Shown: piece after piece, positions 1 to 64,000 of the stretch
How positions within the stretch are numbered: position 1 is the stretch's first letter
Layout: every line of letters begins with the position of its first letter
NCBI RefSeq assembly: GCF_014696065.1
Contig: NZ_JACJPL010000026.1
Span: 744,001 to 808,000, forward strand
DNA: 64,000 bases
Direction: 5' to 3'
Source: Leptolyngbya sp. FACHB-261
GTDB lineage: Bacteria; Cyanobacteriota; Cyanobacteriia; FACHB-261
The notes under the pieces: generated by a model
What the model was told of the DNA's origin: nothing
Database searches by the model: none
What the model saw: the letters and a program-made list of their open reading frames with translations, nothing else
Program-made: the position numbers and the translations under genes

Positions 1-1
1 T

Positions 2-220
2 GCCTGGGATCCCCTGCGAGCCGTGTTAGGGTCCTATCTGTTTGGTGGTGTTCTGGCTTTTACCCAACGGGTGCAGGCTGTAGGCATTGGCATCTCTCCC
101 TTTCTACTGGGAATGGCACCCTATGTGTTCACACTGCTCGTGCTCGTTATCTCTATGCGTCGGGCGGAGAAGATGACGGGAGTTCCTGCAGCCTTGGGTG
201 CGCTTTATAGCCGGGAGTAA
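2..220 (+). CDS. Bmp-type (nucleoside/simple sugar) ABC transporter permease, C-terminal fragment
   Basis: The reading frame is open from the left window edge and stops with TAA at 220, so only about the last 72 residues are present. They contain two hydrophobic segments and a closing stretch LGSYLFGGVLAFTQRVQAVG followed by FLLGMAPYVFTLLVLV and a short basic tail. This matches the C-terminus of permeases of the BPD_transp_2 family that work with Bmp/PnrA-type nucleoside-binding lipoproteins. Inner membrane location follows from the family. The rest of the importer should lie to the left of the window. Substrate (purine nucleoside or related) is inferred from family only. Confidence 0.7.
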   Translation, partial: AWDPLRAVLGSYLFGGVLAFTQRVQAVGIGISPFLLGMAPYVFTLLVLVISMRRAEKMTGVPAALGALYSRE

Positions 221-296
221 GGCCTATGGGATAGACCTATTCTTGCTTCTTCGCTCTAGCTCTAATGCAGCACTGGAAAAGGCTCTATACAGTTTT

Positions 297-869
297 TTAC
301 CGCATTGGTACAGGTTTCCATTCCGAGTAATTTGCTAAGTGTCCCCAGTAGGCTAAGGCTCCAGTAAAGGCCCAAATTAAAGCAGCGATTACTAATACAG
401 CCACACCTGTTAGCCTTAAAGCTCTGTTGTTCTTTAGATAAAGCGCTGGCGCCGAGCAGACCCCAGCCAAACCTGTCAAAATGAAACCAATGCCTGCCAC
501 TAAAGGTCTTTGCGTTAAGCCTAGATTAATAATGCGTAGACCAACTAGGATTGAAACTAGACCAGCAAAAAAGGCATAAACCGCTACTGTAAACAGGTCC
601 CACCCGTTAGCTAAGGCAATGGACGCTCCGATAAATAGCATGCCGAACATAACAGAGGTTTCGCCATAAGCGATGTTGTAACTACCTGTGACTGGCCAAG
701 TCCAGATCATGTGCAAACCTGTGACCAGTGCAATGGCTCCACTTATACCGAAACCTGGAACCCAACGCTTTTGGTCAGGACTATCGAGACCCTGATACAC
801 GTAGAGAGCTAGAAGAGATAGCCCAGCTACCAGGTTGACGAGCATGAGCGTGATGTAATTGACAAACAA
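297..869 (-). CDS. DUF981-family integral membrane protein
   Basis: A 190-residue, very hydrophobic protein with about five to six predicted membrane segments. The central part (GLHMIWTWPVTGSYNIAYGE, then MFGMLFIGASIALA) resembles the DUF981 family, whose function is unknown. ATG start at 869, stop at 297. It is transcribed toward the preceding permease and stands alone. No catalytic motif is visible. Function not assigned. Confidence 0.7.
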   Translation of the reverse strand: MFVNYITLMLVNLVAGLSLLALYVYQGLDSPDQKRWVPGFGISGAIALVTGLHMIWTWPVTGSYNIAYGETSVMFGMLFIGASIALANGWDLFTVAVYAFFAGLVSILVGLRIINLGLTQRPLVAGIGFILTGLAGVCSAPALYLKNNRALRLTGVAVLVIAALIWAFTGALAYWGHLANYSEWKPVPMR

Positions 870-1074
870 GATCCACCTCAGATTAGCCTCAAGTTACGGC
901 ACCATTATTGCCCACATTGCCAATTTGGGCTGCTTCTGGCCCAACCAGAGTGCATCAAGCCACGTATCCTTTCAAACCTGCAAGGATGCAGATCTATCTA
1001 TACGGACTGAGGCAAAAGCAGAATCTTAAAACTATATTCGAGAATAGAATCAGCGACCGCAACTCAATGCCTCA

Positions 1075-1230
1075 ATGCCTGGTTTAGCCCTCATGAATCT
1101 GAATCATTGGATCTCTCTAGTGATTGGCTGCTTTGTGCTAGTCGATCTATTGGTTGGCAAGCCTAATTGGGTCACTTATGCCTTTGCAATTATTTCAGCT
1201 TATAACTTCACGCTTGCTTTTAATCTCTAA
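1075..1230 (+). CDS. Small single-span membrane protein, hypothetical
   Basis: A 51-codon frame (ATG at 1075; alternative ATG at 1093 gives 45 residues) ending TAA at 1230. It encodes a hydrophobic segment (HWISLVIGCFVLVDLLVG) followed by a second weakly hydrophobic stretch (WVTYAFAIISAYNFTLAFNL). No clear ribosome binding site precedes either start. The composition looks like a genuine small membrane protein, but homologues are not recognised and a chance frame cannot be excluded. Confidence 0.35.
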   Translation: MPGLALMNLNHWISLVIGCFVLVDLLVGKPNWVTYAFAIISAYNFTLAFNL

Positions 1231-1281
1231 CTTCTAAACTCCTCACTGAGACAGCTGCACTAGTCTCTCAAAAGGTCGGTC

Positions 1282-1353
1282 ACTCACAAGTCCAAGACGA
1301 ACCCAAGCTTTGCTAAGACTTAGTGAGTCGCCTACGATACATTCAACCGTAGG
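1282..1353. repeat. Two adjacent inverted repeats in an intergenic leader
   Basis: ACTCACAAGTC at 1282-1292 pairs with GACTT-A-GTGAGT at 1317-1328 (11 bp with one bulged A). CCTACG at 1331-1336 pairs with CGTAGG at 1348-1353. They lie 60-130 bases upstream of the next small gene. No U-tract follows, so a terminator is not supported on the plus strand; they may be leader RNA structure or chance. Confidence 0.3.
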
Positions 1354-1418
1354 GTAGATGACCTTCGCAACCCGTTTCAGAGAACTTGAGGAGTATAAAA
1401 TCTTCTCACTTCAATCGG

Positions 1419-1616
1419 ATGATTAATATTCACTACATCGTCTCAAAAGCGCTGTCAACTCAGCAGCTTTCCGACTGGGCAGAGTGGCGCATTAACGATC
1501 TCCTCAGTCACCAGAAATATACACCGGTTGATTTGCATAGTCTTGACCGCCTGATCAAAGCTCTGGAGCAAGGAGACGTAGTTCGTCGCCAGACAGCGTC
1601 TCAGCCGTTGCTCTAG
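1419..1616 (+). CDS. Hypothetical protein, 65 aa
   Basis: ATG at 1419 gives 65 residues; the frame opens further upstream with a TTG at 1386, so the start is uncertain. The sequence is polar and predicted mostly helical (STQQLSDWAEWRINDLLSHQ, then LDRLIKALEQGDVVR). It lies 91 bases before the next small ORF on the same strand. No family is recognised. The opposite strand is also open here (1455-1739) but has no start signal and a less protein-like composition. Confidence 0.45.
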   Translation: MINIHYIVSKALSTQQLSDWAEWRINDLLSHQKYTPVDLHSLDRLIKALEQGDVVRRQTASQPLL

Positions 1617-1707
1617 CTGAGAGGCGATAACCTCTGTCGTGTGGCGGTTGAAGTGGCCTGCAAGCCTCGGTATCAGTGTGAATACCGATACAAGTAGGAG
1701 AAACGAA

Positions 1708-1977
1708 ATGATCGTTGCCAAAGCAGAGGGACTGTTCAAAGACGGGGAGCCAGTTGAGCGGCTGAACTTGCGGTCAAAGTATGGCGAATCAAACGCCTAT
1801 CTCAGTTACGAGCAAGCCTCGAAGGCAGTTCAGGCTGATGGGCTAGCGATGACTCAAGACCTCTACAACGCTCTGCATTTAGCCCGAGAAGCGACTGAAA
1901 GAGCCTTGTCCAGCAACTCTGAGGAGCGCATCGACGAAATTCTAGAGCAAGGCGGTTGGGTGGTTCTGCAATCCTAG
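1708..1977 (+). CDS. Hypothetical protein, 89 aa
   Basis: ATG at 1708 is preceded by a good ribosome binding site (AGGAGA at 1698-1703), so the longer in-frame TTG/GTG extension upstream is rejected. The protein is soluble, acidic and helical, with an NLRSKYGESNAYLSYEQAS segment and a C-terminal EERIDEILEQGGWVVLQS. It resembles small conserved cyanobacterial proteins of unknown function, but I cannot name a family. It ends 103 bases before radA on the same strand. Confidence 0.6.
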   Translation: MIVAKAEGLFKDGEPVERLNLRSKYGESNAYLSYEQASKAVQADGLAMTQDLYNALHLAREATERALSSNSEERIDEILEQGGWVVLQS

Positions 1978-2080
1978 ATTGCTCCTAAGCTAAGAGGGAC
2001 AGGAGACTGCTATGGGGCTTGGCACAATAGAGAAGAGGCCTTGATGCCCCCTAGCAGCCCCCTTCGCCCTTTTGATCTCT

Positions 2081-3526
2081 GTGCCCAAATCCCGCGTTCA
2101 GTTCGTTTGCAGCCAGTGTGCTGCTGAGTTTCCCCAGTGGATAGGCCGTTGTTCAGATTGTGGAGCCTGGAATACCCTAACTGAGCAGGTTAACTCCGCT
2201 AGTACCAGCGCCGGTGGTTCGGCTCCAGGTCTTCACCAACAAGCCCGCCGCGCTCGTCCTAAAGGGCCAGCTCAACCTCGCGCCGCTCTAACATTACCCC
2301 AAGTGGCCGACCACGACCAAACCCGTTTTCCCTCGGGGTATGGAGAGCTGGATCGGGTGCTTGGGGGGGGTATTGTGCCTGGCTCGTTAGTGCTCATTGG
2401 TGGTGAACCGGGCATTGGCAAGTCAACGCTGCTGCTTCAGACGGCTCAGCAGTTGTCCCATCACTCCCGGACACTCTACGTCTGTGCCGAGGAATCAGCC
2501 CAGCAAGTCAAGTTACGGGCGCAGCGGTTAGAGGCTCCTCCCTCAGACCAGTTATATCTGCTACCCGAGACTGATCTTGAAGCGATCCTTCAGGAATTGG
2601 AGCAACTGCGACCGCAGGTGGCAATCATCGATAGTATCCAGGCTGTCTTCTTTCCCAATCTCACCTCAGCACCAGGCTCTGTCTCTCAAGTGCGTGAGTG
2701 TACTAGCGCCTTGATGCGACTTGCCAAACGCGAAGGCATTACCCTATTCATCGTCGGCCATGTCACGAAAGAGGGGGCCATCGCTGGTCCCAAGGTTCTT
2801 GAACACCTGGTTGATACTGTGCTTTATTTCGAGGGTGACCGTTTTCAGACTCACCGGCTACTGCGTTCGGTCAAGAATCGCTTTGGTGCGACCCACGAAA
2901 TCGGCATTTTTGAAATGGCAGACCGTGGCTTGCTAGAGGTCCTGAATCCCTCAGAGCTGTTCTTGGGTAACCGAGATGAGCCATCCCCTGGCACAGCCAC
3001 CATCGTTGCCTGTGAGGGAACACGTCCAATTGTGGTTGAGTTTCAGGCTCTCGTGAGCCCTACTAGCTACAGCTCTCCTCGTCGCACGCCAACAGGCATT
3101 GAGAACAATCGTTTCTTGCAAATCCTGGCAGTGTTAGAGAAACGGGTCGGCATTCCGCTTTCGAAATTGGATGCCTACGTTGCTTCTGCTGGAGGTCTTG
3201 TCGTCAACGAACCTGCTGCAGATTTAGGGGTTGCCGTTGCGGTGGCCGCTAGTTTTCGCGACCGCATTGTTGATCCTCGAACCATACTAATCGGCGAGGT
3301 AGGACTGGGTGGTCAGGTACGCTCTGTTTCTCAGATGGAGTTGCGCTTGAAAGAGGCCGCTAAACTTGGCTTCAAACGGGCCATCGTGCCCAAAGGTCCT
3401 GTGCTGCAAGATTTTGGCCTCAAGCTTATTCCAGTTAGCAAAGTACTCGACGCTTTGATTGCGGCTCTCCCTGGTGCAGCCGATGCAGTTTTAGAGGAAG
3501 CTGCACTTGCTCAAGACGAAATGTGA
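2081..3526 (+). CDS. radA: DNA repair protein RadA (Sms)
   Basis: Branch-migration ATPase of homologous recombination. All four parts of the family are visible: an N-terminal zinc finger (CSQC...CSDC), a RecA-like core with Walker A GGEPGIGKST near residue 115, the RadA-specific KNRFG motif, and a C-terminal Lon-protease-like domain (SAGGLVVNEPAADLG). Full length at about 481 residues. The start chosen is GTG at 2081 (protein begins MPKSRVQFVC, like family members); a TTG nine bases upstream is an in-frame alternative. No partner gene is adjacent; it appears to be a single transcription unit. Confidence 0.95.
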   Translation: MPKSRVQFVCSQCAAEFPQWIGRCSDCGAWNTLTEQVNSASTSAGGSAPGLHQQARRARPKGPAQPRAALTLPQVADHDQTRFPSGYGELDRVLGGGIVPGSLVLIGGEPGIGKSTLLLQTAQQLSHHSRTLYVCAEESAQQVKLRAQRLEAPPSDQLYLLPETDLEAILQELEQLRPQVAIIDSIQAVFFPNLTSAPGSVSQVRECTSALMRLAKREGITLFIVGHVTKEGAIAGPKVLEHLVDTVLYFEGDRFQTHRLLRSVKNRFGATHEIGIFEMADRGLLEVLNPSELFLGNRDEPSPGTATIVACEGTRPIVVEFQALVSPTSYSSPRRTPTGIENNRFLQILAVLEKRVGIPLSKLDAYVASAGGLVVNEPAADLGVAVAVAASFRDRIVDPRTILIGEVGLGGQVRSVSQMELRLKEAAKLGFKRAIVPKGPVLQDFGLKLIPVSKVLDALIAALPGAADAVLEEAALAQDEM

Positions 3527-3579
3527 TGACCTCTTGTAAGTAGCTCGTAAGAAGCCACCTTTTAGCGTGCTAATTTAGT

Positions 3580-3627
3580 GCCCAAAAACCAAAACTCTTC
3601 AAGATTTGGAATCGCATCTTGAAGAGT
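3580..3627 (-). terminator. Perfect 12-bp hairpin with U-tract on the minus strand
   Basis: ACTCTTCAAGAT at 3594-3605 pairs perfectly with ATCTTGAAGAGT at 3616-3627 around a 10-base loop. On the plus strand it is followed by ATGGCAGG, not by Ts. Read on the minus strand it is followed by TTTTGGTTTTTGG, i.e. an interrupted U-tract, so it is best read as an intrinsic terminator for a transcript coming leftward out of the 3.6-4.5 kb gap toward radA. It could also serve radA as a simple 3'-stabilising hairpin. Confidence 0.5.
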
Positions 3628-3639
3628 ATGGCAGGTAGT

Positions 3640-3856
3640 AAAAGGTGCGGGAACACCACTTCTGACTTGCTCAACCAGGTAAGACGAGTACCTCGTTAAC
3701 AAACGCACATGGTCGCTGTAAAACAGCCCTAAGGTAATCGCTGGAAGCCAGCTTCTGAAGGTGAGCGCCGGAGCTTTCGCTCTGGTAGCAGCTTTAGGTA
3801 GTCACCGGAGACCCGGCCCTAGAGTTAATCTCAGGTCCAGTTCGTCTAGAACTTTT
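3640..3856. ncRNA. Candidate structured RNA: series of short hairpins
   Basis: No credible ORF. Short stem-loops follow one another every 25-40 bases: GGTG/CACC 3644-3657; ACGAG-TAC-CTCGT 3684-3696; GCTGT-AAA-ACAGC 3715-3727; GCTGG-AAG-CCAGC 3740-3752; CCGGAGC-TTTC-GCTCTGG 3768-3785; CCGG-AGAC-CCGG 3805-3816; AGTTC-GTCTA-GAACT 3839-3853 followed by TTT. Strand is unclear: G-U wobbles favour plus, whereas on the minus strand one loop becomes GAAA and the next hairpin leftward has a U-tract. I compared it by eye with RNase P, tmRNA, 6S, SRP and cobalamin riboswitch motifs and found no convincing match. Several short stems are expected by chance. Confidence 0.3.
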
Positions 3857-4517
3857 CCTGAAGCGATGACATCAGTCTAAGGGTAGAGGTTAGCTAGAGA
3901 GATCAGCTAAATGGCTGAATGGGCTAAACGAAGCCGTCAGTTTGCTGATGTTGACGGCTGAAGAGCTTGCTGCCTAAGAAACTCAGCCTGTTTACAGTTC
4001 TGACCAATTTTTTTGCACAACTTTTAAAGCTCCGTGTTCGCTGTCATCACTGCTGCTAGTCGTTGGCGAGTTGCGAACTGCTATGGGAGATGGAGCGCTC
4101 AATCCCAGTATTAATAGCTTGGGCATGATCTTCCCCAGCTAGCCAAGCAATACAACTTAGTAAAAGCTCGAATAATAGTGGCGTAAAGCTCTACTGAGAT
4201 TTGGGTGCTGAGTTATGGGTTGGCTGGGGAGCCAGTCAAAAGCTGCCAAACTTGCTCATCTTGCTAACAGCCTCCCAATAGTCCAGCCAGACCCAACTAA
4301 AGCCGCTGCCTTCCGCTGCCTTCATAGAGCCTCACATTTTCTTAAGTGTGAAGACTTAAAACTGTAGCCTAGAAAACAAGACGGAAATCACAATTTTGAT
4401 CTGAATCAGCATCTGCTCTCATTGTCAGACCACAATGAGAAGCCACAGCCACCTTTGGGATGGGATCTATCCAGGGGTAACGGCTCCGGTGCGTCAGTTG
4501 AAACACCCATTGTTGTT
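3857..4517. other. Gene-free stretch before the amt pseudogene
   Basis: About 660 bases with no supported gene. One notable element is a perfect 8-bp inverted repeat, AGCCGTCA at 3932-3939 with TGACGGCT at 3952-3959, not followed by a T-run. A short minus-strand frame near 4050-4190 has no start codon and is interrupted just upstream. No NtcA-type GTA-N8-TAC box was seen in front of the ammonium transporter remnant. The region looks like decaying or non-coding DNA. Confidence 0.5.
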
Positions 4518-5872
4518 ATGAAGTTGAGGGTTTAGTCTTCAAAAGACTTTCGTGGATCGTGGCAGCAGCCTTAGGCGCAATTCTGCTGCTCCCTGCCAAT
4601 ACTGCTTGGGCTCAAAGTTCCCCAGTTGATCCTGTGCAAACGGCAGTACATGCAGCGGCAGCAGCTCAGGTTAGTGCAGACACAGCTTTCATGCTGAATC
4701 TGTGCAGCCCTAGTGCTGTTGATGACGCCGGGATTGGCGTTCTTTTATGGCGGGCTCGTCTGCTCCCGCAACATGCTCAACACAATGATGATGAGCATTC
4801 TGTTAATGGGGCTCGTGGGAGTCAGCTGGGTTTTGTGGGGCTATAGCCTTTCCTTCGCACCAGGCTTTCATGATCTACCAGGCGATGTTTGCGATCATTA
4901 CGCCTGCACTAATTTCAGGGGCCGTTGCCGAGCGGATGAGCTTTAAGGCTTACTTCTGATTCGTTCTGCTCTGGTCTACGTTCGTTTACTGTCCAGTTGC
5001 CCACATGGTCTGGGCTAGGGGTGGTCACATCGGCCTGTACGGTGGCTTTGGAGCTTTGGACTTTGCGGGAGGCACGGTAGTCCACATCAGCTCTGGTGTT
5101 TCAGCCTTGGTTCTGGCTGCTCTGCTGAGACCGCGTAAGACTTTCATGCGGCAACCAACGATTCCGCACAACGTGCCCTTTGTTTTGTTAGGGGTGGGGC
5201 TGCTGTGGTTTGGCTAGTTTGGTTTCAATGCGGGTAGTGCTCTTGCCTCCGGCAGTCTGGCTACCGTAGCTTTCGTTGCGACTAATACTGCTACAGCGGG
5301 TGCAGCTCTGACTTGGGCAATTGTGGAATGGGTACCGCGGGGCAAGCCAACTGCTGTTGGCATCGGTAGAGCTGTAGCGGGTCTAGTCGGTGTTACCCCG
5401 CAGCTGGCTTCGTGACGCCGATCGGGGCACTGCTAATCGGCTCAATCACGGCGTTAGTTTGCTTCTTCGCAGTTGCTCTACGGGCGAAGCTGCAGTTCGA
5501 TGACTCATTGGATGTCTTCCCTGTACATGGTACTGGTGGCACTGTCGGTGCCCTTCTGACCGGAGTTTTCGCGACTAAAGCGGTGAATGACGCTGGTGGG
5601 GATGGATTGCTAGCGGGTAATCCCGGCCAGATTCTGCTGCAGCTACGCGGGTGCTGATCACTTACGGCCTAGCTGCCTTGGTCACCGTTGCGATTTTCTA
5701 CATCCTCAAGGCAGTCCTGGGTGATCTGCGAGTCAGACCTGATATTGAGGATCAGGTCCTCGATGTCGACCAGCATGGTGAGGAGGCCTACAGCGAGGAC
5801 TTTGGTACTGGCTTACGGCTTACGGTTGGTGGCCAAGGTGACGAGGTTCAGGAAAACGAACCTGCTGTGTAA
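4518..5872 (+). pseudogene. amt: Ammonium transporter Amt, multiply disrupted
   Basis: Consecutive frames encode the recognisable Amt/Mep/Rh protein in order: signal-like N-terminus (ALGAILLLPANTAWAQS), MTPGLAFFYGGL, the YSLSFAPG loop, [52 protein letters not shown] and a C-terminus with HGEEAY. Lesions: frameshift near 4700; loss of about 100 bases plus shift near 4863, where APG is joined to the FMIYQ-type segment; TGG-to-TGA at about 4957; TGG-to-TAG in LLWFG*FGFNAGS at about 5215; one-base deletions near 5407 (TPAAGF region) and 5652. This many independent lesions means a real pseudogene rather than a sequencing slip. A true terminator still follows. Confidence 0.88.
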
Positions 5873-5908
5873 GCTCCGAACTCTCAGATCTCTTCAAATT
5901 TTTTCGAG

Positions 5909-5934
5909 AGCCCCTGCTAACAGGGGCTTTTTCT
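5909..5934 (+). terminator. Rho-independent terminator of the amt locus
   Basis: AGCCCCTG (5909-5916), loop CTAA, CAGGGGCT (5921-5928), then TTTTTCT. A perfect 8-bp GC-rich stem with T-run, placed 36 bases after the last amt stop codon. Confidence 0.88.
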
Positions 5935-6272
5935 ATGGGTGTTCTCTAACTCTTAGAGGGTCTCAGAGTTAAGACTACGTTGGTCTTAAAGCTTAGTTTT
6001 ATCCGTAATACTTAGGCTATAGGCTTAGGAGTTCAGTAATTACTTACGTATATCTATGTACGTTCTATTAAAGCCTTATAGCAATTCCGTATATCTAAGT
6101 AAGCGGATAAGCCTTTACAAAATCAGCAAAAAAAATACAGCTGAGATGATCGTTAGTCAGAAGAGAGTGGGTAAGTTGTAGAAAGAGCGGTGAGACTTAG
6201 TTCACTAAAAAGAGCTGGGCCTTCCCTTAATAACTACACACTGATTACATAGATAATCGCAAGGAGACCTCG
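5935..6272 (+). promoter_or_regulatory. AT-rich leader/promoter region of the pilin gene
   Basis: About 340 AT-rich bases separate the amt terminator from the pilin start, long enough for a promoter and a 5' leader. The only element I can define is a strong ribosome binding site, AAGGAGACC at 6261-6269, three bases before the ATG at 6273. No -10/-35 pair is clear enough to assign. Confidence 0.5.
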
Positions 6273-6833
6273 ATGAACGCTCTAACCAAAGCTAAATTCC
6301 TGCTGAACGTTGTTAAGAAGAATCGGGAGCAAGGCTTCACTCTAATTGAACTGTTGGTGGTTATTATCATCATCGGTATTTTGTCCGCTATTGCTCTGCC
6401 TTCTTTCCTAAACCAAGCTAACCGGGCTCGTCAGTCTGAAGCTAGGACCTACACTGGTTCTATGAACCGTGCTCAACAAGCCTATCGCTTGGAGAATACA
6501 GCCTTTGCTCCTGACATCACTACCCTTGCTATTGGCATCAACTCCAACACTACCTACTACACCTACTCTATTTTAGCGGGTCAAAATGGTCCTGCTGGTA
6601 GCCTTCAATTAGGGACTAGTAAGGAAGCTGCCGTTAAGTCTTACATTGGAGCTGTACAGATGACTCAACTGGCTGGTCAAGATGCTACCAATACGGCGGT
6701 ACTATGCGAAGCTGCATCTGCAGGTACAACTGCTTTAGGGACTACCAACCTCAACAGTGTCTTTAGCGCTACGACCGTTAACACAACCGCGAACAATGTG
6801 GCTTGTGGAACTGGCACCAAGGCGATTCAATAA
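6273..6833 (+). CDS. pilA: Type IV pilin (PilA-like prepilin)
   Basis: A 186-residue prepilin. The class III signal sequence is textbook: a basic leader, processing site between Gly21 and Phe22 (REQG/FTLIELLVV), Glu at +5 of the mature protein and a hydrophobic helix to about residue 45. The globular part is rich in Ala, Thr, Asn and Ser and has two cysteines near the C-terminus (LCEAAS and VACGTGT) that could form the pilin D-loop disulfide. Role: structural subunit of type IV pili for motility, adhesion or DNA uptake. It is monocistronic, with a strong SD before it and two terminators after it. The Thr/Ser-rich surface and adjacent glycosyltransferase genes make glycosylation plausible (inference). 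Confidence 0.9.
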   Translation: MNALTKAKFLLNVVKKNREQGFTLIELLVVIIIIGILSAIALPSFLNQANRARQSEARTYTGSMNRAQQAYRLENTAFAPDITTLAIGINSNTTYYTYSILAGQNGPAGSLQLGTSKEAAVKSYIGAVQMTQLAGQDATNTAVLCEAASAGTTALGTTNLNSVFSATTVNTTANNVACGTGTKAIQ

Positions 6834-6857
6834 TCTGGATTGATCATAGGGCTTACT

Positions 6858-6897
6858 AGAGCAGCAAGGTGACAACCACCTTGCTGCTCTGTTTATT
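6858..6897 (+). terminator. Strong intrinsic terminator after the pilin gene
   Basis: AGAGCAGCAAGGTG (6858-6871), loop ACAAC, CACCTTGCTGCTCT (6877-6890), then GTTTATTT. A perfect 14-bp stem, typical for a highly expressed structural gene. Confidence 0.9.
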
Positions 6898-6917
6898 TGT
6901 TAATTGGTATGATAAAG

Positions 6918-6951
6918 CGGTAAGGCAGTAGAGATCGCCTTGCCGTTTTTT
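6918..6951 (+). terminator. Second terminator in tandem
   Basis: CGGTAAGGC (6918-6926) pairs with GCCTTGCCG (6937-6945; one U-G pair) and is followed by six Ts. It insulates the next gene from pilin transcription and starts only 28 bases downstream of the first terminator stem. Confidence 0.85.
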
Positions 6952-6977
6952 GCAGTTGCAAATCTATCTTGTGTTCC

Positions 6978-8939
6978 ATGAACTCCATCGCTTGGCAACA
7001 GCAGGCCACTGAATACCTTTACGAGGGTAAGTACCAGCAAGCTGCCACGCTTTATGAGCAATGCATTGAAGTTGAGCCGGACCAGGTATCTAACTACTGG
7101 CATCTGGGCTTGATGTTGCTACTTCAAGGGCAGGAGGAGGAAGCACAATCTGTGTGGTTTTCAGTATTGCTGGAGGCTGAGCCGGAACAGGTTGAGGTTT
7201 GGTCAACGGAGCTGCTTCAGATTCTGACAGTTGAGGCCGAACGACAGGAGAGCATTGCTGAACCTGAGATTGCTTGGCTGGTTCGTCAGCACATGCAGCA
7301 ACTCGCGCCAGAAGACAGCAACAATCTTTTGCACCTGGTTTTGCTGGCAATCCAGATGGAGACATTGCTTCTAGATGATGCAAGTATTTTGGTGGATACG
7401 AGTCAATCTATTCAATCTGCCCAAGCCAATGGAATTGACCGAAACTTGCTACTTCAAGTCCTAGAACAACTTCTTGATTTCAATTCCTACCATCCTGCTG
7501 TTTTCGAATTTATCGATTCCTGTTTTGCTTATTCTGAGTTGGCAGTTGGGGTTCAAAATACGCTACCTATCAAGACTTATGTTTCCCAGCGATACTACAA
7601 CCTAGGATTAGCCCTGCAAAACCAGCAAAAGCTTGATGAAGCGATTGACCTCTACGAAAGAGCTCTTCAGCTTGATCCCAACAGTGCAGAAACCTATAAC
7701 AATCTAGGTATGATCCTACAGAAACGGGGTCAGTTAGATGAGGCCATTCATCTTTATCAAAAAGGCTTGCAAATAGAGCCTATCTTTACGGGGCTTTATA
7801 ACAATTTGGGTATTGCGCTCCAGGAGCAAGGAAAGCTTGACGAAGCAATGGCTTACTATGAAAAAGTTTTGCAATTTGACTCTAACGATACAAAGACCTA
7901 CCTGAACATTGGCCGGTTACGGAAAGACCAAAAGAGGATTGAAGAAGCTATTAGTAGTTATCAATCTGCCCTTCGGGCTGATTACGAATGCGCTGAGGCC
8001 CATTCCTATCTAGGCATGATGCAACTGTTAATAGGCAACTTTGATCAGGGATGGTCAGAGTATGAATGGCGATGGAAGGATCCCCAATTTTCAACTCCAG
8101 TTCCAAGGTTTGAACAGCCTCTTTGGGATGGGTCTTCGCTCGAAGGCAAAAAAATTCTGTTATTGGCGGAGCAAGGGCTTGGAGATGCCATTCAATTTAT
8201 TCGCTACGCCCCAATGGTTAAGAACTATGGAGGAACAGTCGTTCTTGAGTGCCATCCCCCGCTTGGCAGACTAATGCGCTCTAGTAATGGAGTTGATGAG
8301 GTTTATATTCACTACGAGCCGCTACCAAAATTTGATGTTTATGTGCCGCTGTTGAGTCTACCAAGGATTTTCGGCACGCAACTTGATTCTGTGCCTAATA
8401 CCGTTCCCTATCTCCAACCACCTAACCAGCCGAATTTTGAGGTAAACGTACTGGACGACGCCTCTTCTAACTTGAAGGTGGGCCTAGTGTGGGCCAGTTC
8501 GCCCATACCAGATCCTAAACGGTCTTGTGCGCTGGCGGAGTTTGAGACTTTACTTCAAAGTCCCGGAACAAGCTTTTTTTCTCTTCAGAAGGGGCCTGAA
8601 GTTGAACAAATTAAACCTTTTCAGGAACAGAATTTAATTGTAGATCTGGGCTCGGACTTTCAAGATCTAGCTGATACTGCTTTCGCGATATCCCATTTGG
8701 ATCTGGTTATCTCCGTAGACACCTCTGTTGCTCATTTGGCTGGAGCAATGGGTAAGCCAACCTGGATCTTGTTACCCTTTGTTCCGGACTGGCGCTGGCT
8801 GCTGGAAGGAAATACCAGCCCCTGGTACCCCACCGTGCAACTATTTCGGCAGGCTCAGCCTAACGATTGGCAAAACACGTTAAGGCAAGTGAGTGTAGCC
8901 CTGGCTCACTTCGTTGCTGAGTCTACTAATCTTTCATGA
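6978..8939 (+). CDS. TPR protein with C-terminal GT9/heptosyltransferase-like glycosyltransferase domain
   Basis: 653 residues from ATG 6978. N-terminal region (1-90) is a divergent TPR-like module containing YEQCI and a YWHLGLMLLLQGQEEEA helix pair. Typical TPRs follow at about 205-350 (repeated NLG...G.LDEAI...Y...L). The C-terminal half begins with GWSEYEWRW and continues as a GT-B-like domain with LLLAEQGLGDAIQFIRY, VGLVWASS and ISVDTSVAHLAGAMGKPTW, the latter typical of the donor-binding end of GT9 enzymes. Such TPR-GT9 proteins are common in cyanobacteria; acceptor unknown. The gene converges on and overlaps the next minus-strand gene by 34 bp. Its N-terminal module is clearly related to that of the protein at 18264. 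Confidence 0.85.
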   Translation: MNSIAWQQQATEYLYEGKYQQAATLYEQCIEVEPDQVSNYWHLGLMLLLQGQEEEAQSVWFSVLLEAEPEQVEVWSTELLQILTVEAERQESIAEPEIAWLVRQHMQQLAPEDSNNLLHLVLLAIQMETLLLDDASILVDTSQSIQSAQANGIDRNLLLQVLEQLLDFNSYHPAVFEFIDSCFAYSELAVGVQNTLPIKTYVSQRYYNLGLALQNQQKLDEAIDLYERALQLDPNSAETYNNLGMILQKRGQLDEAIHLYQKGLQIEPIFTGLYNNLGIALQEQGKLDEAMAYYEKVLQFDSNDTKTYLNIGRLRKDQKRIEEAISSYQSALRADYECAEAHSYLGMMQLLIGNFDQGWSEYEWRWKDPQFSTPVPRFEQPLWDGSSLEGKKILLLAEQGLGDAIQFIRYAPMVKNYGGTVVLECHPPLGRLMRSSNGVDEVYIHYEPLPKFDVYVPLLSLPRIFGTQLDSVPNTVPYLQPPNQPNFEVNVLDDASSNLKVGLVWASSPIPDPKRSCALAEFETLLQSPGTSFFSLQKGPEVEQIKPFQEQNLIVDLGSDFQDLADTAFAISHLDLVISVDTSVAHLAGAMGKPTWILLPFVPDWRWLLEGNTSPWYPTVQLFRQAQPNDWQNTLRQVSVALAHFVAESTNLS

Positions 8940-11911
8940 ACAACCTTTTGGTAGAATGCCTCCAACGCTTCTATACAGGTTTTATCTTCATACAAGTTGC
9001 CTAAACGGCTTTGCATCCGTTGTACTACCTCGTGGCGCCAAGTTGGCTCTGTTCCCAAACGCACAGCGATCTCAATATACTCCGACTCGTTCTGGGCGAT
9101 TGTCTCAGTCACCCCCAAGGCCCGCAGGATCCCATAAGTATGCCGGCCCCGCATAAATTCACTAGGACAGGTCACGACAGGGAGGCCGCAAGGAATTGCT
9201 TCCAGGGTGGTGTTACCACCAGACCAACCGAAGGTGTCTAGAAAAACATCGCTCACTAAATTTAGTTCTAGATAGCTGCGCTGGTCTTGCTGGGGCAGAA
9301 CTACACAATATTCTGCACTGTCAAGCCCAGCCGTAGCAAAAGCACGTTTGAGGCGCTGTTTAAACTGCTCTGTTATTCGTACTTTAGGATTGGATAGAAA
9401 GGCAAATTGAGCTTGAGGCAAGCGACGGGCAATCTCAGTAAAAACAAAGTCATATTGAGGTAAATATTTGAAGAGAGATTGACAGGAAAGATAGACAATG
9501 GCGTCGCTACGCAATTTAAAATCAGCACGAGTTTTAGTTAACTCAAGCACGTTTGGTTTTCTGTAGCTAATTCCAATATTACGTAGTCCGACCAATTTCT
9601 CTGAGTAGTGTTCTTGGGCATTCTCAGGCTCCATTAAATCACTAGACAGAAAGTAATCGATCGCTGATGAGCCCGAGGTAATTGGATGCCCCCAAGTCGT
9701 ACATTGTATAGGTGCAAGACGTAAACTTGCCAACTGGGTAGCTGGTGGAAACATGCCAATATCTAGAGAGACTAGAATGTGCAGTTGGTCAGCTAAGATC
9801 TGTTCACAGACAGCCTCTAAATTCTCAGGGATATGGCGGTAGAAATCGCTGTGCAGGCGGAACTGCTGAGTCATCTCGTCTACTTTAGAGCCGAGGTAAT
9901 AACAATAAATCTCGAAATCTTGCTTGGTATGCTCAACCAGCCAACCTAGCATTAGCTTAGCAACTGTGTGCCTGCGGAAATGGCTTGAGACATAGCCAAT
10001 CCGGATTTTTTCTCCCGGCTTTACAACTGGCATGGCTCGTGGTTTAACCCAGTCAGGGTAGCTAGCAGCCATGATTCGCTGCACGAATTGTGCATATTGA
10101 ATTTGCAGCTCTAGGTCGTTATAACCTTGATATTGAAGATAAAAGTTAACGTGTTGATTAACCCCCGCCAGTGCATTCTGTCGTTCTTCAGGTGTTTGTA
10201 AAGAAACTTGTTCAACTAAAGTTTCTAAGCCTTGAACAAACTGTTGACGGTAAGCCTGGATCTCCTCTTGAGAATCGTAGAGAATCGGTAGTGTTAGCTT
10301 TTCTCGAATTTGTAAAACAATATTGTTTGGAAATAGGCGAAGGCCGTTTTCTGCCGCAGCGATAACCTCCTGAGCCCGTCCAAAAACCCCTAATACCCAG
10401 GTGAGCTGAGTATGAAATTCAGCATCATTCGGGTAGAGATTCATAGCCTCTTGAACTGCTTGCAGAGCTTCTTCCTCACGATTAAGTTCCGTTAGGCAGG
10501 TGATCAAAGCACCATAGAAGTTTTCATCGCCGCTCTCTAGTTCTAAGTATTTTCGATATTGCTCAAGAGCTTTCTCATAATCGCCGCAACGATAGAAAGA
10601 GTAACCGAAATTTAGGTAGGCTCGGGCGTAATCTTGCTTGGCCTCATAAGCTAGACCAAGGTTGTACAACACAATAGGAGTTCGGGGTTTAAGCTTTAAT
10701 GTTTGCCAATAAATTGCAATAGCACCCTCTAGATCCCCTCGCCTCATTAGAGTGTTGCCTAGATTGAGATAGCTGCCAAAGTGACTGGGATTGGCCTCGA
10801 TTGCTCGCCTACAAACTGCCTCGGCTTGTTCCAGGCTACCCAACTGAGTCAAAAGATTGCCTAGGTTATTATAGGCATCAATGTAGTTAGGATCGAGAAG
10901 AATTGCTTGCTCGTAAGCTGAAGCAGCTTGAGCTGGCTCATTGATTTTTTCTAGAACTAAACCAAAATTATAGTGAAGAACAGCTCTTGATGAGTCTAGC
11001 GAGCGAGACTTGACTAGTGCTTTTAAGGCATCTCCATATTGCTCCTTCATGTAGTAGAGCATGCCTAAATTCATCCAGGTTAGGGGATCATTTGTTCGAC
11101 GGAGTAGAACTTGTCTGTATCGCTGTTCTGCCTCTGTAAGACGTCCTTGATGATGGAGTGCTAGGGCTGCTACCTGTAAAGTTTCCAGACTGTTTTTCTC
11201 TTGTTCTGCCCGCAACTCACGCAGGCTCCGAATTACAGAGGGTTTATGCATCGCCTGTAACTCGTTCCAACCATAATGATAGGTACTATTAGCGTCCCAA
11301 GCCAACAACTGGATTCCCAATGCAGGCAAGTTAGCAATGGGACGGCACTGAGGCTGAGTGGCGAGAAAATCAGAGCAGGCTTGCTGTACTGTCTCGTCAT
11401 AACTCCCTGCTACCACCAGCACTGCTCTCGCTGCCAAGTGCGGCCTCACTAGGAGCAACCCCAGCAATTGTGACCGGTAGTCCCGCTCTCCCCGGTACAC
11501 ATACAACCCAATCTTGTCCTCGACTTCCGTCTCGCCCAACTCAGCAAAGAAGGCCTCACACTCCTGAGCGCACACCACCACTTGCTCAGACAGACCAAAG
11601 GTATGCAGGTTCTCCTCTAGTTGGGCCAGCCTCTCTGCATCTAAGCTCTGCTCCACCGCATAAGCAAAACGTTCAGGCTGACCGAGTAAAGCGCCTATGA
11701 GCGTCTCTCCCTGCCCGCAGCCGACCTCACAGTACACCTCACCTTCCTCCAGGCACTGCACCGCCTGATTGAGCAGGTGCAGGACAGCAGGGGTGCCTGG
11801 AGCATTCAGTTGGTCCAGCAGGGCTTGAAACTGCTCAGCTTGGGCCTTGGGAGCAGCATCGTCCCAGTCCTCATACTCAAGCAGTGACTCTCGCAATCTC
11901 TCGTACTCCAT
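8906..11911 (-). CDS. Methyltransferase-like/TPR/SPINDLY-type O-GlcNAc transferase-like protein (copy A)
   Basis: About 1001 residues from ATG 11911 (MEYERLR start, as in copy B; a longer in-frame start at 11932 is less likely). Order: class I methyltransferase-like domain (about 50-190; EVYCEVGCGQGETL), several TPRs (about 240-540; LHYNFGLVLEK, AYNNLGNLL), and a C-terminal GT41 domain (about 625-985) with RIGYVSSHFRRH, ...TTWGHPITSGSS, CQSLFKYLPQYD (family nucleotide-binding Lys) and WSGGNTTLEAIPCGLPVV. GT41 enzymes move GlcNAc or another sugar to Ser/Thr of proteins. Last of three tandem paralogues, read 18030 to 8906. In the methyltransferase-like domain the usual YDG.H motif is YRGERDY, so methyl transfer is doubtful. 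Confidence 0.88.
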   Translation of the reverse strand: MEYERLRESLLEYEDWDDAAPKAQAEQFQALLDQLNAPGTPAVLHLLNQAVQCLEEGEVYCEVGCGQGETLIGALLGQPERFAYAVEQSLDAERLAQLEENLHTFGLSEQVVVCAQECEAFFAELGETEVEDKIGLYVYRGERDYRSQLLGLLLVRPHLAARAVLVVAGSYDETVQQACSDFLATQPQCRPIANLPALGIQLLAWDANSTYHYGWNELQAMHKPSVIRSLRELRAEQEKNSLETLQVAALALHHQGRLTEAEQRYRQVLLRRTNDPLTWMNLGMLYYMKEQYGDALKALVKSRSLDSSRAVLHYNFGLVLEKINEPAQAASAYEQAILLDPNYIDAYNNLGNLLTQLGSLEQAEAVCRRAIEANPSHFGSYLNLGNTLMRRGDLEGAIAIYWQTLKLKPRTPIVLYNLGLAYEAKQDYARAYLNFGYSFYRCGDYEKALEQYRKYLELESGDENFYGALITCLTELNREEEALQAVQEAMNLYPNDAEFHTQLTWVLGVFGRAQEVIAAAENGLRLFPNNIVLQIREKLTLPILYDSQEEIQAYRQQFVQGLETLVEQVSLQTPEERQNALAGVNQHVNFYLQYQGYNDLELQIQYAQFVQRIMAASYPDWVKPRAMPVVKPGEKIRIGYVSSHFRRHTVAKLMLGWLVEHTKQDFEIYCYYLGSKVDEMTQQFRLHSDFYRHIPENLEAVCEQILADQLHILVSLDIGMFPPATQLASLRLAPIQCTTWGHPITSGSSAIDYFLSSDLMEPENAQEHYSEKLVGLRNIGISYRKPNVLELTKTRADFKLRSDAIVYLSCQSLFKYLPQYDFVFTEIARRLPQAQFAFLSNPKVRITEQFKQRLKRAFATAGLDSAEYCVVLPQQDQRSYLELNLVSDVFLDTFGWSGGNTTLEAIPCGLPVVTCPSEFMRGRHTYGILRALGVTETIAQNESEYIEIAVRLGTEPTWRHEVVQRMQSRLGNLYEDKTCIEALEAFYQKVVHERLVDSATK

Positions 11912-11917
11912 CCCTAG
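11349..11917 (-). repeat. Near-identical repeat, copy A (5' end of the gene)
   Basis: This ~570-base block encoding the first ~188 residues is nearly identical at nucleotide level to 14417-14997. By eye there are about a dozen substitutions and one 12-base indel (extra NDLG in copy B). Similarity falls off sharply downstream, where the two genes share only protein-level resemblance. Confidence 0.85.
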
Positions 11918-11967
11918 CCCCCAATTCCTCAACCCAGTTTAATGAACGTCAGCTAATCAATGGTGAA

Positions 11968-14900
11968 TCAGCTTGAAGAATGCATTTGACTCACAACGGT
12001 TTGATAAAAATTTTCAAGTTCTAAGAGACAGGTTCTGTCATCGTATAGTCTATCGTGGTGTTCTGAAATTCGCTGTGAAATTGCTTGTCGCCAGTCCCGA
12101 TTCTGCCCGAGTCTCACAGCAATTTCAATATATTCAGTTTCGGTCTGAGCAATAGTTTCAGTCACACCTAACGTTTTTAGAATGGCATAGGAATGGCGAC
12201 CGCGCATGAATTGTCCAGGGTAGGTTACTACAGGCAAATTACAAGCAATTGCTTCTAGAGTTGTGTTGCCGCCTGACCAAGCTAAAGTATCTAGATAGAT
12301 ATCAGAGATCTGATGCAAGTTCAGGTAGTCATGCTGTTTCTGGCGTGGCAGGACAATGCAGTAATCTTCGCTATCTAAGTCAATGGCAGCAAAAGCTCTA
12401 CGCAGACGTTCCCGAAAGCGATCAATCGCACCGACGTTAGGAGGAGATAAGAATACAAACTGAGCCTGAGGAACGCGTTGGGCAATCTCAGGAAAGATGA
12501 AGTCATACTGAGGCAAATACTTAAACAGAGATTGGCAAGACAAGTAAACAACAGCATTGTCTCGCAGGCCAAATTCCGAGCGACTCTTGGTTGAGTCAGG
12601 CATGACCGGTTTAGCATAGGCAACACTAATATTAGGCAGCCGAATCAACTTTTCTGAGTAGTGCTCTTGAGCGTTCTCAGGTTCCATCAAGTCGCTAGAT
12701 AGAAAATAATCCAGAGTAGGTAAGCCAGAAGTAATTGGGTGGCCCCAAGTGACGCATTGAATTGGAGCCAGTCTTAGCCCTGCTAGCTGGGTCATGAGGG
12801 GTGACATGCCAAGATCTGTAAAAACTAGAATATGAGGCTGATCAACCAGAATTTGCTGACAGATTGCCTCTAAATCATGGGGAATATGATGAAAAACTTC
12901 GCTGTAAAGTTGAAATTGTTGAGTCACCTGATCAACATTGCTGCCAACGTGATAGCAATGTATCTCAAAAGCCTGTTTATTGCTGTTTTTCAGCCAGCCC
13001 AATATTAGGGCCGCAACTGCATGGTTAGAGAAGAAGGCGGAAACATAGCCAATGCGAATTTTGCCTAAAGCTGTAAGAGGAGACATGGCCAGCGGTTTCA
13101 CCCATTGAGGGTAGTTCGCAGCCATAATTTGATGAACAAATTGTCCATACTGAGTTTGCAATACTAAGTCATTACAGCCTTGGTATTGCAGATAGAAGTT
13201 AGTATGGGAACCAATACTAGCCAAAGCATTGCTTTGAGTCTCAGCAGCGGTTAGGTCAAGCTGACTTACTAGCTCCTGCAAACCCTGTGTAAACCTCTGG
13301 CGGTAGAAGTTGATCTCCTCAGGGGTTTCGTAAAGCACAGGCAGCATTAGTTTCTGCTGAAGCTTGAAAAATAAATCCCTGGGAAATACGAGGGCTGCTT
13401 CAGTAGCAGCAGCAATAGCCTCTTGAGTTCGGCCAGACCGATGCAGAACTGAAATCAGTGAGCGTCGCAGACCATTTTCAGCAGGATGAAGACGAATACC
13501 CTCATGAAGAATATTTAAGGCTTCTTCTTCTCGATCTAGTTGCAAGAAGCAGTCACCTAGGGCAGAATATAGACTCGCTGTACCTACTGTAATGCTAAGA
13601 AGTTTCTGATATTGAGCAATCGCCTGATTGTAATCTCTCTCGCTGTAAAAAGCCCAACCAGAGTAGAGATGGGCTTGAGCTAGGTCTTGTTTAGCCTTGA
13701 AAGCCAAACTCAAATTATGCAACACTTCCGAGCTGTTGGGCGAAATGTTTAAAGCTTTTCTATAATTTTCAATTGCTGAATTAGTATCGCCTTTGTTTAA
13801 TAAAACATTGCCCAAGTTGAGATAGCTGCCGAAGTGATCTGGTTTGACAGCAATTGCTTGATTGTATACAAGCTCAGCCTGTTGGCTCTGCCCCACCTGC
13901 AATAGAAGATTACCTAAATTGTTGTAAGCCTCAATCTTTTGAGGATCGAGATTAATAGCTGTTTGATAAGCTGTGATGGCTTGAGAAAATTGGTCCAGCT
14001 TCTCCAAAACTAAGCCGAAACTGTAGTGGAGTACAGCTTGGGAGCTATCCAATTCCAGGGATTTCAATAAGGCATTGAGAGCTTCTGGGTATCGCTCAGC
14101 CATGTAGTAGAGCATGCCTAGATTTTGCCAGATTTCTGCATCTTCGCCTTTGCGCAAGAGCACTTGCTGATACTGTTGCTCCGCTTCTATAAACCGTCTC
14201 TGGTGATGCAGTGCTACTGCTGACTTGCGCAGCTCATCCAATAATTTCTTCTCTTGCTGAGCTTGAAGATTGTGGATCGCCTGAATCACTACTGGTCGGT
14301 GATGTTGTTGTGCCTGAGCTTGAATATCGCTACTATTTTTGGGCTCCCTATTTACATCCCAAACTAGCAATTGAAGACCGTGAGAGGTAGGAGGTAAGTT
14401 ATCTAGAAGATAACAGTGAGGCTGGGTGGCGAGAAAATCAGAGCAGGCTTGCTGTACTGTCTCGTCATAACTCCCTGCTACTACCAGCACTGCTCTCGCT
14501 GCCAAGTGCGGCCTCACCAGGAGCAACCCCAGCAACTGTGACCGGTAGTCCCGCTCTCCCCGGTACACATACAACCCAATCTTGTCCTCGACTTCCGTCT
14601 CGCCCAACTCAGCAAAGAAGGCCTCACACTCCTGAGCGCACACCACCACTTGCTCAGACAGACCAAAGGTATGCAGGTTCTCCTCTAGTTGGGCCAGCCT
14701 CTCTGCATCCAAGCTCTGCTCCACCGCATAAGCAAAACGTTCAGGCTGACCGAGTAAAGCGCCCATGAGCGTCTCTCCCTGCCCGCAGCCGACCTCACAG
14801 TACACCTCACCTTCCTCCAGGCACTGCACCGCCTGATTGAGCAGGTGCAGGACAGCGGGGGAGCCTAGATCATTCCCTGGAGCATTCAGTTGGTCCAGCA

Positions 14901-14991
14901 GGGCTTGAAACTGCTCAGCTTGGGCCTTGGAAGCAGCATCGTCCCAGTCCTCATACTCAAGCAGTGACTCTCGCAACCTCTCGTACTCCAT
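11968..14991 (-). CDS. Methyltransferase-like/TPR/SPINDLY-type O-GlcNAc transferase-like protein (copy B)
   Basis: 1007 residues, same architecture as copy A: methyltransferase-like domain (about 50-195), TPRs (about 250-550), GT41 domain (about 640-1000) with KIRIGYVSAFFSNH, CVTWGHPITSGL, CQSLFKYLPQYDF and WSGGNTTLEAIACNLPVV. Start ATG 14991 lies 9 bases after the stop of copy C, so the two are translationally close and probably co-transcribed. A 56-base gap separates it from copy A. The motif YRGERDY replaces YDGAHDY, as in copy A. Predicted cytosolic: no signal peptide. Substrate unknown; pilin, S-layer or other surface proteins are candidates by context only. Confidence 0.88.
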   Translation of the reverse strand: MEYERLRESLLEYEDWDDAASKAQAEQFQALLDQLNAPGNDLGSPAVLHLLNQAVQCLEEGEVYCEVGCGQGETLMGALLGQPERFAYAVEQSLDAERLAQLEENLHTFGLSEQVVVCAQECEAFFAELGETEVEDKIGLYVYRGERDYRSQLLGLLLVRPHLAARAVLVVAGSYDETVQQACSDFLATQPHCYLLDNLPPTSHGLQLLVWDVNREPKNSSDIQAQAQQHHRPVVIQAIHNLQAQQEKKLLDELRKSAVALHHQRRFIEAEQQYQQVLLRKGEDAEIWQNLGMLYYMAERYPEALNALLKSLELDSSQAVLHYSFGLVLEKLDQFSQAITAYQTAINLDPQKIEAYNNLGNLLLQVGQSQQAELVYNQAIAVKPDHFGSYLNLGNVLLNKGDTNSAIENYRKALNISPNSSEVLHNLSLAFKAKQDLAQAHLYSGWAFYSERDYNQAIAQYQKLLSITVGTASLYSALGDCFLQLDREEEALNILHEGIRLHPAENGLRRSLISVLHRSGRTQEAIAAATEAALVFPRDLFFKLQQKLMLPVLYETPEEINFYRQRFTQGLQELVSQLDLTAAETQSNALASIGSHTNFYLQYQGCNDLVLQTQYGQFVHQIMAANYPQWVKPLAMSPLTALGKIRIGYVSAFFSNHAVAALILGWLKNSNKQAFEIHCYHVGSNVDQVTQQFQLYSEVFHHIPHDLEAICQQILVDQPHILVFTDLGMSPLMTQLAGLRLAPIQCVTWGHPITSGLPTLDYFLSSDLMEPENAQEHYSEKLIRLPNISVAYAKPVMPDSTKSRSEFGLRDNAVVYLSCQSLFKYLPQYDFIFPEIAQRVPQAQFVFLSPPNVGAIDRFRERLRRAFAAIDLDSEDYCIVLPRQKQHDYLNLHQISDIYLDTLAWSGGNTTLEAIACNLPVVTYPGQFMRGRHSYAILKTLGVTETIAQTETEYIEIAVRLGQNRDWRQAISQRISEHHDRLYDDRTCLLELENFYQTVVSQMHSSS

Positions 14992-14997
14992 CCCTAA
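14417..14997 (-). repeat. Near-identical repeat, copy B (5' end of the gene)
   Basis: Partner of 11349-11917. Identity includes the few bases before the start codon (CCATCCCTA on the plus strand), then ends, so the exchanged tract covers the 5' coding segment and its start. Confidence 0.85.
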
Positions 14998-15000
14998 ACC

Positions 15001-18000
15001 TCACAATGCCTGCTCTACCCTGCGCTCAGTACTGACTTGGCGAACAACAGCTCGGTAAAAATCTTCCAGAGCAGCAACACAAACTTTATCTTCATACAGC
15101 CTGTCATGAGAATTGTTGATGCGTTGCCTAAGCTCACAGCGCCATTTTTCTTCCAGCGCCAATTTGACTGCAATTTCGATGTATTCTGATTCGTCTTTGG
15201 CAACAGTCTCAGTTATTCCCAACATCTTCAGAACGGCGAAGGAGTGACGACCTCGCATAAATTGACCAGGGCAAGTCACAATGGGCAAGCCACAGGCAAC
15301 CGCTTCCATTGCCGTATTAAAACCAGACCAGCTGAAGGTATCCAGGAAAATATCAGCGACTAAATTGAGTCTCAAGAAATCATGCCAATCATTCTGTTGG
15401 GGTAGAATGACGCAGTAGTCTTCACTCTTAAGGCTAATGTTGGCAAAGGCTCGCTGAAGTCGTCGCTGAAACTGCTGAGTCACACGAGCTTTTGGAGAAC
15501 CCAAAAATGCAAATTGGGCTTGGGGAACGCGGCGAGCGATCTCAGCAAAGACAAAATCATATTGTGGCAAATATTTAAAAAGAGATTGACAGGATAGATA
15601 TAGAACTGTGTCATCACGTAAACCGAAATCCGATCGTTTTTTAGTTTGTCTCGGTAGAGATGGTTTAGGGTAGGCAACACTAACGTTGGGCAGGGTGATT
15701 AATCGCTCTGAGTAATGGTCTTGAGCATTATCAGGCTCCATCAAATCACTGGACAGGAAGTAATCAACGGCTGATGAACCAGACGTAATTGGATGCCCCC
15801 AAGTCGTACATTGGATGGGAGCTAGTCTCAAGGCTGACATTTGCACCATTTGCGGAGACATGCCAATGTCAGCAAACACGAGAATATCTAGTTGATCTGC
15901 AACAATCTGTTCACAGGCGGACTTCAGGTCATCTGGAATGTGCTGAAAATGGTCACTGTGAAGGCGGAACTGCTGGGTCATTGCGTCTGCCTTACGACCC
16001 ACATGATAAGTGAAAACCTCAAAGTCTTGCTTATTGGCATGGCTCAGCCAACCGATTGTAGTTCTTGCAACTGAATGTTGCGAGAAAAAGGGTGAAATGT
16101 AGCCAATCCGAATCCTGCCGTGCTTCAAAGAAGGCAGAGTTCGTGATTGAGCCCAATCGGGATACTGGGCCATCATCACTTGCTGAACAAAATTCCCGTA
16201 CAAGCGCTGCAACTCTAAGTCATCACAGCCTTGATATTGCAGATAGAAGTTATGATGGCTACCTAAAAATTCGAGCGCATTCTCCCTGTCTTCAGAGTTA
16301 TCTAAGGTTGTTTCGCTCAATCTCTTTAAGCCTTCAGTGAAGCGTTGACGATACACCAAAACTTCTCCTGGCGTATCATTTAGAACTGGAAGGATAAGCT
16401 GTTGTTGCAATTCCAGAAATTGGTCTTTTGGCAAAAGCCTTGAGGCATCGACTGCCGCTTCGATAGCTTCTTGAGTGCGGCCAGCTTCCTGCAAAGTCAC
16501 CAATAGATTGGTGTGCAGAGAGCGCTCTTTTGGGTAGAGGCGAATACCCTCTCTTAAAATATCTAGTGCTTCTTCTTCCCGACCCAAACCTACCAAACAA
16601 GCACACAAGGCTATGTAAAGTTTGGCATCCTTTTCGCCCAGTTCTAGCAGTTTTTGATATTGACAGATTGCCTCTACATAGTTGCCTTGGCAGAAGAAAT
16701 TGTATGCGGAATGTCGGCAAGCCTGGACAGGATTCTCTTTCGCTGCGAACGCGACTTGCAGGTTGTGCCGAGCATCTTCTTTCTGCGGTTCAAGCTCTAG
16801 GGCTTTTTCATAGGTAGCAATGGCAGCATCATAATTCCCTCGGCTCAGCAGCAAGTTGCCCAGATTCAAGTGGCTGCCATAATGCTCTGGATTGGCTAGA
16901 ACAGCTTGCTGGTAAACAATCTCCGCCTGCTCTGCTCTACCAACTTTGAGGAACAAATTACCTAAGTTGTTGTAAGCGTCAACTAGCCTAGGCGCGAGAC
17001 CAATGGCCTGCCGATAGGCCTCAGTGGCCTGCAAAAATTCTCCTAGCTTTTCTAAGACTAAGCCAAAATTGTAGTGCAATAAAGCGTTCTTTGGTTCTAG
17101 CGATAAAGACTTGAATAAAGAAGTAAGAGCCTCTTGATAGCGCTCAGTTGTATAGTAAAGACTACCTAAATTCAACCAGGCGTCGGCGTGATTATTGCAA
17201 CGGCTTAGGATTTGCCTGTAAGTCTGTTCAGCTTCTACCCAATGGCTCTGCTCATGCAGCTTGATCGCCATCCTATGAAGATCATCAATTGTTTGTTGTT
17301 CCTGCTCAGCTCGTAAATCTATCAGTGAGCGAATCAGCGCTGGCCTGTGATTTTTCTGGAGCTCTAGCCACTTGTAGTGATGCTTTTGGTCTTTATCCCA
17401 ACTCAGGACTAGGAAATTATTCCACCCTGACAATTCTGGCAAAATTTTGCAATGAGAATGAGCTGCAACAAAATCCCAGCCCACCTGTTGTACTGATTCC
17501 CAATGACCACCACCTAAAGCAATCAGACTTTGATCCGCCAGAAAAGGCTCAACCAAAAGTAGACCTAGGAGTTGAGAGCGATAGTCGTGAGCACCATCAT
17601 AGAAATACACGCCAATTTTCTCTTCCAGACTGATGCTGTGCAAGTCGGCAAAAAACTCCTCAAAGTCCTGTTGGCACAACAAAACTTGAGCTTCTAGATC
17701 AAAGGTAGCAAGGTTGTCAGTCAGCTTATCCAGGTTCTCATCAAGAGCATCAAATTGAGAGAAATTGTCTACTGCGTAACCCATGCAATTGGGATGATTG
17801 AGTAAGGCACCAATGAGAGAGGCTCCCTGCAAGCAACCAATCTCACAGTAGATTTCGCCAGGTTCCAGACAACCTACCGCTGAGTTCAGCAACTGTAGAG
17901 CATTGACACTAGTCGTGCCTGAAACCTGAGTTAGTAGTTGCTGAAAGACCTCAGATTTGGGATGAATGGACGTTTGTTTCCAGTTGTTGTATAAACCCGG

Positions 18001-18030
18001 CAATTTCTCAATAAAACTTTGGAGATCCAT
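15001..18030 (-). CDS. Methyltransferase/TPR/SPINDLY-type O-GlcNAc transferase-like protein (copy C)
   Basis: 1009 residues from ATG 18030 (MDLQSFIEK, aligning with the starts of copies A and B; an upstream ATG at 18072 would add 14 residues). Methyltransferase domain about 50-200 keeps GEIYCEIGCLQGAS and the canonical VYFYDGAHDYRSQ, so this copy is the best candidate for a working Methyltransf_24-like domain. TPRs about 255-545, then GT41 (about 645-1000): RIRIGYISPFFSQH, TTWGHPITSGSS, CQSLFKYLPQYDF. The donor loop reads WSGFNTAMEA where the other copies have WSGGNTTLEA. First gene of the three-gene minus-strand operon; its promoter faces the gene at 18264 across a 233-bp divergent region. 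Confidence 0.88.
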   Translation of the reverse strand: MDLQSFIEKLPGLYNNWKQTSIHPKSEVFQQLLTQVSGTTSVNALQLLNSAVGCLEPGEIYCEIGCLQGASLIGALLNHPNCMGYAVDNFSQFDALDENLDKLTDNLATFDLEAQVLLCQQDFEEFFADLHSISLEEKIGVYFYDGAHDYRSQLLGLLLVEPFLADQSLIALGGGHWESVQQVGWDFVAAHSHCKILPELSGWNNFLVLSWDKDQKHHYKWLELQKNHRPALIRSLIDLRAEQEQQTIDDLHRMAIKLHEQSHWVEAEQTYRQILSRCNNHADAWLNLGSLYYTTERYQEALTSLFKSLSLEPKNALLHYNFGLVLEKLGEFLQATEAYRQAIGLAPRLVDAYNNLGNLFLKVGRAEQAEIVYQQAVLANPEHYGSHLNLGNLLLSRGNYDAAIATYEKALELEPQKEDARHNLQVAFAAKENPVQACRHSAYNFFCQGNYVEAICQYQKLLELGEKDAKLYIALCACLVGLGREEEALDILREGIRLYPKERSLHTNLLVTLQEAGRTQEAIEAAVDASRLLPKDQFLELQQQLILPVLNDTPGEVLVYRQRFTEGLKRLSETTLDNSEDRENALEFLGSHHNFYLQYQGCDDLELQRLYGNFVQQVMMAQYPDWAQSRTLPSLKHGRIRIGYISPFFSQHSVARTTIGWLSHANKQDFEVFTYHVGRKADAMTQQFRLHSDHFQHIPDDLKSACEQIVADQLDILVFADIGMSPQMVQMSALRLAPIQCTTWGHPITSGSSAVDYFLSSDLMEPDNAQDHYSERLITLPNVSVAYPKPSLPRQTKKRSDFGLRDDTVLYLSCQSLFKYLPQYDFVFAEIARRVPQAQFAFLGSPKARVTQQFQRRLQRAFANISLKSEDYCVILPQQNDWHDFLRLNLVADIFLDTFSWSGFNTAMEAVACGLPIVTCPGQFMRGRHSFAVLKMLGITETVAKDESEYIEIAVKLALEEKWRCELRQRINNSHDRLYEDKVCVAALEDFYRAVVRQVSTERRVEQAL

Positions 18031-18263
18031 AACCACATCTTGCTGTCGAGCGTAGCTTTCTACTAGCCACATTGGTCTGGCTAGATCCCATCACACTGGA
18101 CAGGTGGACCGGAGGTCTGGGGGTCAGGCTACTCTATCACTGCTCCCACCTAGGATACTGAATGCTAGACTGCTTACCCTGGGCAGACTAAGCATTAGGT
18201 GAGGGAAGCCTTGCCCAGGGAAACCTATCTACGCCTCATGCTCACGCCGGCTCTGAACGAATC
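18031..18263. promoter_or_regulatory. Divergent promoter region with 9-bp inverted repeat
   Basis: This 233-bp spacer must hold the promoters of both the GT41 operon (minus) and the TPR-GH68 gene (plus). It carries a perfect inverted repeat CCCTGGGCA (18177-18185) / TGCCCAGGG (18212-18220) with a 26-base spacer. That could be an operator or a 5'-leader hairpin of the plus-strand gene. No T-run follows. Confidence 0.4.
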
Positions 18264-20453
18264 ATGAACTTCTTTGAAGTCCAAAAAGCGGCACAGACCT
18301 GCTTTATGCAGGCGAACTACCCGGATGCCATTAGTCTCTACGAGCAGTGCATCGCAATCGACGAGGTGGTCATCTCCAGTTATTGGTATCTTGGGCTCTC
18401 GTTTCTACTTCAAAACCAAGAACTGGAAGCTGAAACTGTTTGGTTTTCTGCTATCGCTCAAGCTCAAGCGGATCAAATTGATGCCTTAACTGAAGACTTA
18501 AGTCATGTCCTTAAGGCAGAAATAGCCAGACAAGTTCAGGCCGACAGCTTAGCGTCAGCCCAGAAGATCATTGACAAAATTGTAGAGTTCAATCCCGAAG
18601 ATTTTGAAACGCAGTGGTATCTTGGCAATCTTTTTCTAGCCCAACGAGAATTCCTGCCGGCGATTGAGCATTTTCAGAAGTGTTTGGAACTCAAATCTGA
18701 CTCTCCAGAAGCCTATTTCAATTTAGGCTATTGCTTCAAAGAGCTGGGAGACTTGGACAAAGCAATTTCAGCCTTCAAAACTGTGATCGAGCTTAAGCCC
18801 GAGCTGGCAGAAGCTTATCTGAATTTGGGCTATACCCTTAGGGATCGGGGCAACCTTGATTCAGCAATTGCAACTTTAGAGCAGGCCATTGCGATCAAGC
18901 CTGATTTTGCTGAGGCCTATTATAGTTTAGGGTTGGTCCACCGAGGGCTGAGTAAGCTTGACCAGGCAGCGGCCAGCTTAGAGCAGGCGATTGCCATTAG
19001 ACCAAGTTTTATTGAAGCACATTATCATTTGGGTTTCATTTGCCGGGACAAAGGCGATCTCGATACTGCAATTACTCATTTCGAAAAGGCAATAGAATTC
19101 CAGCCAGAATTACCTGAGCTTCATTGCAATCTAGGCCTTGTCCTAAGAGAAAGAGGCCACTTTGGTAGAGCAATTCTGAGCCTGGAAAAGGCAATTGCCT
19201 TAAATCCTGAATTGCCTGAAGCGCACTGCAACTTAGGTTTTACTTTTAGAGATATTAATGACCCAAGCCAGTCTATCCTCAGCCTTCGAAGAGCTATTGA
19301 GCTACGGCCCAACTTTCCTGAAGCCCACTGCGTTTTAGGTTTGAGCCTACGAGATCAAGGGGCACTCGACAAGGCGATCCATTATCTGCAGCACGCCATT
19401 ACACTCCAACCCAATCTTCAAGAAGCAGTTTGTGGGCTCAGGGAGATTATCAGCGCCCAGAAAGCAGGCTACTCGTTGAAACTAGAGCAGGGCTATGGAG
19501 TTTGGGACCCCTGGCTATTGAAGGATGGGGATGTCTACCGGCTCTTTTATTTGACTGCTAACAGGCAAGTTTTTCCATTCTGGAGTGTTGGTGAAATTGG
19601 CTCTGCTGTCTCAACCGATTTAGAAACCTGGCAGTACTTAGGAACTGCCCTGGAACCGAACAGCGAGTTTCCATGGCAAAGTGGCAGAATGCTAGCCGGT
19701 AGCGCTTACAAAGAGGATGGAACTTACTATCTCTTTTATTCGGCGGCTCCCCCCAGACCAGATACCCTGCGTGAGGGCATTGGTTTGGCAGTCTCAACTG
19801 ATGCCATACATTGGCATCGCTCCTCTGATCAACTGATTATGCCAGATTCTCGTTTCTACATCTCGACTTGGCACCCACTCATTCGGGAGGGAATGCATAC
19901 TCCTTGGCGGGATCCCTATGTCATTCAAGATCCTAATACTGGCAAATATTACTTGTTCATGAGTGCTGCTGGCAGAGGCGACTCCAAATTTAACGGTTGC
20001 ATCGGCTTGGCGGTGGCCGATAAAATCGACGGTCCCTATGAAGTTTTACCACCCGCAGCCTACCCTGTGATTGATCAGCTTGGCGAGGGAATTTACTATG
20101 AAATGGAACGGCCTCAGGTAATCTACAACCACGGTTTGTACTATCTCTTTTTCTCGGTTGGGCCAACCTTTATTAACCCGAAGTGGATTGACAAGGTAGG
20201 CATTGATCAGATTACCGGCTCTTCTTTGCACTGCTATGTCTCCGAGCAAATTACAGGGCCTTTTCAACCCATTGCTCCAAAACCAATTGTGAAGGGCAGT
20301 GACAAAACTGGCCTCTATGGCACCAATTTCATCCAAGGACCAGACGGCGAATTCTTTGCCTACGGTTGTTACTTCAAGTCCTTCACTCTAGAAGTTTCCC
20401 CGCGCTTTCCCGTTCGCTGGCAACCCGATTCCATTGAGATTTTGGTCAGCTAA
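18264..20453 (+). CDS. TPR protein fused to a GH68-like (clan GH-J) five-bladed propeller domain
   Basis: 729 residues. Residues 1-95 form the same N-terminal module as the protein at 6978 (YEQCI, SSYWYLGLSFLLQNQELEAE). Seven or eight well-formed TPRs follow (about 105-395; AEAYLNLGYTLRDRGNLDSA type). From about 405 a propeller domain carries VWDPWLL (Asp415), TPWRDPYV (Asp550) and YYEMERPQV (Glu615). These match the nucleophile, transition-state Asp (RDP) and acid/base Glu (ERP) of GH68/GH32/GH43 enzymes; ERPQ is most like Gram-negative GH68 levansucrases. No signal peptide is present, so it appears cytosolic, odd for a fructan enzyme. Activity could be hydrolysis, transglycosylation or sugar binding; only the fold and triad are supported. 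Confidence 0.8.
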   Translation: MNFFEVQKAAQTCFMQANYPDAISLYEQCIAIDEVVISSYWYLGLSFLLQNQELEAETVWFSAIAQAQADQIDALTEDLSHVLKAEIARQVQADSLASAQKIIDKIVEFNPEDFETQWYLGNLFLAQREFLPAIEHFQKCLELKSDSPEAYFNLGYCFKELGDLDKAISAFKTVIELKPELAEAYLNLGYTLRDRGNLDSAIATLEQAIAIKPDFAEAYYSLGLVHRGLSKLDQAAASLEQAIAIRPSFIEAHYHLGFICRDKGDLDTAITHFEKAIEFQPELPELHCNLGLVLRERGHFGRAILSLEKAIALNPELPEAHCNLGFTFRDINDPSQSILSLRRAIELRPNFPEAHCVLGLSLRDQGALDKAIHYLQHAITLQPNLQEAVCGLREIISAQKAGYSLKLEQGYGVWDPWLLKDGDVYRLFYLTANRQVFPFWSVGEIGSAVSTDLETWQYLGTALEPNSEFPWQSGRMLAGSAYKEDGTYYLFYSAAPPRPDTLREGIGLAVSTDAIHWHRSSDQLIMPDSRFYISTWHPLIREGMHTPWRDPYVIQDPNTGKYYLFMSAAGRGDSKFNGCIGLAVADKIDGPYEVLPPAAYPVIDQLGEGIYYEMERPQVIYNHGLYYLFFSVGPTFINPKWIDKVGIDQITGSSLHCYVSEQITGPFQPIAPKPIVKGSDKTGLYGTNFIQGPDGEFFAYGCYFKSFTLEVSPRFPVRWQPDSIEILVS

Positions 20454-20529
20454 CCTAAGTTGGCTGGGAACCCATAAGGCTTGGGACACAAGCTTTGGAG
20501 ACAATAGCCCTAAGCTCTGACAAAATGCC

Positions 20530-21297
20530 ATGAAACGACTTTCCCTGTTGCTGAATTTGGTGGTTATTGGTATCACCACAGTGGCTGTTGGTGGCCTACA
20601 AGCTGCACGCTTGAGCCAGACCCTTAGAACAACCGATGAAAATCCCCAGCAGGCAGTTGAGCAGGAAAAAATCCGCTTGGCAGCTTTGCATAAAGTGCCG
20701 AGCATGGGATTTGACAACCTGATCGCAGACTGGGCATTTTTAGGCTTCTTGCAATACTTCGGTGACGAGCAAGCCCGCCAAGCGACGGGTTATGAGCTGA
20801 GCGGAGACTACTTCGACATCATCATCGGACGCGATCCGCAATTTCTGCTGGCTTATTTGTTTGTCTCGACTAGTACATCGATGTATGCAGCGCAGCCTGC
20901 CCGGTCGGTTGCGATTCTGAGCCATGGCCTAGAATCGCTCTCACCCGAGGCAACTCCAGAAGCCTATCTAGTCTGGCGTTACAAAGCCATTGACCAACTG
21001 CTGTTTCTGGGTGATCGGCAGGGGGGAGCGGCATCCTTTGCGCAGGCGGCTAATTGGGCTGAGCGCTTCGCCCATGATCCAACTGCTGCTGCAGTCTCGC
21101 GCCAGACTGCTCAATTTCTGCAAGGGGGTCGTGACTTGCGTGCTGCCCAAATGAGTGCTTGGACTATGGTGCTCACGCAGGCAGTGGATGAGCGGACTGC
21201 TGCGATTGCACGACAGCAAATTCTAGACTTGGGTGGCCAGATCAAGCAGAAACCAGATGGTTCGTGGGGGGTGAGTTTGCCGCCCCGTCCTCAATGA
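20530..21297 (+). CDS. Conserved membrane-anchored protein of unknown function
   Basis: 255 residues. An N-terminal hydrophobic segment (LLLNLVVIGITTVAVGGLQAA) looks like a signal anchor, followed by an Ala/Gln-rich helical domain with the striking stretch VPSMGFDNLIADWAFLGFLQ and TPR-like helices (RSVAILSHGLESL, RQGGAASFAQAANWAERF). It ends 15 bp from the convergent O-antigen ligase gene. I cannot assign a family. The location suggests a role in the envelope or polysaccharide assembly (inference). Confidence 0.65.
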   Translation: MKRLSLLLNLVVIGITTVAVGGLQAARLSQTLRTTDENPQQAVEQEKIRLAALHKVPSMGFDNLIADWAFLGFLQYFGDEQARQATGYELSGDYFDIIIGRDPQFLLAYLFVSTSTSMYAAQPARSVAILSHGLESLSPEATPEAYLVWRYKAIDQLLFLGDRQGGAASFAQAANWAERFAHDPTAAAVSRQTAQFLQGGRDLRAAQMSAWTMVLTQAVDERTAAIARQQILDLGGQIKQKPDGSWGVSLPPRPQ

Positions 21298-21312
21298 GCA
21301 ACTTGGGAACCT

Positions 21313-23970
21313 TTAAACAGGGGCAGGTCTGCCGATACCTAGCAACTCAGCTTGAGCCGCAACGACAAAGCGGGCATAGGCTGGAAAATCCTGAAAGGCT
21401 TGTGAGGTTGGAAACAACTGGAGCTGCTCAACCAGAACACAGCTATTGAAGTAGAGCGGTAGCGGCACATCGGTCATCCCAGTAGTGTTGCGGTAGCCGA
21501 AATAGCCGATATCCCCCAGACCGCGTGCCGAGCGCGTATCGATTGAGCGCAACCATAGCCGCAAATCTCTGATTTGCAGTGAGGCCAAGACCTGCTCGCG
21601 ATTGTCTTCTGGATAGGCTGCTAGCTCCTGACCATATCGCTTTGGATTACTCCAGGCGCGTAATAGCTTCGCCCCCAATTCCAACTCTGGAGGTACCTGC
21701 TCCAGCACCCGTAGGGCCTCTGCCGTCTTGCCGGCGTCGAGCAGTAGCAGGGCATGGGCGGTCGGGTTTAGCCGGTTGAGGTCAATCTCTCCTAAGGGGC
21801 GCTGGTTGAACCAACGCAACAGCACCCAGTCCTGGTAAATGGGGTTATAAGTAGCTGCTGCGGCAACTTGCCCACTGCTGGGCGCAGTTGCGTTACGGGC
21901 TGGGGGGAGCCCTGCTAGAAACTGCTCATGTAGATTCAAGCTCTGCTCTAGCACCGCTGGGTAGAGGGCTGCCTGAGCCGATGAAGACCAGACTGGCGCA
22001 GTCAGAACACCGGGATTAACGAAGCTTTCCAAGGCATAGGCAGCCACGGCTCGTTCTCGCTGCCCGGATGCTAGTTCTGCCTGGCCCAGGTGGTAGTAGG
22101 TTAGCGGCGTGAGCGGTTGCAATTGAACCGCACGTGTAAGGCTCTCGACTGCTCGCTTGGGATTTTGGTCGAGAATCAAGCGCCCTAGGTACTCATTAAA
22201 GAAAGCATCGTTCGGTGCTGTCTGCACGGCATAGCCCATGTACTGAATGGCAATGCGGTTGAGGTCTTGCTTTAGCGCATCATCGTTGGTGATGCCATTG
22301 CGCAGTAGTTGCAGATAGGCAGCTAACTGAAAGTCGTAGTAGGGATCCCAGGGAACGAGCTGTCCGGCCTTTGACCACTGGCTGTAGAAGCCCTGCAAGT
22401 CATTGCGCCGAAAGTTCGCGACTGCCTGCTGCCCCAGATACATTGCCTGTGTAACCGGCAACCAGACCAGCAGCATCACTAGCAACCCACCGATCACGAC
22501 CAAATTGACCAGGCGTTGCCGAGGTTGGGGTATGAATCTGCCGATAGCAGAATCAGCTGGTAAATACTGGCGTCCCAGACTTGCCAACATGACGGTCAGA
22601 GCTACCAGCAACGAGCTGATCGGGATATTCTCCAACTGAAAATCAGTGAGGCTGCTGACGATGTAGATTAACAGTCCTCCGCCAATGCCGTAGAGCTGCC
22701 AAAGGTCCCTTTGAGCCCGTTCTAAGTTCGCTATCGGGCCCTGGTGCAGTCTTGCCCAAAGCCGCCCCCAGAGGCGCGCGAGGAGGACTATCCACAATAG
22801 ATAGACCCCAAACCCCAGCAAGCCCAGTTCAGCTAGTAGGTGCACGGGGGTGCAGTGCATCTGCTGCACGTTGCTTGCTGTCTGGCCTGCCTCAATGGGG
22901 TGGTAAAGGTCGTAGAGGCGAAAGGTGTTGCCAGGGCCAATGCCAGTGACAGGCGAGGTTTGCCACAGTCGCAAGCCAGTCTGGATGGTGACGAAGCGGA
23001 ACACAATATTGCCATCTAACCCGCCAGAGAGCGGCGCAGACACCATGCGCTGTGCACGGGGACTGCTGAGAGCAAAGCCAATGGCACCCACTAGCATCAA
23101 GCCACTGAAGCCGATGACACGCCAGCGATGCTTGCCACTATGGCTCAGAATGCTCACGAGGGCCGCAGCTACAGCCAAGGCTAGCAGCCCCAAGATGCCG
23201 CCCCGCGAGCCAGTCACGATCAGGGCAGTGCCAACCAGTCCACCTCCCGAAAGCCAAGCCCAACGCCAGTGATCGCGACGTTGCACACCCAGGGCTAATA
23301 CCACGGCCAGCACTAAACCCAGATAGCCAGCAGTCAGATTGTGGTGGCCTAGGGGCATGGGATTGACCAGAGCATCGCCATCCTGCAACGTCTCTCGAAT
23401 CGGCCACCACAAAATCAAGCTCTCAAGACTGGTCAAGATGCCTAAACCACCCATTAGCTCTAGCAAACGCTGACGTTGGCTACTTGCCCCTGCTCCTGTC
23501 TGTGCGCCTATGTCTATTTCTGTCCCCGTCTGTGCTCCTGTCTCTGAACTACTAAACCACTGGTTGAGACTGTAGAGCATGGCCGCATAGCCACAAGCCA
23601 TGACCACGTACCACACTGCCGGTTGCACATAGGATGCGAACAGCGCCGAGAGGACTAGACTGAGTAGCCCTAAGCCCGCTACCCAATCCAAGCCATTGCC
23701 CAATCCGCGCAAGCTCTGCTGAGCCCGGAGTTGCAGCAGCCCCCACAGACCGAAGCTCAAAAAGCCGAGCTGCCAAACTGCAACCCAGGGCCAGCGCACC
23801 ATTTGGCCGTAGCTGTTAGGCAGTACAGTAAAGAGCACTACCATCAGCAATCCGAAGCCTGCTGCTATTCGCCCCACAGCTGTCCAGGCCACGCCCTGAC
23901 TGGAGTGAGCTGTAGATTCCACTTGCCTAGAGCTGCCGGTAGGCTCTAGTTCAGAAGGATCAGGGTTCAT
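21313..23970 (-). CDS. O-antigen ligase/Wzy-like membrane protein with C-terminal TPRs
   Basis: 885 residues. The first ~480 are polytopic (about 11-12 membrane helices) and contain Wzy_C-type signatures: LIVTGSRGGILGLLAL and a large periplasmic loop starting ITGIGPGNTFRLYDLYHP with a conserved QMHCTPVHLLAELGLLG. These mark O-antigen ligases, oligosaccharyl-transferring PglL/ComP types and polymerases. The C-terminal ~400 residues are soluble and include TPR pairs (FFNEYLGRLILDQNPKRAV, TYYHLGQAELASGQRERAV). Since pilin-modifying O-oligosaccharyltransferases belong to this superfamily, it is a candidate for en bloc glycan transfer, but polymer ligase is equally possible. Confidence 0.82.
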   Translation of the reverse strand: MNPDPSELEPTGSSRQVESTAHSSQGVAWTAVGRIAAGFGLLMVVLFTVLPNSYGQMVRWPWVAVWQLGFLSFGLWGLLQLRAQQSLRGLGNGLDWVAGLGLLSLVLSALFASYVQPAVWYVVMACGYAAMLYSLNQWFSSSETGAQTGTEIDIGAQTGAGASSQRQRLLELMGGLGILTSLESLILWWPIRETLQDGDALVNPMPLGHHNLTAGYLGLVLAVVLALGVQRRDHWRWAWLSGGGLVGTALIVTGSRGGILGLLALAVAAALVSILSHSGKHRWRVIGFSGLMLVGAIGFALSSPRAQRMVSAPLSGGLDGNIVFRFVTIQTGLRLWQTSPVTGIGPGNTFRLYDLYHPIEAGQTASNVQQMHCTPVHLLAELGLLGFGVYLLWIVLLARLWGRLWARLHQGPIANLERAQRDLWQLYGIGGGLLIYIVSSLTDFQLENIPISSLLVALTVMLASLGRQYLPADSAIGRFIPQPRQRLVNLVVIGGLLVMLLVWLPVTQAMYLGQQAVANFRRNDLQGFYSQWSKAGQLVPWDPYYDFQLAAYLQLLRNGITNDDALKQDLNRIAIQYMGYAVQTAPNDAFFNEYLGRLILDQNPKRAVESLTRAVQLQPLTPLTYYHLGQAELASGQRERAVAAYALESFVNPGVLTAPVWSSSAQAALYPAVLEQSLNLHEQFLAGLPPARNATAPSSGQVAAAATYNPIYQDWVLLRWFNQRPLGEIDLNRLNPTAHALLLLDAGKTAEALRVLEQVPPELELGAKLLRAWSNPKRYGQELAAYPEDNREQVLASLQIRDLRLWLRSIDTRSARGLGDIGYFGYRNTTGMTDVPLPLYFNSCVLVEQLQLFPTSQAFQDFPAYARFVVAAQAELLGIGRPAPV

Positions 23971-24071
23971 AATTTGACCTGGGGCAGAAGACCCTCCCAG
24001 CGTACCCCGCTGCCCGAGCCAGTCTCAAACCCCAGCTTGAACCGGCCAGAAGATTGAGCACGAATGACGAC

Positions 24072-25403
24072 ATGAGTGATTTACCACCAGAACTTCTAGA
24101 GAAGATCAGACAACAATTTGAGTTTTCTCCCTATCCCAAAACACCTTTGGAGCAGTCGCCCAAAGACAATGTCAATCTGCTGTTTATCCATAATCTGGTT
24201 ACTTCCTTTTATTTGAAAGATCAGAGGGTGGTTCAGACCCAAGGCAAATTCATTCTGGATGCAGGTTGTGGCAGTGGCTATAAATCTCTAGTGCTTGCGG
24301 TTGCCAATCCAGGAGCAACCATCATCGGCATTGATTTATCAGAAGAATCGGTTGATCTAGCTCGTAAGCGCCTGGAGTACCACGGCTTTGATGACCTGCG
24401 ATTCCATGCGCTTGCTATCGAGGATTTGCCCCAACTTAATGTGACTTTTGACTACATCAACTGTGACGAGGTTCTTTACCTAACGCCAGATCCAACCACC
24501 GCACTTAAGGCGATGGCATCTGTGCTTAGGCCAGGCGGTATCTTGCGGACAAATCTACACAGTTACTACCAAAGAATTCCCTATTTTCGGGCTCAGCAGA
24601 TTTTCAAGATGATGGGCTTAATGGATGAAAGCCCAAAAGATTTAGAAGCCGAAATAGTTGGGGATATTATGAGAGCTTTGAAAGGCCAGGTTCGAACCAA
24701 ATTAGAAACTTGGGAAGCTCAGCACGAGGGAGAACAAGGGAAAGCCTCTATTCTCATGAACTATCTACTGCAAGGCGACAAAGGCTACACTGTGCCTGAA
24801 ATGTTTTCGGCGCTCAAAGCAGCAGACCTGGAATTTCTCAGTATGGTGAACTGGCGGAGCTGGGAAATACTCGAACTGTTTCAAAATCCAAACGAGCTGC
24901 CGATGTTACTCGAAATGGGTTTGCCAGACTTAACGGTAGAAGAACGCTTGCAGCTGTTTGATTTGCTGCATCCCGTTCACCGTTTACTGGACTTTTGGTG
25001 TGCTCATCCAGGTCAGGCGCAGCAGCCAAGACTGATTCAAGATTGGCAGGCTAGTGATTGGCAAAACGTTCAAGTTCACCTACATCCACAACTCAAAACA
25101 GAGAGCTTGCGGCAAGAGCTGAGAGATGCGATTATAACTCAACGCCCTTTTGAGATTAGCAAGTATCTCACCGCTGCAGTGGGGGGGGCTATTTTGCTAG
25201 ACACTATCTCGGCTAGCTGTATTCTATTGTTGTGGGATGCGCCAGTGGCGTTCCCGAGGCTAGTTGACCATTGGCTTAAGTTGAAACCCCTAGACCTCCT
25301 GACTCTGCAACCAACGACAGAAACAGAAGCTCAAATACAGCTCCAGCAGCTCTTAACTCGATTAGAGACTTTTCTCTATGTACTTCTAGAAATACAAAGT
25401 TGA
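24072..25403 (+). CDS. SAM-dependent class I methyltransferase with C-terminal extension
   Basis: 443 residues from ATG 24072 (MSDLPPELL; a TTG at 24054 is an alternative). Begins with a conserved DLPPELLEKIRQQFEFSPYP segment, then Rossmann methyltransferase motif I ILDAGCGSGYKS, acidic motif II (IGIDLSEESVDLA) and post-motif VLRPGGILRTNLHS. The last ~200 residues (EMFSALKAADLEFLSMVNW onward) form an extra helical domain. The family is common in cyanobacteria beside TPR/glycosyltransferase genes and its substrate is unknown. A small molecule or a protein linked to the glycan locus is possible (inference). Confidence 0.8.
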   Translation: MSDLPPELLEKIRQQFEFSPYPKTPLEQSPKDNVNLLFIHNLVTSFYLKDQRVVQTQGKFILDAGCGSGYKSLVLAVANPGATIIGIDLSEESVDLARKRLEYHGFDDLRFHALAIEDLPQLNVTFDYINCDEVLYLTPDPTTALKAMASVLRPGGILRTNLHSYYQRIPYFRAQQIFKMMGLMDESPKDLEAEIVGDIMRALKGQVRTKLETWEAQHEGEQGKASILMNYLLQGDKGYTVPEMFSALKAADLEFLSMVNWRSWEILELFQNPNELPMLLEMGLPDLTVEERLQLFDLLHPVHRLLDFWCAHPGQAQQPRLIQDWQASDWQNVQVHLHPQLKTESLRQELRDAIITQRPFEISKYLTAAVGGAILLDTISASCILLLWDAPVAFPRLVDHWLKLKPLDLLTLQPTTETEAQIQLQQLLTRLETFLYVLLEIQS

Positions 25404-25557
25404 TCTTTGCATATGCTGATTTGGAGTGCTGATTTGGCGTAGCGCTCTGTTGGACTTTCACAAGCCTACCTCCCCATTTCCGGGCATGCGCAGTACGCCC
25501 ATCCTGGCAAAATGTTAAGGCAGGGCGAGAGGCTGAACCTTAGGGGAGAAACGGGCC

Positions 25558-27402
25558 ATGTGTGGAATTGTTGGCTACATCGGGACTCGTTCAGCAGACG
25601 AAATCTTGCTGGAGGGTTTGCGCAAGCTGGAATACCGGGGCTACGACTCTGCCGGTGTTGCGACTGTTTGGGAGGGCAATCTGCACTGCACCCGCGCCAA
25701 GGGCAAGCTTCAAAACCTGCTGGACAAGTTGAGCCAGGACCCGATTACCCATCGAGGTGCTACGGTTGGGATTGGCCATACCCGCTGGGCTACCCACGGT
25801 AAGCCAGAAGAGCACAATGCCCATCCCCACACAGATGCTAGTGGTCGCTTGGCTGTAGTGCTCAATGGCATTATTGAGAATTACCATCTGCTGCGGGAAG
25901 AACTCAAACAGCGGGGGCACGTATTTCGCTCCGAGACCGACGCTGAAGTCATCCCTCATCTGATCTCCGAATTTCTGCCCGAACACACCCTACTGGAAGC
26001 GGTTCGGCTAGCCGTGGCCCAGTTACAGGGGGGCTTTGCCATTGCAGTGATCTCTGCCGATCACCCTGATGAACTAGTGGCGGCGCGGCAGCAAAATCCT
26101 TTAGTGGTTGGCTTTGGAGAAGGGGAATTTTTCTTTGCCTCTGATACCCCAGCGCTGGTTGCTTACACTCGCTCGATTTTGCCGTTGGGTAATGGTGAAT
26201 TAGTTCGACTGACTTACACCGGAGTCGAAGTTTACAACTTCGAAGGGGTCAGACTGCGTAAGCAGCCCCGTACGCTCAACTGGAATCCGATGCTGCTTGA
26301 GAAACAAGGTTTCAAGCACTTCATGCTTAAGGAAATTCATGAGCAGCCGGGTGTAGTTCGAGCTTGTTTAGAAGCCTATTTGCCCAATGCCAAACCTGGA
26401 CAATCTCCCATCGACTTGAGATTTGACACCGACTTCCTAAAAGACATTCAAAACATCCAGATTGTTGCCTGTGGAACCAGTTGGCATGCAGCACTGGTCG
26501 GTAAGTATTTGCTGGAGCAACTGGCAGGTGTGCCGACCATGGTTCACTATGCCTCAGAATTTCGCTATGCGCCACCGCCTGTCATTCCTAACACTTTGAC
26601 GATTGGCGTAACCCAATCTGGCGAAACCGCAGATACATTGGCAGCTTTGCAAAAGGCTAAGCAGCGAGGCGATTCCCTCTTGGGCATCACCAATCGACCC
26701 GAAAGCCTTTTGGCTGAGCTGGTACCTTACGTTATCGATATGAAGGCGGGGGTTGAAATTGGGGTTGCGGCTACTAAAACCTTCTTAGCCCAGCTCATTG
26801 TCTTCTATCTGCTGGCTTTGGAAATTTCCTATCTGCGTCAGACGCTATCACCTGAGGCTTTAGAAGAAATTATTACCGGTCTGCGCCAGCTACCTGCCCA
26901 AATCGAAACGGTTCTGGAGAGCCAGGAACGCTATGTTGAGCAATTAGCGCATCAGTTTGTTGATACCAGAGATTTCATCTATTTGGGCAGGGGCATCAAC
27001 TATCCGATTGCCCTCGAAGGAGCCCTGAAGCTAAAAGAAATCAGCTACATCCATGCGGAAGGCTATCCCGCTGGCGAAATGAAGCATGGACCCATTGCGT
27101 TGTTGGATCAGCATGTACCTGTAGTGACGATTGCTATGCCTGGTTTGGTCTATGAGAAGGTACTTTCTAACGCTCAAGAGGCGAAGGCTCGCGACGCTCG
27201 CTTGATCGGGGTGGCTCCACTCAATGATCCGTTGGCAACCGAGATTTTCGACGCTCTATTACCAGTTCCCAATGTCGATGAATTGCTCTCCCCAATTGTG
27301 TCGGTAATTCCGCTGCAATTGCTGGCTTATCACATTGCGGCCCATCGCGGTCTAGACGTCGATCAGCCTCGTAACTTGGCCAAATCCGTGACTGTTGAAT
27401 AG
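25558..27402 (+). CDS. glmS: Glutamine-fructose-6-phosphate aminotransferase (isomerizing)
   Basis: 614 residues, normal length. Makes glucosamine-6-phosphate from fructose-6-phosphate and glutamine, the first step to UDP-GlcNAc. The start ATG places the catalytic Cys at position 2 (MCGIVGYIGTR); the glutaminase domain shows GHTRWATHG. Two SIS domains follow (ACGTSWHAA, SQSGETADT, and LGRGINYPIALEGALKLKE), ending with the family's PRNLAKSVTVE. A GGGGAGAAA ribosome binding site lies just upstream. No glmS ribozyme-like sequence is seen in the 150-bp leader. Its product is the likely donor-sugar source for the GT41 proteins nearby. Confidence 0.97.
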   Translation: MCGIVGYIGTRSADEILLEGLRKLEYRGYDSAGVATVWEGNLHCTRAKGKLQNLLDKLSQDPITHRGATVGIGHTRWATHGKPEEHNAHPHTDASGRLAVVLNGIIENYHLLREELKQRGHVFRSETDAEVIPHLISEFLPEHTLLEAVRLAVAQLQGGFAIAVISADHPDELVAARQQNPLVVGFGEGEFFFASDTPALVAYTRSILPLGNGELVRLTYTGVEVYNFEGVRLRKQPRTLNWNPMLLEKQGFKHFMLKEIHEQPGVVRACLEAYLPNAKPGQSPIDLRFDTDFLKDIQNIQIVACGTSWHAALVGKYLLEQLAGVPTMVHYASEFRYAPPPVIPNTLTIGVTQSGETADTLAALQKAKQRGDSLLGITNRPESLLAELVPYVIDMKAGVEIGVAATKTFLAQLIVFYLLALEISYLRQTLSPEALEEIITGLRQLPAQIETVLESQERYVEQLAHQFVDTRDFIYLGRGINYPIALEGALKLKEISYIHAEGYPAGEMKHGPIALLDQHVPVVTIAMPGLVYEKVLSNAQEAKARDARLIGVAPLNDPLATEIFDALLPVPNVDELLSPIVSVIPLQLLAYHIAAHRGLDVDQPRNLAKSVTVE

Positions 27403-27589
27403 GGCAGATATGGGCCTTTCACGACTGAGTGATCTGCTTGCCTGGAATCTTCTAAAGTGGGGCTGAACCAGCCTCACCAACTGTAGCCCAAAACTGGGAT
27501 TATTAAGTCCAAACTCACACTTAGCCTCTGAGCCTTTTGAGTTTTTAGCTGGGCTACAAGCCTGTCCAGTAAGATTCAACTTCGACTCC

Positions 27590-28594
27590 CTAATTCGTTT
27601 TCTCTAAGGGATAACTGGCCACCGGTCCAGCTGACCAGTCCCACATTGAGCCGGCATAGTTCTTGGCTTTGTAACCTAAGTCGCTGAGTATTGAGGTGAA
27701 CCAGCCGGAGCGAATGCCGCCGGTGCAGTAGGCAACGACTTGCGTATCTTGAGTGACCCCTAGTTGCTCTAGTTTGGTAATCATCTGCTCGCGCGGTAGC
27801 AATTTGCCATTTTGGTCTAGCAAGTCTTTGTAGTAGATATGCAGTGCGCCTGGAATATGACCGCCGCGCTGCTCACCGTAGGGTGTGGCCCCAGCGTATT
27901 CCCGCGCTTCACGAGTGTCGATCACCACTACATTCTGCTGGCCCAATTCAGCTTTGAGCTGAGCCCGATCGATGGTCCAGGCTGTTGTTCGCTCGACCAC
28001 GAAATCTCCGGGTCGCGGTGCAACGGTTGCCGCTGACCAAGCTGTAGGCACCCCTGCTTTGACTAGTGCCTGATAACCGCCATCGACAAGTACCGCTTTT
28101 TGGTGGCCAAGTGTGCGCAGCATCCAAACAACGCGCCCGTCTTCACCCCACCCTCGCGCCGGATCGCCAACCGCAATCACTGGCTTGTCTCTAGAAACGC
28201 CAACCGCTTGCAGCTTCTGGGTTAATAGGTGGTCATCGTCAAGCAGCTTGCCTTGGTCAGGGGCATGCGGTTGAGCAAACTGCTTCCAGTTCACTGCAAT
28301 CGCTCTGGCCAGTGGTTTCTGCAGCTTTAGGCCACCTCGGGCATCCAGCACAGTGGCTCCTTGCGCAATCAACTGCTTGGCTTCGTCAGCGCTGACCACC
28401 CACCGGCTGTTAAGCGCCTGTGACTCAACCGCATTGACCTCGGCAACAGAAGCACTGGTCTGGTTAGCAAGAACTGCCTGGGGAGCCCGCTCTCGACTCG
28501 CCTGAGCTAGCGCAATGGTCATACTCAGCGCAGCACCCGCTAAGGCTAGAGCAACCAAAACTGCTAACGGGTCGAGACTTAACTTGCTTGCCAT
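27590..28594 (-). CDS. Two-domain rhodanese (thiosulfate sulfurtransferase-like), membrane-anchored or exported
   Basis: 334 residues. N-terminal hydrophobic segment (LAVLVALALAGAALSMTIALA) acts as signal anchor or signal peptide. Two rhodanese domains follow (about 65-185 and 200-325). The second has the active-site loop VVAYCTGGIRSGW with the catalytic Cys, plus VVVIDTREAREYAG and HIPGALHI. The first has the usual inactive form. Transfers sulfane sulfur to cyanide or thiols in the periplasm or lumen side. Convergent with glmS with no obvious operon partner. Confidence 0.85.
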   Translation of the reverse strand: MASKLSLDPLAVLVALALAGAALSMTIALAQASRERAPQAVLANQTSASVAEVNAVESQALNSRWVVSADEAKQLIAQGATVLDARGGLKLQKPLARAIAVNWKQFAQPHAPDQGKLLDDDHLLTQKLQAVGVSRDKPVIAVGDPARGWGEDGRVVWMLRTLGHQKAVLVDGGYQALVKAGVPTAWSAATVAPRPGDFVVERTTAWTIDRAQLKAELGQQNVVVIDTREAREYAGATPYGEQRGGHIPGALHIYYKDLLDQNGKLLPREQMITKLEQLGVTQDTQVVAYCTGGIRSGWFTSILSDLGYKAKNYAGSMWDWSAGPVASYPLEKTN

Positions 28595-28683
28595 CTAATA
28601 CCAATCTCCCTAAAACTTGCCTAAATTGTGGGGTTAATACGGTTAATTGGTCGGAATATAGTACTTGTATTAGTCTGAGGTGA

Positions 28684-28851
28684 CTGGCTTTGGTATTTGC
28701 ACCTGTCAGTTATGTGACTCCAGTTCAGGAGCTGAGTATTCTATTGAGGGTAGTCACAGGCAGTCGCTGGCTAGCAGAAGGCAAAGCAACTCGTCGCTTG
28801 GTGGCGGCTGGTCTGATCGTGGTTGGCATTGTGGCCTTAGCTTTGGGTTAG
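28684..28851 (+). pseudogene. Remnant of an EamA/DMT-family permease (C-terminus)
   Basis: A 55-codon frame with no start codon reads LALVFAPVSYVTPVQELSIL..., then a basic turn and LVAAGLIVVGIVALALG, then TAG. This is the typical last two helices of EamA-type drug/metabolite transporters (APVSYV.P..ELSI, then G..LI..G..LA). The upstream part of the gene is absent (a TGA lies directly before it), so this is a gene fragment. Confidence 0.6.
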
Positions 28852-28894
28852 CCGGAAGCAATGACCCGATAACCGTATATCAAAATCTGTGAGC

Positions 28895-29170
28895 TTAAAT
28901 AGGCTCAAGCGCCTCAATGATTTCAATCACGAATTGAAGTTTGGTTTGATTTAAACCCTGGCCAACAGTGAGATGCTTGTCAACAATCAGCTCAGCTGCG
29001 AATATCCCTGGCTCACAGATTACAGAACAAATTTCAGTATGGCTGAACACGCCTTGCAAAGGCAGGTAAGCTCGATTAGCCCAAGTTTTGCGTACTGTAT
29101 GAACAGCAATAGGGCGTGGAAGTTTGATAGTCTCAAAAGATTGCCTCAGAGCTATAATCTCCTCCGGCTG
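28895..29170 (-). other. Start-less open frame of 91 codons, possible degraded gene
   Basis: The minus strand is open from a TAG at 29173-29171 to TAA at 28897-28895, with protein-like composition (ETIKLPRPIAVHTVRKTWAN, ICEPGIFAAELIVDKHLTVG). There is no ATG, GTG or TTG near its 5' end; GGAGGAG lies at the start of the frame but no standard start codon follows at the right distance. I do not recognise a family. It may be a gene that lost its 5' end, like the permease fragment next to it. Confidence 0.3.
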
Positions 29171-29269
29171 CTATGGCTAGTTTTAGAGAGTTTAATTTTC
29201 TAATTCGGTCCGAATACTGCAAAGGCCAAGTTTTGATCTGGATCAATGTAAACGGAGTTGACGATACTC

Positions 29270-30934
29270 ATGGCTAAACCTGTAATTCTGACCGTGGATG
29301 ATGACCCAGAAGTATTGCAAGCCATTGCTCGCGATCTGCGGCGTCAGTACGGCGAACGCTTTCGGATCCTGCGGGCTGACTCTGGCACGGCTGCCCTTGA
29401 AGTTGTTCAACAACTGAAGTTGCGCAATGAGCCAATATCCCTGTTTTTGGTAGACCAGCGTATGCCCCGCATGAGTGGGGTTGAGTTCCTCGAACAGGCT
29501 CTCGCTATCTTTCCACAGGCCAAACGGGCCTTGCTAACCGCTTACGCCGATACGGATGCGGCGATTCGAGCGATCAACACCACTAGAATTGATTACTATC
29601 TGCTTAAGCCCTGGGATCCGCCGCAGGAGCGTCTGTATCCAGTTTTGGATGATTTGCTGGATGACTGGCAGGCGGGGTTCCGGCCTCCATTCGAAGGCAT
29701 TAGGGTTGTTGGCAACCGGTGGTCGCCCCAGTCCCACCAGGTCAAGGATTTTTTGGCCCGCAACCAGGTGCCCTACCAATGGCTAGACATTGAGCTAGAG
29801 GCGGAAGCTCAACAGTTGATGGCCTACGCTGAGCCACCTAACCGGCAGGAGCTACCTCTCGTGTTGTTTGCCGATGGCACTCAACTGGTGCAGCCCTCAA
29901 ATCTGCAAATCGCCGAGAAAATTGGCCTGCGAACTCAGGCCGAACTCCCCTTCTACGACCTAGTAATCGTGGGTGGTGGACCTTCTGGTTTGGCAGCTGC
30001 GGTCTACGGCGCGTCAGAAGGGCTGAGCACGGTGATGGTAGAGCGCGAAGCGCCGGGTGGGCAGGCCGGATCAAGCTCTCGCATTGAGAACTATCTAGGG
30101 TTTCCGGTGGGTCTAAGCGGTGCAGATCTAGCGCGTCGAGCCGTGGCTCAAGCCCGCCGCTTTGGAGTCGAGATTTTGACCCCCCAAGAAGTGGTTGGTG
30201 TGGGCGTGCAGGACCCCTACCGGATCGTCAAGCTCACGGATGGCAGTGAGATTAGCTGTCATGTGCTGCTGGTGGCGACGGGCGTCTCTTACCGCAAGCT
30301 GAACGTGCCGGGGATGGAGAAGCTGAGCGGAGCGGGTGTTTATTACGGAGCCGCAATGACTGAGGCGCTGGCCTGCAGCGGCGAGGACGTTTACATCATT
30401 GGCGGTGCCAACTCGGCTGGTCAGGCGGCGATGCACTTTGCTAAATATGCCCGTCGCGTGATCATGCTCGTGCGCGGTGAATCGCTCACCAAGAGCATGT
30501 CGCAATATCTGATCGATCAGATTGAGTCGACCGAAAATATTGAGGTTCTCACCTATGCCAGCGTGGTCGAAGTCAAAGGCGAGACTCACCTGGAAGCGCT
30601 GGTGATTGCCGATGCCAGAACCGGTGAACAACAAACCGTTGATGCCAAATCGTTGTTTATTTTCATCGGGGCCAGTCCTCGCACCGATTGGTTAGATGGC
30701 ATTGTCGAGCGCGATCCGCAGGGCTTTATTGTGACTGGACCCGATTTGCTGCGTGAGGGCAAACGTCCTCGCGGTTGGCGCCTAGACCGGGATCCTTTCT
30801 TGCTGGAAACCAATGTGCCTGGAATTTTCGCCACCGGGGATGTGCGGCATGGCTCAGTCAAACGAGTCGCGTCTGGGGTCGGTGAGGGAGCGATCGCCGT
30901 TCAGTTCGTCCACCGCTATCTCAGCAAGGTATAA
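29270..30934 (+). CDS. Fused response regulator / glutaredoxin-like / thioredoxin reductase-like protein
   Basis: 554 residues from ATG 29270. Receiver domain about 5-130 (LTVDDDPEVL; phospho-acceptor Asp62 in LVDQRMP; LLKPW). A glutaredoxin-fold segment about 142-222 has WSPQSH where a CPxC motif would sit. FAD/NAD(P)-binding domain about 228-554 (DLVIVGGGPSGLAA, IIGGANSAGQAA, GIFATGDVRHGSVKRVASGVGEGA). In place of the thioredoxin reductase CATC the sequence is GVYYGAAMTEA. The fold is clear but dithiol exchange is not possible. It probably acts as a phosphorylation-gated flavin NAD(P)H oxidoreductase or redox sensor. First gene of a four-gene operon; 2-base gap to the next start. Confidence 0.9.
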   Translation: MAKPVILTVDDDPEVLQAIARDLRRQYGERFRILRADSGTAALEVVQQLKLRNEPISLFLVDQRMPRMSGVEFLEQALAIFPQAKRALLTAYADTDAAIRAINTTRIDYYLLKPWDPPQERLYPVLDDLLDDWQAGFRPPFEGIRVVGNRWSPQSHQVKDFLARNQVPYQWLDIELEAEAQQLMAYAEPPNRQELPLVLFADGTQLVQPSNLQIAEKIGLRTQAELPFYDLVIVGGGPSGLAAAVYGASEGLSTVMVEREAPGGQAGSSSRIENYLGFPVGLSGADLARRAVAQARRFGVEILTPQEVVGVGVQDPYRIVKLTDGSEISCHVLLVATGVSYRKLNVPGMEKLSGAGVYYGAAMTEALACSGEDVYIIGGANSAGQAAMHFAKYARRVIMLVRGESLTKSMSQYLIDQIESTENIEVLTYASVVEVKGETHLEALVIADARTGEQQTVDAKSLFIFIGASPRTDWLDGIVERDPQGFIVTGPDLLREGKRPRGWRLDRDPFLLETNVPGIFATGDVRHGSVKRVASGVGEGAIAVQFVHRYLSKV

Positions 30935-30936
30935 CC

Positions 30937-32367
30937 ATGCTTCACGACCCAAGCCAGGATTTGTTATTTCCTAAACTATCGCCTGAAGAACTTCAGCGTT
31001 TGTCTGAGCATGGTCAGGTTGTTGAGTTCAACTCGGGCGATGTTTTGTTTAGCGAAGGCGATCCGCTCTATCAGTTCTATGTCGTTCTAGAAGGGCAGGT
31101 GCAGGTTACTAAGCAGGTGGGAGGCGAGGAGCAAACCCTGGTCGTTCATCAACCAGGGGAGTTCACCGGCGAAATCTCGATGATCACCGGCGGGCCTGCT
31201 CTCGCCACAGCTCGTTCGCTCGGTTCTAGCCGGGTTCTGGAGATTAAGCCAGATGACTTCAAGCGCGTCTTAGCAGAATGCTCCCAGGGGGCAGCCGTGA
31301 TTCTGGCGGCGATGGCTGAGCGATCGCGGGACGTTGAGTTGCAACTGCGACAGAAAGAAAAGCTCGCAGCTCTGGGCAAACTCTCCGCTGGACTCGCGCA
31401 CGAACTCAATAATCCTGCGGCGGCCGGACGCAGAGCGGCTCAGCAGTTGCGTGAGGCTATAAGTAGCGTTCAAGCTCGCTTGCTGAAGGTGTGCGAAGAG
31501 CTATTTCCTGATGCCCAACGGCAATTGCTAATCGAGGTGCAACAAGAGGCGATGGCCTACAGCACCAACGCGCCCCGTCTCGATCCCCTCACCCAGAGTG
31601 ACCGCGAGGATGCTCTCAGTGATTGGCTAGATGAGCATGATATTGGCCGAGGCTGGGAATTAGCGCCGGTTCTGGTTTCAGCAGGTGTCAGTGAGGAGAA
31701 ATTAACAACGCTCGCCGATCAATTTAGTGCCGAGGCATTAACCGAAGCGCTCAATTGGCTGATCGAAACCTTGACCTTAACCAGCTTAGTCAACGAAGTC
31801 GAGCAGAGCACCAGCCGGATCTCGCAGTTGGTCAAAGCCATTAAGTCCTACTCCTACATGGACCAGGCTCCCCTGCAAGAGATCGACATTCACGATGGGC
31901 TCGAAAATACCCTCACCATCCTCAATCACAAGCTCAAATACGGCATCACGCTCAAACGTGAGTATGCGCCTAGTTTGCCAACGGTTTGTGCCTATGGTAG
32001 TGAGCTGAATCAGGTATGGACAAACCTGCTCGACAATGCGATCTATGCGATGGGTGGTAAGGGCGAGATTACAATTCATACCGCTCTTGAATTAGACCAG
32101 GTGGTGGTAGAAATTGCCGACAACGGCCCTGGCATTCCGGTTGATATTCAGTCCCGTATTTTTGATCCATTTTTCACAACCAAAGGGGTGGGAGAAGGCA
32201 CTGGCTTAGGGCTGGATATTGCCCGTCGCATCGTGGTGAAACGGCATCACGGTGAGCTGAATGTCAATTCCAAACCAGGCCGTACTTGTTTTCAAATTCG
32301 GTTGCCCCTACGTCCCCCTAAACACCCTGTCGAAACCTGTACCGTTGATACGCATGAATCAAACTAA
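30937..32367 (+). CDS. Histidine kinase with N-terminal cyclic-nucleotide-binding fold (kinase 1)
   Basis: 476 residues. CNB domain about 10-130 (FNSGDVLFSEGDPLYQFYVV; phosphate cassette region GEFTGEISMITGGPALATA lacks the usual Arg, so cAMP/cGMP binding is doubtful). HisKA-like helix with His155 (SAGLAHELNNPAA), a linker with the family signature LSDWLDEHDIGRGWELAPVL, then HATPase: N-box NQVWTNLLDNAIYA, G1 DNGPGIP, F/G2 FFTTKGVGEGTGLGL. All catalytic motifs intact. No membrane segment, so a soluble sensor. Starts 2 bases after the REC-TrxR stop and overlaps the next gene by 14 bases, so it is translationally coupled. Likely phosphorylates the receiver encoded just upstream. Confidence 0.9.
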   Translation: MLHDPSQDLLFPKLSPEELQRLSEHGQVVEFNSGDVLFSEGDPLYQFYVVLEGQVQVTKQVGGEEQTLVVHQPGEFTGEISMITGGPALATARSLGSSRVLEIKPDDFKRVLAECSQGAAVILAAMAERSRDVELQLRQKEKLAALGKLSAGLAHELNNPAAAGRRAAQQLREAISSVQARLLKVCEELFPDAQRQLLIEVQQEAMAYSTNAPRLDPLTQSDREDALSDWLDEHDIGRGWELAPVLVSAGVSEEKLTTLADQFSAEALTEALNWLIETLTLTSLVNEVEQSTSRISQLVKAIKSYSYMDQAPLQEIDIHDGLENTLTILNHKLKYGITLKREYAPSLPTVCAYGSELNQVWTNLLDNAIYAMGGKGEITIHTALELDQVVVEIADNGPGIPVDIQSRIFDPFFTTKGVGEGTGLGLDIARRIVVKRHHGELNVNSKPGRTCFQIRLPLRPPKHPVETCTVDTHESN

Positions 32368-33601
32368 TCAAGGCGTTAATCGCGGGCTGATTGAGGCTTT
32401 AGGTCAGGTGCCTCTGTTTGCCAACATAGCTGAGGAACAGTTGGGCTGGTTAGCTGAGCAGGGTAACGAGATTTGGCTTCAGCCCGGCGAAATTCATCGA
32501 GCCGAAGGCGACCCCGCTGATCACGTATTTGTGATGTTTTCCGGTGAGGTACGGATTACGCAGAAGGTGGGTCAGCAAGAACTGGTCTTGGTGACTTACG
32601 GCCCAAAAACGCTGTTTGGTGAATTGCCGATTCTCACGGGAACTCCCTATTATTGGGCGGGCGGACGTGCCGTTAGTGAATGCCACATTCTTGAGCTGCC
32701 CCAAGCCGCTTTTTGGCAAATGTTGGCGATGATGCCCACAGTCGCCACTAGTATTTTGCGCACGATGGCCGAACGTGTGCAGGAGCTACAGGCTAGGGCA
32801 CAACAGCGTGGCACCTTGATTGAATTGGGCAGTGTTGCCGCAGGCCTGGCCCACGAACTCAACCAGCCAATTGCAGCAGTGACGCGCGATGTCCAGGGTT
32901 TGCATGACCTGTTTCAGACGTTACCCGCGCTGACACTCAAGCTTGATCCGGCCTCTCTGCTAGCTGCCCCAGATTCAGCTCCAACCCCAGATCCAACTCA
33001 ATCCTCCCCTCAGGCTGGACCCGTGCAAGCGGGCCTAGAGCTACTGGACGAGATCGAGCAAAGTTCAGCCCGTATTTCGGAGTTAGTCAGCGTGATGAAG
33101 GCTTACTCCTTTATGGACTTAGCCCCCTTGCAAGAAGTGGATGTGCACGAGGGGCTTGAGAATACGCTCATTGTCCTGAGGCACAAGCTTAAGGCAGGGG
33201 TCGTCATCCGCCGCAACTACGACCGCAGCTTGCCCAAGATCTGTGCTTACGGTAGCGAGCTGAACCAAGTCTGGACTCATTTGCTTGACACTGCCATCGA
33301 TGCCTTGGCTCCACACGGCCAACTCGACATTCGCACTTGGCGCGAACAGGATCAAGTGCTGATCGAGATCGCTCACGATGGTGCCGAGATCCCTGCCGAG
33401 ATTCAGCAAGGTCTGTTTGAGCCAGGCTTTAGCAGCAAAGGGGTCGCTCAAGGCAAAGGCTTGGGATTGGTGACCAGCTATCGCACAGTTGCAGGTAAGC
33501 ACCAGGGCGATCTCCGAGTGGCTTCTCAACCCGGGCATACCCTCTTTCAGGTGCGCTTGCCCATTGGTCAACTCAAGAACGATCAGTCTCAAAACGGTTA
33601 G
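32354..33601 (+). CDS. CNB-domain histidine kinase homologue with degenerate ATPase domain (kinase 2)
   Basis: 415 residues from ATG 32354, inside the end of kinase 1 (14-base overlap). The CNB fold is present (about 15-135; LFGELPILTGTPYYWA, no cassette Arg) and so is the H-box His157 (AAGLAHELNQPIAA). The ~80-residue linker of kinases 1 and 3 is replaced by a short Pro/Ser-rich stretch. ATP-binding motifs are damaged: N-box NQVWTHLLDTAIDA (the essential Asn of LxDNAI is Thr), G1 reads HDGAEIP instead of DNGPGIP, and F-box FEPGFSSKGVAQGKGLGL. It can probably still dimerise and be phosphorylated in trans but hardly bind ATP. The frame is fully open, so it looks like selected specialisation rather than decay. 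Confidence 0.88.
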   Translation: MNQTNQGVNRGLIEALGQVPLFANIAEEQLGWLAEQGNEIWLQPGEIHRAEGDPADHVFVMFSGEVRITQKVGQQELVLVTYGPKTLFGELPILTGTPYYWAGGRAVSECHILELPQAAFWQMLAMMPTVATSILRTMAERVQELQARAQQRGTLIELGSVAAGLAHELNQPIAAVTRDVQGLHDLFQTLPALTLKLDPASLLAAPDSAPTPDPTQSSPQAGPVQAGLELLDEIEQSSARISELVSVMKAYSFMDLAPLQEVDVHEGLENTLIVLRHKLKAGVVIRRNYDRSLPKICAYGSELNQVWTHLLDTAIDALAPHGQLDIRTWREQDQVLIEIAHDGAEIPAEIQQGLFEPGFSSKGVAQGKGLGLVTSYRTVAGKHQGDLRVASQPGHTLFQVRLPIGQLKNDQSQNG

Positions 33602-33621
33602 CCCTTCAACTAGAGGCAATC

Positions 33622-35055
33622 ATGCTTGATGCTTTACGCCGGGTTTCACTGTTTACGGATACTCCTGACACCGAGTTGCAGTGGTTATTGGACCAGGGCA
33701 CCGAGATCCAGCTCTATGCTGGCGAACAGCTATTTGCCGAGGGGAAGCCTGCCACTGGCTGGTACGTGTTGCTTGAGGGCGAAGTCCGCATTACCAAGAA
33801 GCTGGCTGACCAGGGGCAGGAAGCGCTTTTGAACCGCTTTCAGTCTGGAGCCTTTCTGGGGGAAGTGCCGATTCTACTAGGTAGCCCCTACCTAGCTAGT
33901 GCCTATGCCTTGGTTCCCAGTCGGTTGCTGCGATTGGAGCAAGACTGCTTCTGGTACATGGTCACTAACTGCCCAGCGACCTCTCAGGGCGTTCTCAAGG
34001 CGATGGCTGAGCGGTTGCAGGTTGTGCAATCGGTGTCCGACCAGCAACACAAGCTGATCTCCCTGGGCACCTTGGCGGCGGGGCTAGCTCACGAACTGAA
34101 CAATCCTGCCGCGGCGCTGAGCCGTACTGCCAGACACTTGCGGGAGTTGTTACAGAACTTACCCGCCCTGGCGCTCCAGCTCCAGCAGCAGTGGAACTGT
34201 ACGCAGCTGGAACTGCTCAGTCACTTGCAGCACCAAGCTCTGCAGCAGGCAACCACGGCACCTGCGCTCGACTCGCTCGTCCAATGTGACCTAGAGGATG
34301 GCATCAGCGACTGGTTGGAAGCTCATGATATTGCCAACGCCTGGCAACTGGCCCCTACCTTGGTTGGAGCCGGCCTGACTACCGAATGGCTGGATACAGT
34401 AGTGGCCCAGGTTGGGGCTGATTGTCTAAACGAGGGGCTGATTTGGTTGGATGCCCTGCTCACTGGGGTTGGACTTTTAGCTGAGTTGAAGCAGGCCTCC
34501 AGCCGCATTGCCAGTTTGGTTCAGGCGATCCAAGCCAACTCTGCTCTAGAGCAGGCTCCCCTACAAGCTGTGGATGTGCATGAGGGGCTTGAAAGTTCAC
34601 TAACCATCCTCCGCCACAAGCTCAAAGCAGGGGTACTGATCAAGCGAGAGTACGGCCCAACTTTACCGTTGATTTGGGCCTATAGTAACGAACTCAATCA
34701 GGTTTGGACCAACCTGATTGACAACGCCATTGATGCAGTGAGTCCCCAAGGCCAAATTTGGGTGCGTACCAGCTGCGAACATGACCAGATTCTGGTGGAG
34801 ATTGCTGACAATGGGCCAGGCATGACACCTGAGATCCAGCAACGTATTTTTGAACCATTTTTTACAACCAAGGGGGTTGGCGAAGGGACAGGATTGGGCT
34901 TGGATTCAACCTATCGAACTGTGGTGGGCAGGCATCAAGGCGACATCCAGGTTTTCTCTCAGCCCGGAGACACCCGCTTTCAAGTGCGGCTGCCCATTTG
35001 CCCATCAACCCCTCCGACGTGGCCGGTTTCTGAACCGGTCCTAACTGAGGCTTAG
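33622..35055 (+). CDS. Histidine kinase with N-terminal cyclic-nucleotide-binding fold (kinase 3)
   Basis: 477 residues, ATG 33622, 20 bases after kinase 2. CNB domain about 8-130 (YAGEQLFAEGKPATGWYVL; LGEVPILLGSPYLASA without the cassette Arg), His157 in AAGLAHELNNPAA, linker ISDWLEAHDIANAWQLAPTL, HATPase with NQVWTNLIDNAIDA, DNGPGM and FFTTKGVGEGTGLGL. All catalytic motifs intact, close paralogue of kinase 1. It ends 3 bp from the convergent upp gene. With kinases 1 and 2 it forms a triplicated sensor set serving one visible receiver protein. Confidence 0.9.
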   Translation: MLDALRRVSLFTDTPDTELQWLLDQGTEIQLYAGEQLFAEGKPATGWYVLLEGEVRITKKLADQGQEALLNRFQSGAFLGEVPILLGSPYLASAYALVPSRLLRLEQDCFWYMVTNCPATSQGVLKAMAERLQVVQSVSDQQHKLISLGTLAAGLAHELNNPAAALSRTARHLRELLQNLPALALQLQQQWNCTQLELLSHLQHQALQQATTAPALDSLVQCDLEDGISDWLEAHDIANAWQLAPTLVGAGLTTEWLDTVVAQVGADCLNEGLIWLDALLTGVGLLAELKQASSRIASLVQAIQANSALEQAPLQAVDVHEGLESSLTILRHKLKAGVLIKREYGPTLPLIWAYSNELNQVWTNLIDNAIDAVSPQGQIWVRTSCEHDQILVEIADNGPGMTPEIQQRIFEPFFTTKGVGEGTGLGLDSTYRTVVGRHQGDIQVFSQPGDTRFQVRLPICPSTPPTWPVSEPVLTEA

Positions 35056-35058
35056 TCC

Positions 35059-35691
35059 TTATTTGGTTCCAAATAGGCGATCGCCTGCATCGCCCAAGCC
35101 AGGGATGATATAGCCATGTTCATCCAAACGTTCATCGACCGCAGCCGTGTAAATTGGCACATCTGGATGCTCGGACTGGAAGTGAGCAATTCCTTCCGGC
35201 GCTGCCAGTAAACAGACAAATTTGATCGAGCCTAATGTCGCTTCTCTGAGGCGGTGCACTGCTGCCACGGCAGTATTGCCCGTTGCCAACATTGGATCAA
35301 CCACCAGCACTTCTCGCTCAGCAATATCCTGAGGCAATTTGAAGTAATACTCAATTGCAATATGGGTTTTGGGATCGCGGTACAGCCCAATATGTCCAAC
35401 CCGCGCTGAAGGGATGAGCTGCAACATGCCTTCTAAAATTCCTTGACCGGCTCGCATAATCGAGACAATGACCATTTTTTTACCCGCCACAACCGGCGAC
35501 TGGGTGGGTCCCATCGGCGTTATGATTGCTTCCTGTTTAAGAGGTAGTTCGCGGGTTACTTCATAGGCCAGCAACATACTAATCTCGTGTACCAGTGACC
35601 GAAATTTAGCAGTACTAGTTTCTTGCCGACGCATCAAGGTGAGTTTGTGCTGCACCAAGGGATGATCAATGATCGTGACTGCTGCACCCAT
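35059..35691 (-). CDS. upp: Uracil phosphoribosyltransferase
   Basis: 210 residues, full length. Converts uracil and PRPP to UMP and pyrophosphate. PRPP loop [18 protein letters not shown] and the family's [12 protein letters not shown], with C-terminal [13 protein letters not shown], are all present. Third gene in a minus-strand group after urc1 and urc4 (174-bp gap). UPRTase is a known component of the URC uracil-degradation pathway of yeasts, so here it may work in catabolism as well as salvage. Confidence 0.95.
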
Positions 35692-35865
35692 AAATCGTTT
35701 CTCAGCTCAACTAAAGTTTCTATCTGTTTGTGCAAGCTTCAAGCCTGAAGTAAGGCCCAGAATATAGCCCGAAATATGAGTTTAAAATCAGAGCAAACTT
35801 TGGGCTTAACGCAAGTCTCAATCAGGCTTGAAATCTAGACTCAAAATCCAGGCCAAAACACGGAT

Positions 35866-37128
35866 TCAGAATACAGTGCCATCGCTTTGCAGGCGGATCG
35901 GTGGTTCGCCACCGGCTCGACGTTCGGCAGCAATTTTGCGTCCTGCACTCCAGGTGCCCCCTTCTAATACCTTGGCTAGCGGTAACTCCGTTGCCGTAAG
36001 GCCCAATTGCTTGCGGATCGACTCAGCAATGGCATCCAGCAGGCTAATCGTCAGGGCTCGCCATTCGACAATGACGGTTGAACCCGGCAGATGGCTGGTT
36101 TCGGTAACCGATGCCTGTTTGGCCCGTAACAGCCCCAGGTCTAGGCAGAGCCCGCCATTGCGGTACTCCGCTAGACCCGTTAGCGCATCCAGACCAGTCA
36201 CGGTCAGTCCAGCATCTTGCAGAGGCTCAAGTAGGGAGTAGGTTAACCACTGGGAGAGCTTGTGGAAGGGCACGAGGTCGCCGCCGTCAGATTCTTGTCC
36301 TTGTGCTGTTGTCGATGTTGCCAGGGCTGGGTGAGGCCAGACATCACCTAGATTGACTCCTGCTAGGCTGGCTCGGCCCGGCCAGATAGGGCCAAAGCCC
36401 TCCAGCACCGCTTGCAGCACCGTACTTGCCTCGAGCTGCCCTGCCTGGGATTGGGTCAGCAGATAGTCGAAGAGCGCCCCAGGCCGAGGTTCTGCAAACA
36501 GCTGAGGATTCATTTCGACAGCCTGCCCCAAACGTTGCAGAAGCTGCTGACGGCCATCTACACCCACCAACGGATTGCCGGCTCCAACTTGCAAGCCCTG
36601 TGCCAAATCAGCCTCAGTGAGTGTTTGTAGCTCCCTGGCATCAGCTCGCCAGGGTTGTTCCGGCTGGGCTGAGAAAGTGCCTTGACAAAATAAATGAAAA
36701 CTGGCGACCGCTAAGCCTTCTGATCGCCTATAAACCTGACCGGTGCTTGCTTCTTGATACTGCCATTGAGGACCAGAACCGGCATCTAGTAAAACGCTAG
36801 TAATCACCAGATCAAACTTGGCTCGGGCTCGTTCTACGACAGACAAACTATTGAACCAATCGTCTAACTGTGCCAGACGAGGTACATGACCCGCATCAAA
36901 ATGTCGCCAACGGCTGTGAAAAGGAATTTGTAAGTCAGGGTACTGCGCCCGCATCACCTGAAGCACGTAATCTGCAACCTGATCCAATTGGCTCAAGTCG
37001 CAGACGAAATGCTCCAGTTGATCATTGCAAGCGAGTGCAAAGAGTTGCCCGCAGCGCTCTCGAATTGCGCTAGGCGATTGCAAGTAGGCAATCGCCCGCG
37101 CCTGGTCATCTCTGAGTTCAGTCGTCAA
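35866..37128 (-). CDS. urc4: URC4/DUF1688 family protein of the uracil catabolic pathway
   Basis: 420 residues, normal for DUF1688. Recognised by the N-terminal pattern AIAYLQSPSAIRERCGQLFA, the central SRWRHFDAGHVPRLAQL, SVLLDAGSGPQWQYQE and GSTVIVEWRALTISLLD near the end. The biochemical function is not established; genetics in Lachancea kluyveri placed URC4 in uracil breakdown. The start is TTG at 37128, overlapping the urc1 stop codon (TTGA), so it is translationally coupled to urc1. No membrane segments. Confidence 0.88.
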   Translation of the reverse strand: MTTELRDDQARAIAYLQSPSAIRERCGQLFALACNDQLEHFVCDLSQLDQVADYVLQVMRAQYPDLQIPFHSRWRHFDAGHVPRLAQLDDWFNSLSVVERARAKFDLVITSVLLDAGSGPQWQYQEASTGQVYRRSEGLAVASFHLFCQGTFSAQPEQPWRADARELQTLTEADLAQGLQVGAGNPLVGVDGRQQLLQRLGQAVEMNPQLFAEPRPGALFDYLLTQSQAGQLEASTVLQAVLEGFGPIWPGRASLAGVNLGDVWPHPALATSTTAQGQESDGGDLVPFHKLSQWLTYSLLEPLQDAGLTVTGLDALTGLAEYRNGGLCLDLGLLRAKQASVTETSHLPGSTVIVEWRALTISLLDAIAESIRKQLGLTATELPLAKVLEGGTWSAGRKIAAERRAGGEPPIRLQSDGTVF

Positions 37129-38384
37129 TCTGTCAGCCCGCGTCCCTTTACTTGCGCTAAAACTTCAGTCTCCAGCACTTCACCTGCGGTGTAGTAGCCA
37201 GCCGCCTTTTTGGCCTCAATTTCCACCCGAGCATCCGGTGGAATCAGCTCCTCAGGAATGGCAACCCGCTCGATAATTTCGATCCCCGATTCGGTGATTG
37301 CCCGATATTTCATATCGCTCATTGAGACAAAGCGATCGATCCGAGTAATACCTAACCAATGCAAGACATCTGGCATCAGTTCTTGAAAACGCATATCTTG
37401 AACCCCGGCAACGCACTCAGTCCGCGCAAAGTAGGCATCGGCCCGGTCTCCTCCTTCCTGCCGTTTGCGAGCGTTGTAGACCAAGAACTTGGTAACCTCG
37501 CCTAAGGCTCGCCCTTCTTTGCGTGAGTAGACAATGACGCCAGCACCACCTTCTTGGGCCGTTTCCACACAAGCTTCAATGCCGTGCGCTAAGTAGGGAC
37601 GACAAGTACAAATGTCTGAGCCAAATACATCGGAGCCATTGCATTCATCATGCACACGAACTGCTAGTGGCAAGTTGGGATCCGTAAGCGCCTGCAAGTT
37701 GCCAATCAGATAAACCGTTAGCCCACCAATTGGTGGCAGAAATACTTCTAAATCTGAACGGGTCACCAGTTCAGGAAACATCCCCCCCGTTTGCTCAAAT
37801 AAAGTTCGGCGTAGAACGCTTTCCTCAACATGGAAACGCTTGGCAATTCCTGGCAGATACCAGACTGGTTCAATGGCTGCTTTGGTAACGACTAAATCAC
37901 CGCCTAATTTAAGCAGCTTGCCATCTACTTTCAGGCGACCTTTCGCTACAGCATCTTGAAGCTCGGGCATATTAATGTGAGCTTTGGTTACGGCAATCGT
38001 GGGGCGAATATCATAGCCCTGCTCGTAAAATGAGGCATAAGTCTCACCGACCATTGCCCCAAATGGATCCATTGAGACAATTTTCTCTGGATCCCCCCAG
38101 GCTGGGTGAGGTCCAATAATTTCGGCTGGCGCTGTATTGGTGAGGTCAGCTCGATGACTAGACTGAAGCACACCGCTGGCAATTGCCAAAGCCCGATAGA
38201 GTGAATAGGAACCAGAATGAGTTCCTATGGCATTACGCTGCGCCTGATTGGTTAACGTAGCGATAATGGGGCCCCGCTGTAGCGGGTCAGGGTTGCCCCA
38301 CTCAATCGGAATCGGCCTAGGGCCAAATTTGCCTGGGTGCGATGTTAAGACAATGTGCCTACGTCCTAGAGGTTGATCTTGCAT
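37125..38384 (-). CDS. urc1: URC1: GTP cyclohydrolase II-like protein of uracil catabolism
   Basis: 419 residues. The C-terminal half carries the GTP cyclohydrolase II fold with zinc ligands in VHDECNGSDVFGSDICTCRP (C-x9-C-x-C) and GVIVYSRKEGRALGEV, as in RibA. The N-terminal ~200 residues (VLTSHPGKFGPRPIPIEWG, GDPEKIVSMDPFGAMVGE) are specific to the URC1 branch and absent from riboflavin enzymes. URC1 is required for uracil degradation in yeast and is proposed to act on a uracil ribonucleotide. It heads the urc1-urc4-upp unit; a confusion with ribA is unlikely because no ribB domain is present and the partner is urc4. Confidence 0.92.
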   Translation of the reverse strand: MQDQPLGRRHIVLTSHPGKFGPRPIPIEWGNPDPLQRGPIIATLTNQAQRNAIGTHSGSYSLYRALAIASGVLQSSHRADLTNTAPAEIIGPHPAWGDPEKIVSMDPFGAMVGETYASFYEQGYDIRPTIAVTKAHINMPELQDAVAKGRLKVDGKLLKLGGDLVVTKAAIEPVWYLPGIAKRFHVEESVLRRTLFEQTGGMFPELVTRSDLEVFLPPIGGLTVYLIGNLQALTDPNLPLAVRVHDECNGSDVFGSDICTCRPYLAHGIEACVETAQEGGAGVIVYSRKEGRALGEVTKFLVYNARKRQEGGDRADAYFARTECVAGVQDMRFQELMPDVLHWLGITRIDRFVSMSDMKYRAITESGIEIIERVAIPEELIPPDARVEIEAKKAAGYYTAGEVLETEVLAQVKGRGLTD

Positions 38385-38770
38385 GGAATGAGCACCCCAA
38401 AATCGCTAGAAAGCACCTTTTTCGATTCACAGTATTGTCGATATAGCCCTAGTTAGCTGTCTTTCGGGCTACCGGCAGTCATCTTTCCACCAGGGCCTAG
38501 TCAGTCTGGCTAAAACCCTTGAGAAGGTCATCATACTCGGCATTTGAACCTCTCTGAAATCAAATGCCTTTTGGAGATTAAAGATTTGCTGAGTGTTGCC
38601 TATAGCGATCACTTAGGTAGATTTGCTTTAGGCAGATTTAGCTGGGGCAAATTTGGCTTAGGCAGGTGCAGGGGGCATTTCTGTCAACCCAGCCCGATTG
38701 AACCTAAAACTGGCTCTCAGTCTCAGGGCAGCTCCCCCACTGGTTTAACTAAACTGAGCTCTAAACTGAG
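38385..38770. other. Intergenic region upstream of urc1, with short direct repeat
   Basis: About 385 bases holding the urc1 promoter (minus) and the 3' side of the PHP gene. An imperfect 15-base-period repeat occurs near 38613-38640 (TTAGGTAGATTT, TTAGGCAGATTT). A plus-strand frame here (38544-38774) has low-complexity Gly/Arg content and no ribosome binding site and is not called as a gene. Confidence 0.5.
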
Positions 38771-39610
38771 TTAGCGTAACTGCGAATGCAATTGAGCAGC
38801 CGCTTGACGCACGGGTTCCAGCAGCGTCAAGGGAACTTTCAACATATTGAGCTGGCTGCGGTCTGTGTCTTTGCGGTTCTGGCTGGGTCCGTGATAGTCG
38901 CTGCCGCCAGTCATCAACAAACCGTACTGCGCACACAGCCGCTCCAGTTTATGGCTCTCGCTGGGCGAATGATGGGGGTGATAGACTTCAACTCCCATCA
39001 GCCCCACAGCGACTAGCTCAGGCAGTACAGCCTCAACGTCGCCGCCTCGAAACAAGTAGGGATGTGCCCAGACCGGCACTGCTCCACAGGACCGCAACAG
39101 AGCAATGCCCTGATCACTGCCAAATTTTTCGTAGTGCACGTAGGCCGGTTTGTCCTCTCCCAGCCAACGGTCAAAAGCTTCGCGGCTGGACTGAACATGC
39201 CCTGCCTGCACCAAGGCACTGGCGATGTGTGGGCGTCCGGGAGCCATACCTGGCCCCATCGTGGGCAACTGAATGGGATAACCTAACTCTGCCAGCTTCC
39301 TGGCTATTTCCTGTGCCCGGCGTTTACGCCCTGCAAGGCGCTCTGCCAGGGGGTCCTGCAACAGATCCCGGTTGGGATAAAACCCTAAAATGTGCAAAGA
39401 ACGTCCCCGATGGACGGTGCTCAACTCCAGCCCCGGTACAATCTCAAGGTCGTATGCCTGGGCTGTGGCCAAGGCTTCATCCCAGCCAGCCAGCGTGTCG
39501 TGGTCGGTAATCGCTAGGGCCCGGACGCCAGCTCCAACTGCGGCTTGAACCAGTTCACTGGGAGTTAGGGTTCCGTCAGAGCAAGTGGTGTGACAGTGAA
39601 GTTCTAACAT
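38771..39610 (-). CDS. PHP-domain phosphoesterase (TrpH/YciV-like)
   Basis: 279 residues. PHP metal-binding motifs in order: LELHCHTTCSDG, LAITDHDT, VPGLELS, PVWAHPYLF and TGGSDYHGPSQ. This family includes 3',5'-nucleoside bisphosphate phosphatase/RNase AM (YciV), which removes nucleotides from 5' ends or hydrolyses pAp. Soluble and stand-alone. Specific substrate not deducible from sequence. Confidence 0.9.
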   Translation of the reverse strand: MLELHCHTTCSDGTLTPSELVQAAVGAGVRALAITDHDTLAGWDEALATAQAYDLEIVPGLELSTVHRGRSLHILGFYPNRDLLQDPLAERLAGRKRRAQEIARKLAELGYPIQLPTMGPGMAPGRPHIASALVQAGHVQSSREAFDRWLGEDKPAYVHYEKFGSDQGIALLRSCGAVPVWAHPYLFRGGDVEAVLPELVAVGLMGVEVYHPHHSPSESHKLERLCAQYGLLMTGGSDYHGPSQNRKDTDRSQLNMLKVPLTLLEPVRQAAAQLHSQLR

Positions 39611-39827
39611 TGGGTTCTATTTTATTGTTTTCAGTAGTGAGCAGATTGATGACGCAGCTTGAGTCGTCAGATTGCGCATAGGATCTTAGGATCTTAAGTA
39701 GAAACCCCCAGTGGAACTGGGTCAGGGAAGTTCACAAATCTCTGCTGTAAACCGTTCGTTGCGACCCGATTCCAGCTTGAGCCTGGACTAAGATGTGTCC
39801 ATGAGTTGGGTCAGACGATAGCCGCGC
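39611..39827 (+). promoter_or_regulatory. Divergent spacer with small hairpin
   Basis: Between the PHP gene and the ABC ATPase. Contains a tandem GGATCTTAGGATCTTA (39681-39696) and a perfect 6-bp hairpin CCCAGT-GGA-ACTGGG (39707-39721) without T-run. Promoters for both flanking genes must be here, but none is clear. Confidence 0.3.
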
Positions 39828-40952
39828 ATGTCTCAAACCACAGTTCAGGCCGCCCTGCAAGTCCAGACCGAATTCCAGCACGATGTCGAACTGCGGAAGG
39901 TCTCTAAGGTCTTCAATGGAGAAACCGCCGTCAGAGGAATTGATCTAGATATCCGCAAGGGTGAATTCTTCAGTATCTTGGGGCCTTCTGGCTGTGGTAA
40001 GACCACAACATTAAGATTGATTGCTGGCTTTGAGGAGCCCTCTGCTGGTGAGGTTTACATCCGCAACCAGTTAATGACCCGGGTGCCAGCCTACCGCCGT
40101 CCAGTGAACACGGTGTTTCAGAACTACGCCCTGTTCGGTCACATGAGTGTGTGGGACAACGTCGCTTTCGGTCTGCGCATTAAGGGGCTGGGACGGGCTG
40201 AGATTCAGGACCGGGTGCGGGATGCGCTCAAGCTGGTCAAGATGGAATCTTTCGCCAGCCGCTCCCCCGCTCAGCTGTCTGGAGGGCAACAACAACGGGT
40301 CGCTCTGGCGCGGGCTTTAGTCAATCGCCCAACTGTTGTCCTGCTGGATGAACCTTTGGGGGCCTTAGATCTGAAGCTGCGCAAGCAGATGCAGGTAGAG
40401 CTATCCAACTTGCAGGATGATTTAGGCATCACCTTTGTCATGGTGACTCACGACCAGGAAGAAGCGCTGAGCATCTCCTGTCGGATCGCGGTGATGAACG
40501 CTGGGCGGATCGAGCAGATCGGCACCCCATCCGAGATCTACGAGAAACCCTGCACGCCTTTTGTGGCTGACTTTATTGGCGATACTAATCTGGTTCAGGG
40601 CAGAGTCAGTGGTCACGAGACTGGAATTCTCACAATTACCTCTGACAGTGGTTTAACCCTCCGAGTCCAAGCACCGGAAGAGCCCCTAACTAGCTCTCAA
40701 GCAGTCGTCAGTACTCGTCCTGAGAAAATTCAAGTTAGCTCAGAACCAGTTCTGGATAGTGAAAACTGTCTTGCAGGGACCCTAAATAACATTTTGTATT
40801 TAGGCACCCATATTCAATACATTGTGGACTTAAGCACAGGCGACCGCATGACGGTTCTGCAACCCAATGCTTTAAAGGTTGATGCCATTGAGTATGGCAG
40901 TAAGGTGTATGTCCACTGGTCTTGTCGCGATAGTCTAGCTCTAGATGGCTAG
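39828..40952 (+). CDS. ABC transporter ATP-binding protein, PotA-like (spermidine/putrescine type), orphan
   Basis: 374 residues. Walker [16 protein letters not shown]-loop [19 protein letters not shown], signature [15 protein letters not shown], Walker [13 protein letters not shown] and switch His in [13 protein letters not shown]-terminal TOBE-type beta domain (about 250-374) follows. This layout is that of PotA/MalK/FbpC. No permease or binding-protein gene is next to it, so it must serve a transporter encoded elsewhere. The substrate is open (polyamine, iron or sugar). The next gene converges on it with an 11-base gap. Confidence 0.88.
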
Positions 40953-40963
40953 CTTAGATAGCT

Positions 40964-42517
40964 TTAGTCAGGGTTAGCCGGACCGACAACCTTATACGTA
41001 TTGCAGGGTTTACCAGCCTGCAATGGTTGTAGTTGATATCGTGATACCAGGGCTTTTCCAATGCTAGGGGCGCAGGTTACAACGACTTCGTTTTGTGTGA
41101 GCGCTTGATCAGGAGAGACCAGGCCGATCGAGTAGCCATTAAGGTTTGCGGCTTTTGTGTAGAACTGTAAATGATTGGTATGTGAGTCATCCACTACAGA
41201 AAAATGAGTGAGTTGCGGCTGAGTCTTTCGCAGCTGTCTGAAGTAATAACCATATTGAAGCTCGGGCGGATCTTGGGGTCTGTTGTAGGTATAGGTTCCC
41301 TGAATCTTGCGCAATATTCTTGCTGAGGGCAGCAGCAAGATTGAGGCGACTAGTAAGCCGGAGATGAGCTGACGCTTGGAGAAGTCGTTAACTCGGTAAT
41401 ATTCCAGCAGTAGCCGACTAGCCTCAGCGATGCCCAAACCAATGACTAGAGCGGCAATCGGGTACTGGGGAGCGCTGTACCAAACGATTTTTGTCTTGGA
41501 TAGGGAGATGATTGAATAGTGACAGACTAGATAAAAAAGACTGAAAGCACCAAACTGTCTGAATAATCGATTGTTGCTGTACTGTGTCAGCAGAAAGCAG
41601 ATGGGTAGTAAATAAAGCCACGGTATAAACAGGTCGGTCATACGCCGCAGGTAGAACCAGAAGCCACCGCCCCGATTGCCCTCCAGTGTATTGAGGTATC
41701 TTCCGGCTAGCTCATTCTCAGAAATTGCTTTTAAGTAGCCTGGATTATGAATCTCCCTAAGCACATAGTAGCCCAGGGCAAAAAGTAAAAAGAGAACAAT
41801 CGAGCGATAGAACTGAGGTGAAAAGAGTAACTCTCTCAGCTTGCGACGATAGAGCGTGTAGACAAAAAGACCAGGAAGGGGTAGCAAACCAGCGATGCCT
41901 TTGGTCCAAACTGCCAATATTAAGGTGATGGTTACTGCCCAGAGGTAAATTCCTTTTTTTGAGTTATTGGTGTTTAAACAGACAAAATAAGCTAGTGAAT
42001 AAACCGTTATCCAAAGAATAAGGACTGCGTCATAGTCTCCAGTCCTTGCGACATGCTCCGCGATAAATCCGTAAGTTGTCATCAGAACAAAGCCACTGAC
42101 TAAAGCTGCTTGAAGGCTTTGCAAATAGACTTTCGAGAAGAGAAATAGTATGACTGTGGTTGCCATGGCACAGACCGCCGCGGGTAAACGCACCGCTAGC
42201 TCGTTGTAGCCAAACAGTTTCATGCAGCCGGCCATCAGCCATACCAAAAGCGGAGGCTTCGTTCCCCAGAGGTCGGGTTGATCACCAAAGTAAGTGACTA
42301 GGAGGTTGCCATTGAGCGTCATTTCTAGGGCATTGACCGCTCTTCTAGCCTCATCATATTTCCTTAGAGAGATGGCATCGAGCCGCCAAAAGAATACAAA
42401 AACACAGAATAGTAGAAGTATTAGAAAGCTGATTAAAGCTCGATAGCGTAGCAATGCCTCAAACGCAGTTTGACGTGGCACGGCCCGACTTCTAGGTTGA
42501 GTTGCACTTTGGACCAT
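40964..42517 (-). CDS. GT39-family (ArnT/PMT-like) membrane glycosyltransferase
   Basis: 517 residues, polytopic with about 11-12 helices. The first periplasmic loop has RKYDEARRAVNALEM, where the Asp-Glu pair is the expected catalytic acidic motif of GT39/GT83 enzymes, then the PPLLVWLMAGCMKLFGYNELAVRLP pattern (WGTKPPLLVW). Such enzymes transfer a sugar from a polyprenyl-phosphate donor to lipid or protein on the outer face of the membrane. A C-terminal soluble domain is present. Stand-alone. Acceptor unknown. Confidence 0.85.
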   Translation of the reverse strand: MVQSATQPRSRAVPRQTAFEALLRYRALISFLILLLFCVFVFFWRLDAISLRKYDEARRAVNALEMTLNGNLLVTYFGDQPDLWGTKPPLLVWLMAGCMKLFGYNELAVRLPAAVCAMATTVILFLFSKVYLQSLQAALVSGFVLMTTYGFIAEHVARTGDYDAVLILWITVYSLAYFVCLNTNNSKKGIYLWAVTITLILAVWTKGIAGLLPLPGLFVYTLYRRKLRELLFSPQFYRSIVLFLLFALGYYVLREIHNPGYLKAISENELAGRYLNTLEGNRGGGFWFYLRRMTDLFIPWLYLLPICFLLTQYSNNRLFRQFGAFSLFYLVCHYSIISLSKTKIVWYSAPQYPIAALVIGLGIAEASRLLLEYYRVNDFSKRQLISGLLVASILLLPSARILRKIQGTYTYNRPQDPPELQYGYYFRQLRKTQPQLTHFSVVDDSHTNHLQFYTKAANLNGYSIGLVSPDQALTQNEVVVTCAPSIGKALVSRYQLQPLQAGKPCNTYKVVGPANPD

Positions 42518-42780
42518 CAGTTCAATTAAGTAATTCCTTTGCCAAAGTTGGGCTGAGGCCAGCCACCTAATTCAGTGACTAGCCGCAACCAACTATTGCA
42601 AAAGTGATCTCTAAGGTTTCTTATTAATTAAACCCTGCCAGGCACTATGGTATCTATCTGAGGGCAGTCTTATCCTAGTTTTTTCTAGTTGATGTATTAA
42701 TCGAAACTGCATTTAGAATCAGGGGTTTAGGATCATTCCAACTAACCGAGATCAAACTAAGATGACCAGCTCAAACCAGA

Positions 42781-43353
42781 TTAAAGTTCTATCTGCTTCC
42801 CCTGAGTGGTGAAGCGAACCTGAGCAATGTTCCAGTCAGGATTAGCGGTCAGTGTCTTCTGAATTGCCCCAAATAAGGCAAATTGCTCACAACTTGAGAG
42901 CGATTCAAACGTGCGTTTAGCCCCGGAGGTCAGGCGCAGATCGACGGTGGCAGTGCGGGCAGCCTTATTGACGTTGACGCGATAGCCAGCCAGATCAAAG
43001 CCTGCGCTACTCTGAGTTTGAATTACCTCACCAACGGCAGCCTGGATCGGAGTTTTCGCGGAAACTTCTGCCTGCTTGGGCACAAGTTTCTGGCATTGAT
43101 TGTCCGCCACATAGAGCGTGACCGGACGGGTTTTTCCCGTATCACCAGTTATTGCACGAGCGGATCCAGTTGCCGTCGGAGTGGTACTAGCCGCAGGACT
43201 TTGGGCAGTTGGAGATTCGCTGGGCACAGCAGGCGTAGCTGGAGCCTCAAAACTGGCCTCCGGGTCGGGGGGAGCACTCCGACAACTGTTTAGAGCTAAA
43301 CCTAGAGCCAGCACTAAAGGTATCAGCCTGCTATTCACGAGCTTAATATTCAT
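42781..43353 (-). CDS. GerMN-domain lipoprotein
   Basis: 190 residues from ATG 43353 (a longer start at 43374 adds 7). The N-terminus is a lipoprotein signal (LIPLVLALGLALNSC, Cys modified). A Pro/Ala/Ser/Thr-rich linker follows, then a GerMN (sporulation and spore germination) domain from about residue 80: VTLYVADNQCQKLVP, GYRVNVNKAARTATVDLRL, FALFGAIQKTL. Cyanobacterial GerMN proteins are cell-envelope proteins of unknown role, often thought to bind peptidoglycan or partners. Confidence 0.82.
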   Translation of the reverse strand: MNIKLVNSRLIPLVLALGLALNSCRSAPPDPEASFEAPATPAVPSESPTAQSPAASTTPTATGSARAITGDTGKTRPVTLYVADNQCQKLVPKQAEVSAKTPIQAAVGEVIQTQSSAGFDLAGYRVNVNKAARTATVDLRLTSGAKRTFESLSSCEQFALFGAIQKTLTANPDWNIAQVRFTTQGKQIEL

Positions 43354-43853
43354 GAGACTTCTCGCACCCTCCATATTCCTTCAATTCTCGCCTTGGCTAG
43401 CTTCTGGGACTACCCCAGGTGTAGGGTTACCGAGTCGCACCAGTAGGGGCAGACGCTGGCTTCCTGGTGAGAACTCACTAGTCTTCTGGTGGTTAAGCAC
43501 AAACAGAAATAGAACTGAATTTAAACAACTCTCTAGCTTGTCTGTAAATTTACGCACGCTTTATCAAGTCTTCAAAATAAAATGTGCCTGAAACTACACT
43601 TCCTCGCTCCTGCGCCGCTTACCTTACTGAAGGCAATTTCCGTGGCTGTGTAGTGTGGCGGTGAAAGCTCTTTCCAAGAATGTTCTTAACGCATTCGAAG
43701 CCAGAATATCTTGCGCCACAATGCTTTGTGCCGAAGTACTTGCATAAGCATTCAAAATTCCTGCTGATCCGCCCGTTTAGGCTCGCTTTATGGGCTGAGT
43801 ATTACCGGATCTTGCTGGTAATGTAATAGATCGGGATCAGGGTTAAGAGATGG
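43354..43853. other. Divergent intergenic region, no feature resolved
   Basis: 500 bases between the GerMN lipoprotein (minus) and the cyanophycinase (plus). No credible ORF, no long inverted repeat and no recognisable regulatory box was seen. A plus-strand frame running to 43591 is the shadow of the lipoprotein gene. Confidence 0.5.
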
Positions 43854-45332
43854 ATGAGACTATTTATGACTAAGCAAAAAATCAAACCAAAAGTTAAACC
43901 AGATGACGTGGCAAAACCAATCTCTAAACCCAGCAACAATAATAAACGTATACAACAGGTTGGCCTAACTGCACTCACAGTTACCCTAGGGGCCCTCAAC
44001 GTTTTTAACGCGTTACCCGCTTGGGCAGGTTCGTTAGTGCTAGTGGGTGGAAACTTGCAATACCCAGCAACTGGAGATCCAGAGGGTATCTCTATCTATC
44101 AAAAAGTTATCGACTTAGCTGGTGGTACCAACAACGCCAAACTTGGCATTTTTACTACGGCCTCCTCTAGTGGTGAGAGTGCTGCCAGTAATGCGGATCT
44201 CTGGATCGAGGACTTTAATGAGTTAGGAATTACTGATGTTGAGTGGATTCCCATTCACATTGACAATTGCGCTTCTGCTCGCAATGATCCTGCGCTAGTA
44301 GCCCAGATTGGCACCCGTAATGGTTTCTTCTTTGGCGGTGGCGACCAGTCTTACATTACTCAGTGCTTGTTTGACGAAAATGCTGCTCAAGGTAAGCGTA
44401 TGGCCAGTCCAGTTTTCGAAGCTTTGAGCAAGCAATTCGATGCTGGTGCTGTTATTGCTGGGACCAGTGCTGGCACAGCCGTGCAAACCAGTTCGCCCAT
44501 GATTACCGAAGGCGAGAGCTACGAGGCCTTGGTGAATGGCTCCACCGCTCTGATTGGCACCCCTCCTCTAGTCCGCGATCTGTATTACAACCCTTTAGGC
44601 GGTCTGGGCTTCTTTGAGTACGGGCTTACCGACTCGCACTTCAGCGAGCGGGGACGGCAAGGGCGCACCATTCGTCTCGCCTCAGATTTAGGGATACCAA
44701 CTGTCTATGGGGTTGATGAAAACACGGCTCTAGTCGTCACCGATCCCAGCACCCCAGAAGTGCAGATGGAAGTCATCGGCCAGGGCGGCGTTTTTATTAG
44801 TGACTTGACGGGCGCCACGGTCGACACCAGCAGCGATTACTGGTCAATTTCAGGCGTCAGTGCAACTTACTTAACCGAAGGAGACCAATACAATCCCCTA
44901 AGTGGAACAGCAACCTTTGCTCCTTGGAAAACAGCAATCAGTAATCAAGACTGTGGCCGTCTGCCTCTCACTCAGGATATCTTCAGTAGCCTGACCCCTG
45001 AACCGCCACTTGACCAGGAACGGGCCAATCCTCGTGCTCTGACAGATACCGCCATTCGTCTCTTCAACAGTTGTGCGACCAGTGCCAAGGGACAGAGCTA
45101 CGAAACAGATCCGATTCCTTACATCGTTACACTGACCGAAAGTGCGGAGGCAGGATCCCAAGGTTTTGTTGGCACCAATGAGCGAGGCACCCAAAAAACC
45201 TCCTTCGAGAATCTGCTGATCACCATCGGTCCCAAAACGCGACCCGTGCCTGAGCCGGAAGTCGGGTTTGGTCTGCTTGGCTTGGCTATTTTGAGTGCCG
45301 TTTCCCAACTGAAGCGGAATCTTGAGCAATAG
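43854..45332 (+). CDS. Secreted cyanophycinase with PEP-CTERM-like C-terminus
   Basis: 492 residues. A basic N-region and hydrophobic core (VGLTALTVTLGALNVFNALP) end in AWAGS, a good signal peptidase I site near residue 58. The S51 peptidase domain shows LVLVGGNLQ, FFFGGGDQSYI and the nucleophile Ser205 in IAGTSAGTAV, as in cyanophycinases, which split cyanophycin to beta-Asp-Arg dipeptides. The C-terminus has PVPEPEVGFGLLGLAILSA followed by a short basic tail, the PEP-CTERM layout processed by exosortase. Longer than cytosolic cyanophycinases (about 270-280 aa) because of inserts and tails. ATG 43854 has weak SD; ATG 43866 is an alternative. Confidence 0.85.
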   Translation: MRLFMTKQKIKPKVKPDDVAKPISKPSNNNKRIQQVGLTALTVTLGALNVFNALPAWAGSLVLVGGNLQYPATGDPEGISIYQKVIDLAGGTNNAKLGIFTTASSSGESAASNADLWIEDFNELGITDVEWIPIHIDNCASARNDPALVAQIGTRNGFFFGGGDQSYITQCLFDENAAQGKRMASPVFEALSKQFDAGAVIAGTSAGTAVQTSSPMITEGESYEALVNGSTALIGTPPLVRDLYYNPLGGLGFFEYGLTDSHFSERGRQGRTIRLASDLGIPTVYGVDENTALVVTDPSTPEVQMEVIGQGGVFISDLTGATVDTSSDYWSISGVSATYLTEGDQYNPLSGTATFAPWKTAISNQDCGRLPLTQDIFSSLTPEPPLDQERANPRALTDTAIRLFNSCATSAKGQSYETDPIPYIVTLTESAEAGSQGFVGTNERGTQKTSFENLLITIGPKTRPVPEPEVGFGLLGLAILSAVSQLKRNLEQ

Positions 45333-45470
45333 GCTTTGCCAGCCAAAAAAGAAACCCCCGTGAAACGAGAGTTTGAGGTATCTGAGGTAAAAGATATGGC
45401 TCAACCTTAGCGCCAAGGGCTAAGTGAACAATCTGAAACAATCTTGTAGCTCTTGGTCAGAGCCTTTTCG

Positions 45471-45534
45471 GGAGAAAGCATTCGGGCAATAAGCTGAGAT
45501 TGGCTCAGGAACTTTCAGCCCGAATGCTTTCTCC
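45471..45534. repeat. Perfect 17-bp inverted repeat with nested hairpin between convergent genes
   Basis: GGAGAAAGCATTCGGGC (45471-45487) pairs perfectly with GCCCGAATGCTTTCTCC (45518-45534). The 30-base interior holds a second perfect hairpin CTGAG-ATTGG-CTCAG (45494-45508). It sits between the ends of the cyanophycinase gene and ndhB. No T-run flanks the stem on either side; TTTTC lies just left of it, reading GAAAA on the opposite strand. Best guess is a bidirectional stop or RNA-stabilising hairpin; a small mobile repeat (MITE-like) is the alternative. Confidence 0.6.
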
Positions 45535-45572
45535 TTAGGTGGGAATCCCAGACCCTAAAACTGACCCCAACT

Positions 45573-47138
45573 CTAAAACTGAGTAGGGATATCTTTAACC
45601 GGCTGAGCCACTTCCGCAGTTGCACTGGCGTGCAAGTAGGGACTGCGCTCAACTGAGGTGTTGGCCAGGGTGAATAGGGGGTTGGAGAGAATACCAGCCA
45701 GGGTGGTAATCACTACGGAAAGGATTAGGCTGACCTGCAAAGGTCGCATGCCCGCTACATCCCAATTAATAGCCGGGTAGTTTTTCACCGATTCCGACAT
45801 TTCCTGCGGTTCTTTGACCACCATCATCCGAATGACCCGGATGTAGTAGTAAATCGAAATCACAGTCGTGAGCAGGCCCACTAACACCAGCCCATAAGCT
45901 CCCGACTGCCAACCGGCCCAGAACAGATACAGCTTGCCAAAAAAGCCCGCCAGTGGTGGAATACCGCCCAGGGACAGCAGGCAAATGCTCAAGCCCAGGG
46001 TCAGCAATGGGTCTTTCTGATAGAGGCCCGAATACTCACTGATCTGGTCGGTGCCCGTGCGCAGCGAGAACAGGATCACGCAGGTGAAGGCGCCCAGGTT
46101 CATGAACAGGTAGACCAGCAGATAAAAAACCATACTGGCGTAGCCCGCATCGCTGCCCACCACCAGACCAATCATTACGAAGCCAGCTTGCCCAATTGAG
46201 GAGTAAGCCAGCAGGCGCTTCATGCTAGTTTGCGCTACCGCCACCACATTACCTAGCACCATGCTCAGGAGGGCCAGCACCGTGAACACGTACTGCCACT
46301 GGTCGCTTAAAGCTGGAAAGCCAACAGCCATGAAGCGAATCGCCAGGGCAAAGCCAGCTGCCTTAGACCCAACTGATAAGAAGGCCACAACTGGTGTAGG
46401 TGAGCCCTCATACACGTCCGGCGTCCACTGGTGAAAGGGTACTGCCGCCAGCTTGAAGCAGATCCCCGCAATCACGAATACCAACGCCATCAGGAGCCCC
46501 AGGGCATTACCCGTGCCGTCTGAAAGACCCTCTGCTGTCGTCACTGCAATTTCGCTCAAGCGTGTCTGACCGCCGGAGAGCCCGTACAGTAGAGACATCC
46601 CGTACAGAAATACTGCTGTGCTCGAAGCGCCGATCAGCAGATACTTCAGCGCCGCCTCATTGGAGCGAGGGTCACGCTTCATGTAGCCCGTGAGCAGGTA
46701 AGAGGAAATACTGAGCGTCTCCAAAGCGATGAAGATCAGTACCAGCTCCTCAGAACCAGACAGCAACATGCCGCCCATGGTTGCCGTCATTAGAATCGCC
46801 AGAAACTCGGCTACCGAGGTTCCTGACTGCTCCACGTAGCGAATCGACATGGGCACCGTCACCGCTGCCGATAGCGCTACAATGCCCCGGAAGACCAGAC
46901 TGAGAGCATCGCTGTTGAAGCTGCCTAGGAAAGCAACGGTATTAGTTGCGTCCCACTGGTAGTACAGAGCGACCACTGCGCCCAGCAGGCCAGCAATCGA
47001 AAGGTAGGGAGTCCAACGATTGGATGCACGACCGCCGATCAGATCGCCCAACAGAACCACCAGCAGGGTCACGGTCACGATCCCTTCGGGCAAGATCGTT
47101 CCAGCATTGAGCTGGGCTGTAAGATTTGCAAAATCCAT
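45573..47138 (-). CDS. ndhB: NAD(P)H-quinone oxidoreductase subunit 2 (NDH-1)
   Basis: 521 residues from ATG 47138 ([19 protein letters not shown], the conserved cyanobacterial start; a frame extension to 47219 is rejected). Polytopic with about 14 helices. Proton_antipo_M signatures are clear: [58 protein letters not shown] and [20 protein letters not shown]. Part of the proton-pumping membrane arm of NDH-1, used in respiration, cyclic electron flow and, in NDH-1MS forms, CO2 uptake. Divergent from topA. Confidence 0.96.
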
Positions 47139-47333
47139 AGAGTCAAGGGAGAAATCAAACGGCAGGAAAAGCCCAGTCGGCAGAGTTCCGGTGAACCTGT
47201 CTAGCCTCTGGTAAGGCAAAGTGAGCTGGGTGCTCTAGGCTGAATTTTACTCCGCATTTCCGCCCAGACTGGAACTTTACTTTCAGGTCTGCTCCTAAGA
47301 ATCTCTTTAACGTATGTGTTGATTCGCTATAAG

Positions 47334-47352
47334 AGGAGGAAGAGTAATGTAG
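47334..47352 (+). promoter_or_regulatory. Start-stop element: strong SD, ATG and immediate TAG in the topA leader
   Basis: AGGAGGA at 47334-47340 is followed six bases later by ATG (47347-47349) and directly by TAG (47350-47352). This is a minimal upstream ORF, 130 bases before the topA start and out of its frame. The rest of the 344-bp ndhB-topA spacer holds no other clear element apart from a duplicated CTCGAACCGTC just before the topA ATG. Confidence 0.4.
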
Positions 47353-47482
47353 AACTGCTTGACTCAGCAGGACCTGTCCCCAGATCCCGTTACCTCAGTC
47401 TCAGCTCCAAGCAGCCTTTCTAGCTGCCCGGGTGCTCTCAGAACGCTCAGCCTTCCTCGAACCGTCTTCTCTCGAACCGTCC

Positions 47483-50170
47483 ATGTCAACTCTGGTTATC
47501 GTTGAATCGCCCACAAAGGCACGCACTATCCGCAATTTCCTGCCTGCTGGCTATCGGGTGGAAGCCTCGATGGGTCATGTGCGGGACCTACCGGGAGATG
47601 CCAGTGAAATTCCAAGCGCTGTCAAAGGCGAAGATTGGGCTCGCTTGGGCGTGAATGTCGCTCACGGCTTCGAGCCACTTTATGTGGTCCCGAAGGAAAA
47701 GAAAAAAGTTGTTAAGGAACTCAAGGATGCGCTCAAGGCAGCCGACGAGTTAGTTCTGGCAACGGACGAAGACCGTGAAGGCGAGAGCATTTCCTGGCAC
47801 CTGCTGCAACTGCTCAACCCCAAGGTGCCGGTCAAGCGCATGGTGTTTCACGAGATCACCGAAGAGGCGATTCACCGAGCCCTAAATAACTGCCGTAGCG
47901 TAGACGACCGACTAGTTCGAGCGCAGGAAACGCGGCGGGTTCTCGACCGCTTGGTAGGCTACACGCTCTCCCCCCTACTGTGGAAGAAAATCGCTTGGGG
48001 CTTATCGGCTGGACGAGTGCAGTCGGTAGCTGTACGCCTGCTAGTCCAACGCGAACGAGAGCGGCGTGCCTTCAGAACTGGTAGCTATTGGGATCTCAAA
48101 GCTAACCTCAGCCACAGCAAGAGCCGCTTTGACGCTCAGTTGACCACGCTAGGTGGAGTTAAGGTCGCTACTGGCCGCGATTTCGATGAAGCTACAGGGC
48201 AAATCATCGCCGGTCGTCAGGTAGTGCTGCTGGATGAAGCGCAAGCTCAGTCCCTGCGTGAGCGCCTACTCAGTCAAACCTGGACAGTCAGCACTAAAGA
48301 AGAGAAACCTAACACTCGCAAGCCCTCGCCGCCCTTCACCACCTCCACCTTGCAGCAGGAGTCTAACCGCAAACTGCGGTTGAGCGCTCGCGACACCATG
48401 CGCGTCGCTCAGAGCCTCTACGAGCAGGGCTACATCACCTACATGCGGACGGACTCGGTCCATCTGTCGGAGCAGGCAATCACAGCGGCACGTAACTGCG
48501 TGGAGCAGATGTACGGCGCCAACTATCTCAGTCCTAGTCCCCGTCAGTACACGACCAAGAGCAAGGGAGCGCAAGAAGCCCACGAGGCCATCCGTCCAGC
48601 AGGCTCTAGCTTCCGTACGCCGCAGCAAACTGGCTTATCAGGCCGCGAGTTTGCTCTCTATGACCTGATTTGGAAGCGCACCGTAGCTTGCCAGATGGCC
48701 GATGCCCGCCAGACCAGCATCACAATCAACATTCAAGTAGAGGATGCGGTGTTCCGCTCCTCTGGTAAGCGCATCGACTTCCCAGGCTTCTTCCGAGCCT
48801 ATGTCGAGGGTTCCGACGATCCCGAAGCGGCATTGGAAGACCAAGAGGTCATCCTGCCCGATCTCAAGGTCGGGGACAAACCCAACTGTGACGGGCTAGA
48901 AGCGATTGGTCACGAAACCCAGCCGCCTGCTCGCTACACGGAAGCCTCGCTGGTGAAGACCCTAGAAAGTGAGGGCGTCGGTCGGCCTAGCACCTATGCC
49001 AGCATCATCGGTACGATCATCGACCGGGGCTACGCCCAGATGCAGGGTCAGGCGCTCGCGCCCACGTTCACAGCCTTTGCGGTAACTTCCCTGCTAGAAG
49101 AGCACTTTCCCAGTCTGGTAGACAGCCGCTTCACCGCCCGGATGGAGCAAACTCTGGACGAGATTGCGACAGGCGAAGCTAAGTGGTTGCCTTACCTGGA
49201 AGAGTTCTACCTGGGCAAGGAAGGTCTAGAAACGCAGGTCAAAGAGCGAGATAGCCAGATCGACCCGGCTCAGGCTCGCACTGTCAGCCTGGAGGGCCTA
49301 GAGGGTAAGGTCCGCATTGGCCGCTTCGGTCCTTACATAGAGGTCGAGAAGCCTGAAGGCACGGTTACGGCCTCGCTGCCCAAAGATGCCGCGCCTGCGG
49401 ATTTAGACCCTGAACAGGTTGAGATTCTACTGCGCCAGAAAACCGAAGGTCCTGACCAGGTTGGTCGTCATCCTGAAACGGGTGAGCCCATTTACCTGAA
49501 GACGGGTCAGTACGGCCCCTACGTGCAGTTGGGGGATGACAGCGATGATAAGGATAAGAACGCTCCCAAACCGAAGCGGGCTTCTTTACCTAAAGGCGTA
49601 ACGCCGGATAAGGTCACGCTGGAGCTAGCTGTTGGGCTGCTTTCGTTGCCTCGCACTCTGGGCGAGCACCCAGATACGGGCCGGAAGGTGCAGGCGGGCT
49701 TAGGCCGCTTTGGGCCATACATCGTGCACGACATGGGCAAGGAAGGCAAAGACTATCGCTCACTCAAGGCTGAAGATGATGTGCTTGCTATTGAGCTGAA
49801 GCGAGCCCTAGAACTCTTGGCCCAGCCTAAGGCAGGTCGGGGTAAGCGCACTGCCAACGCTAAGCCTTTACGGGAATTGGGAGCCCACCCAGCTGACCAA
49901 GAACCCGTCAACCTCTACAACGGCCAGTACGGTCCCTACGTCAAGCATGGCAAGACCAACGTCTCCCTACCCAAGGATCAGTCTCCTGATGACTTGACTC
50001 TGGAGCAGGCGGTTGAATTGCTGGCAGCCAAAGAGGGCACCAAGTCCACCAAGAAGGGTAAAACCACCAGCCGGACCAGCAAGACCACGACCAGCAAAAC
50101 CAGCACGCGCAGCAGCACCAAGAAAACCACTGGTACCAAGAAAGTTGCAGCTAGCCAAAGCCCCTCCTAG
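47483..50170 (+). CDS. topA: DNA topoisomerase I (type IA)
   Basis: 895 residues from ATG 47483 ([15 protein letters not shown]). Relaxes negative supercoils. Toprim domain ([29 protein letters not shown]), [15 protein letters not shown], and active-site Tyr320 in [17 protein letters not shown]. Instead of C4 zinc fingers it has four Toprim_Crpt-type repeats ([55 protein letters not shown]), as is usual in cyanobacteria and many other bacteria. It ends in a ~45-residue Lys/Thr/Ser tail that probably binds DNA. ATG has no strong SD; an upstream in-frame ATG at 47432 is less likely. Confidence 0.95.
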
Positions 50171-50279
50171 GGCAGATCCTAAGGATTTCAATCCTGAAAA
50201 CCTATACCCTAGCGCTGAAGCGATCCCCACCCCATTTATGGGACTCTGGGAATAAGATGGATTCACATCTAGAGGTTGG

Positions 50280-50582
50280 ATGATGATCTGGACCCCTCAG
50301 GAAATGATTGGTCGCCGGGTCTGGCTAGAGATCGAGGATCCACCTCGACGCGTCCAGGCCGAAATCGAGCAACCCACCTCACCGCCCTGGTTCTTTGCCC
50401 GTTTTCTAGAGCCAACCCGCACTGGCACGGGCCTTTGGATGAGCTTACGAGAGGTGGAGCTGGCTTTATTAGATGCCGAAGTTCTAGAGGAAGATGAGCT
50501 GGAGCCGACTGAGGCCTTGGACGATTTCGACTTCGACGAGTTGACGCCGCCCCGTTATACCCATGGGAACTATAACTACTGA
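50280..50582 (+). CDS. Small acidic conserved hypothetical protein
   Basis: 100 residues (ATG ATG at 50280/50283, TAA-type end at 50582). Begins MIWTPQEMIGRRVWLEIEDP, with WFFARFLEPTRTGTGLWMSL in the middle and a strongly acidic tail (EDELEPTEALDDFDFDEL) ending in aromatic PPRYTHGNYNY. 110 bases after topA on the same strand, so possibly co-transcribed. No family recognised. Coding bias and clean frame support a real gene. Confidence 0.7.
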   Translation: MMIWTPQEMIGRRVWLEIEDPPRRVQAEIEQPTSPPWFFARFLEPTRTGTGLWMSLREVELALLDAEVLEEDELEPTEALDDFDFDELTPPRYTHGNYNY

Positions 50583-50659
50583 GATTCTGCTCAAAACCCA
50601 CTTGAAAATATAGAAGTCGCCCTCACCACAGGCACAGCTAAGTGTGCTTGACAATACAA

Positions 50660-50690
50660 CTCTGAGCCCTGACTCAGGAGAGCCTTTTTT
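50660..50690 (+). terminator. Weak intrinsic terminator after the small acidic gene
   Basis: CTC-TGAG (50660-50666) pairs with CTCA-G-GAG (50672-50679; one bulge) and is followed by AGCC and six Ts at 50685-50690. Position fits the end of the topA/acidic-protein unit. Confidence 0.5.
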
Positions 50691-51153
50691 CAACTGTGAT
50701 TAAGCTGCTATGCGGCGATCCGGCTGATAAGGGGCTCTTTTTGGTTTATGTGCATTTTGTCCATTCAATTCAGGCTCTGGCTTTCTTTGGTCATCTGCCC
50801 GCAGATCTGCCTAGAGACTCGATCTGTCTGGGCAAAGTCTGACGGGCTAGCAACACTGCGACTGAATCGTGGGCAGAGTAGGGCCTGAGATCTTGATGCT
50901 GGAAATCTTGAGGCTTGAATTTTTGAGGCTTGAGATTCCAAGTTTTGAAACCTTGGGATTAAAGCACTGAGGCCAGAGTCATAGCCGAGCCACACAGAGT
51001 TTGGTTGGACTCTACTCAATTCCTCCCCGCTTTCTTCCCATTTTCTTCACCGCTGTCTTGTAACTTGATTACCACCTGAGGGCAACAGGGCGATGCCGAG
51101 AATAGGAACTTTGTATTTTTCAGTAACCTTTATGGTTTTATTTGAGGACTGAC
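50691..51153. other. Spacer upstream of the ABC importer operon, small tandem repeat
   Basis: About 460 bases without a gene. TTGAGGCTTGA occurs twice with a 15-base period (50908 and 50923) in a patch rich in CTTGA/TTGAA words. GTA-N7-TAC at 51060-51072 is one base short of the NtcA consensus. No guanidine, TPP or other riboswitch core was recognised. The promoter of the importer operon should lie in the last 150 bases. Confidence 0.45.
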
Positions 51154-52197
51154 ATGAGCGTTGATCGACGAACTTTTCTACAAATGGGTGCGGGCGCACT
51201 CTTAGTCTCTGCTGCACACGGTTGTACAACGGCCTCGTCTTCCCAATCTGGCGCTCAGACGACAACTTCGGCAGCGAATTCCTCCTCAGGTGCTTCGGCA
51301 AAGGCTATCAAAATTACGATTGGCTACTGGCCGATCGCGGCTGGTTTGCCCCTGTATTTGGCAGCTGAGAAAGGCTATTTCAAAGAGGCCGGTTTAGACG
51401 TTGAAGCGGCTAAATTTGCGGGAGCCCAGCAGGTGGTTGAAGGGCTGATCGCCGGACGAGTCCAGGGGTCAGCCAACGGCACAGGTTCAGGCAACCTAGC
51501 CCTAGGTGAAATTTTGCAACCAGGCCTGTTCAAGGTAATTGCTACCAATCCCAGTAACGCCGATTATGTTTTGGACCAGGTGATTGTTGCCAAAGACAGC
51601 CCGATCCAGAGTATTGCTGAGTTGCAGGGCAAGAAGGTGGCCTCTGGCCCCGGAGCGCAAAACCAGGCTCTAGCAAAAGGCATTTTAGAGAAAAATGGAA
51701 TTCAAAACCCTCAGGTCACGCCGCTAGACATTAAGCAGCATGTGGCTGCCATTGCTTCAGGTCAAATCGACGCGGCTTATACATTAGAGCCGACCGGTAC
51801 TATTGGCAGTTTGAAAGGCATTACTCGCACTTTAGAATCTGGGGTCATTGCCAAATACATCCTGGGTAGCCCAAAAGCAGCTTGGCATGGTGGTTCCGCT
51901 ACTCTAAGCACGCAGTTTCTTAATGAAAATCCTGAAGCTGCTAAGAAGTATATTGCTGTCTATCGACGGGGTATTGAAGATATTCGCAGTAACCCAGAAG
52001 AGGCACGGCAATATCTTGCGGGCTATACCGCGATTGAGGGTGAGCTAACTAAAGCAGTGCCTCTGCCCAACTACATGCTCTACGACGAATTTACACCTTC
52101 AGATATTGAGTATTTTCAGTCGTTCTTTGACTACCTACAGGAGAAAGCCGTCTTCTCTAGAAAGGTAGATGTGGCTGCTTTGTTGTACAAAGAGTGA
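51154..52197 (+). CDS. ABC transporter substrate-binding lipoprotein (SsuA/TauA/NMT1-like), Tat-type signal
   Basis: 347 residues from ATG 51154 (TGAGGA as SD; a TTG at 51142 also opens). The signal has a twin-arginine motif (DRRTFLQMGAGALLV) and ends AAHGC, so a Tat-exported lipoprotein is predicted. A Ser/Ala-rich linker leads to an NMT1/SsuA-type domain: IGYWPIAAGLPLYLAAEKGYF, VEGLIAGRVQGSANG, LQGKKVASGPGAQNQALAK and IDAAYTLEPTG. The family binds nitrate, sulfonates, taurine, pyrimidine precursors or guanidine. First gene of a four-gene operon. Confidence 0.9.
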   Translation: MSVDRRTFLQMGAGALLVSAAHGCTTASSSQSGAQTTTSAANSSSGASAKAIKITIGYWPIAAGLPLYLAAEKGYFKEAGLDVEAAKFAGAQQVVEGLIAGRVQGSANGTGSGNLALGEILQPGLFKVIATNPSNADYVLDQVIVAKDSPIQSIAELQGKKVASGPGAQNQALAKGILEKNGIQNPQVTPLDIKQHVAAIASGQIDAAYTLEPTGTIGSLKGITRTLESGVIAKYILGSPKAAWHGGSATLSTQFLNENPEAAKKYIAVYRRGIEDIRSNPEEARQYLAGYTAIEGELTKAVPLPNYMLYDEFTPSDIEYFQSFFDYLQEKAVFSRKVDVAALLYKE

Positions 52198-52206
52198 GGC
52201 AACTCG

Positions 52207-52998
52207 ATGCTAGAAGTCAGCTCCAGTCCGAGTCCAGAGCAGCTTCAGTCTTGTATTAGCATCAACGGCTTATGCAAGTCATTCGCTGGGCAAGTTCTGT
52301 ATGAGGATTTTGATCTAGAGTTGCCCAGCAACCAGCTCATTTCTATTTTTGGCCCCAATGGCTGTGGTAAATCAACCTTGATCAATATGGTTAGTGGTCT
52401 GATGCCCTTCGATCGCGGCCAAGTTTTAATTAACGGCAAGCCGATCCGTCGGGCAAGGATTGGCTACGTCTTCCAGAACTATCGAGACTCACTGTTTCCC
52501 TGGCTCAGTGCCTTTGAGAATATTGCCTATCCACTCAAAGTTAAAGGCGTACCAGAGCGTGGACGCCGTCAGCAGGTCGAGAAGATGATTGCAGCGTTTG
52601 ATATCAAACTCGATCTCAAACGCTATCCCTACAGTTTTTCCGGTGGGCAACAGCAGCTGATCGCTATTCTGCGGGCGTTGGTCGCTGAGCCGGAAGTGTT
52701 GTTTCTAGATGAGCCATTCTCAGCTCTAGATTTCGAAATGACGCTGTTTGTGCGGGAGAAATTGCAGCAGATTTTCATGGCTTCTGGGGTGCCAATGGTG
52801 ATGGTGGTTCACAATCTCGAAGAAGCAGTCTATCTTGCTGACACGATTCTATTGCTTAGCAAGCGCCCGACTCATTTAGTGAAGAAGGTCAAATTTACGG
52901 TGCCTCGACCACGTACGCCAGAGACACTCTCCAGCCCTGAATTTATCCAGGTGAGCAGCCATTGCCTAGAGGTCTTTCGCCAGGAGATGCGTCGATGA
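52207..52998 (+). CDS. ABC transporter ATP-binding protein (SsuB/TauB-like)
   Basis: 263 residues. Walker A FGPNGCGKSTLINM, Q-loop GYVFQNYRDSLFPWLSAFEN, signature FSGGQQQLIAILRAL, Walker B VLFLDEPFSALD and H-loop VMVVHNLEEAV. The YRDSLFPW form of the Q-loop is typical of the nitrate/sulfonate/taurine group. Nine bases after the binding protein and overlapping the permease start by 4 bases (ATGA), so strongly coupled. Confidence 0.92.
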   Translation: MLEVSSSPSPEQLQSCISINGLCKSFAGQVLYEDFDLELPSNQLISIFGPNGCGKSTLINMVSGLMPFDRGQVLINGKPIRRARIGYVFQNYRDSLFPWLSAFENIAYPLKVKGVPERGRRQQVEKMIAAFDIKLDLKRYPYSFSGGQQQLIAILRALVAEPEVLFLDEPFSALDFEMTLFVREKLQQIFMASGVPMVMVVHNLEEAVYLADTILLLSKRPTHLVKKVKFTVPRPRTPETLSSPEFIQVSSHCLEVFRQEMRR

Positions 52999-53807
52999 CA
53001 CCTCAATTGCTTCCCAGCTCAACTAGCCGCATCACCAAACTGACCTCTTTGAAAAAGATCATCCATCGAGCCCAACCTCTAGTTGGCGTCATTTTACTAT
53101 TCGTGGCTTGGTGGTGGATTGCCGTCTCGGGTTGGGTCAATCCAGTTTTGTTGCCGACGCCTCTAGCGACCTTTAGTACCCTGCTGCAAGAAACATTCGG
53201 CGGTACAATGCTGGTTGATTTCACCGCAACAGTGGTGCGCACCTTTGAGGCATTTGCACTAGCGGCAGTGATTGGTGTGCCTTTAGGCGTTGCTTTGGGC
53301 AGCTCCGAACCTGTTTATCGCAGTGTCGAGTTTTTGATTGACTTTTTTCGCTCCACACCTGCTAGCGCTCTCATTCCAATGTTCATCTTGTTTTTTGGGG
53401 TGAGCGATCTGAGCAAGGTGACGATTGCGGCTTTTAGTGCCTTGCTACTGATTCTCTTCAATAGTGCTTATGGGGTGATCAATGCTAAGCGCTCTCGAAT
53501 TTTAGCGGCCAAAGTGATGGGAGCTAATCAGTGGCGCGTTTTTAAAGATGTGTTGCTGTGGGAGAGCCTCCCGCAAACCTTTATTGGCTTACGCAGTGGC
53601 ATTAGTATTGCTTTGGTAATTGTGATTGTGGCCGAGATGTTTATTGGTACCGAACAGGGTTTGGGCAAACGGATCATCGATGCTCAGCAGGTGCTGAACG
53701 TGAAAGATATGTATGCTTCAATCCTGATTACTGGTCTTCTGGGTTATGTCTTGAATGTGTTTTTTCTGTTGATTGAAAAGCGATTTGTTCACTGGAGCGG
53801 CAAGTAG
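52995..53807 (+). CDS. ABC transporter permease (SsuC/TauC-like)
   Basis: 270 residues from ATG 52995 within the preceding stop (ATGA). About six helices; the EAA loop is AAKVMGANQWRVFKDVLLWESLPQ followed by the FIGLRSGISIALVIVIVAEMF pattern typical of BPD_transp_1 permeases in this importer class. Works as a homodimer with the ATPase encoded just upstream. Confidence 0.92.
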   Translation: MTPQLLPSSTSRITKLTSLKKIIHRAQPLVGVILLFVAWWWIAVSGWVNPVLLPTPLATFSTLLQETFGGTMLVDFTATVVRTFEAFALAAVIGVPLGVALGSSEPVYRSVEFLIDFFRSTPASALIPMFILFFGVSDLSKVTIAAFSALLLILFNSAYGVINAKRSRILAAKVMGANQWRVFKDVLLWESLPQTFIGLRSGISIALVIVIVAEMFIGTEQGLGKRIIDAQQVLNVKDMYASILITGLLGYVLNVFFLLIEKRFVHWSGK

Positions 53808-53819
53808 AGCAACAGACCT

Positions 53820-54227
53820 ATGAGATCGGAAGTGGTGCAATTTGCCGTCAATGGCACGCTAATGCGGGGATTAGAACTAAACGGCAATCTTCTAGCCGTT
53901 GGTGCAATCTTTACGCGTGAGACAACAACCGAACCGACCTATCGGCTCTGGTCAATTCAGAACCGTCATCCAGCAATGCTACGGGTAAGCAGGGGGGGTG
54001 CTGCAATTGCTGTAGAGATTTGGGCAGTACCAATGGCCGGTCTTGGCCAAATTTTGTTGCAGGAACCACCGGGGCTATGTATTGGCAAGATTCGTTTGTC
54101 TGACGGAGAGATGGTTCTCGGCGTTTTGGGAGAGCCAGTCCTCTGTCAAAACCAATTAGAAATTACCCACTGGGGCGGCTGGCGCAATTACATAGCCCAA
54201 GGGAGTGCCGTGCAAGCCTCAGTTTGA
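53820..54227 (+). CDS. Stand-alone allophanate hydrolase C-terminal-domain (AtzF C-domain-like) protein
   Basis: 135 residues. The whole protein resembles the C-terminal domain of allophanate hydrolases (AtzF/DUR1,2): start FAVNGTLMRGLELNGNLLAVG, then TYRLWSIQNRHPAMLRV, AVEIWAVPMAGLGQILLQEPPGLCIGK and LGVLGEP. In full enzymes this domain decarboxylates or relays the carboxycarbamate product. Here the amidase part is missing and the gene sits 12 bases after an importer operon. That suggests the importer carries a urea/amide/guanidine-like nitrogen compound (inference). Confidence 0.75.
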   Translation: MRSEVVQFAVNGTLMRGLELNGNLLAVGAIFTRETTTEPTYRLWSIQNRHPAMLRVSRGGAAIAVEIWAVPMAGLGQILLQEPPGLCIGKIRLSDGEMVLGVLGEPVLCQNQLEITHWGGWRNYIAQGSAVQASV

Positions 54228-54244
54228 ACGTACGTGTGGGGTAG

Positions 54245-54754
54245 CTATGATGCTTCTGAATCAGCTGGAGCAAATTCAAGCGCAACCCCATTCATGCAGT
54301 AGCGCTTGCCAGTTGGTGCAGGACCATCATCAAAGACGTGGCCCAAGTGCCCACCACAGCGATGGCAATGCACCTCGGTTCGGACCGCAAAAAATGAACG
54401 ATCAACTGAAGTCCCAATCGCCCCTTCAATGGGTGCGTAGAAGCTGGGCCAGCCTGTACGACTGTTGAACTTAGTTTCCGAAGTAAAGAGGGGCAGTTCA
54501 CAGGCGGCACAGACATAAGTGCCTGGCTCATAAATCTTGTCGAGCGGGCTTGTTCCTGCGCGTTCTGTACCATGTTTGCGCAGAACCTGAAATTGTGCTG
54601 GTGTTAGAGTTTTTTGCCACTCTGCATCTGTCTTGGTAATCTCGAAACTCTCATTCTTTGAGGTTGCCATACTGTCTGAATCCTTTAGTAAATAGGGCAG
54701 CGTCCAGGCTATACCAACAATGATACCAGTTCCCAAAAATATGCGTCTGTTCAT
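54245..54754 (-). CDS. msrB: Peptide-methionine (R)-S-oxide reductase, membrane-anchored or exported
   Basis: 169 residues. Repairs methionine-R-sulfoxide. Zinc ligands Cys82/Cys85 (VCAACELPLF) and Cys130/Cys133 (VHCHRCGGHLGH), RTGWPSFY and catalytic Cys153 in RYCMNGVALEF are all present. Unlike cytosolic MsrB it has an N-terminal MNRRIFLGTGIIVGIAWTLP segment: a signal anchor with twin-Arg character, placing it in the periplasm or thylakoid lumen. Convergent with the importer operon (17-base gap). Confidence 0.94.
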   Translation of the reverse strand: MNRRIFLGTGIIVGIAWTLPYLLKDSDSMATSKNESFEITKTDAEWQKTLTPAQFQVLRKHGTERAGTSPLDKIYEPGTYVCAACELPLFTSETKFNSRTGWPSFYAPIEGAIGTSVDRSFFAVRTEVHCHRCGGHLGHVFDDGPAPTGKRYCMNGVALEFAPADSEAS

Positions 54755-55043
54755 GCTTGCTTCGATGTGGAGACTGAGCTATCGGTTATTCAACGGTATC
54801 ACTAACAAGAAGATACCTCATCCAAGTTAGAGGGAGCTTGAGCCCAGATTAGAGCTTTCTCATAAAGCCTCTTGAACAGTTGCTAAAGCTAGTTCATATA
54901 GCTGGTGGGCTGCTGGCAATTAGCTGCATGGTTAGCTTACATATCTGAAATAGGCATAAATGCAAGCTTGATTAAGTGACAGTATCAAAACTATTCGAAG
55001 TTAATAAGCGTTTTCTAGGGTCATTATCTTGCTCACTTAAGCG

Positions 55044-55086
55044 AATGCCAGGTCAATCCCTGAGTAGGGTGACCTGGCATTCTTTT
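55044..55086. terminator. Long hairpin with nested stem, probable terminator
   Basis: AATGCCAGGTCA (55044-55055) pairs with TGACCTGGCATT (55070-55081), and the loop itself contains CCCT-GAGT-AGGG (55058-55069). CTTTTC follows on the plus strand. It lies 58 bases beyond the stop of the minus-strand MFS gene, so it may end that transcript despite the T-run being on the other strand. The rest of the 54755-55138 spacer holds no recognisable gene. Confidence 0.55.
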
Positions 55087-55138
55087 CGTATCCAACACAA
55101 AAAGCAGGAATGATTTTAACAACAGAAGAATACAAAGC

Positions 55139-56545
55139 TCACATTTCTTCTAACTCCATACCTTTGGTTTCTTTGATAAAGAAGAGAACGAAAAAGAGGG
55201 AGATGGCTGCCGCTGTTGTATATAGGCCATAGGCAGTACCCAGCCCAAAATATTGGAGAAGCGGGGGGAAGGTTGTCGACACCAGCCAATTTGCCATCCA
55301 CTGAACTGCAGCAGCAAGCGAAAGGGCAGCCGCTCGAAGTTTGTTATTAAACATTTCTCCTAACATGACCCAAACAATTGGTCCCCAGGAGAAACCAAAG
55401 CAGAAGACGTAGAGGTTAGCGGCAAGCAGAGCTGTAATGCCTGCTGCCCCACTGAGTGTTGGATTACCCGCCACATCTACTTGAGCGCTGCCAAACACAG
55501 AAGCTAGGGTGCCCAGCGTCACTGTCATGCCGATGGAACCCAAAATGAGCAAGGGTTTGCGCCCAAACTTATCCACAAAGGCAATCGCGATCAAGGTCGT
55601 CACAATATTGACAGCACCAGTGATAGCGGTGATTGTCAGGGAATTTGCCTCTGAGAAGCCAACGGCTCGCCATAGAACGCTGCTGTAGTAAAAGATCACG
55701 TTGATGCCAACGAATTGTTGAAACACAGATAGGCCTATACCGATCCAAACAATCCGCAACAAACCGCCCCTTCTGCTGAGTAGGTCAGAGAACGCGGGTT
55801 TGCGCTCACGCAGAACTGTCTGTCGGATTTGCTGGACTTTGGTTTCGACATCGCCTCCCTCAACTTGAGCCAGCACGGCGGCAGCTTCTGTCTCTCGGCC
55901 TTGCGCAACCAGATAGCGGGGAGATTCAGGAATCATTAAAGCGGCTACCCCATAGAGCACCGCTGGTGGGATCTCAGTCCAAAACATCCAGCGCCAAGCA
56001 GCTATGCCAAACCAAAATGGAGATTCAGCTGAACCGGCCAAGGTTGCAATCGCATAATCTGACATCAGGGCGAGGAAAATCCCGACCACGATCGCCAATT
56101 GCTGAAGCGAGCCCAACCTACCCCGCAGATGCGCGGGTGACACTTCTGCAATGTAAGCAGGCGCGATCACACTAGCAGCCCCCACCCCCAGCCCTCCTAG
56201 TAAGCGCCAAAAAATGAAATCCGTGGTGCCAAAGGCAATACCAGACCCAATGGCACTGAGGGTAAACAGCACTGAAGCAACCACCATAGCTTTGACTCGC
56301 CCATAGCGATCGGCAATTTGGCCAGCAAAAAAGGCTCCGATTGCGGACCCAACCAGGGCACCAGACACAGCAAAACCCGTTTGAAGACTGGTGGCGTTGA
56401 ATGCTCTTTGTAGGGCCGCTACTGCGCCGTTGATCACAGCAGTATCAAAACCAAACAAGAAGCCACCGAGTGCTGCCGCACCCGTAATGAAAATGAGGTG
56501 AGAAGTTGCTGGCTTCTTTCTGATCGCTCGTTTTTTCGAGAGCAT
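55139..56545 (-). CDS. Sugar-porter family MFS transporter
   Basis: 468 residues from ATG 56545 (MLSKKRAIRK; frame extension to 56626 rejected). Twelve helices with sugar-porter signatures: GGFLFGFDTAVINGA, ADRYGRVKAM, RGRLGSLQQLAIVVG, PESPRYLV, QQFVGINVIFYYS, DKFGRKPLL and WVMLGEMFNN. Similar to GLUT/XylE/GlcP proton-sugar symporters. Likely glucose or fructose uptake, substrate unproven. Stand-alone, with an operator-like dyad upstream. Confidence 0.93.
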   Translation of the reverse strand: MLSKKRAIRKKPATSHLIFITGAAALGGFLFGFDTAVINGAVAALQRAFNATSLQTGFAVSGALVGSAIGAFFAGQIADRYGRVKAMVVASVLFTLSAIGSGIAFGTTDFIFWRLLGGLGVGAASVIAPAYIAEVSPAHLRGRLGSLQQLAIVVGIFLALMSDYAIATLAGSAESPFWFGIAAWRWMFWTEIPPAVLYGVAALMIPESPRYLVAQGRETEAAAVLAQVEGGDVETKVQQIRQTVLRERKPAFSDLLSRRGGLLRIVWIGIGLSVFQQFVGINVIFYYSSVLWRAVGFSEANSLTITAITGAVNIVTTLIAIAFVDKFGRKPLLILGSIGMTVTLGTLASVFGSAQVDVAGNPTLSGAAGITALLAANLYVFCFGFSWGPIVWVMLGEMFNNKLRAAALSLAAAVQWMANWLVSTTFPPLLQYFGLGTAYGLYTTAAAISLFFVLFFIKETKGMELEEM

Positions 56546-56975
56546 GCTTTTATTCCTTAAATAGCTTGACAATTGGGTTGACTTATCAACCCAAAACTTG
56601 CCGCCAACTCGCTGTGTGAAATGCAAAAGGTTTGGTCAGCACAATATAGAATTGTGCTGGCCTACAGAACTACAGATCGCAGGCAAAAGATAAATTGGTA
56701 GCAATTTCTACAATTCTACAACTAACTACTTTGCGTAATTGTGTTTAGTTGTAAACTAATCCGCCCACAGGATTGTAACTACTGGCTGCTTCTCGATCAC
56801 GCCCAGGCAGGACTAATCCAACAACAACTGCTGCTGTGAGTTAACAGGCTTGCAAATTTTTAACTAAAAAGCAGATGAACTTACTGCTGTCCTATGGTGC
56901 TGCAAGCTTCAGGTCGATACGTTGGTCAGTTCACTGCTCCTGCGTTTTATGCTGTTTCTGTCTGTCGAAGGTTAA
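56546..56975. promoter_or_regulatory. Upstream region of the MFS gene with inverted repeat
   Basis: 430 bases between the MFS start and the end of the phosphatase gene. TACAACTAA (56717-56725) is mirrored by TTAGTTGTA (56745-56753), spacer 19 bases; the right arm is also within a small palindrome GTTTA-GTTG-TAAAC. Located about 170-210 bases before the MFS start codon, this could be an operator for a sugar-responsive repressor. No plausible ORF is present. Confidence 0.35.
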
Positions 56976-58151
56976 TTAAGCCTCTAGACAGATTTGAACC
57001 AGCGATAAATCGTCCTCTAACTGCGAACTACCTTGAAAGGTGTAAGCTTGCTGAAGCATTCGATCCAAAACTTGAGCTGGTTCTTCCTGGGTATCACTAA
57101 TCGTTAAAGCCTGAATAAACGCCTCCATTCCCCACGCCTGGTCTTCAGAATTCATTAGTTCGTATACACCATCACTAAACAAGTAGAGGCGTCCTACTTC
57201 GGGCAGAACTTGAGTTGCACTAACATAGGAAAACTTTGACTTTAAGCCCACAGGTATTGCTGGTACACGCAGGCGTACGGGCTTTTGTCCTTCTGCTAAG
57301 AGAACAGCAGGCGGGTGCCCAGCACTAGCATAGGTCAAACGCTTCAACTTCCGGTCGATCACGCCGTACCACAGAGTGAACCACAAGCCATCGTTATCAG
57401 CCATCGGAAAAGCTTCGTTAAGCGCCACCAAAACTCGGTCCGGTTTGTAGAAATCCACTGGTAGAGAGCGGGAGCGCAACAAATTAATCACCGATACGGA
57501 GAGTAGCGCTGCCCCAACGCCGTGCCCCGATACATCTAGCAAATACACAGCAAGATGGTCTGGGTCCAGCCAGTGATAGTTAAAGCAGTCGCCCCCTAAC
57601 TGAGCTGAGGGAATGAAGCGCCAGCGGATCTGTAAGGACAAGCCTGAGTCTGTAGACGACTGTAGTGGGGCAGGTAGCAACGAATGCACATACTCTGCTG
57701 CCCGAGCCAGTTCTGTCTCCAAGTGCTGCTTCTGAGTCTGAAGCTCCTGGCTCAAGTAATGAAGCCGTAGACCCGCTCGTACTCGGGCCTGTAATTCCTC
57801 TGGGTCCACGGGCTTGGCAAGAAATTCGTCCGCTCCCATATCCAGTCCCCGGATCAAGTCACCCTTGCCGCTCCGGGCCGTGAGCAGAATGAAAAAGGGC
57901 ATACCCAAACTGGCATCTGCCTTGACCCGACGGCAAAGCTCCAACCCATCCATGCCGGGCATCATCCAATCACAAATAATCAGTTCAGGCGGTTGGGCTT
58001 GAGCTTGGGCAAGACCCTGTTCTCCGTCCCCAGCTACACTGACCAGGTAGCCCTGTTGGGCCAGAACATTGTTCAGAATCTCGCACAGAATTGGATCGTC
58101 ATCAATGACGAGAATTTTAGGTTTGGACCTAGGTATTTGCCTTAAGTTCAC
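56976..58151 (-). CDS. Response regulator with PP2C-type (RsbU/SpoIIE) phosphatase output
   Basis: 391 residues. Receiver domain about 10-130 (ILVIDDDPILCEIL; phospho-acceptor Asp61 in CDWMMPGMDG; Lys in LAKPVDPEEL). A helical linker (about 135-175) follows, then a SpoIIE/RsbU-type Ser/Thr phosphatase domain with SAQLGGDCFNYHWLD, VYLLDVSGHGVGAALLS, YASAGHPPAVLL and LYLFSDGVYELMN; the metal-binding Asp/Gly residues are kept. Such proteins usually dephosphorylate an anti-sigma-factor antagonist. It follows the large hybrid kinase by 20 bases, so the kinase/Hpt relay probably feeds this receiver. Confidence 0.93.
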   Translation of the reverse strand: MNLRQIPRSKPKILVIDDDPILCEILNNVLAQQGYLVSVAGDGEQGLAQAQAQPPELIICDWMMPGMDGLELCRRVKADASLGMPFFILLTARSGKGDLIRGLDMGADEFLAKPVDPEELQARVRAGLRLHYLSQELQTQKQHLETELARAAEYVHSLLPAPLQSSTDSGLSLQIRWRFIPSAQLGGDCFNYHWLDPDHLAVYLLDVSGHGVGAALLSVSVINLLRSRSLPVDFYKPDRVLVALNEAFPMADNDGLWFTLWYGVIDRKLKRLTYASAGHPPAVLLAEGQKPVRLRVPAIPVGLKSKFSYVSATQVLPEVGRLYLFSDGVYELMNSEDQAWGMEAFIQALTISDTQEEPAQVLDRMLQQAYTFQGSSQLEDDLSLVQICLEA

Positions 58152-58171
58152 AGGTGGTCATCTCCCTATCC

Positions 58172-61100
58172 CTAGCTCTGTTGGGATTCAAGTTGCAGCA
58201 CGAGTTTGACTCTCTCATACTCAGCTTCTAGCTGTGATACTAATACAGATAGTCCGACCGTTTTGCCAGATCGACCAGCATCTTCTAGGTGCTGACAAAT
58301 TTTCACTAACCCCATGGCATAAAAATTGCCACTTGTGGATTTAAAGGCATGGGCCGAATTTTCTAAAGCAACAGCATCCTGGTTAGCAATTGCTATGCCA
58401 ATCTCTTTTAGCAAAGCGGGAGCCCGATTCAAATAACTCCTGATAATGCCCGCCATCGCATCTGGACCGCCTGCTTCCAGCATTCCCTTCAATCGTTGCA
58501 GCGACTGGTGGTCGATCGCTTCTACTGAGGTCAGTGTCGGGGGTAGGGTTGGGGATGGTGCTAGGGCCAGTGCTTGAGACATTGCTTGAGACATTGCCGA
58601 GTCCTGCAACTGAGTCTTCTGGTCGAGCAGGCTTTCAAGATAAGGTTGTCTGCCTGGAGTGTCAGACCCTCGCACTCTGCTTAAGGCTTGGGTGAGTTCC
58701 TCAATGCGAACAGGCTTGCTGAGATAATCATCCATGCCTGCGGCTCGGCACTTTACTTGTGCGTCTCGGGTGGCATTGGCGGTCAAAGCGATAATCCAGG
58801 GTCGCTCACTGGGTTGCCAGTCTTGCAAGATACGATGGGTAGCTTCCAGACCATCCATCTCAGGCATTTGTACGTCCATCAGCACAACATCATAGGGCTG
58901 GCGGTGCAAGGCTTGAAGCACCTCCAAGCCGTTGCCTGCGATATCCACGCGGTAGCCCAACTGCTGCAAGAGAAGCCGAACCATTTTCTGATTAACGGCA
59001 TGGTCTTCGGCTAGCAGAATTCTCCAGGGAAGCTTGCAGGCTAGATCAGGGTCGATGGGTGTTCTCAAGGCCCGCGAGTTTACTGGCGCTGAAAGCTGGT
59101 TCGTAGGCTCAGGGTTCAGCTGGGCCAGCATGCTGAAATAAAAAGTGGAGCCACGACCGACCTCACTCTCGACCCAAATTTGGCCTCCCATCATTTCGGT
59201 CAGCCGTTTGCTGATCGCTAGTCCCAAACCGGTGCCTCCATATTGACGGCTAGTTGAAGAGTCGACCTGCCTAAAAGGTTGGAATAGCTGATTCAAACGG
59301 TCTAGCGGAATGCCAATGCCGGTATCACTAATCGCAAAGCGAAGCTCACATCCTGATACTCCTGGTACATAGTTACCGGAACCCTCCGCCTCAAAGCGGT
59401 TAGCTTTAACGGAGACAACCACTTCCCCAGCGGGAGTGAACTTAACAGCATTGCTGAGCAGATTAACCAGAACCTGACGCACCCGGGTGACATCTCCCAC
59501 AATCAGGTTCGGGAGATTGGGCTCTATGCGATAGGAGAGCTTCAAGTTTTTCTGAGCGGCTTGAGATGCTAGTAAATCTAGGGATTCCTCAAGGCAGCTC
59601 TGGAGATTGAAGGGCTGGTTCTCTAGCTCTAGCTTGCCAGACTCGATTTTGGAGAAGTCTAGAATGTCGTTGATGACCGCTAGTAAAGCATCACCACTGC
59701 TACTAATCGTCTCAACAAAATCCCGCTGCTTAGCATCGAGTGTAGTGCCTAAGAGTAAACTGGTCATGCCAATGACCGCATTCATCGGTGTGCGAATTTC
59801 GTGGCTCATCATCGCCAGAAACTCACTCTTCGCCTGATTCGCTGCTTCTGCTGCCTGACGCGCTTGCTCCAAGGCTAGATTCTGCTCAGTTAACAATTGC
59901 CTCTGTGTCTTCTCTTGCTCTAGCAATCGAGCTTGGCTGAGGGCAATACCAACCTGGGCTGCGACAGCTTCCATTAGCTCAATTTCTGCTTCGGTCCACT
60001 GACGGGAATTGTCGTATTGATGCACACAGATTAGGCCATTAGGCTGCCCCTGCGAAGAAGTTCGCACAGTCAATATTGATTTCAAATCGAGTGACTTGCC
60101 TAAATGAGCTGCTGAGACCAGTAGGGGATGTTGATTCGTTAAAGACACAATTGCTTGGTCCTGAGCCAGCAATTGCTCAGCGTAAGGGTTACCTTGAACA
60201 AAAATTTCAAGATTGGACACTAAAGTACAGTCAGGCTCACAGTATTCTGCGACCAAGAGTAAGTGAGCTTCAGCCTCAGCAATATAGGTGTAAATTTGAC
60301 AACAGTTGACGCACAACGCTTGACCCAATTGAGTGACAGTGGTGTGAAAAATCTGCTGAGCATCCAAGCTACCGCGAATCTCTTCAGTAATCTGTTTCAG
60401 TAATAATGCTCGCTGTAGTTGCTGCTGTAAGGCAGCTTCACTCTCTCGTAAGGCTCTCTCTGCTCGCTTACGGTCGGTTAGTTCAACTTGCGTTTGTCGA
60501 TAAAGCTCTGACTGCTGAACTGCAATTCCCACCTGAGTGGCTAACCGCTGTAGTAAATCAATTTCTAACTGCTGCCACTGCCTAGGTTCTGAACAATGAT
60601 GAACTAACAACAGTCCCCAAAGAAGCTCACCATGAATAATGGGAACAACCAGATTTGCTCTAATCTGAAACTGCTCCAGCAGAGAAACATAACAGGGATC
60701 TAGATCGGCAGTATAAAGATCTTCTATGACCTGGATGCGGCCTTGGTGATAAGTCTGGGCCTGCTCCGCTTTAAAGCAAGGATCTTTAACAGTTGTTCCC
60801 AGGACAGCCCGCCAGGGAGCAATAACTGATTCCACCGTCATTATTCCATCCCAGTTAGGCTCAAAGCGATAAATCAATACTCGGTCAGCCTGAAGAAATT
60901 GGCGGACCTCATTGACAGTAACGTTGAGAATCTCATCGAGGTCCAAAGATTGGCGAATGCGTTGGGCAATTGCTCCTACTAGGCGTTCCTGCTCAGCTTG
61001 CCAAGAGAGCGCTTCCTCAGCCCGCTGCCGTTCTGCTAGCTCCACCTGTGCTTTTTCAAAGGTGTTTGCCTGCTGAATCGCAATTGCCAATTGATCAGCG

Positions 61101-62716
61101 ACTGCACAGGCTAATTCAACTTCCCAATCTTGCCAAGCAGAAGGTTGCTTTGTCCTGGTTAAACCGAGGGTTCCCCAGAGCTTTTGGGATGGGCTCGCTG
61201 AGGTTGCGGAGTCAAAATACAAGGGAATCAATAACCAGGCACCGGGAAATGATTGAGCCAATTCTCGATTGATTTCATCGTCGATGGCCTGTGAATTGTC
61301 GACCCGAATGATCTCCAGCCGCTTGAGTTTTGCCGCAATCTTATTGCCCTGATCAGGGATTTCTAGACCCAAAGCATCAGGGGAATTCACATCTCGGTGG
61401 TAATCTGCGACGTTACGCCAAATCTGCTGCTCTAGCAAATATTGGGCGATATGGGACCGCTCAGCCTGAAGAAGGTTACAAATCTCAGAAACGGCTGTCG
61501 AGAAAACGATGCTTAAGTCCAAAGAATTGCGAATTGTTTGAATGACCCGGTTGAGCGCTTGTTCTCGAAGCGTCCGGTTTTGTAGAGCCGCTTCTGCTTG
61601 TTTGTGAGCAGTGATATTAACGCTAGTTCCAATTAGTTGATAGATGTGGGAGTCGATATTGCGTAATGGCGTTAAGGTCGTCAACCACCAAGTCTCTTGC
61701 CCCTGAAATGGCAAGCACTCTTCGTAGGTGACGGAGGTGCCAGATTGCACACATTCCAAGTAGCGTTGACGGACTGCGGCGGCAGCAGCCGGTGGCAAAA
61801 CCTGCTCAGGAGTTTTGCCTCGAAGAACATCCGAGTGGATGCCAGTAATCTGTTCGTGAGCTGGATTCAAACCGACATAGCAAAATTCTCCGTCCTCCAA
61901 AACATCTACTACAAAGATTGACTCGCCGATGTTCTCATAGATGCTGCGCAAGAACTGCTCGCTTTCCCTTCGTGCCTTTTCTGTATGTTTTTGCTCTGTG
62001 ATGTCGACATTTACACTGGTCACTATCCAGCAGTTGTCTACTGGATCCTTTTGAGAGATAGAAGATCGCAGGATCCAGCGCAGAGAGCCATCCTTGTGGC
62101 GAAAGCGAAATTCTGAAGTACAACTACGTTCAGGAAAAGTATCGGCAAAGGAAGACTGAATAATCTTCTCCAAATCGTCAGGCAATACTCTAGAGAACCA
62201 TAGGTTTTTGACGGCTGTGAGTTCCGCTTCTGAATAGCCGAAGACTAGCTCAACGCCAGAAGAGAAGTAGATTCCCTCCCAATCTCTATTGGCCGTGATA
62301 CGCACCCTGGTAATAGCAGCCCTCGCTCTATCAAGGATAGTATGAAGTAGGGCTTCATTTGGCTGGCCAGGTTCTTTTGTACATTTGCGCTGAGTAATGT
62401 CTCGAAGGTTAATGCTTAAACCCTCTGGGCAGGGGTCGATATTGATTTCTAGCCAGAGATTTAAGGGCTCATGTAAAATTTCAAACTGGGCTCCTACCTG
62501 TTCAGCCATTGCACGGCGATATTCTTGTTCGATCTGGGTGCCAATGGACCAGGGCCACAACTCCCAGCAAGTTTTGCCAATCATTGCCTCAGGCGAAAGG
62601 TGATTAAGCTGAGCCATCTCCCGGTTAACCTGGGTGATCCGCCACTCGTGGTCAAGCGTCACTAACGCATCACCAGGATTTGCGGCGCCGAACTGCACAG
62701 AGGTAGCAGAGTTCAT
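58172..62716 (-). CDS. Hybrid histidine kinase: PAS x3, GAF x3 (one cyanobacteriochrome-like), HisKA, HATPase, REC, Hpt
   Basis: 1514 residues, no membrane segment. PAS/PAC modules about 10-115, 125-245 and 255-375; GAF domains about 390-555, 575-745 and 775-935; HisKA with His972 ([15 protein letters not shown]); HATPase ([30 protein letters not shown]); REC about 1232-1350 (Asp1281 in [16 protein letters not shown]); Hpt about 1400-1505 with His1456 ([12 protein letters not shown]). All phosphorelay residues are present, so it can pass phosphate out to the REC-PP2C protein encoded 20 bases downstream. GAF2 holds a DPCF motif (Cys647) and Cys675, spaced 28 residues, the pattern of DXCF cyanobacteriochromes. 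Confidence 0.93.
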
Positions 62717-63091
62717 CTTTTGTAATGTTTCGAGCTCAAGTAGTTAAATTTGTACCTAAGGCTCCGAGAGCCGGTAAGCCCTTCTCCAATACTTATACTT
62801 ACTTGAGATTTTAGAAGAAGCAGGGCAACAAGATGATAAGTATTGAGTCAAGACGCCGGGTTGGTGGACAGGAACAAATGGGGTGAAAGCAAACCCTGTT
62901 GGTCAGGTGTTTTCTAGAGCAAAGGTGAGCAGCTAAATCTTCTGCTATCTTCAATGCTTCCCGTACAAAACGCTTCCCGTACAAAGCCTGGAAGATAAAG
63001 CTTTAAAGATTTTCGCTGTTACTAAAGGAATTATTTTAAAATTGTTGGCTGACGGTTTTAGAATTTATTTAAAATTTAATGGCTTTGCTAA
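62717..63091. other. Spacer between two kinase genes with a 16-base tandem duplication
   Basis: 375 AT-rich bases. GCTTCCCGTACAAA occurs at 62956-62969 and again at 62972-62985 (period 16). The promoter of the hybrid kinase (minus) should lie near 62720-62900. No ORF or terminator was identified. Confidence 0.45.
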
Positions 63092-64000
63092 TTAATGACT
63101 TAGTGGTTGATTGGCGACTAACAGATCACGATTGAGGGGCAGCTTCACGGTAAAAACTGTACCAGCGCCAAGTTCACTGTTGACTGAAATCTGACCCCGG
63201 TGTAACTCTAGGCATTTTTGGACCATCGTTAGGCCCAAACCCGTACCAGGAATCCTGCCAACATTCTCAGCTCGATGAAAAGCTTCAAACATGTGTAGTT
63301 GATCGGCTGGAGGAATGCCAATGCCGGTGTCTCTCACCTGGAAGACGGCCTCTTCATTGGGGCAGGAAAGCTCTAAATAGACATTGCCTCCCCGAGGGGA
63401 ATACTTGATTGCATTAGAAAGCAGATTGCTCAGAATATGTCGCAAAAGATTGGCATCTAGACAAACATCCACGCACTGTCCCTGGCTCACGAAGACAATG
63501 TGATGGTCTGAGCTGGTTGTGAACTGTAACTCCTCAATCAATCCCCAACAGAAGCTCTCTAAATCAAGAGGAGCAGGGCGGAATTCTAATCTACCGCCTT
63601 CGGCTTTGCCAAGCGCTAAAACATCATTCAGCAGCTGATCCATTGCTTCAACAGATCTTTGAATTACATATAAATACTCCCGTCTTCTCTCTTCTGGTAA
63701 TTCGCGATTGTGCCTTTCCAGTAACTGAGCCGAAGACAGAATAGAGGTCATGGGGTTACGAAATTCGTGAGCGACCATCGACCAGAAACGGGATTTAAGT
63801 TCGCTCAGCTCCTTTTCCTTCTGTAGGGCCACCCGAATAGCTACTTCCGATAGACGTCTGCGCAAGGCTACTTCAATTGCAGCATGGAGATCTCGTTCGT
63901 CAAAGGGTTTGACAATATAGCCGAATGGCTCTGTCAGCTTAGCCCGCTGCAAGGTATTTTCATCTGCATAAGCAGTCAAATAAATTACAGGAATATCAAA
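63092..64000 (-). CDS. Receiver-histidine kinase protein, C-terminal part (runs off window)
   Basis: The frame is open to the right edge; the visible 302 residues begin [17 protein letters not shown]. That is the second half of a receiver domain (LTAYA, then [20 protein letters not shown]), followed by a short coiled linker and a HisKA domain with the phospho-acceptor His in [14 protein letters not shown]. HATPase motifs [18 protein letters not shown] and [16 protein letters not shown] are intact. A REC-HK arrangement without a membrane anchor is typical of cyanobacterial signalling clusters. Upstream of the hybrid kinase on the same strand. The N-terminus is not in the window. Confidence 0.9.

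Follow-up and report, generated by a model that had tools for sequence, protein, structure and literature searches.

What would a glycosidase-type propeller do at the end of an OGT-like TPR array, inside a cyanobacterial cell and next to the genes of TPR-GT41 proteins? The question is raised by one gene in a 64,000-nucleotide stretch of the Leptolyngbya sp. FACHB-261 genome (hereafter the window), which the first-pass annotation had described as a cytosolic TPR array fused to a GH68-like propeller with an intact catalytic triad. The features on which our answer draws are listed in Table 1.

Architecture and scaffold

The open reading frame is exactly as first delimited, and a TPR array followed by a GH-J-type propeller that looks active by sequence can be recognized in it. 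Pfam returned nine TPR_11 stretches on the 729-aa protein, placing the TPRs at residues ~2-399 and a GH43/GH68/GH32-superfamily propeller at residues 415-696. The roughly eight TPRs first counted correspond to the eight canonical repeats, which are preceded by the degenerate helical module. There is no PF13844 match, i.e. no GT41 catalytic domain, in this protein; its C-terminus is the end of blade 5, and the GH32-type beta-sandwich domain after the propeller is absent. Literature searches gave no report of this long-TPR propeller architecture.

Table 1. Features of the TPR-propeller gene and its neighbours (window positions)
Feature	Position	Strand	Remarks
Type IV pilin-like protein (Pilin_GH)	6273-6833	+	possible client, by position alone
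Module-TPR protein with marginal GT9 domain	6969-8939	+	the genome's only other N-terminal module copy
TPR-GT41 protein, third of tandem three	8906-11932	-	
TPR-GT41 protein, second of tandem three	11968-14991	-	
Methyltransferase-TPR-GT41 protein	15001-18072	-	divergent neighbour, 191 bp gap; Methyltransf_24 match at N-terminus
TPR-propeller protein	18264-20453	+	729 aa, ATG start
N-terminal helical module, residues 1-113	18264-18602	+	three degenerate TPR-like pairs; cyanobacterial TPR-GT41 module
Eight canonical TPRs, residues 114-381	18603-19406	+	nearest natural solved structures: human OGT, plant SPINDLY
Five-bladed propeller, residues 411-729	19494-20450	+	GH43/GH68/GH32 superfamily
Asp415 (W414-D415-P-W417)	19506-19508	+	nucleophile (retaining) or general base (inverting) position
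Asp550 (W548-R549-D550-P551)	19911-19913	+	transition-state / pKa Asp position
Glu615 (E615-R616-P617-Q618)	20106-20108	+	acid(/base) position

The lack of a signal peptide was also borne out. Hydropathy over 19 residues peaks at 1.29, with neither a hydrophobic segment nor a signal peptide, and there is no alternative start codon upstream within the open frame, so a hidden signal peptide is impossible there. Going by this location signal, sequence and model point to a protein that is predicted to be cytosolic. The missing signal peptide, remarked on in the first-pass annotation, is not confined to the window protein: every relative examined is also without one.

Residues 1-125 were matched in 185 of the 390 genomes of the class. 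The 30 best module loci encode 25 TPR-GT41 proteins, three TPR-methyltransferases and two TPR-propeller proteins, and the module recurs, as first proposed, in the TPR-GT9 protein of the window (positions 6984-7322, 34% identity, E 4.9e-18). Since it carries methyltransferase heads as well, the module is a reusable scaffold. At three loci (L071, L074 and L081), an OGT-type N-terminal module is joined to class I methyltransferase heads (Methyltransf_24 or Methyltransf_11).

Among natural solved structures, human OGT is the best match to the TPRs (1.2e-63), with SPINDLY at ~2e-47; both are outscored by a designed consensus TPR. In the full-length model (pTM 0.47), the TPRs reach pLDDT >90 and are confident over residues 130-380, and the best fold match in the PDB is the OGT TPR superhelix 1w3b (3.7e-19), with SPINDLY among the top ten. 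Half of the eight repeats (those starting at 148, 182, 284 and 318) have Asn at the ladder position, the ladder being an established feature of OGT. Because the matches of the module, the TPR sequence and the superhelix are all of the OGT/GT41 type, the protein is, as far as sequence and predicted fold tell, an OGT-type scaffold that bears another kind of catalytic head.

The propeller, its catalytic residues and its relatives

The first-pass annotation had placed the propeller closest to bacterial GH68, and the family models support this only in part. Scored alone in Pfam, the domain is above the GH68 cut-off (PF02435; 41 bits, range 37-41.0, cut-off 27), but GH43 scores best (PF04616; 62 bits, range 57.2-62.0, cut-off 32.2); GH32N reaches 37 bits (range 33-37, cut-off 22), and GH130 (PF04041) is negligible at 11 bits (11.2 against a cut-off of 26). 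When the profile of the clade is compared with solved structures, levansucrases come first (7.4e-26). The structure models used an alignment of two sequences, the window protein and L001, the one distant relative found by a genome-wide pattern scan. The domain model, of moderate confidence (pTM 0.75, mean pLDDT 63), has five blades, and Foldseek returned GH43 4qqs as its top match (E 7e-12), together with GH117, GH32 and levansucrase (TM 0.74 by query length).

Asp415, Asp550 and Glu615 were found exactly at the positions and in the motifs first named, and the model places them in blades 1, 3 and 4, respectively, in each case on the first strand. Each is the same residue in all aligned relatives that cover its column (two rows are incomplete). 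Because the triad and the W-D-x-W, R-D-P and E-R-P-Q motifs are intact across relatives at 44-60% identity, purifying selection on catalysis is likely. The same three carboxylates are present in inverting GH43 enzymes, and for this reason the triad alone does not prove a retaining mechanism of the GH68 type.

The pocket departs from GH68. Position 477 is Leu (L477-A478-G479) where the W-(S/A)-G motif of GH68 has Trp, and the levansucrase Arg/His after blade 4 are missing from the window propeller in both the clade alignment and the comparison with solved-structure profiles. From established levansucrase structures, we take the Trp to belong to the fructosyl/sucrose pocket and the Arg/His to contact the glucosyl unit. 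Because these residues are replaced or missing, we file the domain, on its sequence, as a clade inside the GH-J/GH-F propellers rather than under GH68; a clean GH68 identity was also rejected on the grounds that GH43 is the best Pfam model and that the protein is unsecreted. The same differences agree with the early guess that the substrate would be something other than sucrose.

Of the 390 class genomes, 34 have a propeller match, with 44-60% identity in about 20 of these. With few exceptions, the matching proteins stand alone, are 360-400 aa long and lack a signal peptide. Long TPR-propeller fusions were found in two of the 390, the window genome and G126, and the two domains pair in the tree (60% identity, support 95/91); the G126 fusion lies at the end of a 3.5-kb contig, where its neighbours are uninformative. 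A third TPR-bearing relative (L058, in G063) has a shorter TPR stretch. The orders of G126, G052 and G033 yielded no further TPR fusions, the viral contigs searched held no relatives of the propeller, and the window genome is the sole genome of its order in the comparison set. A further relative, L057:6488-7651 (G339), is split by a stop codon within a glycosyltransferase-rich cluster and is either a pseudogene or an assembly error.

The other clades of the tree track gene context, namely polysaccharide clusters, sugar ABC transporters (L032, L033, L035 and L056) and mycosporine clusters. The polysaccharide clade (L040, L042 and L043) holds the nearest stand-alone relatives, at 52-54% identity to the window domain; its clusters contain GT4, Wzx-like, Wzc-like and Wzy genes, and the relative itself adjoins a Wzy_C gene. 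At position 477, the Leu of the window protein recurs in this clade, whereas the mycosporine clade has Cys, Ser or Leu and the transporter clade Phe. At position 613, the window protein shares Glu with the polysaccharide clade and G063; both the mycosporine and the transporter clade have His there. Because L477 and E613 both match, the predicted pocket of the window protein is most like that of the polysaccharide clade.

Gene neighbourhood and mycosporine clusters

The three tandem TPR-GT41 proteins, of 1,007-1,023 aa each, are encoded by the only GT41 genes in the 6.9-Mb genome, all at 8906-18072 of the window, and the N-terminal module is found genome-wide in just two genes, those at 18264-20453 and 6969-8939. 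All GT41 genes and both module copies therefore lie between 6.9 and 20.5 kb of the window. The GT9 match of the second module protein is slight (22.4 bits, cut-off 22). A low-GC block of ~14 kb (6.3-20.5 kb; GC 0.44-0.49 versus ~0.52 around it) coincides with these glycosylation genes and takes in the pilin-like gene as well; the block (6001-20000) was possibly acquired. Downstream of the TPR-propeller gene, 76 bp away on the same strand, is a 255-aa open reading frame without a Pfam match (20530-21297), and a PMT_2-type mannosyltransferase-like membrane protein is encoded at 40964-42517. An Rfam scan of the window gave no matches.

The mycosporine clade of the propeller tree comprises 13 proteins. 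Among the 390 class genomes, 68 have mysC, and in 11 of these 68 a propeller gene of the mycosporine clade lies within ~5 kb of it (G299, G206, G033, G052, G126, G290, G250, G169, G264, G287 and G262). Clusters of mysA, mysB and mysC with a cytosolic stand-alone propeller are seen at L041, L044, L045, L046, L047, L051, L053, L054, L055, L059 and L036, and a PF00891 O-methyltransferase often accompanies the propeller gene. At some loci, a second propeller gene adjoins the first (L041:9144-10133, L046:3980-5008, L050:2601-3635, L051:9405-10433 and L053:10093-11172); its product has ~30% identity to the window domain, an E-V-P-Q acid motif and the Trp of W-T-G. Our literature searches gave no description of the propeller clade in mycosporine clusters and no reported activity for the clade. 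Unspecified ‘glycosyl hydrolases’ have been mentioned near such clusters (PMC11888242), and sugar tailoring of mycosporines has been shown only for the GT4-type enzyme MysG1 (PMC11378024). The mycosporine-cluster propeller gene is a good candidate for such tailoring, and the clade as a whole might account for sugar chemistry that is so far unexplained in exopolysaccharide clusters and in those for mycosporine sunscreens. Mycosporine tailoring was rejected as a role for the window protein, as mysC is absent from the window genome.

Possible roles and comparison with known systems

The reading that we favour, tentatively, is that an OGT-type client-binding scaffold has had its GT41 domain swapped for a GH-J/GH-F (trans)glycosidase that would trim or remodel the glycans of cytosolic clients held by the TPRs; activity, client, sugar and the choice between hydrolysis and transfer are what we infer here. 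The N-terminal module and the TPR superhelix would hold the client, a polypeptide or glycoprotein, as OGT does, and the TPR groove would present the client glycan to the propeller pocket. The propeller, in the place of GT41, would then cleave off a sugar from that glycan, with or without transferring it, via D415, D550 and E615, so that products of the neighbouring TPR-GT41 and TPR-GT9 enzymes might be trimmed or remodelled, in opposition or as editing. We prefer a role on protein glycans mainly because of the linkage to the GT41 and module genes, and linkage in one genome is weak evidence. Against this reading, TPRs are general protein binders and, to our knowledge, GH-J/GH-F enzymes act mostly on furanosides, xylosides and similar substrates, not on the GlcNAc or fucose typical of OGT and SPINDLY. 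Its extension to a full cytosolic write-and-edit system, with a TPR-GT41 writer, a TPR-GH-J/F editor and a common client-recognition scaffold, is doubtful; we know of no GH-J/F propeller fold that acts on intracellular protein glycans.

The glycan could be a polysaccharide intermediate instead, because the nearest stand-alone relatives, in polysaccharide clusters and beside Wzy_C, share L477 and E613, a combination common only to that clade and the short-TPR protein. The propeller would then process an exopolysaccharide intermediate, either cytosolic or lipid-linked, with the TPRs serving only to dock it to the assembly machinery; the window has its own Wzy_C ligase gene (21313-23970). We nevertheless consider this somewhat unlikely, as the scaffold is OGT-type and no known polysaccharide docking module, the island lacks adjoining Wzx/Wzc-type genes, and the Wzy_C gene is not part of the low-GC block. 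The occurrence of stand-alone relatives in biosynthetic clusters (mycosporine and polysaccharide) would suit a net transferase better than a hydrolase, and the propeller may thus add sugar, with a glycoside or a sugar nucleotide as donor, as in levansucrase or in GT108, the precedent for a five-bladed propeller glycosyltransferase/phosphorylase (PMC8476585, PMC8950772). A weak match to GINT1_N, below threshold at 18.8 bits against a cut-off of 27, points the same way, GINT1_N being the N-terminal, propeller-like part of a transferase from plants. Set against this are the negligible GH130 score, a full triad that suits glycoside cleavage and the lack of any nucleotide-binding signature, which make a transferase with a hydrolase fold an unlikely option.

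A cytosolic fructosyltransferase or invertase that uses sucrose, as the GH68 reading would have it, is very unlikely. It would fit the levansucrase profile match, the presence in the genome of sucrose-synthesis-like and GH100 invertase genes, and the sugar ABC transporters that accompany some relatives and annotated ‘levansucrases’, but not Leu477, the absent glucosyl-subsite Arg/His or the higher GH43 score, and three GH100 invertases already cover sucrose. Least probable of all is that the propeller is inactive and has a lectin or structural function: non-catalytic partners are, as is generally known, attached to many TPR proteins, and confidence in the domain model is moderate, but the three carboxylates and their motifs are invariant across the clade.

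Returning to the favoured protein-glycan reading, a window protein that edits GT41 products would provide a testable editor enzyme for the cyanobacterial OGT-like proteins, which are widespread and whose function is poorly known; in Synechococcus elongatus, an OGT homologue has been linked to phosphorus retention and cell aggregation (PMC4683255). The OGT client-binding scaffold would then be a reusable module with GT41, GT9-like, methyltransferase or glycosidase heads.

Several known systems resemble parts of this protein. GH68 levansucrases and inulosucrases (clan GH-J) share the five-bladed propeller and the W-D-x-W, R-D-P and E-R-P motifs and give the best solved-structure profile, whereas the window protein has no signal peptide, has the sucrose-pocket Trp and the glucosyl Arg/His replaced, is fused to TPRs and scores higher as GH43. 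GH43 (clan GH-F) gives the best Pfam match and the top Foldseek match, but E-R-P-Q and W-D-x-W are GH68-like, and enzymes of GH43 normally either are secreted or have imported plant glycans as substrates. GT108 mannosyltransferases/phosphorylases likewise combine a five-bladed propeller with glycosyl transfer in a non-secreted setting; they are, however, GH130-like, lack the GH-J triad and have no significant sequence match to the window domain. The cyanobacterial TPR-GT41 proteins (OGT/SPINDLY-like) have the same N-terminal module and an OGT-type superhelix, with the GT41 domain replaced by the propeller in the window protein. Complete cytosolic protein-glycan cycling is known in few bacteria, one of them Thermobaculum terrenum, whose OGT/OGA pair (PMC4683255) likewise sets a cytosolic TPR-GT41 writer beside a cytosolic hydrolase as candidate eraser; that eraser is a GH84 enzyme without an OGT-type scaffold, whereas the candidate editor described here is an unrelated propeller carried on the scaffold itself.
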